DNA of 64,000 bases from Mesostigma viride (lineage: Eukaryota; Streptophyta; Mesostigmatophyceae; Mesostigmatales; Mesostigmataceae). The notes beneath the pieces are model-generated. The model was given only the letters and a program-made list of their open reading frames with translations, had not been told where the DNA came from and did no database searches. A program made the position numbers and the translations under genes. Shown in pieces: positions 1 through 64,000 of this stretch. Positions within the stretch are counted from its first letter, which is position 1, and each line of letters begins with the position of its first letter. Where the stretch lies: assembly GCA_009746045.1 (NCBI GenBank), contig RPFO01000595.1, forward strand, positions 1,361,123 to 1,425,122, read 5' to 3'.

Positions 1-3000
1 CCGGCACCTGCAGGCTCCACTTGCGCAGCGCCTGCTTGACGGTCTGCACCAATCTCTCAGCCAAACCATTGGCCTGAGGATGCTCCCGAGAAGTGCGACG
101 GTGATCAATAAGACATCCATCCAGCAACTCCTGGAACTCACCCCTGAACTCACCACCCTGGTCCGTGACTACCTCCGCGGGAGCCCCAAACCTGGTGATG
201 ATGTCTGCAAAATGCTTCGCTGTGGTAGCGGCATGCTTGTCAGCAATGGGGATCAACTCAACCCATTTGCTAAAGCTCTCCACGCATACCATGACATAGA
301 GGTTGCCGTCAGGGCTCTCCTGAAACGGCCCGCACAGATCGACGTGCCAGCGATAAAACAAGCCCTTGATGGGAAGCGACATCAGCTCCTTGGCACCATG
401 ATCTGCGCTAAAGTTAGCCTTGGTTCGAGCACACGGGACACAGCTGGCCACTACCTGGGCCACTGTGTGTCGCATGTTATTCCACCAATAGCTGGTCCGT
501 ACGAGGCTGAGCGTGCGATTGCCACCCAAGTGACCATACCGCTCGTGGTACGCCTGCACTATAGCAACGCGCTTGTCAGGCGGTGGGACGACCACCCTAC
601 GCTTGCCCAACAGCTTGTACAAAACCCCATCTTCCCAACCATAGGTTGCAGCCCTGTGCTGCACCCTGTTCAACTCCGTCGCCTTCTGAGCAGGAGTCCA
701 ATCGACTGGAGTAGGAGTCAAGACAGCACCCTGCACTTGCTCCAAAACTCGACCATCTAGCCAGATATCAGCGGTGTAGCAATCAGCAAGAGAGCTACGC
801 GCTAAGAGAGCCTGCACAGCGATCAGCTGCTGCAGAGAAGGATCAATGTCAAAGGACAGAGACCTACCCTCTTCCATAGCGCACACAGCTTTGGATGGCG
901 TGAATGGCGACGGCCGCACCGGGTCGTCGCTGATGCCGAAGTCCGCCACAGAGTACTCGACACTGCGCCACCACGCCTCCTCCTCATCGTCGGCCGCATA
1001 CCCAGCAGCGTTCACAAAGACCACAGAACCCGACGAGCCCTCGGCACCCATGGCCCGGGCTCCAGTGTGGTCAACAGTGGTAGGCATGGCGTATCGGGAT
1101 AGCACATCGGCGTTGACATGGTCCTTGCCGGCCCGATGCACAATGGTCATGTGGTACTCCTGGATAATCATGGCCCATCGGGCGAGCTTACCCGTCAGGT
1201 TGGTGTTGGTCATTAGCCACTGAAGCGGCTGGTGGTCTGTCACCAGAGTAAACACGCGCCCAACTAAATACGGGCGAAAGTGCTTGATGGCCCACACCAC
1301 AGCCAGTGCCTCCCCCTCATAGGAAGAATACCGGCTCTCCGCTGGGTTGTTGCTGCGACTAGCATAAGCAATAACGTGCTCGCGCCCATCACCATCCTTT
1401 TGCGCCAAGACCGCACCCAGTCCTACCTTGGACCAGTCGGTATATAACACAAACGGCAAAGCATAGTCAGGGGCGCGCAGAATCGGGGCCGACGTGAGCT
1501 CCTGCTTGATTGTCTCGATGGCGCGTTGCTGTGCGGGACCCCACGCCCACACGCACCCCTTCTTGAGTAACTCGGTCAAGGGCTTCACCTTGCTGCTGAA
1601 GTTCTCAATGTAACCTCGGTAATAGCCAGCCAAACCCAAATACGCCCGCACCCCTGAGACATCCGTGGGTACGGCGGCCTGCACAATGGATTCGACCTTG
1701 GCGGCATCAGGCGTCCGGCCACCCGGCACAATCTGATGACCAAGGAATGAGAGGGTCCGCTGGGCGAACTTGCACTTCTCAGGGTGCAGCCGCATATTAT
1801 GCTCCTCGAGAGCCAAGCGAACCTGCTCCAAGTGCGCCAGGTGCTCCTCAAATGTCGCGCTAAAGACGATTACATCATCAATGTAACAAGCGGCGAAAGG
1901 AAGACCTGCAAGCACTTTGTCCATAGCTCGTTGGAAAACAGCACTAGCGTTGCGGTGCCCAAAGGGCATGCGCACCCACTCATACAAATTGCCGCCCCCC
2001 CAGAATGCAAGCTTCCGCTGATCCTCCGGCGCAACTGCGATCTGATGAAAGCCGCTACGCAGGTCCAGCGAGGACACAAACTTCACATGAGGAGATATCT
2101 TATCCAGGACATCATCCACACGTGGCATGGGGTAACGGTCCACGGGTGTGTGTGCATTCAGCAACCGCAGATCGGTGGCCATGCGCATACCCGTCCATGC
2201 CCCGGTGATAGCGTCCTTCTTGGGCGCAACGACAACGGCAGCGGCATAGCTGGAGGAAGATTGCCTGATGATACCGGCATCCTCTAACTCCTTGCATTGC
2301 TCGGCTACAAAATCCAACTCGGCCTGACTCAGGCGATGCTGGCGTCGGAACAAAGGGGTGTCAGTGTCCAATGGAACACGCATGGTCCCACCATTGAAAC
2401 ACCCCAGTTCATCACTTGTGAAAGCGAAGGCCCCCCTTGCAGTGCCTAGCCACTTTAGCATGGCTGAGCGCTGCGCATCAGAAAGGTGTTCGCCAATAGC
2501 CCAGGGGTGCGTATCCGCGGGATCACCCACAGCTACCGCATGTGCCTCAAGATGCGGCGCCCTAGCCGCATCGTCGTGGAACAAGGAAAAGGCTGCCACG
2601 CCTGGTGTGACACCCACCGCCGGAGCCTCGCGTGCCGCACGGTGTATTACCCGATGCAGCGTGGGCTCGCCGGCCAGCACGGTGCTGGTCAGCAGGGCGG
2701 TCATGAGAATGATAGTCCACACCTGTCGCAGACGCCACCCCCATGCTGATGAAGTCCCCGTCGCTGCAGGGCGCTTCAGTTTGGCTGCGCGCGCCTCAAC
2801 CTGCTGAGGCGGATTGGCTGGGGACGCCCCCCCAGACTGGCGCACGGCAACCGATGCAAGCAGCACATACCCGACCTGCAACACCGACATAGCCTGGCCT
2901 ATCAAAGACCAGCGCTCACTCTCGAGCACGCCCGGCAGCGCCGAGGCCCCGACATGAAAACCCATGCTGGCCTCACGAAATTCTGCGGGTGGCTGCACCA

Positions 3001-5415
3001 ACAGACCGGTGGTAGTGTCCCAAACGAGACCCTTACCCCGATCACGGTATGCTGTCGACCCTTGGTAACTGACCAGGGTCGGCAGTGCACACATGGGGCT
3101 CCCGACCCGGTTGACGCGTGCATACGGTGGGCGATCCTCGCTATCCACCTTCTGCGTGACTAGGTGGGAAGGCAATGCTACCTCCGCAGACACACTCGGA
3201 TGCTGCCTTGCTACGGCCCCCAAGACCGCCTGCACATCGGTCGCACACGCCACGTTGGTCCAATAGGCACGCAAACGATGCGTGAGCCCACCCAGCCCTG
3301 CGTTGTCACACACGATGGGCTCCCCCAGGAGTGCCACGATTGTAGCCCAGTCCTCCCGCACCGCCTGATGTGGGCTGTCACCCGCCACAACGTTCTCAAA
3401 CAGATACGCAGGCGGATGGGGCTGACGCGACTGCAACAGTCCCACCACACGCAACAGTTCCCAGAACAGCGCGCTACGCGGATCGGCTAGCCCCCGCCCT
3501 TGCCCTGCCTGGCTCAGGCCCTGGCACTCCCAACCCGCAATTACCAAGTCGATGGCATGATGCCTGCGCAACAACTGCTGCACCTGCACCTCACCGATGG
3601 CTCGGATATCTTGAGGACATTCCCCAAACGGGTCACGCCATGCTGATGGCGGAAACTGCGCGGGATACTCTCGCGACAACACGCCACAGTGACTGAAGTA
3701 CACCTGACGCGCCTTGTGCGATGGCTCTACCGCGATGAGTTTACGGCACACGCCGCCTGCGGCCAAAAAGCCTGCAATGCCCCCTCCGATCCCCGCAAAC
3801 AGTTCCAACACTACCGCACCCTTGGCAAAATCAGGGGCCTGCGGTAAGATTGCAGCAGAAAAATTACCTTGGGCCTCCGAGACACCCGGTTGCAGCAAAG
3901 TGAGGCCATGGCTGGCCATCTGAGGAATGGTGATGACGGCTTCAGTTACCCGCTTGCGCATAGCCAGCTGCCGCGTGGACGTCACAGCATCCAGCGACCA
4001 CTGCGTGCGCATCTTGGCAATGCTCGCCGTTGGCTGGGGCAGCACCGTCCGATGCTTGTCCCACGCCGATGAGCCCGCCGCCCGTACCTCCACCATGCTG
4101 ACCTCCACCACGCCCGCAGCCGCGGAAGGGTTGAGGCGTGCAGCCCCGGCTGAAGAACTGAAGCATGAGACCGGCACGCTGGCCCGCTTCAGGCCAGCCC
4201 CATCCCAATCAGGGATGTAAGATGCCTCCTCCGCCCTATAGTCCACCTGAACCATGGCGCGAGCAAGGACATCCACCCCGAGTAGTGCGGAATATCCACA
4301 CTTGTTGACCACCAGCGCATACGCGGACACGGTGGTCATGCTAGAGGCGCGCAACGGATTGAAAATCACGTTGACTTTAACCGCCGTCATAGCGTACGGC
4401 TTACTAGCCGGACCCTGCCAACCTGACACAGACACGGGGCTTTCCACTAAGCCACCGTTCTCGTAGGTCAGGTTCAGCATGGTGGCCAAGTCCGTGCTGA
4501 TGACTAGCGGCTGAGCACCGCTATCAAGCTTGACTGCGCCAACCAACGGACATGTCACCATGTCGCTCCATACATCTCCACAGGCTCCAACTGCTTGGAA
4601 CGCCATGGACGGCTCACCATTGGGGTATGGAACCACCGTGGGAACCTGGGGGACTGCACTAGTGCGCTGCTGGCTACTTGTGCTGACCACTCCCGCTTGC
4701 ACCACGGGCACTGCGGCTTCTACCGGCTGGCGCCCGTAGGTGACGGACTCAGAATTGCGCAAGGTGCGCACATCATGCCCATCTGCGAACAACTGGATCT
4801 CGGACACAACCGACCCCAGCCACTCAACCCCCTTCTGCCCGAAGGTGTCGACCACCTGCCGTGCTGAAAACATGGGTACGTCCACAATGAACGGCATTGG
4901 GTACACAGGCGCCAATCGCCTACGCTGCTCCAGCCCAGCAGGGTTCGCATGCTCAAAAGCAGATTGCACCCCAGCCAGCGGCATGGAAAAGGACGCGGGC
5001 AACTGCCCGGCAGGCAACATGGGTGCCTGCTGAAAAGAAAGCGGGCTGCGTGCCTGCTTGCCTTTGGTAGCCTCCGCAGCGTTGATCTCGACGTCACCCG
5101 GCATGGGCGCCCAGAATGGGTCCTCCCGGTACACCGTCTCGAATTGGTTGGGGGGCGCCGTCGCCTCCTCACCATGCTTGATGGCAGCCACCTGGGCTTC
5201 CATCGAGTCGGTCTTGCCCGCCATCTCGGCGAAGTGGACCGTCTTGATGCCCGCGGCTGGACACTTGTTCATCAGGTGCCACTTCGTGTCTGCCCCATGC
5301 GGCTTCGTGCAGCGGCTTGGACACTCGCGACTAAGGTGCCCATCCTTGTCGCAAAGGAAGCAGCCCGATTTGCGCGCATCCGTCCTAGTACCCGTCTGTG
5401 AGGACGTGCCCCCCC
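1..5415 (-). CDS. pol: G1 Pol: zinc knuckle, protease, C5-methyltransferase, RT, RNase H, integrase (partial)
   Basis: About 1,800 codons to the left window edge, with no stop in the parts I translated. In order: a CCHC knuckle at 5321-5362 (CFLCDKDGHLSREC); retropepsin with catalytic DSGA at 4514-4525 and LLGVD at 4271-4285; a cytosine methyltransferase at about 2850-3815; RT from about 2400 with the YIDDV active site at 1871-1885; RNase H near 1150-1500 (LYTDWSKVGLGAVL, VTDHQPLQWLM, ADVLSR); then integrase with an HHCC zinc finger (HERYGHLGG ... CVPC) and a DDE core: Asp in WHVDLCGPF, Asp in VVTDQGGEF, Glu in ANGLAERL. The integrase C-terminus is outside the window, so a chromodomain cannot be checked. 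Known roles: maturation, reverse transcription and integration of the element. The methyltransferase is an addition to the standard set. Confidence 0.9.
2850..3815 (-). other. Cytosine-5 DNA methyltransferase domain inside G1 pol
   Basis: The core motifs of C5-cytosine methyltransferases occur in the right order and spacing. Motif I (SAM binding) is VLELFAGIGG at 3782-3811. Motif IV, with the catalytic Cys, is GWECQGLS from 3535 (Cys codon 3524-3526). DPRSALFWELLR follows. Motif VI is ENV at 3389-3397. A motif VIII-like HRLRAYWTN lies at 3254-3280. A motif IX-like ALPTLVSY is near 3070. PPAEFREASMGF and the motif X-like LIGQAM at 2888-2905 close the domain. It sits between protease and RT in one continuous frame, so it would be made as part of the polyprotein. 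One departure: motif IV has Glu where Pro is usual (ECQ for PCQ). Methylation of the element's own DNA or of the target site is inference. Confidence 0.88.
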
Positions 5416-7080
5416 AGCTCGCGTCGGGGCGGCAGCGTCTTTGTTGCCGCCAGCGGCGTTACCCTGGGTTGCATCATGCGATGAGGCGTTGCGAGACCCC
5501 CCTTGGTTCCTGCTAGCACCGTGGCCGCCTTGCGGGCGCGCTTGTCTTGTGGCAGACGACTCACCCGACTTGGCCTTGGTCAGCGCGTCGACCTTGGCCT
5601 GCAGCTCGGCCACCACCGTGCTTACCGAGATCCGGCCTTGCGCGTGTCGTCGCATCATGGCCCTGACCTCAATGCACAGTGACCGCAATCGCCACGGCTG
5701 GCCGTTGGGCGGCGTGGGCAGCTCCATCTCCTTGGAGCCTAGCGCTTGCAGCCATTTCTGACACGCCAGCTTTTCGGACCAGTCCTCCACTTCGCCGGCG
5801 AACTCCATGAGGCGCTCGTAAGATTGCTCCGGGGTTTCACCCTCGGCTATCTTGAAACTGCGCCACTCACGCTCTGCCTTGATGGTCTCCACCGGGTATT
5901 CCTGGCGAAGGAGGCCCCACAGTTCCTCGGCAGGGTCGACACCATACATGATGTTGTCATAGTCGGGCTGGCCACGCCCGTCGAAGCCGAACCACACGTC
6001 CGTGTGACGCGTGTACAGCGAGACCTCTCTCCACTGCTCCACCAGCCTAGCCACTCGCCTCAGCGTAAGGCCGTGAAAGAAAAAATGCATGTTGTTCATC
6101 ACAAACTCATGCATTACAGCGCCTTGCGTAGTCATGTATTGCAGATCAATCCATGACTTGTACGCGTTGTAGGCCTGCGCCAGCGTGGCCAGATTGCCGG
6201 TTGTGGAGAACTTCTCGCGCATGTCCACCCGTGGTAGGGTGGGCATCTTCGCGCCTTCCGGTATGAGGCGCACCCTTTGCGGGTACTGCACCCCATCGGC
6301 ATCCTCCGGCGGTCGCTGAGCTGCGCGTCCCTGCGCCAGCGTGCTTGGTCGTGCTGCCTCCCGTACTCGGAAAGCCAGCGGCGTGGTTATGTCCTCCATG
6401 GGCGGAATGCGCCCGATTGGCACACTTGACCACCGTGCAGTCGACCCGCCGGTCAGCGCCCCACCGCCTCGCCCAAACGGAATTGAGGCCCCGCCTGGCA
6501 GCATGCGTCCTGGTGCACCCCTGTGTGGGTCCATCGCGCGCGCCAGCCCTGCCCCGTTCTCCTCGTGCAATCCGTCTCGCGCTTGATCGAAAGGCAGGCG
6601 CCTGGGCGCCAGCGTATACTCGCCCCGTGGCTGACCATCCGCCTCACCAAGCAAGTCGTGTTGGGTTAGCGACCCAGCCAAAACCCCCGGTTCCATCGAA
6701 GCCCTTCCCGCCGCATTACCTGAGGTTGGCGGCTGGTCCCGCTCCCTCGGCTCCGCGGCAACACCACTGGGGCCCGGCATCGATGCCTGCCCGTCCCATG
6801 GTGTGGACTGCAGATGACGACCCTCTACGGCCACCAATCTGTCGGTCACTTCCCGCATCTGCAGCGCCAATTGCTGCTGCAACTGTTGCGACTGTTGCTG
6901 CATCTGCGCTTGCATCTGCGCGAACAGCGCCACCATACTCAGCGGCGCTTCTTGGTCGCGACTCTCACCCACTGCGGGTACGGCGGGAGGAATCCCGCCA
7001 TTCGACCCCGGAGCGGACGTGTCGGCATCTGCTCTATTTGCATCTGCCATGGCTCGAGTCTGCGCTCGCGTCAGTGGCAT
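5272..7080 (-). CDS. gag: G1 Gag polyprotein
   Basis: This is an open frame of about 600 residues. The start is taken at the ATG at 7080 (MPLTRAQTRAMADAN); a second ATG 10 codons later is equally possible. The N-terminal third is Gln-rich with a short coiled-coil-like stretch (runs such as QMQQQSQQLQQQL). The middle third has the hydrophobic, helix-rich pattern of retrotransposon capsids, including WRSFKIAEGETPEQSYERLM. The tail is basic and Gly/Ala-rich. The CCHC knuckle expected at the Gag C-terminus is not in this frame; it appears one frame away, downstream of a seven-base homopolymer at 5409-5415. Residues encoded below about 5400 in this frame are therefore probably not the true C-terminus. 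Gag would package the element RNA in virus-like particles. Confidence 0.85.
   Translation of the reverse strand: MPLTRAQTRAMADANRADADTSAPGSNGGIPPAVPAVGESRDQEAPLSMVALFAQMQAQMQQQSQQLQQQLALQMREVTDRLVAVEGRHLQSTPWDGQASMPGPSGVAAEPRERDQPPTSGNAAGRASMEPGVLAGSLTQHDLLGEADGQPRGEYTLAPRRLPFDQARDGLHEENGAGLARAMDPHRGAPGRMLPGGASIPFGRGGGALTGGSTARWSSVPIGRIPPMEDITTPLAFRVREAARPSTLAQGRAAQRPPEDADGVQYPQRVRLIPEGAKMPTLPRVDMREKFSTTGNLATLAQAYNAYKSWIDLQYMTTQGAVMHEFVMNNMHFFFHGLTLRRVARLVEQWREVSLYTRHTDVWFGFDGRGQPDYDNIMYGVDPAEELWGLLRQEYPVETIKAEREWRSFKIAEGETPEQSYERLMEFAGEVEDWSEKLACQKWLQALGSKEMELPTPPNGQPWRLRSLCIEVRAMMRRHAQGRISVSTVVAELQAKVDALTKAKSGESSATRQARPQGGHGASRNQGGSRNASSHDATQGNAAGGNKDAAAPTRAGGARPHRRVLGRMRANRAASFATRMGTLVASVQAAARSRMGQTRSGT
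5409..5415 (-). other. gag-pol frame junction at a G7 homopolymer (G1)
   Basis: On the coding strand this is seven consecutive G. Upstream the gag frame is open; immediately downstream the frame one base back (-1) carries the zinc knuckle and all of pol. The phase (GCT GGG GGG GCA) does not form a canonical X XXY YYZ slippery heptamer. Either slippage on the G run produces Gag-Pol, or this copy or the assembly has lost one G. Confidence 0.6.
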
Positions 7081-8799
7081 GCACCAGCTGACCGATGGGC
7101 AAAACAAGAACCAACAAGCCTAGGTTTCGCTGAGAAGAAGCAACAACCAAAGGCTTTATAACAGGTGTCAAGGATAACGACTCGACTAGCCTGCCAGAAA
7201 AAGACAAGAGCCAGCAAATTCTGGCTAGTTCTATTTTCTTAAAATCTGTCTCAAGACACTTCCTTTACAAACTGTCAGCCAGGCCGTTCCCTGTACTGCT
7301 GATGGTTGCTAAACACTAAAGCCAACGTCTTGGCTTCGAACAGAAGGAAGCAGACTACCGGGTAGTCTCTTCGAGTAAAGAAAGGAGGGCTCTCAGCCGA
7401 GGACAAGGAACTGTCCCTCGTGCCTGATAACCACCTTATTGCCTCCCCTGCTATAGAATAATGCTTTCAAACACACACTTTGCACAGTCTGATGATGAAG
7501 CCGCACATGCGGAATTTATTGAGAAAGTTAATACAATTACAACACGTTGATAGTCTCAATATCGATGCACTCCATGCTCACGAGCCCGCAGTTAGGCAGC
7601 GCTCCATGACATGCTACCGGCCTTGCTCCCAAGGAAAGGGAGAAACACGAAGGCCACTAACGAGAGACTCGAAGAGACTACACGCTGCGTGAGAGTCCTC
7701 TTCGACTATGAACCAAACCATTCGTCATGCCACACGCATGACACACGCCACACTTGTCAGTCCAGCCAGGAATGCCAAAACTATCTTGCTGCCTGAACCA
7801 TGCGAATAGAAACCGCATTCCAGTTGCCGTCCTGGCTTTCTACCACACATGCCAACAAAAGCAGGAAGGCATCCCGACAAATCTAAATTGCTACCCTGTT
7901 GCCGATCTCATCTCCTAGAGGCTCCGGCATTTCTGTCCCTGGGAATGTCCGACATTGAGTCACGTCCAGCAAGGTCGAAGCATAATATCCTTCAGACAAT
8001 CTGCACGCTCACACCTTGCGTGTGAGTGGCCCAGCAAACATTGCGTCTAATCGTTCCTTTCTAGAAGAAATCCCTTTTTAGGGCTGCCAGCGATTTCGCA
8101 TTCATTCCAGCGATCTGGCTCCGCACCGCAAATTGTCCTTTTCCATTTTCTGTCCAGTCCTCATAACGTTGACCCGCTATTCTACACCACAAAGACACCT
8201 GGCCTGTCAATAGCCTCGGCGCTGTTGAAGTCCAGCAGTACAGCTTCAGCTCCAGCTGTCCACTAACACGCGTATGATCCTCTCGACGCTGCACACTTGT
8301 GCTGCCGTCCGCTCAAGTCAGTGCTGCGCGCCCAGCTGTGCCTGGCCCGGCGCGCGTGCACGTACACTTTCGTCCGCTCTTATGCTGCAAGTGCTAGTGT
8401 CCCCCCCCGGTCACTAGCCTTTGTCGAAAATGCGTAGAAGACAAATTCCTTGCGCACGTCACCGGTCTTGTGCATAGTGGGCGCCCGGATGACATAGCGC
8501 GCGTCCGTGACATTGGTACTTTGGTCAAACAACCCACCGGGGACATCCAAGCTGAAGCAAGGCCTGGTCTCTATGGCCGCCCGATTGTCATGAGGCAACT
8601 GACATCCGGATTAGTGCCCCTTGGTCTGAGAGAGTCGTCAACACCCGTTTCATTAATCATCAAACCAAAGAGAGAGAGTCCATCGTCCTCAGACCAATTT
8701 CACCTAGCTGCGCTACCAAGCTGGCAAGTTGGTGTGCAGGCGCGCCGACATGCGCGCCGATCTTCCAGATACTGCCGTCAAGCCCCAATAGGTTCTGTA
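7081..8799. other. Non-coding interval upstream of G1 gag
   Basis: I see no credible coding region here on either strand. By position it should hold the G1 leader and 5' LTR (minus strand), but I found neither a second LTR copy nor a primer site beginning TGG that would fix the boundary. An AT-richer stretch lies at about 7200-7560. The remainder is unremarkable unique-looking sequence. Confidence 0.5.
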
Positions 8800-9069
8800 T
8801 GACGTCTAGGGCCGGCCCGGCCCCTAGAAGATCTCGTACTTCTGGCTAGGCCCAAAATAACTGGTCCGAAACACACAAAGTACCAAATAAACACACAAAG
8901 TCCCGAATTACTTAGGACAAATTCCCAAATAAGTCCCGAATTGAGTCCTATAGTCCGGCGGACTATGAAAGCGAGCTATCGAAAGTCCCAAACGAATAAC
9001 ACATGACTTTCGACTTATTTATTGAAGACAAGGCATTGTTACGCCCATACAAAGGTCTGGGCCGTAACA
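8800..9069 (-). repeat. G2 3' LTR, start at 9069 (far end not resolved)
   Basis: On the minus strand a purine tract is followed directly by TGTTACGG at 9069, the expected start of a gypsy LTR. The first 35 bases can form a stem, TGTTACG paired with CGTAACA, and the G3 LTR starts with the same TGTTACG...CGTAACAAT pattern. An AATAAA signal lies at about 9015-9024 on this strand. The other end of the LTR and a matching 5' copy were not found, so the left limit given is arbitrary. Confidence 0.55.
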
Positions 9070-9083
9070 CTCCTCCCTTCCCC
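9070..9083 (-). other. Polypurine tract of G2
   Basis: The coding strand reads GGGGAAGGGAGGAG immediately before TGTTACGG. A purine run abutting the 3' LTR is the standard plus-strand primer of LTR elements. Confidence 0.7.
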
Positions 9084-9405
9084 AGGGGACGATAGCTATA
9101 TCGTCCAGGCTTGGGTCGCACGCAACAAGACAATCAACACAAACAAACAAACAAGAAAAAAAAAGAAGCACTTGCAAGCAAAAGAAGCAACACACCAAAG
9201 CGACATTTGCCCAGGCTGGGCAGTCAGCTATAGAGAACAATAGTACAAAATCGGCCATCGGGATACTATGTCCCAACCCCTGTTCGCCAGCGGGTTAGTA
9301 AAGCCAATTCTCCCCGGCGTTGCCACACAAGGACAAATTTCCTTGATAGCCGATGGGATGCTGTCGTCATCCCGTTGCAATCCATCCATGAGGAGGTCGC
9401 GACCC

Positions 9406-10662
9406 TCACATTCCTCCAATGGTGGGGCCCACCCCTCCTGACCGCGCCTTCCGTTGGCGATACTCGTGAAGCACCTGGCGACCCTGCTCACCAATTTCCT
9501 CGATGATCTTCCCGGGGTTAGCGAGGTGATCCGCATTGTATGCGAGCTGGTATTCGTTCACGTTGGTGCGCGTTTGAGCGAGGTCTACCCACGTCCGGGT
9601 GGGCCAGTACGACATGAATGCCGCCAGGTATTGCGGGTGCGTGAACATGATTGTGCCCGCGTTCCAATCAATAACCCCACATCCATGCTCCTCAAAGAAA
9701 CCTCCCGCCATGGTCAACACTACGACGCGCACCTGGAGAGCGTTGAAGCGAAAGCCCGGAGCCCTCACAAAGTTGGGCACAACCCAGTCGAGGAATGCCT
9801 CTCCCTGGCACGGAGCATACTTGGGACAGTCAACCTTTCGAGGTTTACCATCTACCATGTATTTTGGCAGCTCCCGCTTGGGGCCGTATCGCGTACCAGA
9901 ACCCTCTGGCGTCGATTCGAGGCAGTCCTGGGGTCGCGGGGCCGCCCTCCCTGGGTGCAAGTCGAAGCAGATTAGCTCGCGCATGGAGCCTCGCTCCACA
10001 TACGCATGAGTTCCTGCCTCAAAGTGCAGCGGTTGCGGTCGATGATAGTCCGCGCTGTCGACGGCCACGAACGGCGATGGTGGGAGTTCAATGTAGACGG
10101 GAACACCCCGAAACACGCGTAAGGGGCGTACTCGTTGTGGGCCGGGAAACGCGCTGACGCAAGCGCCCACCGTCCATGGCGCCGGTCGAGCCACCGCCCG
10201 TACGATCAAAGACCCCTGCGCGGGAGATATAAAGCCCACCGCTGGTATCGGGCCGCGCCTCTCTGGTATATGGGCGCGGGACGTCTCCACGCGGGCCACC
10301 CGCTCGGAGTAAGTTCGCGCTTCTCGGCGCGGACTCTGGGAATCCGCGGAGATGCTGCCCGCCGACACCTCGTTCGTACATGCGCGACGTCTAACTTCTC
10401 GCTGGGCATCCGGTTCCACTTGGGGGCGTTTCTGGTTGCGCTCGATATCCTCGGAATCGAGCTTAGTCGGGTCGGTCGAGCCGCCCGTTCGCCGGGTCGG
10501 TCCCGTCCCGACAAGAACCGTCATTCCGCCCGTGCCCTGAGTCCGAATGGTTCGCACGGCATCACCGTCCTGTTGCTGGGTGTCACCACAGGTGTGACAG
10601 AACCGCCCGTTCGCCGAGTCGGCCCTGCTTGCACATGGCGTTGGGGATGCTTTTCGACCCAA
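9406..10662 (-). CDS. G2 ORF3, accessory protein downstream of the chromodomain
   Basis: An open frame of 418 codons between the integrase/chromodomain gene and the 3' LTR. The first ATG is at 10524 (MTVLVGTGP); the frame is open further upstream. The N-terminal half is Arg/Pro-rich and probably disordered. The C-terminal half resembles ORF3 of G3 (39397-41729): a block AYVERGSMRELICFDLHP opposite CYVR/GAVLLQPILEWD, and a block with a Gly-x2-Asp-Trp core, a His followed by an aromatic and PheMet/PheLeu, and a later Trp-x-Asp (GVIDWNAGTIMFTHPQYLAAF opposite GFLDWARGQVVLTQHRYYWAF). I recognise no known family. The position is that of env or accessory genes in other retroelements, but I see no clear signal peptide or membrane anchor, so Env is not supported. 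Confidence 0.7.
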   Translation of the reverse strand: MGRKASPTPCASRADSANGRFCHTCGDTQQQDGDAVRTIRTQGTGGMTVLVGTGPTRRTGGSTDPTKLDSEDIERNQKRPQVEPDAQREVRRRACTNEVSAGSISADSQSPRREARTYSERVARVETSRAHIPERRGPIPAVGFISPAQGSLIVRAVARPAPWTVGACVSAFPGPQRVRPLRVFRGVPVYIELPPSPFVAVDSADYHRPQPLHFEAGTHAYVERGSMRELICFDLHPGRAAPRPQDCLESTPEGSGTRYGPKRELPKYMVDGKPRKVDCPKYAPCQGEAFLDWVVPNFVRAPGFRFNALQVRVVVLTMAGGFFEEHGCGVIDWNAGTIMFTHPQYLAAFMSYWPTRTWVDLAQTRTNVNEYQLAYNADHLANPGKIIEEIGEQGRQVLHEYRQRKARSGGVGPTIGGM

Positions 10663-10677
10663 TTACCACATTGGTGC

Positions 10678-11495
10678 TTACACATCGACGTGAATAACAC
10701 AAGTGCCTTCGCGGCATCCTAGCATACACGTGATCAAGCCCGTTGTCATAGCGCCCCCACCACTACTACCTTCGCGGTAGCCTATAGTGGAGGGCATGCT
10801 TGGCCTTATACTCGCGAAGCAAACGCGATACTGTCGCTGTCTACCTCTCCCACGCTTGATGTCCCGGTGGCCCACGATCTCGGCCACCTCGTCTTCCTGT
10901 TCTCCAGTCTCGGGGTTGTACTCGACAGGGGCCGGCGGGTTGAGCCGACCTTGGATGGAGTTCTGGTGGTATAACTTGAGCTGGTCTCGATGGAAGTTGG
11001 AGGAAGTGTTCCAGGAGCTCGGGATGTCCACCTCGAACATCACATCTCCGAGCTTCTCCAGAACCTTGTGTGGCCCCAGGAACATAGGACGGAGCTTTGT
11101 CTTGAGCTCACCCTCTACCTTCTCAGAGAAACGTCCTAGGCGGGGGCCTTCCACCAGTACCCAGTCGCCCACCTCGATGGCCGGCGTGCGCGCGTCCAGG
11201 CGGCCAGCAGTCCTCGCCATATAGCGCTCAGCTGCGGCCCGGTAGCCCTTGACCGCACTGTCATGGGCCTGGCGCATCTGGACCAGCAGCCTCTCCACCC
11301 CTTCGAGGGTGTCTCGCCGGACCGACTTCTCAGCTAAGGTTGGGCTCGTGAGAAGGTCAGTCGGCGTGAGCGGATGCCTGCCCGTGTTGAGGAAGAATGG
11401 TGTGAAGCCATGAGCTGCCTGGGGGGCGTTATTCAAGGAGAACTCCACCAAGCCCAAGAACTCTTCCCAGTTGCTTCCCACCGCGTCGGTGTAGT
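10678..11495 (-). pseudogene. pol: G2 integrase C-terminal part with chromodomain (3' fragment of split pol)
   Basis: The fragment begins at the K-A insertion and reads GSNWEEFLGLVEFSLNN, HGFTPFFLNTGRHPLTP and the GPHKVLEKLGDVMFEVDIP block. These are the end of the catalytic core and the GPY/F-type C-terminal domain of chromovirus integrases. It closes with EVAEIVGHRDIKRGRGRQRQYRV, the first half of a chromodomain; the rest is diverged or frame-shifted. Comparison with G3 (chromodomain near 39140-39280) supports this. In the family, chromodomains steer integration to particular chromatin. The gene is split by K-A and lacks its 5' parts in cis. Confidence 0.8.
11491..11495. repeat. Target-site duplication of K-A, left copy (GTAGT)
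   Basis: GTAGT here and at 19324-19328 flank K-A. Removing K-A and one copy rejoins the G2 integrase reading ...RHYYTDAVGSNW. Confidence 0.9.
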
Positions 11496-12112
11496 AGTTG
11501 TGAGGGTAAGAATGCCACGAATTCCGCCATGGTTCTTGCAGGAAGTTGCCTTTATTAACAATCAGGAAACACAGACGTAAGTCACGTCACTTCCAAGACT
11601 GCACGCAGCACAGACGACAGGGTCGCAGTGCCAAGAGAACGTGCACGCAAGAACTAGCGTCCCGGTGTGACCAAGTCACTCATATAGCTTACTAGGGACG
11701 CGTCCAAGTATTCAGCTGCACTGTCACAGCTGAACTGTCAATCAATTGATTACACAGACTCTGGCACGCCTTTGGCGCGCAGATCTATCAATTGTCCATA
11801 CGGCTAGTCCTGTGGACCTATCCGTACACTGCTCAGCATCAATTGTCTCATAGGTCCTGGCGCGCTACAGTGCGCCTACCTATCAATTGACCATCAAGTC
11901 CTGTACAAGTCCTGTCAACGTCCTGCGGACTATCAAAGTGACACTTGTACATCCTGTGTCCGTACGCGCCCACAGTGGCGCGCCGGGTACTGTCGGCACA
12001 GCCTAGGAAACGTCATAACTTTTACGTTCCTTAACCAAATGAGGCGTTCAAGGTGCCGTTGGAAAGAGCGTAACAATCTCTATCCATCTAACGTAAATCC
12101 TTTACGTTAACT
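11496..12112 (-). repeat. K-A 3' LTR (617 bp)
   Basis: Near-identical to 18707-19323. Ends are AGTT and AACT. On the element strand it begins AGTTAACGTAAAGG directly after a polypurine tract, which confirms that AGTT, not TG, is the true terminus. Confidence 0.9.
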
Positions 12113-12134
12113 CCAATCCCTTCTTTTCTTTAGG
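12113..12134 (-). other. Polypurine tract of K-A
   Basis: The coding strand is CCTAAAGAAAAGAAGGG followed by ATTGG and then the LTR start AGTTAACG. K-B has an equivalent tract in the same place. Confidence 0.75.
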
Positions 12135-13059
12135 GTCACATCCCCTGCCAGGGACCCTTGAAGTAGCTTGAAATGTCCTTCACTCCAGCTTGAAGCTTGA
12201 ACAGATGTCTTTAATGGCCATTGCCATTCCCCCAGCCCTTTCTTTTAAGGAACTGGAAAAGAAACAGATCTGCCACAGGGAAAACCATTTCATGAGAAAT
12301 GGAGAAAACCTATGGAAGTGGCATTACAGAGTACCACCAGATATTAGAAGCACACAAAATTAAATACATACAGGTTAATTCTATGAGGTCTTCTCCAGGA
12401 ATTAATCCCATCACCTCGGTAGAGCCTCCAGTACAATGACCTTCTGGCGGTGAGTTACATTAATCCCAGATACTAATCCCATAAAACCCAGTACATATTC
12501 AATATAAGTACAATAAATCCATGACAATTAAAATACCACTTGACAAAGTAAGGCGTATTACAATAGTTTGCCTGTCATTCTCTCAACAGGGGTCTATTGG
12601 CGCCCGTCTTACGGCGCCCGTCTACTTGCCAGATGGTAAACTGCCACAGCAAACAAATGACAAAATGAAACACATAGGCAACAATTAAATCCTGCCCTGG
12701 GGAACTAGGGAAGTCTGAACAGGCAAACACCTGAACAGGCCAGCTTGTAGAAACATAATACCAGGGAATCGAACCCCGCCCTATAAACCCCAGAATAAAG
12801 GTTCCCAGACCATTGTGAGAGTATGTACAAATATACATTTCTTTTAAAATAGAATACATGGTCTGTAATGGACCTGTCAACCTTGTGTAGTCAACAGCAT
12901 GAACCCCAGCCAAAACCTGGCTGTATCCTGATTAAAATCAGAGTGAGTGTACCATGGTCCATGAGCCTTAGTACAGACTAAAATACAGGTATTATGCCAG
13001 TCACAATGCTGACACTACCACACAATCTGCTCTCCAATGCCCTATAACCATGCACCAGC
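12135..13059 (-). other. K-A 3' non-coding region
   Basis: About 925 bp between the RNase H stop and the polypurine tract. No convincing reading frame on either strand. It holds the T-arm-like hairpin at 12761-12787. K-B has a comparable long 3' region. Confidence 0.65.
12761..12787 (-). ncRNA. tRNA T-arm/B-box-like hairpin in the K-A 3' region
   Basis: On the element strand: a five-base stem CGGGG, loop TTCGATT, stem CCCTG, containing GGTTCGATTCC, the pol III B-box/T-arm consensus. A 26-27-base segment around it is shared with K-B (22725-22751) although the flanks differ. No complete tRNA can be folded around it. It may be a tRNA mimic in the 3' UTR or a captured tRNA remnant. Confidence 0.55.
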
Positions 13060-16000
13060 TTAGACAGCTTGCTGAGATGGGTCCATCAGAGACTGAAGAA
13101 CCTTGTATTGCACTGCTGCCTTCTGCACTAGCTTGGTCAAAGCATCAGCAGGATTGTCAACCCCAGGGATATGCTCAATATTGGCCAAGGAGGACAACTC
13201 CTTAAGAAGGAGATAATCCAAGTCCCTACTTCTGGCCATCTGCCTGTGCACAAACTGCACCATCCCCATGGAGTCTGTTTTTAGAAGAGTGGTAACCTGA
13301 AGTGGCCAAGGAGTGTTAGAAGTCATCTGATGAAGCAACTCCTTCAGATAAAGGCTTGTGTGAATGCCTTCACAAATAGCCCTGCATTCTGCCACATCAC
13401 TGCTGACAGCCACCCGTTTGTGCAGGCGACTAAACCAGCTCACCAAACTCCCCAGGCCTTCCTGTCTGAGCACAAAGAGCCCTGCAGCCCTGCCCCTGAC
13501 CTTGGAGACCTGCCTGCTGTCCATTGAGCTATCCACATACAGCTCCATGCAAATGGGTTGTGATAAATCCACTGCAGACAACAGAATGCCAGATGAAGCC
13601 CTGACCTGATCAGCCACCTTGGCAGACCCTAGCTCCACCAGCATGTCATCAGGCAACCTGGCTATGACCATAAGGTCTGGCCTGGAAATGCCTGCCACCC
13701 AAGCAACCATGCCCCTCACCATGGGACACAGTGCCTGTGTGATGGTTGGAGGAAGCTTGCTAATGAGGGTCTCTTGATAGTCATTGCCCCCCACCAGCAG
13801 CATACGCCACTCCCCCCCTTCTTCACCAGTGTGGCCTCCATGCCCACAAACAGCAGAGGCTCATTCTCCACCTGCCATTGCTCCCTACCCAGAGGAAACT
13901 TGGACTTAATGATGGAGATCAGCTCCTTAAGCCACGACGTGGGAGCTATCAGATGTAGGTCATCCCCGTGCAGCGAAGCATACACTGGCAGGCCTTCCCA
14001 TTGCCCCAGAAACAGACAGGGGTCTACAGGAGAGACCTTCAAGTTGCAATGCTCCTTCAGGAAACGGTTGAGAGTCTCCCTCCAGATTATTGGACTTGAC
14101 CTCAGGCCCTCCAGGCCCTTGAGGATTTTAAGGAACTCCGTGTGGATGTCCCTTTTCCATACAGCAGGCACCCTAACATAGAAAGGCGTCTTGCCCTCCC
14201 ACTTTTCCTGTGCCACATCTGCATCACCCTCCAGAAATGCCCTCTTGAAGTCTATCACCACTGAGCCATAGTCCAAGCCCTTGTTGAGAAGGCCTAGAAA
14301 GACACACAGCAGCAGCCTCCAAGTATCATGCAGCATGCCAGGGGTATACAACTCCTCAGCAGTGCACTCACCAGTACCCTTGAACTCATTCAGCACTGGC
14401 CTGACATGTGGTACCTTGACCCCGTCCACCTCCTTCATCTTGATGACAAACTTGAGCTTGAGTAGACGTCGTGCAGGAGGCAGGTCATTGACAGGTTCCA
14501 CGCATTTCTTGGAGATCCAGTCCTCCCCAGATTTAATCAGACCCAGTGTGACCTGGGGACACATAATGGGAGAGGACATGAGCTTCACCAGGCCTTGGTA
14601 GTTGATAGGGCTGTGTCCAGCAAGTGAGTGAGGACCAATGCCCAAACTGCTTGGATGACTAGCAGCTGGCAGTATGAGGTCATCAACCAAGGGCTCCTGC
14701 CCCTGGCACACTTGCACACGCTTAACCGTCCTGGTTACTGCACGTGATAGGTGAGTGGTCCTGAAATTAATCAGTGGGACCTGACCAGCCCCTTCCTTAG
14801 TCAGGAGAGAGGACGTGATCACTACCCCATCCTGGCATAGGAAATTCTGCCCCAGAAGAGCAGGTCCTTGATAGCCCTCCAAGACACAAAAAGCAGTGTC
14901 CTGTCCAAGGATAGGAATGAATACCTCACCCAGTACCTTCACGTGTACCCCGCCACTGAAGTCAGACACAAACTGATAGCTGGGTTCAGACATGCTGTAC
15001 CCTGCTGCAGCCCTGGTCCCAATAATGGAGACCTGAGAATTAGTGTCTACCTCTAAGGCAGTGTCCAGCCCCAGATTGCCATGCCACCTGAGCTTGGCTA
15101 CCTTGGGCTGCTTCTTGGCCCTTTGTAGAGCCCCAATCAATCCAGCCAAACTTGTCCCCCTGGGCTTGGTTAGTGCCTTGGGCTTGACAGTTGACTCCCC
15201 AGCTGTTGACCTTGCAGCCTGTTCAACAAGTACCTCTGCAACCTGGCCAGGGCTGACAGATTCCCCTGCAACAGATGTGGTCGTTGCGTCAGTGATGTCA
15301 CCTGGGACCTGAAAATCCTGCAGATCCTGTGAGCCTTGTGCCTGACTGCCCTCATTCATCAGGTTAGGCTTGACATATGACCAACTCAGCCGGTGTACAT
15401 GCTTTGGTTCGTCCTCCATGCTGACCAAGCATGCGTGGCTAGCTTCATCAACCTGGGTAACCACCCCAGGACTCCAGCTACCACGTTTGCCATAAAGGCT
15501 AGGTTCCTTCCAAGCTAGGACCTTCTGACCCACTTGTGGCTCCAGCATCTTCCAACCCCGGTCCTTCTCCCTCAGCTTGGCAAAGGTGACATGTGCAGCA
15601 TGTTTCCAGCCCTCCAGCACATGTGGTGGGCACAGGCCATGATATAGACCCATTGGGCTGACAGCAACTCCATCATAGTAGAAGTTAACCCTGCTGTTCA
15701 GCTGCTGCTCCACGTTCCTCAGCCATGCACTCCTGACAAGTGCAGGTGCAGACAAGGGTACCCAGTCTTCAGAGATGATCAATTTCTTGACCTCCTGGAT
15801 TGCCCTCTCGATAGCACCCTGCTGCCCATGAGCCTCCCTAGGTGTAACCAGCAACTCAGGAAGGGTAGGATCACCCTTGAGATGCTGAAACTGCATGTCC
15901 ACCTGGATCCTTGTGGTAGGAAACTTGGCTCTTACATTCTGCAGGGCAGCCAGCAAGTACCTGTTCTTCATAGAAGGTAAATGCTCCAGCACCTTGTATT

Positions 16001-16544
16001 TCGTGTACCTGTCCACGCACACCAACAGTTGCATGCCCCTGATGTGTTGGATATCACACTGCAGATCACCAATGCTCTGAGGTAGAGCTTTGGCATGTGA
16101 TTTCCTGGGCTTGTTGGAGGACAACTGGCACTTACACCGTGAGGCAGCTTGCTGACACGCCTTAAGAAGGGGTGCCCTGCCCATACGGAAGGCAAAGTTG
16201 TTTGACAGAGAAGTGGCATGCCCAAACATGTTGTGGATTCGGGCACCCAACTCCTGGTACACAGAGGAAGCAGTCCCTGGCACAGTCAGGACTGTGCTGT
16301 CAGGTTGTCCAGCATCACCATGCTGACTTCCATCCTGTTCTGACTCAGAGCCTGAGTCACCCTGCTCATGCCCAACACCTGGACCGCCAGCAGGGACCAC
16401 ATGCATACCACCAGAGGCCTTCACACCCCTCTGTGGTTGTACATTGGTTTCTCTCAAAATGAGAGGTCCACCCTCGTGCCCAGCACGAGGATGCATAGGG
16501 TCAGACATACTTACAGCTGCATCAGCTGTCAAGGACGTCTTCAT
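13060..16544 (-). CDS. pol: K-A Pol: integrase, protease, reverse transcriptase, RNase H
   Basis: Starts at ATG 16544 (MKTSLTADAAV). After an acidic, Gly-rich leader comes integrase: a zinc-finger-like IHNMFGH ... CKC; first Asp in LQCDIQHI with VDRYTKYKVLEHL; second Asp in IQVDMQF; Glu in GQQGAIERAIQEVK; then the C-terminal GSWSPGVVTQV. The retropepsin follows the integrase: EVDTNSQVSIIG with DTN at 15039-15047, and ALLGQNFL. RT has DFKRAFLEGD and the active site YASLHGDDLHL (HGDD at 13959-13970). RNase H has YVDSSMD, SDVAECRAI, KTDSMGMV and NPADALTK. One frameshift lies at the six-base homopolymer 13812-13817, between RT and RNase H. RT and RNase H are plainly copia-like, while the IN-before-PR order, HGDD and DTN are atypical and are shared with K-B. 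Confidence 0.88.
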
Positions 16545-16685
16545 AGGAACCTGTACCTCTCCAGGTGACCTGGGGCCACACTGAACCTGGAGATCACCCT
16601 CTTGTTGCCCAGATATAAAATCTGCATTGGAGCACCTGGCCTCCCCCTTGGGTGAATTAAGGTGTGTAGGGGTTGCCTCAGACAG

Positions 16686-17802
16686 TCACTGCTCCTTGTT
16701 GTCTTCTTGCTGACTGCCCTTTGAAGGCTGGCCTGCCTGGGACTTGTTGTTGTTCTTCTTGTTGTTGTTGTTGTTATTCTTGTTGCTGCCCTGGCCCTGG
16801 GACTTCTTGAAGCTGGGACACTCCTTCTTGATGTGCCCCCACCCCTTGCACAGGTAGCATTGTATCTTGGACTTGCCCTGGCCACTGCCCCCATTGTCAG
16901 ACGCGTTGCCCTGCTTGGGCTGACCACCCACCCGCCTGAACACCGACTTGGAGTGTGACCTCCTGTCAGAATCAGGTGAATGATCTCCCTTGCGCTTGTG
17001 ATGGTTGCCCCTACGCCCTCCTTGGCTTCGGTCAGCCTCAGACGTCTTGGAGCCACCCTGGGTACGCCCGCCTGCCTGGGTAGCCTTCACTGCTGGCACT
17101 CCACCCTCAAACAGCTCCTCTGCCTCGAGTGCTTGTTTGATGATGACCTTGTAGGCCTTCAGGGTAGAGTGTGGGGCACACATGACTTTTAAGGAGCCAC
17201 GTGTCGCCTTATCCAGCCCAGAAACCTTGAGCCAGTTGGTTAGGGCTATGTTATCAGCGACATTAAAGCCGTGAGCCCTGCCCTCCTCAACCATCTTACA
17301 ATAGTTGAGAAAGTTCTGGATCAGGTCCCCCTTGACCTCCCACCCTTGGTACTTGTCCTGCCAATGGATGCCACTTCTTCCTCTGATCCTCCAGCAGCTC
17401 CTTCAGCTCAGCCACGTACAGTGCCCAGGCCTTATTGGCCTTTTTGCACTCCCTGGTTAGGTCCTTAATCTGGTCAGTACACTTGCCAAAAGTGCTACTG
17501 CCTATCCAGATTTGATAGTAATTTGTACCACCGTACAAGCTAGGGAACCCTTCCAATCCCTCCACAAACTCTTCAGCCTGCTTAGGCTTGGAGTCTGAGG
17601 TTACAGGCTGCAACTGATTGACAATTAAAAGACCCTGTGTGGTAAGATCAAAGCCATGAATAGCTTGTGCATTATTATTATTGTGAGGAAGGTTGGTAAT
17701 CTCTCCGGTAAGCCCCACGTCATCTACGTGAGCGGTTCCACTACCAGCACCCCCATTATTATTCCCACTGGCTGGACCCTTGCTACGGCGTCCCTCAGCC
17801 AT
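16686..17802 (-). CDS. gag: K-A Gag with CCHC zinc knuckle
   Basis: Starts at ATG 17802 (MAEGRRSKGPASGNNN). The first frame (17296-17802) and the second (16686-17294) join across a one-base shift near 17370; the second frame is open upstream of its first Met and continues the same protein (...NFLNYCKMVEEGRAHGF). The central region is helix-rich and matches K-B Gag and K-C Gag in pattern. The knuckle is CYLCKGWGHIKKEC near 16820-16870, followed by an Asn-run tail. Nucleocapsid function: binding and packaging genomic RNA. Its stop at 16686 precedes the pol ATG by about 140 bases, so pol is a separate frame with an unknown expression route. Confidence 0.8.
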
Positions 17803-17971
17803 CCTGCACTACCAGCTATTCAAAGAACACCTTAACGAAGCAGCAGAAAATATGTACAAAATTTTTGTGTCGCCTCTGCCGCCTGCGCCGGTGTCGCTGC
17901 CGCCCCCGCGAATTGCCGCCGAAATTCGACAAAAAAATGTCGACAAGTACTGCAGAAGAAAATTAGGCCGA

Positions 17972-18682
17972 CTAGTAGTCAAGGCCCCTGAAGTCGCAGT
18001 ACGTGTATACGAACTCACGATCCTCCATATCCAGCTCCGGACCTGCACCGGTATGAATTAAAACCGGCGTGCTCCCCGCCGCGTAAGTTGCGACGCGCCG
18101 ACGCGCGACGAGGCGCAGAGGATGTGTAAAGATCGTCAATAATTCCCACCCCGCGGGAATCCACTCTCGCACAGAGGCGAGAAATGCCACCAGGTTAATT
18201 AAAACCTGGCGCTCGCGACTGCGTACGCCGCGAGTGAGCAGCGATAACAGCGCGAGATCCTGAAACAAATTTGTCGACACCGCCGGCGCGCCCCCCGTGC
18301 GTAGCGATGCCCAGTTTTGCAGGTTTCTCTGGTAACCGGTGAGTGAAGAGAGGACGTTGTCCAACTCCTCAATGGCAGTCGTGACTTCGGTCACCGACCG
18401 CAAACCTCCCCGCACCTGGACCGTAAATGTCGATAAAATGTTTCGAATCTGGTCCAACAGGTTGCGGATTGCCGGCACCAGTGCTGGCAAATCGGGGTCC
18501 TCGGGGTTATCCCCGAGCAATGCGTGAGCTGCACGCTGCTGACGATGAAGCTCGTCGAGCGAGACCGTTACTTCGTCGAGCAATTGCTGCCACGACGGCA
18601 CCGTCGGTCTTGACGAAGAACCAGCCGGCGGAGCGGCTATTTCCTCATCGTCCGGAATCCGAAATTCTTCCGAATTTGGCAT
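17972..18682 (-). CDS. K-A ORF1, extra protein upstream of gag
   Basis: 236 codons from ATG 18682 (MPNSEEFRIPDDEE), only 24 bases from the LTR. It is an acidic, helix-rich protein with long predicted coiled-coil-like stretches (DEVTVSLDELHRQQRAAHALL, IRNLLDQIRNILSTF, TTAIEELDNVLSSL). A more hydrophobic C-terminal part follows (RQVLINLVAFLASVREWIPAGW). I recognise no family. K-B and K-C have an ORF in the same place; similarity is in organisation and helical character rather than obvious identity. Canonical copia elements have no gene here. Confidence 0.65.
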   Translation of the reverse strand: MPNSEEFRIPDDEEIAAPPAGSSSRPTVPSWQQLLDEVTVSLDELHRQQRAAHALLGDNPEDPDLPALVPAIRNLLDQIRNILSTFTVQVRGGLRSVTEVTTAIEELDNVLSSLTGYQRNLQNWASLRTGGAPAVSTNLFQDLALLSLLTRGVRSRERQVLINLVAFLASVREWIPAGWELLTIFTHPLRLVARRRVATYAAGSTPVLIHTGAGPELDMEDREFVYTYCDFRGLDY

Positions 18683-18688
18683 CTTTTT

Positions 18689-18706
18689 GACAGAGCGTGT
18701 AATACG
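18689..18706 (-). other. Putative primer-binding region of K-A (not TGG-type)
   Basis: The bases right after the 5' LTR on the element strand are CGTATTACACGCTCTGTC. K-B has CGAATTACAAGCGAG and K-C CGTATTATTGTC at the same position, so CGWATTA is conserved. It does not begin with TGG, so priming from the CCA end of a tRNA is unlikely; an internal or cleaved tRNA primer is possible. Confidence 0.45.
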
Positions 18707-19323
18707 AGTTGTGAGGGTAAGAATGCCACGAATTCCGCCATGGTTCTTGCAGGAAGTTGCCTTTATTAACAATCAGGAAACACAGACGTAAGTCACGTCA
18801 CTTCCAAGACTGCACGCAGCACAGACGACAGGGTCGCAGTGCCAAGAGAACGTGCACGCAAGAACTAGCGTCCCGGTGTGACCAAGTCACTCATATAGCT
18901 TACTAGGGACGCGTCCAAGTATTCAGCTGCACTGTCACAGCTGAACTGTCAATCAATTGATTACACAGACTCTGGCACGCCTTTGGCGCGCAGATCTATC
19001 AATTGTCCATACGGCTAGTCCTGTGGACCTATCCGTACACTAGTCAGCATCAATTGTCTCATAGGTCCTGGCGCGCTACAGTGCGCCTACCTATCAATTG
19101 ACCATCAAGTCCTGTACAAGTCCTGTCAACGTCCTGCGGACTATCAAAGTGACACTTGTACATCCTGTGTCCGTACGCGCCCACAGTGGCGCGCCGGGTA
19201 CTGTCGGCACAGCCTAGGAAACGTCATAACTTTTACGTTCCTTAACCAAATGAGGCGTTCAAGGTGCCGTTGGAAAGAGCGTAACAATCTCTATCCATCT
19301 AACGTAAATCCTTTACGTTAACT
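18707..19323 (-). repeat. K-A 5' LTR (617 bp)
   Basis: Second copy of the 11496-12112 repeat; visible differences are two adjacent-region substitutions near 19043 (CACTAG versus CACTGC). It should carry the promoter for K-A transcription toward lower coordinates. Confidence 0.9.
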
Positions 19324-19328
19324 GTAGT
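19324..19328. repeat. Target-site duplication of K-A, right copy (GTAGT)
   Basis: Matches 11491-11495. Confidence 0.9.
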
Positions 19329-19527
19329 GGCGCATGGTCTCTTGCACTGTGCGGTTCAGCCTCTCCACCAGGTGGGAGGACGAGCTGTGATATGCTGTCC
19401 CCAGCGACACCTTGGTGCCCAGGCATTCAAAGAACTCCTGCCAGAAGCGGGCCGTGAACAGCTTGTCTCGGTCCGATATGAATTGCCGGCTGAGTCCGGC
19501 CGTGGTACCTGAACACGTGGTTAAGGT
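19329..19527 (-). pseudogene. pol: G2 integrase catalytic-core fragment between P and K-A
   Basis: The minus strand reads YLNHVFRYHG, then after a one-base shift near 19499 GLSRQFISDRDKLFTARFWQ, and later GTAYHSSSHLVERLNRTVQETMRHY. These carry the second Asp (ISDRD) and the Glu (LVERLN) of the DDE triad and align with G3 (38330-38540). The fragment lies between the palindromic element and K-A; removing both restores continuity with 20415-21567 and 10678-11495. Confidence 0.8.
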
Positions 19528-19532
19528 ATAGC
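19528..19532. repeat. Target-site duplication of palindromic element P, left copy (ATAGC)
   Basis: ATAGC here and at 20415-20419. The G2 integrase text continues across (…CAKL / YLNHVF) when P and one copy are removed. Confidence 0.85.
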
Positions 19533-19738
19533 AGTTACGTTAAATAGTGACGGAACCTTTTGCCGCCTGAGGCAAATCGGTCCGTAACACTATTTTGCCC
19601 GGAATAACCACTTCCGAGCACCCAAGTTAATTCGGCCGAATTAACTTGGGTGCTCGGAAGTGGTTATTCCGGGCAAAATAGTGTTACGGACCGATTTGCC
19701 TCAGGCGGCAAAAGGTTCCGTCACTATTTAACGTAACT
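19533..19738. repeat. P unit U1, 206-bp palindrome
   Basis: Two 103-base arms meet at TTCGGCCGAA. The arms match at the diagnostic sites checked (GTGACGG, CCGTAACAC, TTTTGCCC in both). Confidence 0.85.
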
Positions 19739-19870
19739 AAAACCTGGCCTCGTGGAGGGGGGACGAAGAGCCCGAGACATCCGCCTAGGCCGCTGAGCAC
19801 GCACCACTAAATGCGCCGGAGCTGCCTCAGTGAGGATTCGAACCCCTGACCTCCAAGGTGCACGGGTTTT
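19739..19870 (-). repeat. P spacer S with T-arm-like sequence
   Basis: 132 bp bounded by AAAACC and GGTTTT. On the minus strand it carries GGTTCGAATCC, a T-arm/B-box match, near 19830-19850. No complete cloverleaf fits within the spacer. Confidence 0.7.
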
Positions 19871-20076
19871 AGTTACGTTAAATAGTGACGGAACCTTTTG
19901 CCGCCTGAGGCAAATCGGTCCGGAACACTATTTTGCCCGGAATAACCACTTCCGAGCACCCAAGTTAATTCGGCCGAATTAACTTGGGTGCTCGGAAGTG
20001 GTTATTCCGGGTAAAATAGTGTGACGGACCGATTTGCCTCAGGCGGCAAAAGGTTCCGGCACTATTTAACGTAACT
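19871..20076. repeat. P unit U2, 206-bp palindrome with mixed arms
   Basis: The left arm is of the U1 type (GTGACGG, TTTTGCCC), the right arm of the U3 type (GTGCCGG, TTTTACCC, read in the same orientation). The type switch falls at the centre of the whole element. Confidence 0.85.
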
Positions 20077-20208
20077 AAAACCCGTGCACCTTGGAGGTCA
20101 GGGGTTCGAATCCTCACTGAGGCAGCTCCGGCGCATTTAGTGGTGCGTGCTCAGCGGCCTAGGCGGATGTCTCGGGCTCTTCGTCCCCCCTCCACGAGGC
20201 CAGGTTTT
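20077..20208 (+). repeat. P spacer S', inverse of S, with T-arm-like sequence
   Basis: Reverse complement of 19739-19870. GGTTCGAATCC lies on the plus strand near 20102-20112, followed by CTGAGGCA, the complement of TGCCTCAG in the U arms. Confidence 0.7.
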
Positions 20209-20414
20209 AGTTACGTTAAATAGTGCCGGAACCTTTTGCCGCCTGAGGCAAATCGGTCCGTCACACTATTTTACCCGGAATAACCACTTCCGAGCACCCA
20301 AGTTAATTCGGCCGAATTAACTTGGGTGCTCGGAAGTGGTTATTCCGGGTAAAATAGTGTGACGGACCGATTTGCCTCAGGCGGCAAAAGGTTCCGGCAC
20401 TATTTAACGTAACT
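20209..20414. repeat. P unit U3, 206-bp palindrome
   Basis: Arms match each other and differ from U1 at several shared sites (GTGCCGG for GTGACGG, TTTTACCC for TTTTGCCC). Confidence 0.85.
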
Positions 20415-20419
20415 ATAGC
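20415..20419. repeat. Target-site duplication of P, right copy (ATAGC)
   Basis: Matches 19528-19532. Confidence 0.85.
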
Positions 20420-21562
20420 TTAGCGCAAGCCTCGGCCGTGAGCTCGGCCGGACATGGTGCCAGGTGACACATGCGCGTCAAGCGGTCCAGGAAAACCAAA
20501 ATCATGCTGTTGCCATTCTTGGTCTTCCGGAAGGGGCCAACAAAATCCATCATCAAGGAATCCCAAGGGCCCACTGGGTCTGGTAGGGTCTGGGGGGCCG
20601 CCTGTGAGCCTGTATTGCGGGACTTCATGATCTGACATGATGGACACTCGCGCACGTAAGTCTCAATGTACTCTCGCATGCCTGGCCAGTAGAAGTTCTT
20701 TCGGGCCCGTGGCAGCAAGCGGTGGATCCCTTGGTGGCCACCGGCGAGAGAGTCATGGAGCTCATGGAGCAGAGCCGCTCGACATATCTCCGGGACGCAC
20801 AGGCGCCAGCAGTCTGGCCTCACCATGACATAGAGTCGCCCGTCCTGGAACTTGCACGGGAGCTTGCCCATCTGCTTGGGGTGCGACCTGATTGCCTCTA
20901 AGGCCGCGGGCTCCGTGACAGTGAACCGACTAATCAACGTCTCCAGGACAGAAGTGATCGTGTACGTGTCCGCCTCCTCCTCAAGGGTTTGGTGCACGTA
21001 CTCCGAAAAAATGGTAGGGGGCCCGATGCGCTGCAGGTGAAAAATTCCCTGAGCCGGTACCACGTGGCTGAGTGGCACTCGTGACCGGGACCCCTCCCTT
21101 TCCCCGGGGGCGCGCACGTCCTCGCGCGCGGCCTCCCAGTCGGGAGACAGGTCGTCCTGGGTCGTGCGACCGGTGTGGAACAGATAGCGACTGTGCAGCG
21201 ACTTGTTGCGGGGCTGGGTGACTTCCCGCTCGTGCGTGATGTTATGCACGTCGGGGCCCTGCACTTGGTATTCGCTGACAAGACTCCAAAAGGAACCGTC
21301 AGGGAACCACACCACGCGACGCCGAATGCTAATGTCCACATCCTGCGCGTCCAGCCAGTCGATGCCGATGATGATGTCGGCAGCTCCGAGCGGTGCGACC
21401 GTGGCTGTGAGCACCACAGGGATGCCTTGAATCACAGCCTTGATATAAACCCGACCAGGCGAGGGGCTCTTGCGACCATCTGAATAGGTCACATTCACCA
21501 CTGTCGCATGTGGCCGGATGTCGTATCCTGCGCGACGCGCCAATGCCTCGTTGATGAACGAC

Positions 21563-21567
21563 GTAGA
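21563..21567. repeat. Target-site duplication of K-B, left copy (GTAGA)
   Basis: GTAGA here and at 29016-29020. Rejoining gives the G2 protease active site VDTGASTSFINEA. Confidence 0.9.
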
Positions 21568-22197
21568 AGTTAACGAAACTGTCGGGCTGAACTGTGGTTC
21601 AGCCTGCACTGATTAATATCTACAGAGGAAGTAGTTATATTAATCAATAGGTTTACGTTGCTGGTTATGGCTACCAGCACAGAATGCACGAGGCACGTGA
21701 GAACCGTCGCCAAAGGTGCGAGGACACAGGTGCAGGGAAAGTGGTGCTACCAAGTGGCAGCGTCCTGCTCGTTATATACTAATTGTGACGCAGTCACATC
21801 CAGATGACTGATAGGACAGATCATCTCACAATATTGCTGTCCTTCACTCTGGTCCAGCAGATCTCGACTCGTTATCCATAAATAGTCACATCAGTGTCCT
21901 GTCGCACAAGTCCTGTCACTATTTGTTACGTCTAATCAATAGCATTGAATAGACCGCAGTGTCGGAGACTACATGTCCTATCGCACACTGTGACAAGACG
22001 TCGTATGCCACGCGTCACTTGAAGAACCACCGTAGAATCACCGAATCCAAGTAGAATGTAGTAGAACAGTATCTTGCTCATATCTCGAGCAATACTCATC
22101 AGAATGAACCCGTTTCTGGATTGTAGTAACCGGAAGTAGAATCTCTACAAGCCAAGTAGCTTAGTAGAATAATATTGCTTGCCAGGCAATATTAACT
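21568..22197 (-). repeat. K-B 3' LTR (630 bp)
   Basis: Near-identical to 28388-29015. On the element strand it starts AGTTAATATTGCC after a polypurine tract and ends CGTTAACT. Confidence 0.9.
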
Positions 22198-22219
22198 CCA
22201 GCCCTTTCTTCTCTTTTAG
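22198..22219 (-). other. Polypurine tract of K-B, with a partial duplicate at about 22236-22270
   Basis: The coding strand AAAAGAGAAGAAAGGGCTGG abuts the LTR start AGTTAA. About 45 bases further in, the LTR end plus tract is partly repeated (AAAGAAAGAAAGGGCTGG then AGTTAATATGG), a local tandem duplication. Confidence 0.7.
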
Positions 22220-22973
22220 AGCTTGGACGTAACAGCCATATTAACTCCAGCCCTTTCTTTCTTTTAGAGCTGTTAGGCTTGGCAACACATATATAGAAAC
22301 AACATGCATAGCACTTGACATCCCTCCCAGCTCTCTGTAGTCTCTGCTCGGGATTAATCAAGCACCAGATCACAACACATCTCAGCCATGACGAATTACA
22401 ATGAATTCCCTATCCACTGGAAGTAGAAAGCCAAGTGTTTGGAATAGCAGCTTGTGGCTAACCAGAATAATGACCAAAATGGAATCATCACCATAATGGC
22501 TCCTGATTGGAACCCCACAAGTTACCCACAAGACCTTATCAGGTAGACATTGATAGTTATCAGAACTGGCGCCCACCATGGACTGAGAAATAGCACATCA
22601 CAAAATATATTAAGCACATGACAAACTACCTTCCTCTGTCTGGGACAAAACTAGGGGGACCTGTCGCCACCTCACCAGCAAGGTTGATGGGTCAGCCAAT
22701 CCGGGAAAATCCGCCTAAGCAGCCCCAGGGAATCGAACCCTGCCCTATAAAATCCCTTTGGTTGAGACAAACCTCAAACTGAGGACAAACCCCCAACCAA
22801 CATCATGCTCCATGACTGAGCATTACATAGAATACAGTATTATACACATATGTACACAGAGCATTACTGCCCTCAGAGCATCACAGCTCTCAGCATAACA
22901 GAGCCCAGCTCTATGTTAGCTCTTCTCACCCAATCAGTCACCAAACTCAAAGCTCCAACTGGAATTGCTCAAC
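22220..22973 (-). other. K-B 3' non-coding region
   Basis: About 750 bp with no convincing gene. Contains the conserved T-arm-like hairpin at 22725-22751. Confidence 0.6.
22725..22751 (-). ncRNA. tRNA T-arm/B-box-like hairpin in the K-B 3' region
   Basis: On the element strand the stem CAGGG, loop TTCGATT and stem CCCTG pair fully. The same segment occurs in K-A at 12761-12787 with one stem base changed so that pairing is kept as G-U. No complete tRNA surrounds it. Confidence 0.6.
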
Positions 22974-25900
22974 TCACACAGAGGAGCTCATCAGCTTGTA
23001 AAGAAGCTTATATTGCTCAGCAGACTTGTGAGGCAACTTGGTCAAGGCATCAGCAGGATTCTCAGAACCTGGAAGATGTTGAATATCCACCAGACCTGCC
23101 AACTCCTTCAACAGGAGATAATCCAGATCTCTGCTTCTGGCCAACTGCTTGTGCACAAACTGGACCATGCCCATGTTATCTGAAAGGATCAAGGTTCCAG
23201 CTGAAGAGTATGAGGAGTCACTGAAGCCATAGCTAGCAACAGCTCCTTGATGTACAAACTGGACTGAATCCCTTCACAAATGGCTCTGCACTCAGAGACA
23301 TCTGAACTCACAGCAACCCTTCTTTGAAGACGACTGTACCAGGCCACAAGACTAGGCCTATGTTGCTGAAGCACAAACAAGCCAGCTGACCTGCCTCTGA
23401 CCTTAGAAACTTGCCTGCTATCCATGGAGCTATCAACATAGATATCCAAGGAAAATGGCAAAGACAAATCAATCCCAGCTAAAGTAATACCAGGAGACTT
23501 GTTAACATGTGCAATAATCTGGGAAGGCTCCTCCAGAATTAGCACATCATCAGGGGATCTGCTATGGACCATCATGTCAGGCCCACAAATGCTGCCATAC
23601 CAGGCCAACTTGCCTTTCAGCTCAGGTGCAATGGATGACGTCATGACCTCTGGAACAGATTGAAGAATGGTACTCTTGTAGTCATTGCCCGCCTGCAGCT
23701 TAATCAGCCACTGACTCCCCTCCTGAACCAATGTAGCCTGCATTCCACAGAACGTGACAGCCTCTCCAGGCTTCTGCCACAATTCTTTTCCCAAAGGAAA
23801 TGCATCATTAATGATGGGCACAAACTGACTCAACCACTTAGTGGGAGCAATCAAGTGCAAGTCATCACCATGCAGGCTAGCATACACAGGTAAATCATGC
23901 CACCTACCCAGCAATAAACATGGGTCCACAGATGACACCTTCAACCCACAGTGTTTAGTCAAGAAGTCTTCCAAGGTGAGCCTCCAAATGATGGGACTGG
24001 ACCTGAGACCTTCTAGACCCTTCAGAATCAGCAGGTAGCTAGACTGGAGCTCTGCCTGCCAGGCTACAGGAACTGGCACATGAAATGGAGTTTCACAATG
24101 CCACACCTGCTGAGCCACACTGGGATCACCCTTCAGAAATGCTCTCTTGAAATCTAGCAGAACTGAAGACATATCAGCACCCTGGTTCAGCATACCGACA
24201 TACAGGCACAATAAAATACGCCATGTATCATGTAGCATCCCAGGTGTATACAACTCCTCGCCCAGAAGATCCCCAGTACCACGGTATTCATTAAGAACTG
24301 GACGCACATGGGGAACAGACACCCCCTCCACCTCCTTCCGCTTGATGACGAATCTGAGCTTCAACCGTGTACTGTATGGAGGAACTTCATTCACAGGCTG
24401 ACAGCAGTCAAACTGCAACCACTCCTCTAGGGCCTTGGCAAATGCTAGCCTCCAGGCCTCAAACATCAGAGGAGAACTCATTTCCTGGACAAGCTGATCA
24501 TAGCTAAGAGGAGAATGAGCAGCCAGTGATCTCTTAGTAATACCAATACTGCTAGGATGAAGAGCAGCTGGCATCACAAGACTGGAAGCCACAGGAATCT
24601 GATCCTCAGGCCACTGCACATTCCTGATCGCTTTCACAGAGAAAAAATTAAGATTCAGGGCCCTGAAGTTAGTCAGTGGAATGCTACCCCAACCCTTACG
24701 AATAAGGCTATGAGATACAACCACAACTCCAGGGGTGCAAAGAAAATTCTGACCCAAAATGATAGGGCCATCGTAATCTTCTAGCACTAGGAAGGAAACA
24801 TCTACACCCATAAATGGCAAGATGATTTCTCCTACCACTTTCATATGAACCCTGCCACTAAAGTCAGACACCCAGGAACAGCTAGACTCGCCAATCTGCC
24901 GCTGCCCTGTATGCTGAGACCCCATGATGAGACCTCTGCATTGGTATCTACTTCTAGTGCAGTGCACTCGGACTCCCCCAACTGGCTGAGCTTGGACACC
25001 CGAGGCTTTTGCTTGGCTTTTTGCATAGCCAGCACCACATCTTTCAGGCCCACACCTCTATGCTTAGTGAGGCTAGAGGGGACCACATCTGCCTGCTCTA
25101 AATCTGGAAAGTTAACCGGTCCAGGGGTCTGGCCAGGACTTACCCGGGGATTACTTCCAGCCGGAACGTGATGATCAGGGATGACGTCATGACCAACTGG
25201 CAAGGTTGTCACATCAGGAGTTACTGCCTCTGCTTCAGCACCCCTTAGACGTACATATGACCACGACAGACGGTGCACATTCTGGGGAGGATCCTCCATC
25301 TTCACCCAGCACTTGTGCCCAGCTAGTTCCACCCTGGTCACTACTCCAGGGTGCCAGCTACCACGCTTGCCTGCAAGCTTGGGCTCTTTCCACACAATTA
25401 CCCTCTGGCCAACAACAGGTTTCAGAACACTCCAGCCCTTGTCTTTCTGCCTCAACTTGGCAAACTTGAACATAAGGCTATCTTTCCAGGCTTGCTCAAC
25501 CTCAGTAGGGAGCTCCCGAAGATGCAATGATAATGGAGTCACAGGGACCTCTCCAACATACATGGATGCCCTGACATTCAATCTGTCCTCAACTGACCTT
25601 AACCAGGCCGTCTTGATAATAGCTGGAACCAATCTTGGAATCTTCTTCTCCGTCAGCAGAATAGTCTTGAGTTCTCTGATTGTCCTCTCCACCACGCCTT
25701 GACTGCCATGGGACTCCCTGTGTACAACAAATAACTCAGGGAGGTCTTCATGCCCCATGCAGCACTCAAATTCTAAATCACACTGCAGCTGGATCACTGG
25801 TTTCATTCTGGATCTGATAGCCTGGAGCCCAGCCACCAAACATGGCTTAGATTTGTCTTGCAACAGCTCCAGCACCTTGTACTTGGTGTATCTGTCAACA

Positions 25901-26409
25901 CCCACCAACAAAATCAGTTTCCTGATTTCTTGGATATCACATTGTACATATCCAGGCTGCAACACAGGTTGTCTGACATGAGACTTCTTAGGCTTGGGAG
26001 CAACCAGCCTACAGGAACAAGCCTCAGCAACCTGCTTTACTGCATTAAACAAAGATGTCCCTCCCAGCCTCCTTGCAAACTGGAGTGCCTGGGCAGCATG
26101 ACCAAACATATGATGCAATCTCAATGCAATGTTTGACACAAGAGACATTTTATTAAATACAGGTGAGGTGCTTGGAACAGCACTCTCTCTTACAACCAAG
26201 CTCCCCATTGCATCATTCAGGCCATCAGCCTCATCCTCCTCCTCTAAAGGAGCTTCCTGCCCTAAGGCAGGACTTCCACGCTCCAACATTGAAGGAGTAC
26301 GCAAACTACCTCCAAGAGCCATGTGGGAACGTTGTTGCCTTGTGGTAACTGCTTTCACCATGGTGACGTGGGAAGACCCAGTCACTACCCCATTGTGTTC
26401 TTCCTCCAT
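22974..26409 (-). CDS. pol: K-B Pol: integrase, protease, reverse transcriptase, RNase H (frameshifted)
   Basis: Starts at ATG 26409 (MEEEHNGVVTG). Integrase: LHHMFGH ... CSC; Asp in VQCDIQEI with VDRYTKYKVLELL; Asp in LQCDLEF; Glu in GSQGVVERTIREL; C-terminal GSWHPGVVTRV. The protease follows, EVDTNAEVS with DTN at 24940-24948, then IILGQNFL after a frame change near 24900. RT: KLRFVIKRKEV, LLDFKRAFLKGD, YASLHGDDLHL with HGDD at 23861-23872. RNase H: IYVDSSMD, SDVSECRAI, then after a one-base shift near 23190 LSDNMGMVQ and NPADALTK. Two frameshifts make this copy inactive as read, unless they are assembly errors. Domain order and active-site variants are the same as in K-A. Confidence 0.85.
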
Positions 26410-26564
26410 GGATGCACCCTCAACCTGTGCAGGGGACTCTCAACCTTAAGTGGGAGACTCTCAACCTGTGCAGGGAGCAAATCAACTTCATCCAGAGTAA
26501 TGGGGGGGTCACTCTTAGCCCCCTCCCTGGCGGACCCTAGCAAGCCCAGGGAAGGCTGAGCCTG

Positions 26565-27595
26565 TCAGGTTGGGTTGTTATACCCACCTTGGCCCCTTTG
26601 CTTACGCCAGCTAGGGCAGTCCTTACGGATGTGGCCCTGCTGGTGACAGAAATAACATGTGATACGAGGTGTCCCCACCCCAGGTGGTCCCCGCTGGGAC
26701 CCCACCCTGTTGAAATCAAATCTGGGACGCTGAGCCGCTGGCTGCTCCTGGGAAGGACCTCCACGACGCTTGAAGCCACTGAAGCCCTTGGCCTGGAAGC
26801 CCCCCCTCTTGGAAGGCCCTGACCTTGGTGGGCCATAACCGTTGGAGGGCTGCCCCCCCCATTGGTTGCCCTTGACCCCTGCTGCAGCTGCCACCTCCAC
26901 CTTATCCTTCTCCTTCTCCTTCTCCCTGGCCTTGTCTGCCTCCTTCTTGCCTCCCACATACTTGCCCCTGAAATAATCCTTGATCTTGGCCACCATAGCA
27001 GCCCAGGTGGTGCATGTACGCATGTGCACCTGCAGGTTATCCAAGGTGACCTCATCCAATCCCAGGCTACCTAGGAAATCATCCATGGCAATCTCATCTG
27101 ACACTACATACCCCTTGCCAGCACAATTGTGCCTGAGCTCCTGAAAATCCTCAAATGCCTGCAGAATCAGGCCCTCAGCCTTGAAATCAATGTACTCCTT
27201 CTTCCAAAAGGAGCCATCACTAGCCCTCTTATCATCTAGGAACACCTCAAACTCAGCTATAAAAACCTCCCAGGAATCTCCATCCTCAAACTTGTCATTT
27301 ACATACTTCTGCACCCTCTTGGGACACTTAAGAAGGTACTGTGACATACACAGCACCTGCAGAGGATTGTTACCATTATACAAGCCCTTATATCCCTTAA
27401 GGTGCCTAATGGTAATATCCTTATCCTTAACAGTCCAGTGCTCCTTGAGACTGGGAAGCTGGTTAAGAATAGCAAAGCCCTCCTGGGCCTTGGCTCTGCG
27501 GGGCTGCTCTGCTGCTGCTGCTGCTGCTGACGATTAAAATTCTGACCCCGCAGCATTCGTTCGCCGCGTATCTCGCCGTCTTCCAAACCCTGCAT
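26565..27595 (-). CDS. gag: K-B Gag with CCHC zinc knuckle (one frameshift)
   Basis: Starts at ATG 27595 (MQGLEDGEIRGERML). A Gln run follows, then a one-base shift near 27500 leads into the long frame 26565-27383 (VLCMSQYLLKCPKRVQKYVNDKFEDGDSWEVF ...). The middle is helix-rich; a Lys/Glu-rich segment (AREKEKEKDKVE) precedes a Gly/Pro-rich basic region. The knuckle ITCYFCHQQGHIRKDC lies near 26620-26665. It matches K-A and K-C Gag in layout. Confidence 0.78.
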
Positions 27596-27821
27596 GGTCG
27601 CTGCGAATGCCGATGACAACTGTCGATGCCGATGCCGATGCTGAAGAAAGAATACTGCTGGGGAATTAATAAATTAATCCCTTAAGCTCTGGAACCAAGA
27701 AAAAAATTTTCCTGAATTAATTCACTGTTAATTATAACAGAAAATTTAATCCAGCCGCATATCGTCGCGCGGAAACTGCAATACGTTATCCAAAATCTGC
27801 TGCACAATACTCGGATATAAA

Positions 27822-28306
27822 TCAGGAAGCCCCTCGTTTTTCACCTGGCTCCTCAGCGTTTGATTGCCGCTGAATCGAAGCAGCGACGTTTATGATACCG
27901 TCGACTGACGACGCCCACCCGTTGTTGCTAACCGGAACTGCGACAGCCGGAAGAGTCGCCGAAATTCCAGACCACGCTGTCGCCAACGCCAGAACACCCA
28001 AGCCGTAGGTGCGAAGCGCCGAAATTACTTGAGCTTGTCGTCTGATCCCGACGCTGCAAGCCTTCGGAAAATATGGGAATTTTCCGACAGGATTTCCAAA
28101 TCTTGAGTAAGGTCGTCGACGAACTGATGCAGATCGTTAGAAACTGGCGGCCGGCTGACGAGCGCTTGAGACAGCGAAGGTTGAACAGCACGCGAATGCA
28201 GCGCAGCAGTTGATGCCGTACGTTGAACGTTGAAATTAAAGCCTGAAGACGATGGAGCCGACGCACGCTCGGGAGATGGCTCACGATATTCACGCGTGTT
28301 TCCCAT
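27822..28306 (-). CDS. K-B ORF1, extra protein upstream of gag (frameshifted)
   Basis: Starts at ATG 28306 (MGNTREYREPSPERA). The first frame ends at 28025 (...SDDKLK). If a one-base shift near 28030 is allowed, the next frame continues with a strongly hydrophobic stretch, ALRTYGLGVLALATAW, which could be a membrane helix. It lies where K-A and K-C have ORF1. Function unknown. Confidence 0.5.
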
Positions 28307-28369
28307 ATAATGGAAAAACACCGTAAAAATTGCCGACACCAGAAATCAATGCCGTAATCAGTAGATTAC

Positions 28370-28387
28370 GAACTCGCTTGTAATTCG
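28370..28387 (-). other. Putative primer-binding region of K-B (not TGG-type)
   Basis: CGAATTACAAGCGAGTTC directly follows the 5' LTR on the element strand; compare K-A and K-C. Confidence 0.4.
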
Positions 28388-29015
28388 AGTTAACGAAACT
28401 GTGGCTGAACTGTGGTTCAGCCTGCACTGATTAATATCTACAGAGGAAGTAGTTATATTAATCAATAGGTTTACGTTGCTGGTTATGGCTACCAGCACAG
28501 AATGCACGAGGCACGTGAGAACCGTCGCCAAAGGTGCGAGGACACAGGTGCAGGGAAAGTGGTGCTACCAAGTGGCAGCGTCCTGCTCGTTATATACTAA
28601 TTGTGACGCAGTCACATCCAGATGACTGATAGGACAGATCATCTCACAATATTGCTGTCCTTCACTCTGGACCAGCAGATCTCGACTCGTTATCCATAAA
28701 TAGTCACATCAGTGTCCTGTCGCACAAGTCCTGTCACTATTTGTTACGTCTAATCAATAGCATTGAATAGACCGCAGTGTCGGAGACTACATGTCCTATC
28801 GCACACTGTGACAAGACGTCGTATGCCACGCGTCACTTGAAGAACCACCGTAGAATCACCGAATCCAAGTAGAATGTAGTAGAACAGTATCTTGCTCATA
28901 TCTCGAGCAATACTCATCAGAATGAACCCGTTTCTGGATTGTAGTAACCGGAAGTAGAATCTCTACAAGCCAAGTAGCTTAGTAGAATAATATTGCTTGC
29001 CAGGCAATATTAACT
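28388..29015 (-). repeat. K-B 5' LTR (628 bp)
   Basis: Second copy of 21568-22197. Confidence 0.9.
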
Positions 29016-29020
29016 GTAGA
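29016..29020. repeat. Target-site duplication of K-B, right copy (GTAGA)
   Basis: Matches 21563-21567. Confidence 0.9.
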
Positions 29021-29467
29021 CGCACCCGTGTCCACCATGAACTGCACGTCCATGAAGGTCTTGTCCTTGAGGTAGGGGTCTAATGCTGATCCCGGTACAG
29101 CCAGACCTCCCCTAAAAAGGAGCAAGTTGCGGGTACCAGCCGGAGTTGCGCGCGTAGGCTGGTCGGAGCTCGCTGCGCTACCCGTGGCCGGCTGCGTGCT
29201 TGGGGCAGAGTCCTCGCCCAAGGATGCATCCACACTTGTATTCGCTACAAGCGGGGAGCGACTATCTACTGTAACGACTGATTCTGCGCCCGCGCTGGTA
29301 TTCGCTACCAACGGGGTGTCCTTATCTAAGCTGTCTATCTGCCCGACGTTATTGACTTGCGCTACCTTATCTACCTGTCCTACATCTACCTCTATCCGTG
29401 TAGGCAGGGACACTACGCACGAGGAACGGAGGGCCGGGAGACCGCCTCGTTCGACCGCCCGGTCCAC
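29021..29467 (-). pseudogene. pol: G2 protease, 5' fragment up to the active site
   Basis: The frame is -1 relative to gag, as in G3 and G4. After an acidic linker it reads RNLLLFRGGLAVPGSALDPYLKD and KTFMDVQFMVDTGAST, where VDTGA is the retropepsin catalytic motif. K-B interrupts it right after the active site and the protein resumes at 21562. The few residues encoded beyond the junction come from the K-B LTR. Confidence 0.82.
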
Positions 29468-31536
29468 TCTTCCCCCTCTACCTCATCCTCCTCGTCGCCA
29501 TGCCCATAGCCGGCGACCGCCTTGCCATCCATAACCCCCGAGGCGCCATTACCCGAGTCCTGTTGCTGTGAGAACAACTCATTCAACTCGCGGTTCACCT
29601 GCTGGAACGAAGGACCCGTAGCGCGGGGCGTCTGGTGCTGCGTGGGACGCTGCCGGGCGTCCTGCAGCTTGGCTGCGCGCTCGCCCGCGTTGCGAGGCCG
29701 GTCTGCGCGCCGTGCTTGTTCCGGGCGCTTACCGAAGGCAGGCCCGGAGAAACGGGGTGACGTCTGCTCGTCGCCACGATCCCGATCCCGTGGTGGTCGC
29801 GTGCAGTCCTTCTTGAGATGCCCGACCTCGCCGCACCGGAAGCATCGCGCCTTGGACGCATCGATTGCATTGACCTGGGGCGCTTCATAGTCGCCGTCCT
29901 CCTGCTCGTGGTCGACAATGTCCTCAGAGGACCCATCTTGGTCCACCGTAGTGAAGTGGACGCGACGCGGTGCAGCACCAGCATGCCGATAGGTGACCGC
30001 TGTGCGGCGGCGTGCGAGCACATCTGACACCTTTAGAAGGTACTGCTGGATCTCGATCACATCCCACTGCTCCCACGGTATCTCAGCAAAGCGCTTTAGC
30101 ACCTCATCTAGGAGTTCCGGACTCAGCGCCTCAATGAACCGCGCCCTATATTCGGTCCAGGTCAAGTCCTCAATGCGAGCCGAGAATGCTTCAAACTCTG
30201 TCAGAAACTCGCGGAAAGGTGTGGTGCCTTGGCGTAGCTTGGAAAAAGCCAGACGCTCGTGGAGCTTCCAGTCAGGGTGCACCAGCTTGCGCTCAATGCG
30301 CTCTAGTAGCTCCTCTACTGTGCGAGGGTACAAGCGCGACGCGACACTCTCACAGTTGAGTATGCCGACCACTGAGGGATCCATGCAGTTTGTGACGACG
30401 TAGGAGATAAGAACCTCGGTAGCTAGCTCCCACCCATTGTGGTTGCACCACGCCCAATAGATCTGTACCCACATACGCGTCCATTCGTCGATCTCGCGAG
30501 GGTTCATAGTCGCGCGCAGCTTGGGCACTGGTTTAAAGTCAGGCATGGGCGGCGCCTTAAACGCGTCGGCCCGAGGTCCGCCCGCTGCGCGATACGGCGG
30601 AACATTAAAGATCGACAACGAGTCATCTGCCGATGCAGGCGCTGACCTAGTCGCGCTGCGTTGTAGACAGACAGACGAGGGATGCGCGTAGCCAGGATCG
30701 CTGGGTGCCATGCGACTCAAGTTGAGGTTATTGCCATGCGACACGCTCGGCCGCGCAGGTCCGACTGCTGGGACATTGCGCGCCGGATGGGACGACGCGG
30801 GCCCACCCTCATCGTATACCGGCGGTGGGACCCTAGCCTCGTCCTGGGTCCACAGCGATGTCGCATTGGACTGCAGGTCACTGCCAAAAGAAACCCGTCG
30901 ACCGCTCGCCCAGGGATGTTGTAATCGTTGGGCACGTTGCGCGTGATAATAGGTCGCGTTCTGACTAAGCGGACCAAACATCTGCGACCCGTTCGGCTGG
31001 CTTAGCGGCTGCTGCTGCTGCTGCAACGACGGAAGCTGCTGCGGCGGCTGCCACTGTTGCTGCTGCGGCGGCGGTGGCTGCTGCTGCTGTACTGTCTGCG
31101 GCTGCCACTGCTGCGGCAACGGCTGTTGCTGTTCCGAATGCTGCTGTGGGGACTGCACGGGGTGCTGCTGCGGCTGCACTGGCGGGTGTTGCGGCGGCTG
31201 CACTGCCAGGTGCTGGGCTGCCCTCGTGGGATTCAATCTGGGCCGGGCCTCATCACCTGCCCGTTCCATCAGCTGGTTATACTCAGCCTGCATTCGCTGC
31301 GGCTGGTATTCCTCCCTATTATCATCATATCCGCTCCTCGTGGCCTTCGCGGCTCACGGGAGGTACTAGCCAGCTCACCTGGGTGACCTACAGGACTGCC
31401 TTGCTGGTAGGACGAGCCCTGTTGTGATACCTCCTGTACCTGGGACCCTGGGCTGCCCTGCCTATCCAAGTCTACACCGCCATCCTCGGAATGACTCCTA
31501 GCCGTGCCGCATACCTTCTTTTTACCCCGCGGCATG
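29413..31536 (-). CDS. gag: G2 Gag with Gln-rich region and CCHC knuckle
   Basis: The likely start is ATG 31536 (MPRGKKKVCGTARSH), whose frame joins the main open frame (29413-31293 and upstream) across a one-base shift near 31340. A long Gln/Pro-rich low-complexity stretch (CAG-type repeats, about 30990-31250) is followed by the capsid region (MNPREIDEWTRMWVQIYWAW ... FREFLTEFEAFSARIEDLTW). The CCHC knuckle is CFRCGEVGHLKKDC near 29805-29850. The C-terminal AGERAAKLQDARQRP block recurs in G4 Gag. It is closest in plan to the Gags of G3 and G4. Confidence 0.8.
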
Positions 31537-31694
31537 TTTACCAGTACCACATCCACAAGAGAAGGAAGGAAGGAGAGAGGAAGAAGGAGGAAAATGCCAT
31601 GCACATGCCCACAAGCAATCAACCAAGCGACTGCCCTACGTTATTCTGCTAATGTAGCTATTATATAGTAAGCTATAATTAGTACTCTACTCCT

Positions 31695-32117
31695 CTAGAA
31701 ACTAGGTGGCTGCCTAGGTGGGGTGCTGACAGTGAGTTGGCTGAACGTGACTGTGACAGCCTGTGTGTCCCCCGTCCTGCTCTCTACTGTTGCACTATTG
31801 GGTGCATAGCTACGGCCCCTAGGCATTGGGCGAGTCCTAATCTCCTGAGGTGGTGCCTCTACGTGCAAGCCTACTGGACGTGTCATGTATTCCTGGATAA
31901 ACCTATCTGCTTCCCATGCTGTCTTGAATCCCTTAAAGATAGCCCTATGCCTATCCACTACATAGTTCTTGCAGTCTACCCAGCTATAGAAAATACCTAC
32001 TTTCCCTGTGCCTCCATCATGTGCCACAGCATAGTAACGTTGCCTAGATGCATCACTATCCCAACCCCCAAGTGCTTCATTATATCTAATATTATTTCTA
32101 TTATTGGTATTAGCCAT
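31695..32117 (-). CDS. G2 ORF0, RNase H1 N-terminal/viroplasmin-like hybrid-binding protein
   Basis: 140 codons from ATG 32117 (MANTNNRNN), about 160 bases before gag. Residues about 25-80 read RYYAVAHDGGTGKVGIFYSW, VDCKNYVV, AIFKGFKTAWEADRFIQEYM. The pattern YYAV..G...GI..SW..C...V....A.FK.F.T..EA..F is that of the RNase HI N-terminal domain (Cauli_VI/viroplasmin family, in family terms an RNA:DNA-hybrid or dsRNA binder). The C-terminal half is Arg/Pro/Thr-rich. There is no RNase H catalytic domain in the ORF. G3 has a homologous ORF at 32951-33307. Binding of the replication intermediate or a translation role are inferences from the family. Confidence 0.72.
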   Translation of the reverse strand: MANTNNRNNIRYNEALGGWDSDASRQRYYAVAHDGGTGKVGIFYSWVDCKNYVVDRHRAIFKGFKTAWEADRFIQEYMTRPVGLHVEAPPQEIRTRPMPRGRSYAPNSATVESRTGDTQAVTVTFSQLTVSTPPRQPPSF

Positions 32118-32283
32118 CACACACGTCGTCTATTGCCAGCAGACAGAGATAGAAAAGAGAAAGGAACCTTTTTACCTCTAGTGTGTGACCTGTCACAGGG
32201 GGGGGGATGCCAACTGGCTCTAATCTAATCACTATCACAGAAATCAGGAGCTTCGCGCTCCTAATTCCATACAAGAGGGTAGC
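32118..32283 (-). other. G2 leader fragment left of the G3 insertion
   Basis: Upstream non-coding sequence of ORF0, cut by G3. I found no primer site or LTR here; the G2 5' LTR was not located on the other side of G3 either. Confidence 0.4.
32279..32283. repeat. Target-site duplication of G3, left copy (GTAGC)
   Basis: GTAGC here and at 42657-42661 flank the two G3 LTRs. Confidence 0.9.
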
Positions 32284-32421
32284 TGTTACGTCGCGTAACA
32301 ATTCGTTGTAGTTACGGACGTAAATTAGGTCCTTTGCCTCGGTCGTTCATAGGCCTGACTAATTTAGGTTGGATTAGGCCGGGTAGAGGTAGAGGTGGTG
32401 GTAGAAGTTTAGGACGTAACA
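32284..32421 (+). repeat. G3 5' LTR, internally deleted (138 bp)
   Basis: Bases 32284-32353 match 42101-42170 and 32354-32421 match 42589-42656. The 418 bp between are missing, with AGG at both breakpoints. Most promoter sequence would be lost from this copy. Confidence 0.9.
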
Positions 32422-32422
32422 A

Positions 32423-32436
32423 TGGTATCGGAGGAA
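32423..32436 (+). other. G3 primer-binding site
   Basis: TGGTATCGGAGGAA starts two bases after the LTR. It resembles the initiator-Met tRNA primer site TGGTATCAGAGC used by many plant and fungal elements, and the same 14 bases follow both copia D LTRs. Confidence 0.8.
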
Positions 32437-32950
32437 CTTTCGTAGGTAGAGAGCGAGACGACGGTCCTTTGTCACATACGCCTTTGCAAGAACCCTTCCG
32501 CGTCCAGGGAAACGAAGACGACACTTTCTTGACAGGTAATGGGCGGGTCGCCTTCAAGCTAGGAGAGTAGTGCTGCCCGGTTCCGGACACGCTTTGCGTA
32601 GATGCTAGACCTGCTCGTAGGAAAAACCCTTTTATAGATAGCTCCTTCGCTTTTCTAGATCGCTCCTTCGCTTTGTTTTCCTGCGTATGGTTGCTTCCTG
32701 TCGTAGATAGGGGATAATTGTTCGGTTCGGCAAGAGTGAGACGATTAGCGTCGTGGTAGACTACACCTTTTCCTTCGTGCTGCTGTTTTATTAGACGGCC
32801 GCACCCGCAGAGAGACTGGTCGCTGATTTTAGGACGAGCGCTGGACTATTGCCGCCCTCGTGCTGCTTTCGGTGCTCCAGATCACCCAGATAAGTCGCCT
32901 ACTCCTTCTACTTCTAGCGTGACGTCACAAGACCTACCAGGTGCGTTACC

Positions 32951-33307
32951 ATGAGCCAGCGTCGTGTTTTTACTGCTCCTTCCCATTCTTCCAGTGATAA
33001 TAGCTTAGCCAAATATTACGTAGTTATTACCCCTCAATGGTCCGCCATTTTCCTTAATTCTTGGTCAGATGCTAGGAAGATAGTGCAAAACCGTACATAT
33101 AACGTAGTTAGGTATAAGAAATTTGTGACCTTTGAGGAAGCTCAGCAGTTCCTTATAGACCATAGTGAATCAGATTTAGGCCTACATGTACGTTCTATTC
33201 CTCGTGGTCGTCCTCCCGTAGAAGCTCTAGTTTTTGCTACCCCTCCTTCTTCTCCCCCTAGGCGGGCTGCATCCTCATCTATAGCTCAGATACTCCTCTC
33301 ACCTTAG
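32951..33307 (+). CDS. G3 ORF0, RNase H1 N-terminal/viroplasmin-like hybrid-binding protein
   Basis: 118 codons from ATG 32951 (MSQRRVFTAPSHSS), followed by a 150-bp AT-rich gap before gag. Residues about 20-70 read KYYVVITPQWSAIFLNSWSD, ARKIVQ, VVRYKKFVTFEEAQQFLIDH, matching G2 ORF0 and the RNase HI N-terminal pattern (YY.V, .SW..., Y.. F.T.EEA..FL). The end is Pro/Ser-rich. The usual Gly residues of the fold are partly replaced here, so hybrid binding is not certain. Presence in two diverged elements argues for a kept function. Confidence 0.72.
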   Translation: MSQRRVFTAPSHSSSDNSLAKYYVVITPQWSAIFLNSWSDARKIVQNRTYNVVRYKKFVTFEEAQQFLIDHSESDLGLHVRSIPRGRPPVEALVFATPPSSPPRRAASSSIAQILLSP

Positions 33308-33455
33308 AGTTTGGTTCCCTATCCATTACTGCATGTGGTTAAAAAGGATTGATTTTAATTGTTTTCTTTGCATTCAAGGTTTTTCCTTTTGCCTTTATTG
33401 CTTCAATTTAGATTCCTATTCCTTTTGTTGTTTTCTTTCTTTTAATTAATTAAAC

Positions 33456-35185
33456 ATGGATCCAGTGGGTGGAGATATGTCGCCTATACCTACCAATACT
33501 ACTGCTACTAATAATAATACTACTAATAACAACAACAATACTCGTGGTAACCGACGGGACTCCTTGGAAACGGTGCACCATCTCACTCCTCAAGGTAATC
33601 TGCGTACCTCACCTCCTTCTCCTATTACTGGTGGTCGCCGTCGTCCCTCACATACCCCACCTACCTTTGAACAACGTGTCAGACTTAGTGATGACCCCTC
33701 TTTTACTCTGAACCAGGCCCCTGCCCCTCCTGCAACCTTGGCTCAACCCTCAATTAGTAGGTCCTCACTCACTGACAATGCTTCTAGGCCTCCTCCCCAC
33801 CCTGTGCCTTCCATTCCTGCTTATAACACGGGTCGTACCTCTGCCCCTGTTGGCCCTTCTGGTCGCCCTAGTGCAGTTCCATTTTATCCTCCTGCTTCTT
33901 GGTCCTACCCTGATACGGCCTACGAGGCTGCCCAGGTCCCTACCCGTGTGGCTGATTTAGAAGTTAATAGTGATTTCAGCACCATGCCTCTAGATGACAG
34001 AAATTATGATCATTTTGCCTACTCCTCCCTTCGTGAGCAATATACTGTTCCCTTCTCCTATGGGCACCATCCTGAAACGGTGGCCCCTTCTAGACCCCTA
34101 TCCAAAACCTTTCCTCTTCCTTCTTTCTATCCCTCGTATGTAGCAGTGGAAGACAGTGGTCCTATGGGTAAATCTGACCCTTCTAATCCCCCTAAGCCCC
34201 CTGCTCTTCCCCTCTTTGCTAACCTACCCAAGTTGGATGTCAAGTCTACCCCTCAACAGTTTTTCACTTTTATTATGTTGCTTACCCAGAACACAGAGTC
34301 GTGGCAAAATCACAATAGATGGCGTCTCTCTGATGCTGTATTAGTCCCTCACTATCTTACTACCTGTATTACCCCTGAGCTTGCTAATCTCATCCAGTGT
34401 GAATCCTTGGCCTCTCATGCCTACCCTAACTGATCAGTATAGCAGAATTGTTTAAGCGTTTAGAGAACCATTTAGTTCCTCCTGATGCAGATTGGCAGGA
34501 TAGATTATCCTTTGGTACTTTGCAGCAAGGTACTAAATCGTTTAGGGAGTATATGAAAGAATTTGATGCACAGATGGTACGAATTAGGGATTTGTCGGGC
34601 GCAGAAGTACGTGCTCGTTTCCTACAAGGCCTCAGTAGACCCTTATTACGTGAGGTAAAGCGCCAGTTTTCTGCCTACCGTTTTACTGATCTACCCCTCA
34701 AGCATGTGCGACAGCATCTCTTACGAGTAGCAGATTTCTTCACCACCCCTTCTCTTCCTACCCGTTCCCGTATTAATAACATTAGCCTTACCCCTGAGGA
34801 GGAGAACTCCTATGTAGAAGAATTAGACATTTGCGTTACTGACCTTTCAGCTCTGGATGTCTCTCATATCACATGCTATCATTGTAAGGAAGTAGGTCAT
34901 CTTAAACGTGAGTGCCCCAAGTTCCTTTCGGGTGCTCCCCCTCATCCCGATGCTCGCCCTCCTCGTACCCCTCAGCGTGCTCCTATTCGTCCCACTCCAG
35001 GACGCATTCCCTCAGCTACCCCTAGTAGGCTGAATGCTGTGCAGACAGGACCCTCAGGGTTCCCCTATGATAATCAGGCTCCTGCACCCTCTTCGCTCCC
35101 TCGTGACCCTCCAGCAGTGGCTTTTTCGCCAGGGTCTTCTTCGGGGTTAGTTCCTATGGATTTGGGGGGGGAGGGGGAACAGTAG
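33456..35185 (+). CDS. gag: G3 Gag with CCHC knuckle (one frameshift)
   Basis: Starts at ATG 33456 (MDPVGGDMSPIPTN) with an Asn/Thr repeat, then a Pro/Ser-rich disordered region. The capsid region runs across a small frame disruption near 34434 (first frame to 34433, second 34448-35185). The second frame has LAELF-like and FREYMKEFDAQMVRIRDLSG blocks and the knuckle CYHCKEVGHLKREC near 34870-34915. The tail is Pro-rich. The stop at 35185 lies just past a run of eight G. Confidence 0.82.
35164..35170 (+). promoter_or_regulatory. Candidate -1 frameshift slippery site of G3
   Basis: In gag phase the sequence is TTG GGG GGG GAG, which contains the heptamer G GGG GGG in X XXY YYZ register, four codons before the gag stop. 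The -1 frame is open from here into the protease. G2 and G4 have the same -1 relation between gag and protease. Any downstream stimulatory structure was not assessed. Confidence 0.55.
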
Positions 35186-35186
35186 G

Positions 35187-38100
35187 CCTGTCAGCCGGGG
35201 GTAACCTGGACAGGTCCTTAGATAGTACCCCAGATAATAATTTTTGCCTGCCTGTTTTTATAACCTCTGTAGGAGCTGAATCATCCCTACCACTACGTGT
35301 CCGTCCTCTTATGTTTTTGAATGGTGGCTTAACCGTTCCCCACACTGTTGTAGACCCCTTCTTGCATGCTGATGAACTTTTGAATGTCTCTGTGTTAGTG
35401 GATAGCGGTGCGGCTAGCTCCTTTGTGAGCGAGGCCCTAGTTAGGCGTTTAGGACTAGTCCCTATCCCTCACACCAAACCTGTCACTGTCCATTATGCTG
35501 ACGGTCGCACCAGTCATTCCCCGGGTACGGTGTCCCTTCCCCTGGTCATACAAGGACGTACTGTCAACCTGACGGCCACTATAGGCCCTATCACTACCGC
35601 TGATGTATTACTAGGATTAGATTGGCACCAGGATAATAAGATTACTATTAATTATGATACCATGGTCATTTGGTTTCCAGATAGCTCTTACTGGGTACCG
35701 GAACGTCATTATAGAGTAGAAAATTTATCCTTGGTAGATATTACTCCTCCTACACCTGTTGATCCTCCTGTAAGACCTATACCTGAAGTATTAATGTCCA
35801 ATGATGAATTGCGATCTGAACTAAAGGAATATGGATATTTATTATGTATGTTCCTTCAGTTAGAAGTACAGGAGATACCTATCCCTAATAATAGTGTGGA
35901 TATAGATGTGAACACAGTGGATACAATAGGGGTGGGATTTACTGAAAATGAAATAGTAAGATACATGGCTGTGATAGATTCCTCCAAAGTTTTTGAAGAA
36001 AAGACTCCTTCTTATCCTCCTCCTCGTTCTGTTTTACACCGTGTAGTTATTAAGGACGGTGCAGTTCCTACGCACTCTCCGATGTATAGAATGGGCCCTA
36101 CCGAGTTAAAGGAACTAAAACAGATTTTAGTGTCACTATTAGAAGCAGGATTGATAGAGCCTAGTAACTCCCCCTACTCAGCTGGTGTCCTGTTAGTCCC
36201 TAAGCCAAATGGCAAGTTTCGCCTAGTTACTGATTATAGGAAGTTAAATGATATTACTGTGAAGTCTAAATACCCTCTACCTCGTATTGATGATATATTT
36301 AAGGTTAAAGGTTCTACCTGTTTCACGGTACTGGATTGTGCGGATGGTTTTTGGCAACTGCGTATAGCGCCTGAGGATTGCCATAAAACCGCCTTTGCTA
36401 CCCCTTTTGGTCATTATCAGTTTAGAGTAGCGGCTATGGGACTCTGTAATTCTCCTGCCTCTTTTCAAATGTTAATGAATGAAGTGCTTAGACCTGTTAT
36501 GGGTAATTCTCACCTTCCCAAGTGTCATCTGATTTAAAGGATCCTTCCTTCTCCTCTGTTTCTTTATCTGAGCACGATCGTTCTTGTGCTCAGGCTTACT
36601 TAGATGATATCCTTATTTACTCCCCTGATTTTGAAACGCACCTACGTGATTTAAAGAAAGTCTTAGAAATAATGGCTGAAAATTCCTTGTGGGCTCGCCG
36701 TGCTAAAGTTCGTTCTGGTAGGAGTGTACCATTTTTAGGACATGTTTTGTCAGATGCCGGGGTCGCTACCGACCCGGATAAAACTAAGTCAATTCAGGAA
36801 TGGCCTACCCCTACCGACGTTAAAGTGTACGTAGTTTCCTAGGGATTGCCTCTTACTATAGGCGTTTTATCCCTCGTTTCGCAACTATAGCAGCCCCTAT
36901 CAATCATTTATTAAAGAAAGATATCCCCTTTGTCTGGAGTAGTGAGTGTCAGTCGCTTTTCAGTGTTTAAAATCCCTACTCCTCTCTCCTCCCGTACTCA
37001 TCCTACCCGATACTACCAAACCCTTTGTGGTAGCTACAGACGCTAGTAAGGTAGCTATAGGGGGCGTCCTTCTCCAGGATCAGGGTCAGGGCTTACAGCC
37101 AATTGAGTATATCTCTAGGACAATGCTCCCTGCGGAGCGTAACTATCCGTACACCAGCAGGAACTCTTAGCGGTGGTGTATTGTTGCCACGCGTGGCAGC
37201 ACTTTCTTAAAGGTGCCCAATTTGATGTTTGCCTGAATGAACCCTGTGAGATAGATCCTTATAGATTAGTTATCCAAACGGACCACCGTCCCCTTACCCA
37301 TCTGCTCTCCCAACCCAACCTTACCCCTCGTCAAGCGCGCTGGATGGAGTTTTTAGCACAGTTTTCCCCTTTTAAACTTCAGTATGTTAAGGTGTAGATA
37401 ACATAGTACCTGATGCACTCTCCCGTCGCGCAGATTACTCCTTTTTCGAGGACTTGGATGTTCTCAATACTACTCTAGTTCCTACTACTATGGGTGTAAT
37501 CCCTTATGGTGAACTACCTGATGATGAATCTTATGCCTATCTCTTTCATACAGCTGTTCGCATGCCTGATCTCCTTTCTCACGTAGGACTCTCTCTCCCG
37601 TGTGAGGCCCTTCCTGTGGTCTCTGTGGGGGGGAGGGGAAAAATAAAATTTCTATACCGCTTAGCCATATAGCGACTAGGTCAGGAAAGTCTTATGATAA
37701 CATAGTCCCTCTAGGACCTCCCCTTCTCTTTGGCAAGGCGGTAGGAGACCTCTTTAAACCTGTTCTGGATACCTCTGTAGCGATGCCTACCTCTGATCTT
37801 GAACGCCTTATTAGTAGATTTACTGCCACTGAGCCGGAAGCTTTAGCTGCCATTGCCTCCCATCCCCAACAATTAGGCAAGCACCCTTGTAAATTTGTAG
37901 GTGGGTTTTTATATGTGCAGATAGCAGATTCTCCCCCTCAATGGCGCCTGTATGTCCCTCCTATCTGTCGCTCCTCCTTGCTCTTTGAGTTGCATGACTT
38001 AGCTGCTCATCAGGGTGGTAAACGGGTACGGGACCTAGTAGCCCGCTCTTACTACTGGCCTTCCCTCTTAAAAGATGTAGATGAGTATGTTAGGACCTGT

Positions 38101-39280
38101 CAATCTTGTCAGGAGATGAAACCCAACAATGTAGGACAGATAGCAGAACCTAGGACCCTACCTGATCCCATCATGCCGTGGGAGTCCTCCATTATGATGG
38201 ATTTTGTAGGACCCTTTAGGAAGAATGATAGAGGTAACGCCCAGATCCTTGTTTTTGTAGATCGTTTTACTCGAATGTGTCATCTCGTGCCGTGTCCTTT
38301 AGAACTCACCGCACGCGATTGCGCACGCCTATACCTCAATAATGTCTATAGATATCATGGTTTGAGTAGGCAGTTCATTTCGGATAAAGATAAGCTATTT
38401 ACCTCTGATTTTTGGCAGCAGTTCTTTGCTGCTATCGGTACCAAGGTTACTCTCGGTACTGCCTACCACTCCTCCTCTTCTCATTTAGTAGAACGCCTGA
38501 ATAGGGTAGTGGAAGAAGCGCTAAGGCACTATGTGAATGGTTCTGGGAGCGATTGGGAGGATTACCTATGCCTAGTAGAGTTTTCCCTTAACAATTGCCC
38601 TCAGGCTGCACATGGCTATACGCCTTTCTTCCTAGATACTGGTAGACAACCTCTTACCCCTACCTCTCTCTTAGCTAGTCCTTTAAGGGACAAGGATGAT
38701 GTGTCCCGGGATACCGTAGAAGGTGTACAGTCGCTATTAGATAGAATGAAAAATGCACACGACAACGCTATTGCAGGGTACCACAGGGCACAGGCCAAGT
38801 ACCTTGCTAGGTTGCGTGCCTCCTTAGATAGAACAGCGCCTGAGATAGATATAGTAGGAGATTTAGTCTTAGTAGAAGGCCCCCGTGTTGGCCGATTTGC
38901 TCACAAGTTCGAAGCTGAACTTAAAGTGAAACTTAGGCCCGCCTTCTTAGGACCCTTCCGTGTGTTGTCTAGAGTAGGTAATTTCTTATATAAAATAGAT
39001 ATCCCTACCTCTTGGCAGACTCATTCAAACACCTTCCATAGAAGCCAGCTGAAGCTTTATCACCAAAGCACGTTCGCTGGTAGAGAATTAGCCCCTGCCC
39101 CTTTATTTAGAGCATGATCCTGATACTGGTGAGGTAGAAGACGAGGTAGAGAGTATCGTGGCCCATAGGGATATTAAAAAGGGCCGCGGTACTCAACGCC
39201 AGTATAAGGTGAAGTGGATGTATGCTCGTAGTGAGGTAGATATTGTATGGTACACGGAGAGTGAAGTTAGATGGTTGTAG
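35187..39280 (+). CDS. pol: G3 Pol: protease, RT, RNase H, integrase, chromodomain (several frameshifts)
   Basis: Protease: LVDSGAASSFVSEAL near 35397 and LLGLDWHQ. RT: TDYRKLNDITVKSKYPLPRI, FTVLDCADGFWQLRI, AFATPFGHYQFRV, and YLDD at 36597-36608. RNase H: TDASKVAIGGVLL, AERNYP, QTDHRPLTHLL. Integrase (37783-39117): zinc finger LHDLAAHQGG ... CQSC, then IMMDFVGPF, ISDKDKLF and SHLVERLNR for the DDE triad. Chromodomain: EVESIVAHRDIKKGRGTQRQ with VKW, ending TESEVRWL and stop at 39278-39280. Frame breaks lie near 36512, 36825, 36955, 37150, 37392 and 39110; most look like single missing bases. As read, the gene is inactive, but the pattern suits base-call errors as well as decay. Confidence 0.88.
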
Positions 39281-39396
39281 CCGCTTGTTGCAGGATTACA
39301 AAACCCTGCACCAGCTCTAGCTGGCGACCTGCCCCTCCCTTATAGTATGCCTGCTGTCGATGGGTGGTTGGTTGTCCCCTCCCCTCCGCAGCCATC

Positions 39397-41729
39397 ATGG
39401 CGGAACCTACCCCTCCGACGGAGATCTTGCCGCCTTCCCCTGACCCAGAGTTCTACTATGAGGCCCTTCCGGGCCGATGGGTTTCCCGTTCCAGTTATCC
39501 GGGTGGCCCCTTTCATCCTGCCCTTCAGGCTCATCATGCGGCCTTGGTCCGGGCCGCCCTCTTTGGGGTCTCTTGGTTCGGGCCAGACCCGGCCCAATGA
39601 TCCGCAACAGCTGGTCGTGCATGGGTTTGACGATGCTGGGCACTGTCTTTTGGGGTGTGGTTCCCGCTGCCCTGCCTTGGGGCAAATAGCCGCCATTCTT
39701 CAGTGCCCTAGGGTGTTCTCTTACCTGTCTACCCCTGTGGGCCGCTCCTGCCTCCGGGAGGTTTTCCCTTGGCTTCCGGTCGAGGGCGAGGCCGAGGTAG
39801 ATGACCACCCCTGCGACCTCCTACGGGCGGTTGAATTTATGGAGATTGCGGATCAGTCAGCGGGGATGTTAGCACATGGCGATCCTTCCCCTGTGGATGC
39901 ACCGGTAGAGACGCAGTACACGCCAGAGTATTCGGCCTCAGTCGCAGCGTCCTCCTCCTCCGTGTCGGCTCCTTCCCCTGTCCCGTCGTCACCACGGTCG
40001 ACCCAGCGCGTGTCGGTGGAGCCTACCCCTCCAGGCTTGGATCGCGAGCCTGACCACCTTGCGGCTACTGTGTCTGCAATGCAGGCCCAGATCCAGTCCC
40101 TGGCCTCGGCATTCGGGGCCTTCATGGCGTCCCAGTCGCCGGCTCCAGCCATGCCAGGTGGGGCATCGGTTGCTGCGGTGCCACCTACCCCTCCTGTTGC
40201 TTCGGTGACTACGGCTTCGCCTGCGCCCCAGTGCGAGCCCTCGGTCGCTGTGGTTTCGTCTGCTGCTGCGGCTCCTACGCCTCCTGCTGCCTCCGCGCCT
40301 GTGACCGCCGTACCTGCGCCTTCGCGTGAGTCTTCTGCCCCAACGGTCGCGCCCGCCGTCGCTGCTTCCGAGCCTTCACAAGCTCCGTCGCAGCCATCGC
40401 GGGGCTTCTTTGGCGATACGAGCGGGCTTCCCAGGCTTTGGGAGGGTGGTCCCCCGCAGAGGATTCCAGTGCCAGACTGGAGCCTGGATGGTAGCCAGTT
40501 TTATGGTAAGGTGCCTGTCCCCACGGGCCCCATCTTCAACATGTGGCCTGAGGGTGCGCCTCCACCGGAGACCGGAGCGTCAGCTGCGGTGGCGGGCCCG
40601 TCGCAGCCTCCTTCGGCAGCGGGTCCGTCGCGGCCTCCTGTTGCACCGGCGCCGTCTGCGCCTGTGCAGGTTCCTACCCCTGTTTCGGTTCCGGCCCCTT
40701 CGGCCCCGCGGTCTTTGGCTGCGGTTGTTCGGGCCAGCGGCCTTGATCATCGCGCCATCCGCGCTTCTGACTCCCTACGGGAGTTGTCCCAAGGCGACCG
40801 GGACCGGGCCCCTTCTGTGGTACATGCGACGCCGGAGTCGCGCGATACGCCCGTTCCTGGGTACGGTGTGTCTGCGATCGCCTGCCGACAGTGTGACCTG
40901 CCGCGCGTCGCTGCCGAGCTGGCAATTTCGCCCATGTCCTATGGGTTCTCCCAGGTGTGTCGGGCGCCGCGTGACCGTGGCCTACCCATTGATACTGATC
41001 GGCCTCCGTTCGATATGGTTATTTTAGCTGATCCTGTGTTCCAGGGCGAGATCCTGGTTCGACGAGTTCTGTATCGCTGGGCTAGGCGTCACAACGACTT
41101 GGACACCTACGGTGGTTTCCAGTGGGCTTACCCTCCGCCTCTGGGCATTATGGCCTCAGATGCCCTTACGGTCGAGTTTCCTGCGGTACGTGCCGGGTGC
41201 TACGTACGGCGCGGTTCTCCTGCAGCCCATCCTGGAGTGGGATGCCCGTCGTCCAGCGCCCCTCCCGGGCCAGGGCCTGGACTCCCGTGGCCATCCTCCC
41301 CCTCGGGCTAGCGACTACCTCGAGACGTTCGGGTCGCGACAGTGCGCTCGTCGGTGGCGCTCACGTGAGGTTCGGCACATCCGGTTGTGGCCGTCTAACG
41401 TGGAGTCCCTGATAGATCTGTTCTTCCCGACGGGTTTGCGTCCTCGGATCCGGTACCATCGCCTACTCCTGCGGGCTCTCTGTTTGATCGCGGTAGAGCC
41501 CTTCCTTCGCTTCTTTGCCTGTGGCTTCCTGGACTGGGCCCGTGGCCAGGTAGTTCTTACGCAGCATAGGTATTACTGGGCCTTTCTGGGCCTTTTTCCT
41601 GATGGCGTGTGGGCCGATGTTTTCCTCACTGTAGATAGGCATGATAATGCCGACGACGTGGCCCACTACCATGCGTATCTGGATGTTCTGCTGGCCTCGC
41701 GTGGCACTTACCAGACTGATGGCAACTAG
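39397..41729 (+). CDS. G3 ORF3, accessory protein between chromodomain and 3' LTR (two frameshifts)
   Basis: Likely start ATG 39397 (MAEPTPPTEILPPSPDP). The first frame stops at 39600; the protein appears to continue in the next frame (39347-41311 frame: NDPQQLVVHGFDDAGHCLLGC) and again in a third (to 41729) after about 41205. A long Pro/Ala/Ser/Val low-complexity segment (about 39950-40720) links an N-terminal domain to a C-terminal domain with YHRLLLRALCLIAVEPFLRFF, GFLDWARGQVVLTQHRYYWAF and ADVFLTVDRHDN. The C-terminal domain is shared with G2 ORF3 (9406-10662). I recognise no named family. The conserved position suggests an accessory or structural role; Env is not supported by any clear signal peptide or anchor. 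Confidence 0.68.
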
Positions 41730-42086
41730 ATAGAGGGCCTTAGGCCCAACCTGAGGGTGTTGTCCCTCCGGTATGTAGAGTCGCCCTCATATTCTGGCCA
41801 GTTGATTGGTCGTTCTTGGTCCTTGGTACTGATTTGTTTACTCTGTGTGTCCTGCCCAGTGCCGTCCCTCCCGGCAAGGCCTCTGTGCCAGGCAGTTAGG
41901 GGATCCTCCCACCAGGCTTGGTGCTGGTTAACCCTACACCACTCGGGGTGGAACCGAGTTAACATGTTGGTGCTTTGTATCTTGGATGGCCTGTCGATTG
42001 TGTTGGTGTGTGCTGGGTGCATTGCTGTTAGGTTCTTCCTACCCCTTGGTTTCCTCCCTGTGCGTAGGGAGAGGCCTCCCTACCTT

Positions 42087-42100
42087 TGTGGGGGGGGAGG
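42087..42100 (+). other. Polypurine tract of G3
   Basis: TGTGGGGGGGGAGG abuts the 3' LTR start TGTTACG. Confidence 0.8.
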
Positions 42101-42656
42101 TGTTACGTCGCGTAACAATTCGTTGTAGTTACGGACGTAAATTAGGTCCTTTGCCTCGGTCGTTCATAGGTTACGTGTAGTTTGTACGGGGACACTGTTG
42201 TCCTTGTGACAGTACTGTGGTGCATTGGATGCCCTTGGGCGTCGCGCCGCGTACTTTACTAGTGGTTCTTATCCTTTGGGTAGAATGTAGTGGACCAGCG
42301 TGCATCTGTGCAATTGTAGGCGAGGGCCAGGTCGGCCCGAGCATGCTGGACCGTTGGTGATCATTTATGCACATTCTACCCCTCGTGTTGGCACTCGGCG
42401 TGTGTTAAATGAATTAACACATATAGGCTTGGGTCACGGCAGTGTACGTAGTTGTGTTTCCTTCCTCTATTCCTGGAGTAAACGGGTTCGTGTAAATGGC
42501 TTATGGCGTATTACAGTAATACATACGTGAATGCATTGAGATCTGCACCGTCTCGTTCGTCTTTCGCTAGGGGTTTGAGTAGAGGAGGCCTGACTAATTT
42601 AGGTTGGATTAGGCCGGGTAGAGGTAGAGGTGGTGGTAGAAGTTTAGGACGTAACA
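42101..42656 (+). repeat. G3 3' LTR (556 bp)
   Basis: Starts TGTTACGTCGCGTAACAAT, ends GGACGTAACA. Full-length relative to the 138-bp 5' copy. Confidence 0.9.
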
Positions 42657-42661
42657 GTAGC
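42657..42661. repeat. Target-site duplication of G3, right copy (GTAGC)
   Basis: Matches 32279-32283. Confidence 0.9.
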
Positions 42662-44029
42662 CTCCGTGATAATTGCCCGCCTTTTCGCAAGGACGAAGCC
42701 ACGGAAACCACCCTACCAGCGTCCTCGGCTTTCGCAGCCAGGACGCTAGTCACAATACGTCACAGGAAACGACAATTCACAAACAAAACAACAAGGATGG
42801 GCGCACATAACCTCACCTCCTACGCGTGCAGGCAAGAGGGACGGAGCAAGGCGGTTGGCTGCAAGCGACTACCACATACTGCATGACAAAACGTACCTTG
42901 GCGTTGCGCAGCCGACTTTCCTCCCTAGCTTGGCGCCGATTCCTTGTTGTGGTGCAGAGCCGAGCTCCCCGTCGGTGCCCAGTCGACAGGAGATGCTTCT
43001 AAGCCCTATCCTATGACCGCCCTTTCAGCTAGACGATGCCGTCGTTCACCACAGCCAGTTTCCCAGGCTGGCGGGTCGAACTCGGCTTTCTATCTCGCTA
43101 AATATTGGGCCGAACCTGCGCAGGCCCTGCGCTATTAAGAATGCACCTAGCGGCTTAAACACAAGGGCTCTTCGCGAGCACTTGTGGAAAACCTCTAGAG
43201 CTACCTCCGATCCAGTTGTTGCACGGATGCAACATGCCATTTGTGGTATTAAATTATCCGTCCCGGTCGATCGGCGCCGACCGTAATCCGGCGCCAGTGC
43301 CGAGGCCATAGTATAGTTGGCAGCCGAGGCAATCCGTGTGGAAGTAAGTGTAGAAGTTTTGCTGACGAACTTGGCTTTTGCGCCGTAGGCAGACCTAGCG
43401 CCTGAACGGGAGTTACGGGACAGCCAAGTGGCACTGCACATGCGTTATGATGGTTCCTACGGACATTTGGATATTTTTCAGGAGAGGCCTCTAGCCGTAC
43501 TGGTCTTTAATGTGTTCTAGACGGTTCGAGAAGCCCGTCCCCGCGGACCTCACGTCATGCCTGGTTGGCAGCGCCAGGCGCAGCCACCAACGGGGACGAA
43601 GGGACAAAATAGGACGGCACGAGCTATGCCAGCAGTCCGGACCTTGTATCGTAATTTACCACGTTGCTCTACAGATTATTTACCATCGCTTAATCCTGGA
43701 GTGTAAATCTCCTGTGGGCTCGAGTGTGAATCCCTCGCCTACTGGGTGTAAGTCTTCCCGCATTGAGTGTTTTAATCTGAGTGGTGACATTGTAATACAC
43801 GAAACCGGTTTTCCGGGTTTGAGCTTATTCGTATTGTGTGACAAGTATTCTTAAGCCACCATCGTGCGCTGTGACGCATAGGAAGTCAAAGGTCTTTCGC
43901 ATTCATTCTCAATCATTAAGGCGCTATTCTAAATAGCCATACGTGTTAAACTGGACTCGGAGGAAACTTTCCTAGTGGCCTCTATCCCGTCCCGTTTTTC
44001 TGTAATCTGATCCGGATCAGCAACGGAAT

Positions 44030-44036
44030 TATATAA
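44030..44036 (+). promoter_or_regulatory. TATA box, probable G4 LTR promoter
   Basis: TATATAA in an otherwise mixed context, about 390 bp before the gag ATG, consistent with an LTR U3/R boundary upstream of a leader. Confidence 0.5.
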
Positions 44037-44073
44037 GGGCCGGAACCCTTACTAATTCCGCTTGCAGTAATTC

Positions 44074-44098
44074 ATTGTGGGGGTCGGATCCCCACAAT
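44074..44098 (+). other. Hairpin in the G4 leader region
   Basis: Nine-base perfect stem ATTGTGGGG/CCCCACAAT with loop GTCGGAT, about 40 bases after the TATA box. Position fits a leader or primer-site structure; role unknown. Confidence 0.4.
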
Positions 44099-44423
44099 CC
44101 TAACTGCCCATACCCGTTACCCATATTGCGGTTCTTGCATGCCCCAACCTGGCCTTGTCCGGTTGACCTAAGGGATTCGTCCGGAAACGAATCTCCTTAT
44201 ATTGCGTGCTTTAAACGGAAACGCTGTGTGGGTTGCAATTTCACGCATTGTTTGGCGTCTTGGCCATTGCCTCACACCCTATCTCTGGGATACTTACTGT
44301 CAGCTCCGGCAAGCTGCAGTAATATCTCACGTCCTTTAATTGACGTATTTTTGTGCTTAATTTGTCATCCCGCCAAGGTGACTAGAGGCACATTGTTCAC
44401 GGCACTTTACCAGCCACCACGCG

Positions 44424-46300
44424 ATGGCTGACGGTATTGAGCGAGGGCGACGAGAGGCCCATCCCTTCTCTCCTGCCCCTTCCCTCGTGGCAGCACTCGA
44501 GGCGGCAGAGAGAGCTACCCAAAATCACTCACGCCCGAGTAGTGAGCGTGGCTCTAGGGGGTCATCCCCAGCACAAACCCCACGTTTGGGAGGGAATTCC
44601 TCGGCGGCTGCCGGTGCACCACCTGGTAGCCCTGTAGTGAATCCCCTTAATGGACCACCAAGTGGAACATCCATCGCGGGATTGTCGGCGGGTCCGGCCC
44701 TTGGTGTAGGAGCCGGCGCGGGGGCGCAGGGGAATAATGTTACCCTGCACTACGGTAGGAGTGGGGCCCTGCCTACGGTGCTGCCGCAACCTACATTGGC
44801 CACTTGGCCCAGCAGCGCCCCGGCGCCACCCTTGTATGATAGCCGATCGCGGTCTCGCCGCGCTGCGAATCGGGCGTCCTATCATGCGCCTGGACCCCTT
44901 GGGGCTAGCCCCTTCGGCCATGCCTCGCCAAATATGGCTGGGCAGGGCCAGGGCACCGCACGGACCGGTCGGTCTTCCTTCGGGGTCGCAGGGGAGGCGA
45001 TTCCCCTCCCCAACTCAGCATACGACCGCCTGGCTCCGGGTGACCCACGAGCGCAGCACCCAGCGGCCACCGCCGCCCATCATTATGCAAGCCGCGCCCA
45101 CTACCCACATGGGTATGAGCACCCGGGTGGGGATGAGTGCAGCCCCCCGGCAGGTTACCCGCGTGGGCACACCTCGCAAGGTGTGGCCGGGCCCGGGAGA
45201 CCCGCGAGTATCATGGGCCATCATGACGATGATACTCACAATGCAGGGCGACTACCACCGTTGCCCAAGCTGTCGGATATTCCCAAGTTTAAACCCGACT
45301 GCTCGTACCAAGAGTTTGAGGCTTGGGAGATTGCAGTGTCTCAGAAGATCGACATCTGGGAGACATACAATCGCAAGCTCTTGGACGAGGATATCAAGGT
45401 CAAGCTGGTGTCCAGCGAGGCACTGGCTCCCGATGTGAGACAAGCTCTCCATTGCGAAAGCGCCCTGGCCAATGGCTTCCCCAGCAGCTTGGCTGAATTA
45501 TTTCGGCGAGCACGGGCCAAGTACCTGCCACCCGACCAAGACAAGCTGGACCGGGAGGCTTTTGGGGCGTTCAAGCAGGGGAACCTGAGCTATCGGGAAT
45601 ATATGACCAAGTTCGAGCTTCTAGCTGGGCGGGTTGATGACCTGATGGGCCCAGAAGCCTTGGCAAGGTTCTATGAGGGCTTGCAACCCGAATTCCGGGA
45701 TGAGGTGAAGCGGAAATTCGCCCACCTCTCCTGGGCTCAATGGAACCTGCAGGACATCAAGACCTACCTAGCGGAGATAGCTCCCTTGGTGCAGCGGACC
45801 CCAAAACCCCGCGTGAATGCACTGGAACTCAATGAGCTGGGATTCGCCCCCGTGTGGGTGGATGAGCTACAGTGCGAGGTCCTGGACATTAATGCCTTGG
45901 ACACTTCCCGGATTCAGTGCTACCACTGCAACCGCGTGGGGCACATCAAACGTGAGTGCCCTGATCTCCCTCCGCTGGACCAGGCCCCGCCTGTGCACAA
46001 CGCAACAATTTCCAAGCGGCCTCCCCGCAAATGGCCTCGAGGCCACCACCGGCGCGAAATATGCGCACAGCTCCCAGTGCGGGTGAGCGTGCCCGACGCT
46101 TGCAACAAGCGCGCCAACAGCCCCGGCTGTACCAACAACCCAAGGCGCCCCCAAGCGCCTACCAGCAAGCTGGGCATGCCCTCAACCAACTGGATGCCGC
46201 AGACGCGGCCGAGCCTGATGATGGCTCTTCCGCGGCCGCATCCGGCCACCTGCGAGGCACACCGGTGGACGAGGGGCCTGCAGGAGAGGCGTTGGACTGA
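44424..46300 (+). CDS. gag: G4 Gag with CCHC knuckle (C-terminal frameshift)
   Basis: Starts at ATG 44424 (MADGIERGRREAHPF). The N-terminal 290 residues are Gly/Pro/Ser-rich. The capsid region is LPPLPKLSDIPKFKPDCSYQ, FEAWEIAVSQKIDIW, LSYREYMTKFELLAGRVDDL, EFRDEVKRKFAHLSWAQWNL. The knuckle CYHCNRVGHIKREC lies near 45919-45960. After about 46020 the homologous tail (AGERARRLQQARQQP, as in G2 Gag) is in another frame ending at 46300, so there is a one-base shift there. Confidence 0.82.
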
Positions 46301-46359
46301 GAGGCCGGGAGGGCACTCCGGGCGACACCTTACCCGGCCATGAACAAGTCGCCCAAGTT

Positions 46360-47016
46360 TTGTTACCATGTCATGTGGTGACAGAGACCCAGGAATGGCA
46401 AGCGGAGCCTAGCGAAGGCCCGCGGCAACTACTCCTCTTCACTGGAAGCCTACCAGACCCCCAGGGCTCTGGGCGTTGTCTGGAGGGCATCAAGGTCCTC
46501 ATTGACAGTGGTGCGGCTACCACCTTCGTCAGTGAGGCCATAGTGCAGCGCCTGGGAGTAACCCCGACTCCCCATACCATTGCTCGGCGCGTGCGATACT
46601 CGGATGGCTACACTCAGCCATCCCCGGGCTATGCGGACTTGGCCCCTATCGTACAAGGCACCAGCGTGCCCATTCGCGCCACGGTCATTCCCTTACAAGC
46701 GGCTGATATCATCCTAGGGATTGACTGGCTGCACATATCCAAGGTGACCGTCTCTTTTGGTACCATGGTTACCCACTTCCCAGATGGGTCATTCTGGTTA
46801 CCTGAGCGGCAGTATGCGGCCAACGGCATGACCATCACAGATGACACGCCTGCCCTCAAGAGTGACCGTCGTCGCCTTGCGGACATTCTCATGTCCAAAA
46901 GGGAGTTCAAGCGGATGATGAGAGCCCGGCAGCCTCCTCCCGTTTACTCCATTCGTCTGGACGCCCTTGCCCACGCGCGCGGGCCCAGCGCCCAGCATGC
47001 ACAGGCTGGAGTTTTG
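46360..47016 (+). pseudogene. pol: G4 protease (5' part of pol, interrupted by X)
   Basis: KVLIDSGAATTFVSEAIVQRLG (near 46490) is the retropepsin active site; IILGIDWLHISKVTV is the second motif. It continues with VTHFPDGSFWLPERQYA as in G3. The gene runs into insertion X after AQHAQAGVL and resumes near 58574. It lacks an in-frame start of its own, as expected for a -1 frameshift product. Confidence 0.85.
47010..47016. repeat. Candidate target-site duplication of X, left copy (AGTTTTG)
   Basis: AGTTTTG here and at 58567-58573 flank the interruption of G4. A single 7-base match is suggestive only. Confidence 0.4.
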
Positions 47017-48783
47017 TTAAGGGGACGGTCCCGGCGCGAATATTTTGGCGCCGAAAAATTCGCGGTACCCGTCCGTACCGTGAAAAAGTGGTGCACGGGG
47101 CGCGCACCCCTACCGGAGCTGGCCATGGCGACGTGCTTTCAGGCAGAGTAGAAAAAGATAGCTCGCGGAATGCAGAGAAACTGAGCGAATCTTAAAGACG
47201 ATGAGTAAATGTTACTACTTCGTAGCGGAGTTCGCGTTTTTTGCAGTGTCGATGATTTTATTGATGACCATCGCCACGGGGGTCCAATCTGATGTTTTCG
47301 TCGAGAGGAATAAATTAGAATGCACGCTGGCGGCGGTGATTGTCAGGTTTTATGGGCTTTACCTAGCGTCAAGGATGCGTTTAAATCGTTATTGGTAAAA
47401 TTTGCTGGGTTTCGGCAAGATTTCCGTCATGATCGGTAAGACACTCTCCAGGCTCGCGGGATGCGCGTCTTATTATTCCATGGAAGGTTGTTCTTTCTTG
47501 CGCCGCTGGGCGAAGGACAATTCCGGTAATGGTACGATCGTGTGATCAACGTGACCCTATGAATGTTTCGCTTCCTTTATGGGTTATCAACGCAAGTTTT
47601 CGGCTTCTTTCCGTGCAGTTCGCGCCAGGTATAATGCCATTCCGTGCTGCGCATCGCCAGATTCCTGGCACCTTTCCGTGGTTTTTATGTACGTTGCATG
47701 GCTGGGATGTATCAAAGCGTGACCGTGGCATATCGTCAAGTTGTCAGGGATTTGCTGAGTGGTTTCTTGGAAGGAGATTGCTAACAGCACTCAGTTTTGT
47801 GTGAATATTGACGCGGCCTTTCTTAGCAGAGGCTTCATTGTGGTTAGAGGCTCACAAGCTTGAGTTTGTTTCTTGGCAAACAATTGCGCTGGAAAGAAAG
47901 GTGGCAGTGGTTTTTCTGAGGGGCATACTGCATGGGTGGAACTGCACGTAGGTAGGGGTTATCGTTGTCTTGTTGGCCTTTCTCCCACTAAAATGGGAGA
48001 GCCCTAATTCATATGCTAGCAAGGCAAGGTAACCATGGTAAGAAGCCTTGGCAAGCAGCATGTATGATAATTCTGCTTTCTCTGTGGACTGTCTGTTGTT
48101 ACCCTTGTTGGGCAATTAGTGGATATGGCTTTCTAGGGTGTGTTTGAGCTTGGTTTTGGGATGACGCCCACACCATAAACCTGGAATATGCTTTAGAAGT
48201 GTTGGCTAGGCATGTTGAGCTACCTGCCTCATTGTTGTGCACACACGCAACAGGTTGCCCGTGTCGAGGTAAGGCAAGGGCACATGACGTGCCCAGCCAC
48301 CTCCTTGTACATTGTGGTCGAATTGGGCATGGTCAGGAGCCTTTTGGATGGCATAGGAAGTGTTAGAGTACTCACTAATGCCTTCCTTAGCGTCTGCACA
48401 GGTGGCCAACTGCCAAAATTAATAACTGCTACAGCTGAGCTCAGAATGCCACCAAACTTTGACAGTGCCTTCTATGGTCATGACAGAATTTGACTTGTGC
48501 TTTTCAGGCCTAATTGATGTGTTATGAGTGTGTATGGGGACGCCCCGCCTAAAAAAGCGTATTTTTTGCCCAAAAATTAATAACTCAAAGGGATGTGCTG
48601 ATTTTGTTGATCCAATTAGGTAGAAACGATGTCCCATGACATTTTTATATGGGTTGTGCTTTTTTTATGCAACTGGTTCTCCCACTGTTCTGGGCAAGAT
48701 GTGCCCCGGACAGCGTTTTTTTCTATTTTTAGCTCATAGCCGGTGTATGGCTGGGGGTAGTACCCCCAACAAGTGGTGGTATG
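47017..48783. mobile_element. X: unclassified insertion in G4, left part
   Basis: 1.77 kb with no convincing gene; the longest plus-strand frame (47201-47398, 65 codons, with a hydrophobic stretch) has no recognisable domain. Base composition turns AT-rich toward the right. It ends where the copia D LTR begins. The right remnant of X is 58440-58566. No terminal inverted repeat links the ends (TTAAGGGGACGG versus TAGGGGGGGTA). Confidence 0.4.
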
Positions 48784-49564
48784 TGTTGGGGATCATATAC
48801 CCACCTGCCCACACTATATTCCAGCCTGACTTTCTTCTTCTTCTTTGTTTTACTTCACAAGGGCTGAGAATTTGATAGATTTGATAAGTTAGATGAATTG
48901 CTCTCAATGAGCTGATCAATGTTCATGTGCCATAGTCCTATATTTGGCCATAGATCTCTTGTACCTGAGTTGGTCTAGTAGCATCACTTCCATGCTTGAC
49001 AAGTGGTGTACTTCTTTGGTAGACAAGTGTCCATTCCATGAGCTGACATGTGTTGGAAGCTCATAGTGACAAGTGTTGCATTCCATTGACTGACAAGTGG
49101 ATAGACTCATTGGATTACACTTGTCATTCCAAGTAGAAACCATGTGTCACTTTATTAAGCATTAGATGTGGCACATTGTTCAGAGGACATTTGGCAATCA
49201 ACTGTCATGCCAGCTCATTAGAACCTTTCTAGAATGACCTTGGAATGTTCTAGGAATATACCAGGAATATTCCTGGAATATACTGAGAATATGCTGGGAA
49301 TATGCTTAGATGTTTCTACAAGCTTCTATGATGACATCAGCATCTGATGTCATCCTTCCTAGCTAGAAAGGTATAAAAAGAAACTGGCTCCTAAGGCCAG
49401 GTACCTCTTTTCCTAACCTCTCAGCCTAAGAAATAAAACTCTTTTTCTGGTCTCTCTTCCATTGTCTTCAAGCTCAGTCTTTCATCACCTGCAAGGTGCA
49501 AGGGTAACAAGGCCAAGCACAAGGCATTGTGTAAAACCCATTAGTTTCCTCTACCTTTCCAACA
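48784..49564 (+). repeat. Copia D first LTR (781 bp)
   Basis: TGTTGG...CCAACA, nearly identical to 53956-54735. Contains TATAAAAA at 49372-49379 and AATAAA near 49432, giving U3/R/U5. Upstream of the TATA box are repeated GACAAGTG motifs (about 48998-49125), a cluster of GAAnnTTC motifs and a TGACATCA palindrome. Confidence 0.92.
49227..49354 (+). promoter_or_regulatory. Inverted-motif promoter cluster in the copia D LTR
   Basis: TTCTAGAA at 49227-49234, GAATGTTC at 49243-49250 and GAATATTC at 49265-49272 (inside the 16-bp palindrome 49261-49276) fit heat-shock-element half-site pairs (GAAnnTTC or TTCnnGAA). GATGACATCAG and its inverse CTGATGTCATC at 49330-49354 form an 11-bp inverted repeat 18 bases before the TATA box. 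The same cluster is in the second LTR at about +5171. Heat or stress response is inference. Confidence 0.5.
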
Positions 49565-49578
49565 TGGTATCGGAGGAA
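49565..49578 (+). other. Copia D1 primer-binding site
   Basis: TGGTATCGGAGGAA directly follows the LTR; identical to the G3 site. The gag-pol ATG is only 20 bases from the LTR end. Confidence 0.85.
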
Positions 49579-49583
49579 TCTTC

Positions 49584-52500
49584 ATGAGCTCCAAGAAGAC
49601 CACCAAGAAACCCAGCCCAGCTACAAGCTCCATGGCAAGCGACGTCGACTACACTCCTATGCTGAATGTGTGCTCCAAGATGGTGCTGAAATTCGATGGC
49701 ACAAGCCTACGTGGCTGGGAGGAGACCAAGACATCTCTTGAGGGTTTCTGTTCCTTCTATGAGGTTAAGGACGTCCTGCTGGGCACCAGGCAGGACCGCA
49801 AGGCTGACCAAGCTGTTGGCCTTGTCATCTCAGCTGCACTTGTGGGAGAAGCGAGGCGCATCCTATCGCTCGTGCCAGACCAATCTGGCAGCAAGCTCTA
49901 CAAGACGCTGAGGGAGGTCTACGAGCAACAAAAGCTCACCAAGAGTCACCGCATGGACCTCAGGATTCAGCTTCACCGGCTGCAAATGAAGCCTGGGGAG
50001 ACCATGGGGCAGTATATCCTACGTGGATTGCTGCTGCTGGCGGACTACCGTGCGGTGGGAGGCGTCATGAGCGACCAAGATTTTGCGGCTATCCTCAAGA
50101 GCGGCCTGCCTGACCGATATCGCCCTGCCCTGATTTCAGCGCACTTCAAAGAGGAGGACAGCTTGGAGGAGGTCAAGGCTGCGCTGCTGGAGGCGGAGGA
50201 CATGCTGCTGGGAGGACGGCCTTCTCAAGCCACCAAGGAGGAGCCAGCCCAAGGTCAAGCTTTCCACACTGCCAACAAGGGTGGTGAGAGGAAGCACTGC
50301 GCCTACTGCAACAGGAGTGGGCATGCGGAGACCCAGTGCTGGCAAAAGAACTCCCAGCTCAAGCCACGAAGCAAGAACCAAGGACGGCGGGGCAACCAGC
50401 GCAGGAGGGGCAACCAAGCGACCAAGAAGGAGACCTCACCTGGCGGAAGCGTGGCCAACAACACCCAGGAGGCCGCGGAGCTGCCGGAGGGCTTCGTCTT
50501 CACCACCATCGCCGAGTCGGCGCCGTCGCAGGAGGCTGCTGCACTCACGCAGTATAGCCCCAAGCCCCCTGCCTGGGTTCTGGACTCCGCTGCAAGCAGC
50601 CACATGTCCCCATGCCGCACTGACTTTGTGTCCCTCACCCCCACCACTAGGAACATCGTCGGATCAGGAGGACGTCTTCGCGCGACGGGAGTGGGCACGA
50701 TTCGGCTCAAACTGCCCAACCAGCATGTGCACCTGAATGGTGCGCTCTTCGTGCCCGGCTTGAGCGCCCGACTGCTATCAGCTGGGCAGCTCGCCAAGGA
50801 CGGCCACAAAGTCGACCTCACCGAGCAGACAGTGGTGCTGGACAACGAGACGCACAAGATTGCGCTGCAGAACAACATCTACGTGTTACCTGCGGAGCGC
50901 GACGAGGCGGCAATGGCTGCCACGGCCATCGAGCGGCCGGCGAGCCTGCTCTGGCACTGGCGTCTTGGGCATGCTGGCGAAGATCGGATCAAGAGGCTGG
51001 CCGCCATTCCGGAGTCTAACCTTTTTTCGAGGCGCCTGTCATCGCCTGGCTGCCCATCCTGCCCTGCTGGCTTCATCAAGAGGCGCTCATTTTCGCCTGG
51101 ACAGCTCCGATCGACTGTTCCCCGAGCCAAGCTTCACAGCGACATTCTCGGGCCGATGCAGCCAGCAATTGGAGGCACCCGCTACATGCTCGGCTTCACC
51201 GACGATGCTACCCGCTGGCGATGGTGCTTTCCGCTTCGACACAAGGACGAGGCTGTTGACGCCTTGCAACAGCTGCTCACGCGCGAAATTCGCCCCTTCT
51301 ACAACGGTTCGATTCTTCTCCGGACCGACAACGACGCAGTCTTCACTGGGCAGGCGTGGCGGGCCGTCTGCGCTGAACACCGAGTGCACCAGGAGTTCTC
51401 CAGCCCCTACACTCCTGAGCAGAACGGAGTGGCGGAGCGGCTGTGGGGTCTGGCCATGGGCATGACACTGGCAATGCTCACGCATGCCGGTTTGCCCAAA
51501 GGATTCTGGGCACTAGCCTTCAATTGCGCGGTTTATATACTTAACCGCCTGCCGTCTAGCTCGAATCCTGGAGGTGCCACGCCACACTTCCTGCTCACCG
51601 GTCGCAATGCGGATCTCTCGAATCTTCGAATTTTCGGCTGCCCTGCCTTCTATCGGGTGGAGGGCCCACGTGGCAAGCTGGAGGCCAAGGCTCTGCCTGG
51701 AATCTTCGTCGGCTATGATCTGGAATCGCCGGCGTACCTCATTTACCGTCCAGAATCCAAGGATGTCATTCGCCGCCTGCATGTCACCTTCAATGAGGCC
51801 TGGCGCAATGGGGCCATGCCAACTCCTGCGCCGCTTCTGGAAAGTTCTGCCGCACTGGAGGAAACTTCACCAACTGATCTTCCGGCTGTAGCAGAAGTTC
51901 AGCCAAATTCTCTGGCCGAACCTAGCGGACCGGTCACCCGGTCTCAGGCGAGGTTTCTGGACGCCACCAGAAGGGATATTCCTGAGGAGCTTCGCCACGA
52001 GGGAGCGGACGCACCAAGTCCTGATGCAGTCAACGTCCCAAGTCCTAGACCAGTTCCGGAGGCGCTCGACGGTGCTCCAAACTTTTCACAGCCCGTCCTA
52101 ACTACTGACGACGTCTCCCCAAGTGACGCACGGGAGCTGTCTGCTGGTCCACCGGTCACTGCCACTTCAAGTGCTGCTCGCCTGCAAAGTACAATCTCTG
52201 CGCTGCGACGTAACCCAGCTGGTAATGTCGCCATGGCAACTGCTGATGAGCTGATGTTTTGCGGTAGCACCCGTGAACCCCTCGCGATGGAGATTACTAC
52301 CTATGCTCCCCCTGTCACGGTGTCGCCTAAATGGGCTCGTTTTTTTCCGCATTACCAGTCAGTTCGTGATCTTTTTGACACAGTGCATTTTACTGGCAGT
52401 GACGTTTCCCTTCCCGTCTCCTTTACTGAGGCTAACAACAGTCCAGAGTGGCGGGCTGCGATGTTGAGCGAAATTAATAGCATTCGTGATCATGCAGTAT

Positions 52501-53927
52501 ACTCGCTTGTGAGCCCGCGTACTTTGCCCGCCGGTGCCAAGGTCCTCCCTTCCCGGTGGGTATTTGCTGTCAAGTCCGACGGCCGTCACAAGGCCAGGTT
52601 TGTCGTGAAAGGTTTTGCCCAACGTGAAGGTATCGACTTTAATGAAGTCTTTTCCCCCACTGTTCGTGCGTCCACCGTGCGACTTGCTCTTGCTTTAGCT
52701 GTCACGTCTGGCTTTACTGTCAAGCAGCTCGATGTCCGAACCGCTTTTCTCTATGCTCCCCTACAGGAGGATGTCTTTGTGCGTCCCCCTACTGGCTTTG
52801 AAGAGCGGGATGCCAATGGCGATGTGCTTGTGTGGAAGCTGCACCGCAGCTTGTATGGCATCAAGCAAGCGCCACGCAATTGGCATAAAACGTTCCGTGC
52901 ACACCTTCTTTCTGACGGCGCCATCCAAAGCCAAATTGATGCGTGCCTGTATTACTACCCTTCGTCTCGTGGTTTCGTGTTCGTGCACGTCGATGACATT
53001 CTTGCTGCTCATCCTTCCCCTTCCTGGCTGGCATCCTGGTCTCGCCGTTTGGCTAATACTTTTCAAATCACTGAGTCGGACAATCCCTCTCTTTTCCTCG
53101 GTGTTTCCCTTACTATCGACCCTGCGTCTCGTTCCCTTACCATGCACCAACGGCCCTACATTGAAGCTATTGCTGCCCGTTTTGGGCTTTCTACCCCTCA
53201 CCCTGTGCACACCCCTATAGTGCCTGGTAGTCCCCGTCGCGAGGGGGGAATGTGTGATGCCCCAAACCATCAACTCTTTCAGCAGATTGTTGGTGCTCTC
53301 ATGTACGCCGCGACATGGACGCGCCCAGACATTGCTTTTGCTGTCAACCAGCTGGCCCAATGCATGCAGGCACCCACGGAGGGCGACTTGGAGCTGGCCA
53401 AGCGATTGGTGCGCTACCTTGTCCACACCAAGGACTTGGGACTGCGCTATGGTGGCCAAGGGGGGCTGGAGGGGTGGACGGATGCCGATTGGGGGAACTG
53501 CCCTGAGACACGCAGATCTGTCTCTGGCAATGTAGTGATGTTCAGGGGGGCCGCAGTCGAGTGGTGCAGCCGCAAGCAGCACGTTACCGCCCTGTCTTCC
53601 TGCGAGGCGGAGTACATTGCTGCTAGCAGCGTAACCCAGCTAGTGCTTCCACTGAGGCACATGTTGGGGGAGCTGGGGCATCCAGTTCAGGGGCCCACGC
53701 CTGTCTTCTGCGACAACACAGGCGCCGTGGCACTCGCTCGTGACCCTGTTCATCCCAAGCGCACGAAGCACATTGACGTGCGTTTCCATTTCATCCGGGA
53801 GAAGGTGGAGGGGGGACTCATCGCCATGAAGCATTGTCCTGGGGAGGACATGCTTGCTGATCTTCTGACGAAGGCACTTTCACGTGCCAGGTTCACTGCC
53901 CTGCGTGGCAAACTCATGTCAACTTAG
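49584..53927 (+). CDS. gag-pol: Copia D1 Gag-Pol polyprotein, intact
   Basis: A single uninterrupted frame of 1,447 codons, typical of Ty1/copia. Gag: residues about 20-235. CCHC knuckle C239-x2-C242-x4-H247-x4-C252. Protease active site WVLDSAASSHM with D334; the usual DSG is DSA here. Integrase: HWRLGHAG ... CPSC zinc finger, LHSDILGPM, RTDNDAVF, NGVAERLWG. RT: SRWVFAVKSDGRHKARFVVK, LDVRTAFLYAPL, SLYGIKQAPRNW, VHVDDIL. RNase H: WTDADWGNCPETRRSVSG, SSCEAEYIAAS, FCDNTGAVALA, DLLTKALSRARF. Canonical order GAG-PR-IN-RT-RH, in contrast to K-A and K-B. With matching LTRs on both sides this copy could be active. Confidence 0.96.
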   Translation: MSSKKTTKKPSPATSSMASDVDYTPMLNVCSKMVLKFDGTSLRGWEETKTSLEGFCSFYEVKDVLLGTRQDRKADQAVGLVISAALVGEARRILSLVPDQSGSKLYKTLREVYEQQKLTKSHRMDLRIQLHRLQMKPGETMGQYILRGLLLLADYRAVGGVMSDQDFAAILKSGLPDRYRPALISAHFKEEDSLEEVKAALLEAEDMLLGGRPSQATKEEPAQGQAFHTANKGGERKHCAYCNRSGHAETQCWQKNSQLKPRSKNQGRRGNQRRRGNQATKKETSPGGSVANNTQEAAELPEGFVFTTIAESAPSQEAAALTQYSPKPPAWVLDSAASSHMSPCRTDFVSLTPTTRNIVGSGGRLRATGVGTIRLKLPNQHVHLNGALFVPGLSARLLSAGQLAKDGHKVDLTEQTVVLDNETHKIALQNNIYVLPAERDEAAMAATAIERPASLLWHWRLGHAGEDRIKRLAAIPESNLFSRRLSSPGCPSCPAGFIKRRSFSPGQLRSTVPRAKLHSDILGPMQPAIGGTRYMLGFTDDATRWRWCFPLRHKDEAVDALQQLLTREIRPFYNGSILLRTDNDAVFTGQAWRAVCAEHRVHQEFSSPYTPEQNGVAERLWGLAMGMTLAMLTHAGLPKGFWALAFNCAVYILNRLPSSSNPGGATPHFLLTGRNADLSNLRIFGCPAFYRVEGPRGKLEAKALPGIFVGYDLESPAYLIYRPESKDVIRRLHVTFNEAWRNGAMPTPAPLLESSAALEETSPTDLPAVAEVQPNSLAEPSGPVTRSQARFLDATRRDIPEELRHEGADAPSPDAVNVPSPRPVPEALDGAPNFSQPVLTTDDVSPSDARELSAGPPVTATSSAARLQSTISALRRNPAGNVAMATADELMFCGSTREPLAMEITTYAPPVTVSPKWARFFPHYQSVRDLFDTVHFTGSDVSLPVSFTEANNSPEWRAAMLSEINSIRDHAVYSLVSPRTLPAGAKVLPSRWVFAVKSDGRHKARFVVKGFAQREGIDFNEVFSPTVRASTVRLALALAVTSGFTVKQLDVRTAFLYAPLQEDVFVRPPTGFEERDANGDVLVWKLHRSLYGIKQAPRNWHKTFRAHLLSDGAIQSQIDACLYYYPSSRGFVFVHVDDILAAHPSPSWLASWSRRLANTFQITESDNPSLFLGVSLTIDPASRSLTMHQRPYIEAIAARFGLSTPHPVHTPIVPGSPRREGGMCDAPNHQLFQQIVGALMYAATWTRPDIAFAVNQLAQCMQAPTEGDLELAKRLVRYLVHTKDLGLRYGGQGGLEGWTDADWGNCPETRRSVSGNVVMFRGAAVEWCSRKQHVTALSSCEAEYIAASSVTQLVLPLRHMLGELGHPVQGPTPVFCDNTGAVALARDPVHPKRTKHIDVRFHFIREKVEGGLIAMKHCPGEDMLADLLTKALSRARFTALRGKLMST

Positions 53928-53945
53928 TCCTTTGTGTTCAGCTGG

Positions 53946-53955
53946 CTAAGGGGGG
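53946..53955 (+). other. Copia D1 polypurine tract
   Basis: TAAGGGGGG-type purine run directly before TGTTGG of the second LTR. Confidence 0.8.
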
Positions 53956-54735
53956 TGTTGGGGATCATATACCCACCTGCCCACACTATATTCCAGCCTG
54001 ACTTTCTTCTTCTTTTTGTTTTACTTCACAAGGGCTGAGAATTTGATAGATTTGATAAGTTAGATGAATTGCTCTCAATGAGCTGATCAATGTTCATGTG
54101 CCATAGTCCTATATTTGGCCATAGATCTCTTGTACCTGAGTTGGTCTAGTAGCATCACTTCCATGCTTGACAAGTGGTGTACTTCTTTGGTAGACAAGTG
54201 TCCATTCCATGAGCTGACATGTGTTGGAAGCTCATAGTGACAAGTGTTGCATTCCATTGACTGACAAGTGGATAGACTCATTGGATTACACTTGTCATTC
54301 CAAGTAGAAACCATGTGTCACTTTATTAAGCATTAGATGTGGCACATTGTTCAGAGGACATTTGGCAATCAACTGTCATGCCAGCTCATTAGAACCTTTC
54401 TAGAATGACCTTGGAATGTTCTAGGAATATACCAGGAATATTCCTGGAATATACTGAGAATATGCTGGGAATATGCTTAGATGTTTCTACAAGCTTCTAT
54501 GATGACATCAGCATCTGATGTCATCCTTCCTAGCTAGAAAGGTATAAAAAGAAACTGGCTCCTAAGGCCAGGTACCTCTTTTCCTAACCTCTCAGCCTAA
54601 GAAATAAAACTCTTTTTCTGGTCTCTCTTCCATTGTCTTCAAGCTCAGTCTTTCATCACCTGCAAGGTGCAAGGGTAACAAGGCCAAGCACAAGGCATTG
54701 TGTAAAACCCATTAGTTTCCTCTACCTTTCCAACA
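53956..54735 (+). repeat. Copia D second (shared) LTR (780 bp)
   Basis: Differs from the first LTR by a single-base length change near the start (TTCTTTTTG versus TTCTTCTTTG context) and few if any other positions I could see. It is 3' LTR for D1 and 5' LTR for D2. Confidence 0.92.
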
Positions 54736-54749
54736 TGGTATCGGAGGAA
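54736..54749 (+). other. Copia D2 primer-binding site
   Basis: TGGTATCGGAGGAA, as in D1. Confidence 0.85.
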
Positions 54750-54754
54750 TCTTC

Positions 54755-57700
54755 ATGAGCTCCAAGAAGACCACCAAGAAACCCAGCCCAGCTACAAGCT
54801 CCATGGCAAGCGACGTCGACTACACTCCTATGCTGAATGTGTGCTCCAAGATGGTGCTGAAATTCGATGGCACAAGCCTACGTGGCTGGGAGGAGACCAA
54901 GACATCTCTTGAGGGTTTCTGTTCCTTCTATGAGGTTAAGGACGTCCTGCTGGGCACCAGGCAGGACCGCAAGGCTGACCAAGCTGTTGGCCTTGTCATC
55001 TCAGCTGCACTTGTGGGAGAAGCGAGGCGCATCCTATCGCTCGTGCCAGACCAATCTGGCAGCAAGCTCTACAAGACGCTGAGGGAGGTCTACGAGCAAC
55101 AAAAGCTCACCAAGAGTCACCGCATGGACCTCAGGATTCAGCTTCACCGGCTGCAAATGAAGCCTGGGGAGACCATGGGGCAGTATATCCTACGTGGATT
55201 GCTGCTGCTGGCGGACTACCGTGCGGTGGGAGGCGTCATGAGCGACCAAGATTTTGCGGCTATCCTCAAGAGCGGCCTGCCTGACCGATATCGCCCTGCC
55301 CTGATTTCAGCGCACTTCAAAGAGGAGGACAGCTTGGAGGAGGTCAAGGCTGCGCTGCTGGAGGCGGAGGACATGCTGCTGGGAGGACGGCCTTCTCAAG
55401 CTACCAAGGAGGAGCCAGCCCAAGGTCAAGCTTTCCACACTGCCAACAAGGGTGGTGAGAGGAAGCACTGCGCCTACTGCAACAGGAGTGGGCATGCGGA
55501 GACCCAGTGCTGGCAAAAGAACTCCCAGCTCAAGCCACGAAGCAAGAACCAAGGACGGCGGGGCAACCAGCGCAGGAGGGGCAACCAAGCGACCAAGAAG
55601 GAGACCTCACCTGGCGGAAGCGTGGCCAACAACACCCAGGAGGCCGCGGAGCTGCCGGAGGGCTTCGTCTTCACCACCATCGCCGAGTCGGCGCCGTCGC
55701 AGGAGGCTGCTGCACTCACGCAGTATAGCCCCAAGCCCCCTGCCTGGGTTCTGGACTCCGCTGCAAGCAGCCACATGTCCCCATGCCGCACTGACTTTGT
55801 GTCCCTCACCCCCACCACTAGGAACATCGTCGGATCAGGAGGACGTCTTCGCGCGACGGGAGTGGGCACGATTCGGCTCAAACTGCCCAACCAGCATGTG
55901 CACCTGAATGGTGCGCTCTTCGTGCCCGGCTTGAGCGCCCGACTGCTATCAGCTGGGCAGCTCGCCAAGGACGGCCACAAAGTCGACCTCACCGAGCAGA
56001 CAGTGGTGCTGGACAACGAGACGCACAAGATTGCGCTGCAGAACAACATCTACGTGTTACCTGCGGAGCGCGACGAGGCGGCAATGGCTGCCACGGCCAT
56101 CGAGCGGCCGGCGAGCCTGCTCTGGCACTGGCGTCTTGGGCATGCTGGCGAAGATCGGATCAAGAGGCTGGCCGCCATTCCGGAGTCTAACCTTTTTTCG
56201 AGGCGCCTGTCATCGCCTGGCTGCCCATCCTGCCCTGCTGGCTTCATCAAGAGGCGCTCATTTTCGCCTGGACAGCTCCGATCGACTGTTCCCCGAGCCA
56301 AGCTTCACAGCGACATTCTCGGGCCGATGCAGCCAGCAATTGGAGGCGCCCGCTACATGCTCGGCTTCACCGACGATGCTACCCGCTGGCGATGGTGCTT
56401 TCCGCTTCGACACAAGGACGAGGCTGTTGACGCCCTACAGCAGCTGCTCGCGCGCGAAATTCGCCCCTTCTACAACGGTTCGATTCTTCTCCGGACCGAC
56501 AACGACGCAGTCTTCACTGGGCAGGCGTGGCGGGCCGTCTGCGCTGAACACCGAGTGCACCAGGAGTTCTCCAGCCCCTACACTCCTGAGCAGAACGGAG
56601 TGGCGGAGCGGCTGTGGGGTCTGGCCATGGGCATGACACTGGCAATGCTCACGCATGCCGGTTTGCCCAAAGGATTCTGGGCACTAGCCTTCAATTGCGC
56701 GGTTTATATACTTAACCGCCTGCCGTCTAGCTCGAATCCTGGAGGTGCCACGCCACACTTCCTGCTCACCGGTCGCAATGCGGATCTCTCGAATCTTCGA
56801 ATTTTCGGCTGCCCTGCCTTCTATCGGGTGGAGGGCCCACGTGGCAAGCTGGAGGCCAAGGCTCTGCCTGGAATCTTCGTCGGCTATGATCTGGAATCGC
56901 CGGCGTACCTCATTTACCGTCCAGAATCCAAGGATGTCATTCGCCGCCTGCATGTCACCTTCAATGAGGCCTGGCGCAATGGGGCCATGCCAACTCCTGC
57001 GCCGCTTCTGGAAAGTTCTGCCGCACTGGAGGAAACTTCACCAACTGATCTTCCGGCTGTAGCAGAAGTTCAGCCAAATTCTCTGGCCGAACCTAGCGGA
57101 CCGGTCACCCGGTCTCAGGCGAGGTTTCTGGACGCCACCAGAAGGGATATTCCTGAGGAGCTTCGCCACGAGGGAGCGGACGCACCAAGTCCTGATGCAG
57201 TCAACGTCCCAAGTCCTAGACCAGTTCCGGAGGCGCTCGACGGTGCTCCAAACTTTTCACAGCCCGTCCTAACTACTGACGACGTCTCCCCAAGTGACGC
57301 ACGGGAGCTGTCTGCTGGTCCACCGGTCACTGCCACTTCAAGTGCTGCTCGACTGCAAAGTACAATCTCTGCGCTGCGACGTAACCCAGCTGGTAATGTC
57401 GCCATGGCAACTGCTGATGAGCTGATGTTTTGCGGTAGCACCCGTGAACCCCTCGCGATGGAGATTACTACCTATGCTCCCCCTGTCACGGTGTCGCCTA
57501 AATGGGCTCGTTTTTTTCCGCATTACCAGTCAGTTCGTGATCTTTTTGACACAGTGCATTTTACTGGCAGTGACGTTTCCCTTCCCGTCTCCTTTACTGA
57601 GGCTAACAACAGTCCAGAGTGGCGGGCTGCGATGTTGAGCGAAATTAATAGCATTCGTGATCATGCAGTATACTCGCTTGTGAGCCCGCGTACTTTGCCC

Positions 57701-58477
57701 GCCGGTGCCAAGGTCCTCCCTTCCCGGTGGGTATTTGCTGTCAAGTCCGACGGCCGTCACAAGGCCAGGTTTGTCGTGAAAGGTTTTGCCCAACGTGAAG
57801 GTATCGACTTTAATGAAGTCTTTTCCCCCACTGTTCGTGCGTCCACCGTGCGACTTGCTCTTGCTTTAGCTGTCACGTCTGGCTTTACTGTCAAGCAGCT
57901 CGATGTCCGAACCGCTTTTCTCTATGCTCCCCTACAGGAGGATGTCTTTGTGCGTCCCCCTACTGGCTTTGAAGAGCGGGATGCCAATGGCGATGTGCTT
58001 GTGTGGAAGCTGCACCGCAGCTTGTATGGCATCAAGCAAGCGCCACGCAATTGGCATAAAACGTTCCGTGCACACCTTCTTTCTGACGGCGCCATCCAAA
58101 GCCAAATTGATGCGTGCCTGTATTACTACCCTTCGTCTCGTGGTTTCGTGTTCGTGCACGTCGATGACATTCTTGCTGCTCATCCTTCCCCTTCCTGGCT
58201 GGCATCCTGGTCTCGCCGTTTGGCTAATACTTTTCAAATCACTGAGTCGGACAATCCCTCTCTTTTCCTCGGTGTTTCCCTTACTATCGACCCTGCGTCT
58301 CGTTCCCTTACCATGCACCAACGGCCCTACATTGAAGCTATTGCTGCCCGTTTTGGGCTTTCTACCCCTCACCCTGTGCACACCCCTATAGTGCCTGGTA
58401 GTCCCCGTCGCGAGGGGGGAATGTGTGATGCCCCAAACCCCTCCTTTCCTCCTCCTAAGAGCCCTTCACACGGCTAG
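54755..58477 (+). pseudogene. gag-pol: Copia D2 Gag-Pol, truncated before RNase H
   Basis: Identical to D1 except for a few substitutions (for example GGARYML for GGTRYML, LLAREIR for LLTREIR). Shared sequence ends at 58439, in the link between RT and RNase H (CDAPN). The last residues of the 1,240-codon frame come from foreign sequence. RNase H, polypurine tract and the third LTR are missing, so D2 cannot move alone. D1 and D2 share the middle LTR, as expected from recombination between two copies. Confidence 0.93.
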
Positions 58478-58566
58478 AGAGGGTACAAGCCCAAACATCA
58501 TGTTTATGGTCCCCAAACATCATTCAGTGGTTGTCAGTTGCATTTCTGTAGTTATTAGGGGGGGTA
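58440..58566. mobile_element. X: right remnant, between D2 breakpoint and G4
   Basis: 127 bp without coding potential; contains two copies of CCAAACATCAT. It runs to the candidate duplication AGTTTTG at 58567-58573. Confidence 0.35.
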
Positions 58567-58573
58567 AGTTTTG
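58567..58573. repeat. Candidate target-site duplication of X, right copy (AGTTTTG)
   Basis: Matches 47010-47016; G4 coding sequence resumes directly after it. Confidence 0.4.
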
Positions 58574-61029
58574 ATATATTTCTATGGGACTCGCTTGGCA
58601 TGGACTTGTCGGAAGACGAGGTGAAACGACTCAACGCAGTGCTCGATCAGTATTCAGCCGTGTTTGAGGAGAAAACACCTACGTTTCCCCCGGCCAGACC
58701 GGTGCTCCACCGCATTCATTTGCAGGAGGGGCACCCACCTACCACCTCACCCATTTTTCGCATGGGGCCCGTGGAGTTGGCAGAGCTCAAGAAGATCTTG
58801 GTCGGCTTGTTGGAGGCCGGCTTGATCGAGCCCAGCAATAGCCCTTACAGCGCGGGCGTGTTGCTGGTGCCCAAACCCAATGGGAAGTGGCGTCTGGTTA
58901 CGGATTATCGCAAACTCAATGCGATCACCGTGAAGTCCAAGTATCCCCTCCCCCGCATCGATGATATATTTAATAAGGTGGAGGGCGCAAAGTACTTTAC
59001 GGTGCTCGATTGTGCAGACGGTTTTTGGCAACTTCGGATTGCCCCCGAAGATTGCCATAAAACAGCCTTTGCCACGCCTTTTGGCCATTACCAATTCCGC
59101 GTGGCGGCCATGGGCTTGTGTAATAGCCCTGCCTCTTTTCAGATGCTCATGAACCACCTCTTTAGGTCGGTGATGGGCACTAGTCGGCTGCCCCAGGTCT
59201 CGGCAGACCTGCGCGACCCGACTATCCCGTGGGACCCGGGGACGCAGCCGTACAAACGCACCTGCGTGGCCATCTACTTGGATGACATCCTCATTTTCTC
59301 TCGCACGTTCGAGGAGCACTTGGAGGATGTTGCCGCGGTTCTGCAGATCATGGCGGATAATAAACTGTCCGCCCGCCGCAGCAAGGTAGAATCAGGCCGC
59401 AGCGTCCCCTTTCTAGGCCACATTCTCTCGGATAAGGGCGTGTCCACGGACCCCGATAAGGTCGCCGCCGTCCAACAGTGGCCTGTTCCCGCGAATGTTC
59501 GCGCCTTGCGCAGCTTCTTGGGCTTGGTATCGTATTATCGCCGCTTCATCCCGCGTTTCGCGACCATTGCGGCCCCGCTTACTCACCTCCTCAAGAAGGA
59601 CGTACCGTGGGAATGGTCAGGCCTGTGTCAACAGGCCTTTGACCTGCTGAAGGCCAGGCTCGCCACTGCGCCTGTCCTCATCCTTCGGGATCCCACCAAG
59701 CCATTCGTGGTCAATAGCGATTCTAGCAAGGTTGCTATTGGCGGTGTGCTGCTCCAAGACCATGGTCTCGGTCTCCAACCGGTCGAGTATATCTCCCGGA
59801 CGATGATCCCGGCCGAAAGAAATTACCCGGTCCATCAGCAAGAGTTGTTGGCCGTGGTGTACTGTTGCCATACTTGGCGGCACCATCTTCTGGGTGCTCA
59901 GTTCAATGTGGCCATGGCCGAACCCGACCCTGCGGACCCGTACCGCTTGATCATCCAGACCGACCATCGGCCCCTCACGCACTTGTTGACGCAGCCCACG
60001 CTTACGCCACGCCAAGTCCGTTGGCTTGAATATTTGGCACAGTTCGGTCCGTTCAAGATCGAATATGTCAAGGGCCTTGACAACACGGTCCCTGACGCCC
60101 TGTCGCGTTGCCCCGACTATTGGTTTTATGAGGATCTTGACGTTTTGGCCACGACGTTGATCCCCTCCCATGGTCCCGTCGCCCCCTTTGGCGACCGCTT
60201 GAGCGACCCGATGAGCCCCTTCCTCTTCTGTGGCGCCACAACCGCGGAGGTTGACACTGTTGACCATTCCGTGCGCCTCGCCTGCAGCACCCCTGCACGT
60301 GAGGGCACGTGCGCAGCCGCAGGGGGGGGAAGGACTTCGGCCCCGTATAGCCATGTGGTGCCGGCGACAGGAGTTTACCCTCCAATGCAGCCCCTTGGAG
60401 AGGCATTCACGTCGGCAAATACTGCAACAACGGTCGTCATCAGCTCGGACCTAGAGCGCCTCATCTCGCGCTTCACAGTCACTGAGGACAAGGCAAATGA
60501 AGCCATAGCTGCCCGCCCTCAGAGCATGGACGGCTACCCAGCCAAGTTTCAAAACGGGTTCCTTTACGTGAATGTTAGTGGCCAGGCGGCCCGTCAAGAC
60601 TCATGGCGCTTGTATGTCCCCCAAATATGCCGCGCTGAGGTATTATTTGAGCTACATGACTCCGTCTTGGGGGGACACCAAGGCCAGGACAGGCTGTTAG
60701 CGAGGGCCCGGAGGTCCTACTATTGGCCTAAGATGGCGCGGGATGTGCGGGAGTATGTCAGTACCTGTGACAGCTGCCAGCACATGAAGCCACGGAATAC
60801 GGGCAAACAGGGCGTTCCAAAGGAAATTCCAGACCCCATGTTCCCTTGGGACTCGGTGATGATGGATTTCATTGGGCCCTTGCCAGAGACCAAGGCGGGC
60901 AATGCTCAGATCGACCCTGGTAGTGGTGGACCGGCTCACGCGGAGATGCCATTTAATCCCCTGCAAGGCCACCCTGACGGCGGAAGAGTGTGCCCACTTG
61001 TTCCTAAACAATGTGTTCCGGCTCCATGG
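58574..61029 (+). pseudogene. pol: G4 Pol: reverse transcriptase, RNase H, integrase N-terminal part
   Basis: RT: FEEKTPTFPPARPVLHRI, TDYRKLNAITVKSKYPLPRI, FTVLDCADGFWQLRI, YLDD at 59275-59286, FLGHILSDKGVSTDPDK. RNase H: NSDSSKVAIGGVLLQ, AERNYPVHQQELLAVVY, QTDHRPLTHLL, VPDALSR. Integrase: linker SDLERLISRFTVTED, zinc finger LHDSVLGGHQG ... CDSC, first Asp in [10 protein letters not shown] one-base shift near 60915 moves the continuing text ([30 protein letters not shown]) to another frame. K-C cuts the gene at RLHG, before the second Asp. Apart from that shift the 58600-60900 stretch is open. Confidence 0.88.
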
Positions 61030-61673
61030 AGTTAGCATTTTGGGCAACCAATATGCTAAGTGGATGCAGTTTGGAAAGACCTTTCCAACGCCGTGCTGAC
61101 CGCCTGAAACAGACAAGGGACAAGAAAGATATCAAGTCCCGAAGTCCTAGCCATCCGTGGCCGACTAGGGTGCAGTCCTCTGGCATAGTGGACAGGACAC
61201 GTGGCAGGCCGTGCCTGCACAGGCTTAGCCTGATTATCACGTGACTGTGGTCCACGTAGATCAGAGGAGCAGCAGCCTGTGACTGGTGGAATACTGGAGC
61301 TGGCACAGGTCTGCAAGGATACTAGGCCTTGCAGGCTTGTGACAGGTCCTGTACTTCCTAGGTTGCAGAGTCTAGGCAAATCCAGTTCGTCCTGGCTCTG
61401 CACTGATGCCAGTGGACGTTGAGGATTTGCTTGCACGCCTGCACGTGCCTCGTCACGCCGATGGGAACGAGGAACAACGCAAAGGATATAGCTTGGTCAT
61501 GGGGGATGACCAGCTATCTCGGAAAGCACGAACCGTGGGTGCCACCTTGGTCGTGGAAGTGCCCATTGTGGTCGTGGCCTGGTGAACAGATTTAAGGTTG
61601 CTGCCTTGCAACATTGGCTAAGACGCGCTGTGAAAGACCAAGAGCTCACATACGTTGGGAGCTCTTTCTAACT
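61030..61673 (+). repeat. K-C 5' LTR (644 bp, inferred limits)
   Basis: Start fixed by the break in G4 coding sequence, end by TAACT followed by CGTATTATTG, the same junction as in K-A. Only one copy is visible. Confidence 0.65.
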
Positions 61674-61690
61674 CGTATTATTGTCTCCTT
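61674..61690 (+). other. Putative primer-binding region of K-C (not TGG-type)
   Basis: CGTATTATTGTCTCCTT follows the LTR; CGTATTA is shared with K-A. Confidence 0.4.
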
Positions 61691-61698
61691 ACTTCTTC

Positions 61699-62886
61699 AT
61701 GTCCAACGTGCCGAGGGAACAGGCCATTGAGCCTTCGCAAAGCCAGAGCTCGCAGCCGCAGCTTCGGGTAGGAGCCCCGGAGCGATCACGACCTTTTCAT
61801 CCCTACGCTCATCCGAGCACCGCATCAACCTTCGTCCAGGCGGCGTACCTGGCAAGGGGGCTGGCGAAGAAAGGTTGGGTAGCAGTTTGCGGAACTGCAG
61901 CAGGGCCGGCGGCGAGCGACCCCATTGTGATGCAGATTGAGGCTTCGACAGCTCCCGGCGAATTGTCGCGAGAGGCCGTCGAAAAGTTTGTGTCAATACG
62001 GGACGAGCTGTCCTCGACCATTTACGGTCTGGAGGTGGCTCACCAGGGCGGGCACGTGACCGTGTCGCAGCTGGATTTGGCGCGGGAGGCACTGGGCCAG
62101 ATCGTGGCCATTGGACTGGGAGCAGCGCGACTGTTCAACCATCAGGTGGCAACGTCTGTGCTGGGCGCGGGAGTTGAAGTCCCGGACGTGATCAGGCAAG
62201 CGCAGGCGCGCGAAGTCGACAACCCCTGGTCGTCGGCAGAGGTGGTTTCACAAACGTGCGAACACCTCGTGAACATTCTTTTGCAGGAGTCACGGGGTAA
62301 CGCAGACCGGTGGGTGATAACCACACGACCATTTGGGATTTGGTCAACACTCGACACACCGCGGGCGGCGGAACCAGACGCACACGATCCAGTGGTCGAG
62401 GTCATCACGGGTCGGGAGGTAACGCCAGAAGACTTCCATTACCAATTCGTTGATCAGCCAGAGGGGATCATCGAACGTTCATCTCAGCAGATAGATCAAG
62501 GCGACGGTACCACAGAAGGGTACGCTGCACGACGTCGTGCTGAGCTGCACGTCCCGCAAGAGCCCGAACACGACTACGGTGGTCGTGGGGCTTGCAACGA
62601 CAAGCGGGGTGGTGGAACGCGGTGGGTGAGGAACCTTGAGTGGGATCGCTCGAGTGGGAGCGAGCCCCGGATCCCAGTGGAGAAATCTGCAGACGGGCGA
62701 CCCGTTAGCAGAGTGTTTGGACCCTACGCCGACGGGGAGGACGCCGCTGGCAGCGACGAGGAGCGGCCAGAGACGCCCATCGCAGCCACTGCTCAAGAGC
62801 GAGAGCTGGAGGCAGCGAACCAAGCAGGTGCTGAGTCAGTAGCTGGGACGGTGCCCACGGCATCCCCCAGCGACGCCAGTGCTTGA
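61699..62886 (+). CDS. K-C ORF1, extra protein upstream of gag
   Basis: 395 codons from ATG 61699 (MSNVPREQAIEPSQS), 25 bases after the LTR, as in K-A. The N-terminal 60 residues are Ser/Gln/Pro-rich. A helix-rich central part follows (LSREAVEKFVSIRDELSSTI, VSQLDLAREALGQIVAIGLG), and the C-terminal third is acidic and charged. No known domain recognised; layout resembles ORF1 of K-A and K-B. The frame is intact and ends 54 bases before gag. Confidence 0.72.
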   Translation: MSNVPREQAIEPSQSQSSQPQLRVGAPERSRPFHPYAHPSTASTFVQAAYLARGLAKKGWVAVCGTAAGPAASDPIVMQIEASTAPGELSREAVEKFVSIRDELSSTIYGLEVAHQGGHVTVSQLDLAREALGQIVAIGLGAARLFNHQVATSVLGAGVEVPDVIRQAQAREVDNPWSSAEVVSQTCEHLVNILLQESRGNADRWVITTRPFGIWSTLDTPRAAEPDAHDPVVEVITGREVTPEDFHYQFVDQPEGIIERSSQQIDQGDGTTEGYAARRRAELHVPQEPEHDYGGRGACNDKRGGGTRWVRNLEWDRSSGSEPRIPVEKSADGRPVSRVFGPYADGEDAAGSDEERPETPIAATAQERELEAANQAGAESVAGTVPTASPSDASA

Positions 62887-62939
62887 GTCAGTTCTTCCTT
62901 TTTCCTTCGCCTTTATTGTTGTGTCCCCACTTGTATATA

Positions 62940-64000
62940 ATGCCTCGTGGCAAACCGGGCGACGGCGACAAGGGCGAGGAGGGGGCACCGGCTGGAGAGA
63001 GCCAGGAGCCTGGGAAGGGCAAGGAGGCGCTGGTGGGAGAGGCGATCCCAGCCAGCGACGGCGATGGGGGAAAGCGACCAGGGAGCAAGAGGCGACACGA
63101 AGACTCGGTGGAGGAGGCGCGCAAGGCGCGGGCGCTGGGGGCATCTGATGCAATAACGGTGGCGAATGGGCAACCTGCCGTGGAGAAGCGTAAGAGGGAC
63201 CCCTCTGCTGACGGCAATGGTAAGAGGCCTCATGTGGATGTGCTCTCCCCTGTGCCTGCTGGACCAAGTGGTGCTGTTGTTGTGACACCCGCTGTGGTGG
63301 AGCCAGTGAAGGCGCTGCCAGGGTCGAGACCTCACATGAGTGCTGTCACTGTTATGAATGGACAAAAGCCTCTTAACCCACCACTAGCACAGGAAGCTTT
63401 GGACAAGTGGCTAGAGGACATGGAGCTTGTTGTGTTCTCCGTGGACCCCACTGTCAACCTAGTGCAAGTGTTTCACTCGTCCACGTGCAACAGGGACTCG
63501 TCAGAGCGTGTCAGGGAGAAGGCTAGGACTGCTGTCAAGGATAAGCTAACCTGGGCACAGTTCCTGGATGGGTTGAGGGAGGAGTTCTCTGACAAGGTTC
63601 TCAACCTCACCAACTACTACAAGCATCAGTATGACACCTTTGAGATAGTGGGCCCTGTGGCAGAGGAATGGGCTAGGCTCAACCGTATCAGGGACAAGGG
63701 GGCCAAGTATGGCTTCCTGGTCACAGATAGGGCCTTGGCAGACTATTTCCTGGACCGTATGGGTTTGAGTGTGGATGGGAGGAACGGTGCCCGCATGTTT
63801 CTTAACCAGACTGATGGCTCCTTGCGTGCTCTGGAGCTTGTAATCCTCAGCATAAGGAAGCCAGATCCTGCCTGCAAGGCTATCCAGTCCCATGGCAGCA
63901 ATGCCACCTCCGCTGTGCAGGGCCAAGGTGATGTCCCCGGGTACCCAGCCCGTGATGGGGCAAGGCCCAACAAGCGTAAGCGCTTCAGGCGCCAGAGGCA
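62940..64000 (+). CDS. gag: K-C Gag (partial, runs off the right edge)
   Basis: Open from ATG 62940 (MPRGKPGDGDKGEEG) to the window end, at least 353 codons. A charged, low-complexity N-terminus is followed by a helix-rich capsid-like region: LAQEALDKWLEDMELVVFSV, LTWAQFLDGLREEFSDKVLN, YDTFEIVGPVAEEWARLNRI, YFLDRMGLSVDGRNGARMF. The order and spacing of these blocks match K-A Gag (NIALTNWLKVSGLDKATRGS) and K-B Gag (AMDDFLGSLGLDEVTLDNL). The end is basic (RPNKRKRFRRQR), where the zinc knuckle would soon follow. Confidence 0.8.
   Translation, partial: MPRGKPGDGDKGEEGAPAGESQEPGKGKEALVGEAIPASDGDGGKRPGSKRRHEDSVEEARKARALGASDAITVANGQPAVEKRKRDPSADGNGKRPHVDVLSPVPAGPSGAVVVTPAVVEPVKALPGSRPHMSAVTVMNGQKPLNPPLAQEALDKWLEDMELVVFSVDPTVNLVQVFHSSTCNRDSSERVREKARTAVKDKLTWAQFLDGLREEFSDKVLNLTNYYKHQYDTFEIVGPVAEEWARLNRIRDKGAKYGFLVTDRALADYFLDRMGLSVDGRNGARMFLNQTDGSLRALELVILSIRKPDPACKAIQSHGSNATSAVQGQGDVPGYPARDGARPNKRKRFRRQR

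Follow-up and report, generated by a model that had tools for sequence, protein, structure and literature searches.

Contig RPFO01000595.1 of Mesostigma viride carries a multi-copy, young Ty3/gypsy retrotransposon. We analysed a 64,000-nucleotide stretch of this contig, referred to here as the window, and found the following features in the coding part of the element:

5272..7107, minus strand: gag open reading frame, 611 amino acids, without a Pfam match
2..5458, minus strand: pol open reading frame, 1819 residues, stop-free up to the window edge
5318..5362, minus strand: zinc knuckle of CCHC type, CFLCDKDGHLSRECP, read in the pol frame (PF00098, E 0.0016; 18.9 bits, under the cut-off of 20.8)
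4271..4528, minus strand: retropepsin-like protease, from LDSGA (pol residue 311) to LLGVD, identified by motifs only and without a Pfam match
2849..3814, minus strand: C5 cytosine methyltransferase (MTase) domain, DNMT3-like, pol residues 549-870
2672..2728, minus strand: hydrophobic segment RQVWTIILMTALLTSTVLA between MTase and reverse transcriptase
1730..2224, minus strand: reverse transcriptase (RT), pol residues 1079-1243 (PF00078, E 2e-27)
1154..1468, minus strand: RNase H (PF17917, E 2.1e-38)
416..586, minus strand: integrase H2C2 zinc domain (PF17921, E 1e-16)
77..355, minus strand: integrase DDE core (PF00665, E 2.2e-10)

From the coordinates, pol lies in the -1 frame relative to gag. 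Within the contig, the pol frame runs on beyond the window to about window position -763, and the near-identical copies C111 and C133 have open frames of 2074 amino acids each. The order of protease, RT, RNase H and integrase, together with the DDE type of the integrase, is that of Ty3/gypsy elements, with the protease placed by motif only (we take LDSGA and LLGVD to be retropepsin-like protease motifs). Pol ends in the DDE integrase and a PHD finger, and no tyrosine recombinase was found among the Pfam matches of the scanned open reading frames. The PHD finger follows the integrase in the window's family (PF00628, E 2e-9), and its best solved relative is that of BAZ2B (E 4.6e-16). A second, diverged family has the same layout and a conserved MTase, at 64% identity; it contains a corresponding hydrophobic segment (RQVWSVILMTALLTSCVFS) and a PHD finger recognised by reading. 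An Rfam scan of the window gave 0 matches.

We found that the C5-MTase domain sits inside the gypsy pol frame, with the protease motif upstream and RT downstream, as a preliminary description of this DNA had stated. That description had also read the MTase motifs in order in one continuous pol frame; the order and the open frame hold, and the strand is minus (open reading frame 2-5458), while a plus-strand reading of 2850-3815 meets 9, 9 and 3 stops in its three frames. Membership in the DNA_methylase family, proposed there from motifs, is borne out by a match to Pfam PF00145 (E 7.6e-11; 42.4 bits, above the cut-off of 22), in an alignment limited to the first third of the profile (3-111 of 324). 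There is also a match to NCBIfam TIGR00675 (E 6.7e-12), but its score is 45.7 bits, where the curated cut-off is 100.65. Alongside the significant PF00145 match, blocks that we take to be motifs I, IV, VI, VIII and X occur in order:

3779-3808, minus strand: motif I, LELFAGIGGG, pol residue 551
3521-3535, minus strand: motif IV, GWECQ, pol residue 642
3389-3400, minus strand: motif VI, FENV, pol residue 687
3263-3280, minus strand: VIII-like block, HRLRAY, pol residue 727
2885-2905, minus strand: X-like block, LIGQAMS, pol residue 852

Since Pfam aligns the front part only, motifs VIII to X rest on alignments with the second family and with viral enzymes and on the predicted fold. The predicted fold of the MTase domain aligns to DNMT3A over residues 1-326; the model has a mean pLDDT of 64.9, with values mostly below 50 across the presumed target-recognition stretch (residues 207-272, approximately).

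The ends of the element are formed by two repeats, A and B, with the following features:

8513..8516, minus strand: target-site duplication CCAA flanking the 5' end, with its partner located after B2, to the left of the window
7373..8512, minus strand: 5' repeat A1, beginning with TGTC at 8512
7667..7681, minus strand: self-primer stretch within A1, complementary to the primer-binding site
7515..7520, minus strand: AATAAA in A1 (A position 993), a possible polyadenylation signal
7362..7376, minus strand: primer-binding site ACTCGAAGAGACTAC, covering the final four letters of A1 and continuing into the internal region
window -2077..-938, minus strand: repeat A2, partner of A1 and 99.65% identical to it

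The self-primer and the primer site are exact complements over 15 nt, a match reached by 0 of 2000 random element stretches. The second family has the same arrangement with different letters (15 nt exact; again 0 of 2000 random element stretches). This complementarity suggests a self-priming (Tf1-type) element, in which the primer site would pair with the 5' end of the RNA. A candidate tRNA primer site (TGGTTATCAG) was rejected; it lies inside repeat A, and the 15-nt exact self-complement stands at the end of A instead.

Split repeats are present in both families. In the eight copies visible at both ends, A stands at the 5' end and either B-A-B or a single B at the 3' end, not the same simple LTR at each end. 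A plain LTR of 1140 bp was rejected because A is flanked by B on both sides at the 3' side of the window's copy and of C113, C158, C47, C1:8922235, C111, C2100 and C777. Three of the eight two-ended copies have the form A-internal-B, perhaps through later deletions between B1 and B2. Duplications of 4 bp were found in all eight (17 copies were looked at, the other 9 being not judgeable). Each outer end of the insertion corresponds to one half of the inner palindrome GACA-GC-TGTC. The junction between A2 and B2 varies among copies, one of which has extra primer-site letters there, and this variation could fit joined cDNA ends. In C111 and C133, B precedes A on the 5' side as well, an arrangement like that of tandem units.

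We questioned whether the MTase might be a one-off capture or an assembly artefact, that is, present in a single copy or in a chimeric contig. By profile range and score, 58 of the 127 PF00145 matches listed belong to the two retro types, with 8 of these 58 checked by sequence. The preliminary description had held that absence of the domain from all other copies would make it a one-off; nothing in favour of this reading emerged, and the presence of the domain in copies from other contigs as well as in the diverged second family refutes it, so that we assign it next to no probability. With regard to the class of the enzyme, a profile built from both retro domains fitted DNMT3A best among solved structures (6.1e-6), the best Foldseek rows were DNMT3A/B, the fold comparison had HhaI tied by Z (18.4 vs 18.9), and a single-sequence search gave 4onj as the best match. 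It is doubtful, in our view, that the source of the MTase was an enzyme of phage or giant-virus type and not a eukaryotic DNMT3. Viral and phage DNMT3-like enzymes are relatives, with 246 matching phage records and, among the matches listed, 519 of 600 pattern-matched viral stretches; DNA-pattern searches for relatives in viral_contigs (MTase; RT-IN) and genome_contigs gave none that was confirmed. A tree, a check that the preliminary description had proposed, puts the retro pair beside a group made up of phage enzymes and DNMT3A, with long branches, but its place there is unsure because of a branch length of 5.8 and an unusual letter make-up, and the two-domain profile favours DNMT3A.

Motif IV reads ECQ, not PCQ or PCN, in both families, with Pro replaced by Glu and Cys and Gln kept; PC stands at this position in 66 of 66 filtered viral relatives (80 loci examined). 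ECQ in place of PCQ lowers the claim of activity, while the fold and family match stand. The domain might have been kept for a role other than DNA methylation (structure, DNA or RNA binding, or RNA methylation), being catalytically weak or dead, and the gypsy DNMT of Klebsormidium nitens, which gave no methylation in yeast in a test described as inconclusive by its authors in the text of PMC5890265, would agree with this. We regard such a role as improbable, if not negligibly so. Both families retain the catalytic Cys together with the ENV and R.R residues, at 64% overall identity, and MTase dN/dS between the families is about 0.10, the pattern of an enzyme in use, with dS at 2.65 (nearly saturated), one copy per family, and the spacer after RNase H not far away at 0.14. 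The CpG observed/expected ratio is 0.86 in the part of the element within the window, giving no sign of long-lasting CpG methylation, though the element is young; CpG transitions numbered 0-4 per copy in 8 copies of the repeats, too few for a judgement on a scar of host methylation.

Directly observed are the order of the domains, their conservation across two families, the youth of the copies, the complementarity of the self-primer, the split repeats and the 4-bp target duplications. We think it likely that this is a recently active, self-priming Ty3/gypsy family whose Pol has a DNMT3-like C5-MTase between protease and RT and, following the integrase, a PHD finger, and that it inserts from a circle. 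In this model, the RNA would start near the self-primer in A and fold back on itself as a primer. From the G-tract that precedes B, reverse transcription would then produce cDNA with repeat B-A at each end, and joining of the two ends would create the junction of A2 and B2. The DDE integrase would cut the B-A palindrome of the circle, which we infer from inserted copies, and insert it as A-internal-B-A-B with a 4-bp duplication. More tentatively, the MTase, within Pol in the particle, might methylate newly made cDNA (probably at CG) ahead of integration or in its course, and the PHD finger might guide the complex to certain histone H3 tails. Marking of the cDNA or of the insertion, with a resulting limit on harm to the host, had been suggested in the preliminary description and would go beyond what we observed. 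A bolder proposal, about which we are somewhat more doubtful than confident, is that cutting of the GACA-GC-TGTC palindrome in circular cDNA makes each insertion a circular permutation; that the MTase (a DNA writer) and the PHD finger (a histone reader) could mark the circle with 5mC and choose the chromatin; and that DIRS-like split repeats are a convergent sign of circle integration, not a tyrosine-recombinase hallmark. Linear cDNA could also have given A-internal-B-A-B ends by odd strand transfer, a concatemer or a template switch, with no palindrome-cut circle. Inserted copies are what was observed, concatemers or template switching yield repeat-repeat junctions as well, and C111 and C133 resemble tandem units at their 5' side; however, the match of the outer ends to the palindrome halves, the duplications flanking every two-ended copy and the copy-to-copy differences at the A2-B2 junction make the linear route unlikely in our judgement.

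PAT, Ngaro and DIRS elements have A1-internal-B1-A2-B2 split direct repeats, the same layout as here, but carry a tyrosine recombinase in place of a DDE integrase and, to our knowledge, make no target duplication, unlike the element described here. Tf1 is a self-priming fission-yeast element like Tj1; both have conventional LTRs, unlike the Mesostigma viride element, and we know of no MTase or PHD finger in either. The assembly of Mesostigma viride (440 Mb) is larger than the K. nitens genome (about 100 Mb). In Tj1 of fission yeasts (PMC4600332), the primer site is complementary to a stretch of the 5' LTR carried by the same RNA, much as the primer site of our element is complementary to a stretch of its 5' repeat. 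A DNMT in a gypsy retrotransposon is of a kind already described in one alga: KnitGypsy-Dnmt3 of K. nitens, an LTR Gypsy element, encodes an enzyme of DNMT3 type within its Pol ORF, under purifying selection, and has DIRS-like A-coding-B-A-B repeats (de Mendoza et al. 2018, main text; PMC5890265). The element described here resembles it in gypsy Pol, DNMT3 type and repeat layout; the preliminary description had pointed to methyltransferase-carrying retrotransposons of Klebsormidium. In that main text, figures aside, the terms PHD and protease do not occur and TSD occurs once, for a LINE; the self-primer, palindrome and 4-bp duplications, as compared with that account, are described here for the Mesostigma viride element. 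SymbioDIRS-Dnmt3 of Symbiodinium shares DNMT3 in Pol and A-coding-B-A-B repeats, and CG methylation in yeast was obtained with two of its DNMTs, but it has a tyrosine recombinase according to the same text (PMC5890265), in contrast to the DDE integrase and 4-bp target duplications found here. C5-MTases in retrotransposons are also treated in the available text of PMC6338049, which cites PMC5890265, and a term search of the available text of PMC3350952 gave no occurrence of PHD. In a literature search covering main texts, mostly of papers free of subscription, no split repeats with a DDE integrase were found beyond PMC5890265.

Retroelements that own a DNA methyltransferase reverse the usual picture, in which the host methylates the element. 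Since there are two diverged families and many copies, some near-identical, why the enzyme is kept becomes testable. Furthermore, the copy ends give a specific prediction, namely a DDE-integrase element that has split repeats via self-priming and circle insertion. Circle insertion is a route that retrovirology examined and then set aside. Should the prediction hold, split repeats would no longer be tied to tyrosine recombinases.

The split repeats, self-primer and PHD finger lie outside the interval covered by the preliminary description, and the PHD finger and most of the repeats lie beyond the window.

We found that the methyltransferase-bearing gypsy element of the preliminary description is real, with a PF00145 match (DNA_methylase, E 7.6e-11) between protease (PR) motifs and the reverse transcriptase (RT). 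The window element has the following open reading frames.

5272-7107, minus strand: gag open reading frame
2-5458, minus strand: pol open reading frame, running past the window edge

The Pfam domain order in pol is zinc knuckle (below the Pfam cut-off), DNA_methylase, RVT_1 (E 2e-27), RNase H (RH; E 2.1e-38), Integrase_H2C2 (E 1e-16) and rve (E 2.2e-10); evidence for the protease is from motifs only (LDSGA, LLGVD). The pol frame continues into the adjoining stretch, L036, which holds a C-terminal PHD finger (PF00628, E 2e-9) with BAZ2B as its nearest solved structure (E 4.6e-16). A hydrophobic, membrane-like segment, RQVWTIILMTALLTS, lies between the methyltransferase (MTase) and RT (window 2672-2728, minus strand) and is conserved in both the window family and a second family of diverged relatives; such a segment is unusual within a pol polyprotein.

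The MTase in gypsy pol is not a single capture. The domain, whose absence from other copies the preliminary description had named as evidence of a one-off event, is present in further copies and in the second family. We found at least 127 PF00145 matches across the assembly (439,911,974 bases, 2243 contigs; the window is G000:C1923:1361123-1425122), with 123 of 415 candidates scored. The assembly size and the abundance of LTR retrotransposons suggest a eukaryote. Among the listed matches, which do not include the window's own copy, 21 were assigned to the window family and 28 plus 9 to the second family by profile range and score; sequence was checked at three loci of the former (L040, L041, L047) and five of the latter (L037-L039, L074, L075), of which L075 is disrupted by frame shifts. 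Compared by blastn at E 1e-10, three second-family loci did not match the window element. Both families share one domain order, gag-PR in one reading frame and MTase-RT-RH-integrase (IN)-PHD in another. Full-length bacterial-type C5-MTases (HIDLFAG.GGF...FPCQ) also occur at L006-L035, including groups of 10 and 16 matches with equal scores, mostly on 20-110 kb contigs and some in Mb contigs. Similar neighboring reading frames recur around them in the nine loci read, and our guess is that these are MTase-carrying DNA elements of one family, virus-like or Polinton-like.

Methyltransferase-bearing retrotransposons are already published as a kind, which the window element joins. De Mendoza et al. 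2018 (PMC5890265) described a DNMT3 in the gypsy Pol of the charophyte Klebsormidium nitens, an element with gypsy domains and DIRS-like repeats according to the figure legend. The window element has both features, a DNMT3-like enzyme in gypsy Pol and DIRS-like repeats, and the kinship with the Klebsormidium type raised in the preliminary description is correct in this structural sense. The same paper reports Ka/Ks below 0.2, discusses cDNA methylation, and describes CG methylation in yeast by SymbioDIRS DNMTs and none from the K. nitens gypsy DNMT, a result its authors call inconclusive. A term search of its main text returned zero hits for 'PHD' and for 'protease'. We found no mention of a PHD finger, of self-priming, of the palindrome or of 4-bp duplications in the parts of PMC5890265 covered or in the literature searched, mostly at the level of search listings. 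Beyond this published kind, what the analysis adds is a reading of the element ends.

The window element begins with repeat A (1140 bp, starting TGTC). On its 3' side a G-tract and four letters lead into a 139-bp repeat B that ends in GACA; after the letters GC come a further A and B, then the flank, and both flanks carry CCAA. The second-family copy C2100 has the same layout, with an A of 1127 bp, a 136-bp B and a CTTG duplication. We fetched the ends of 17 copies (the window, 14 of the 21 listed window-family copies and two of the second family), and all eight with both ends visible carry a perfect 4-bp duplication. Five are A-internal-B-A-B (window CCAA, C113 GGTT, C158 GGAG, C47 ACAT, C2100 CTTG) and three are A-internal-B (C224:5360085 AACC, C1:13346576 ATTC, C224:1970885 CGCG); C224:5360085 was so classed because its B end lies 9447 bases from its A start, matching the window B1 distance. 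A usable end is missing from the stretch fetched for C224:2935888, C2, C1:11959277, C202, C1:8922235 and C777, and the incomplete stretch fetched for C58 shows neither A nor B. In C111 and C133 (L042-L045; contigs of about 40 kb), the 5' side of the MTase gypsy copies, like their 3' side, has B before A in a tandem-unit-like manner, possibly as tandem arrays formed via concatemers or recombination. These copies are 99.97% (C111, over 9,001 bases) and 99.93% (C133, over 9,801 bases) identical to the window element, and its two A repeats differ at four positions in their alignment, including one at the junction, which together indicate a recent insertion.

The inner B-A junction is GCGACA-GC-TGTC in both families; that of the second family, CGCGACAGCTGTCGCG, is a perfect 16-letter palindrome, and inserted copies have the two palindrome halves as their outer ends. 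The G-tract before B would be the expected plus-strand start, so the reverse transcript should bear B-A at each end, and joining these ends would create an A2|B2 junction as in inserted copies. This junction reads CTTTCTTTAATC before B in four of six window-family copies showing it (window, C47, C1:8922235, C111), is one letter shorter in C158 and has changes in C113; the second-family copy C777 retains four primer-site letters (TCCA) absent from C2100. Cutting at B-A would yield A-internal-B-A-B from a two-repeat circle and A-internal-B from a one-repeat circle. We therefore infer that the inserted form is a circle opened at the palindrome, although loss of A2-B2 by B1-B2 recombination would also give the short form.

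At the end of A lies a 15-letter putative primer site, ACTCGAAGAGACTAC in the window family and ATCCACACAGAGCTA in the second family, and its exact reverse complement lies within A at positions 832 and 882, respectively, upstream of AATAAA at A 993 and 1011. None of 2000 random element stretches equaled this 15-nt self-complement in either family. The primer letters differ between families yet pairing is kept, the pattern expected from selection on pairing. Tj1 has the same arrangement, a primer site complementary to part of its own 5' LTR, as described in PMC4600332.

The MTase is 64% identical between families. By Nei-Gojobori with one copy per family, its dN is 0.27 and dS 2.65 (ratio 0.10) over 320 codons, which are 67% identical. 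RT, RH and IN are 81, 88 and 75% identical, with dS saturated, while PR, the post-MTase linker and the post-RNase H spacer are each 50% identical (dN/dS 0.32, <0.16 and 0.14, respectively). By identity, constraint on the MTase is intermediate: weaker than on RT, stronger than on the protease or the spacers. The dN/dS ratios are rough.

Two copia elements in the window (11496-19323 and 21568-29015; LTR identity >99.5%) have CpG observed/expected ratios of 0.44 and 0.41, compared to 0.86 for the MTase gypsy element, and the ratio is 0.19 in the 4-kb block from 12000 in the copia region. An adjacent inverted repeat at 19527-20415 (441-nt arms, 98%, no spacer) contains three 213-nt direct copies. 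At 48783-58439, two 4.5 kb copia copies (48783-53268 and 53955-58439) stand in direct repeat at 99.8% identity, one with a full reading frame and the other with a shortened one.
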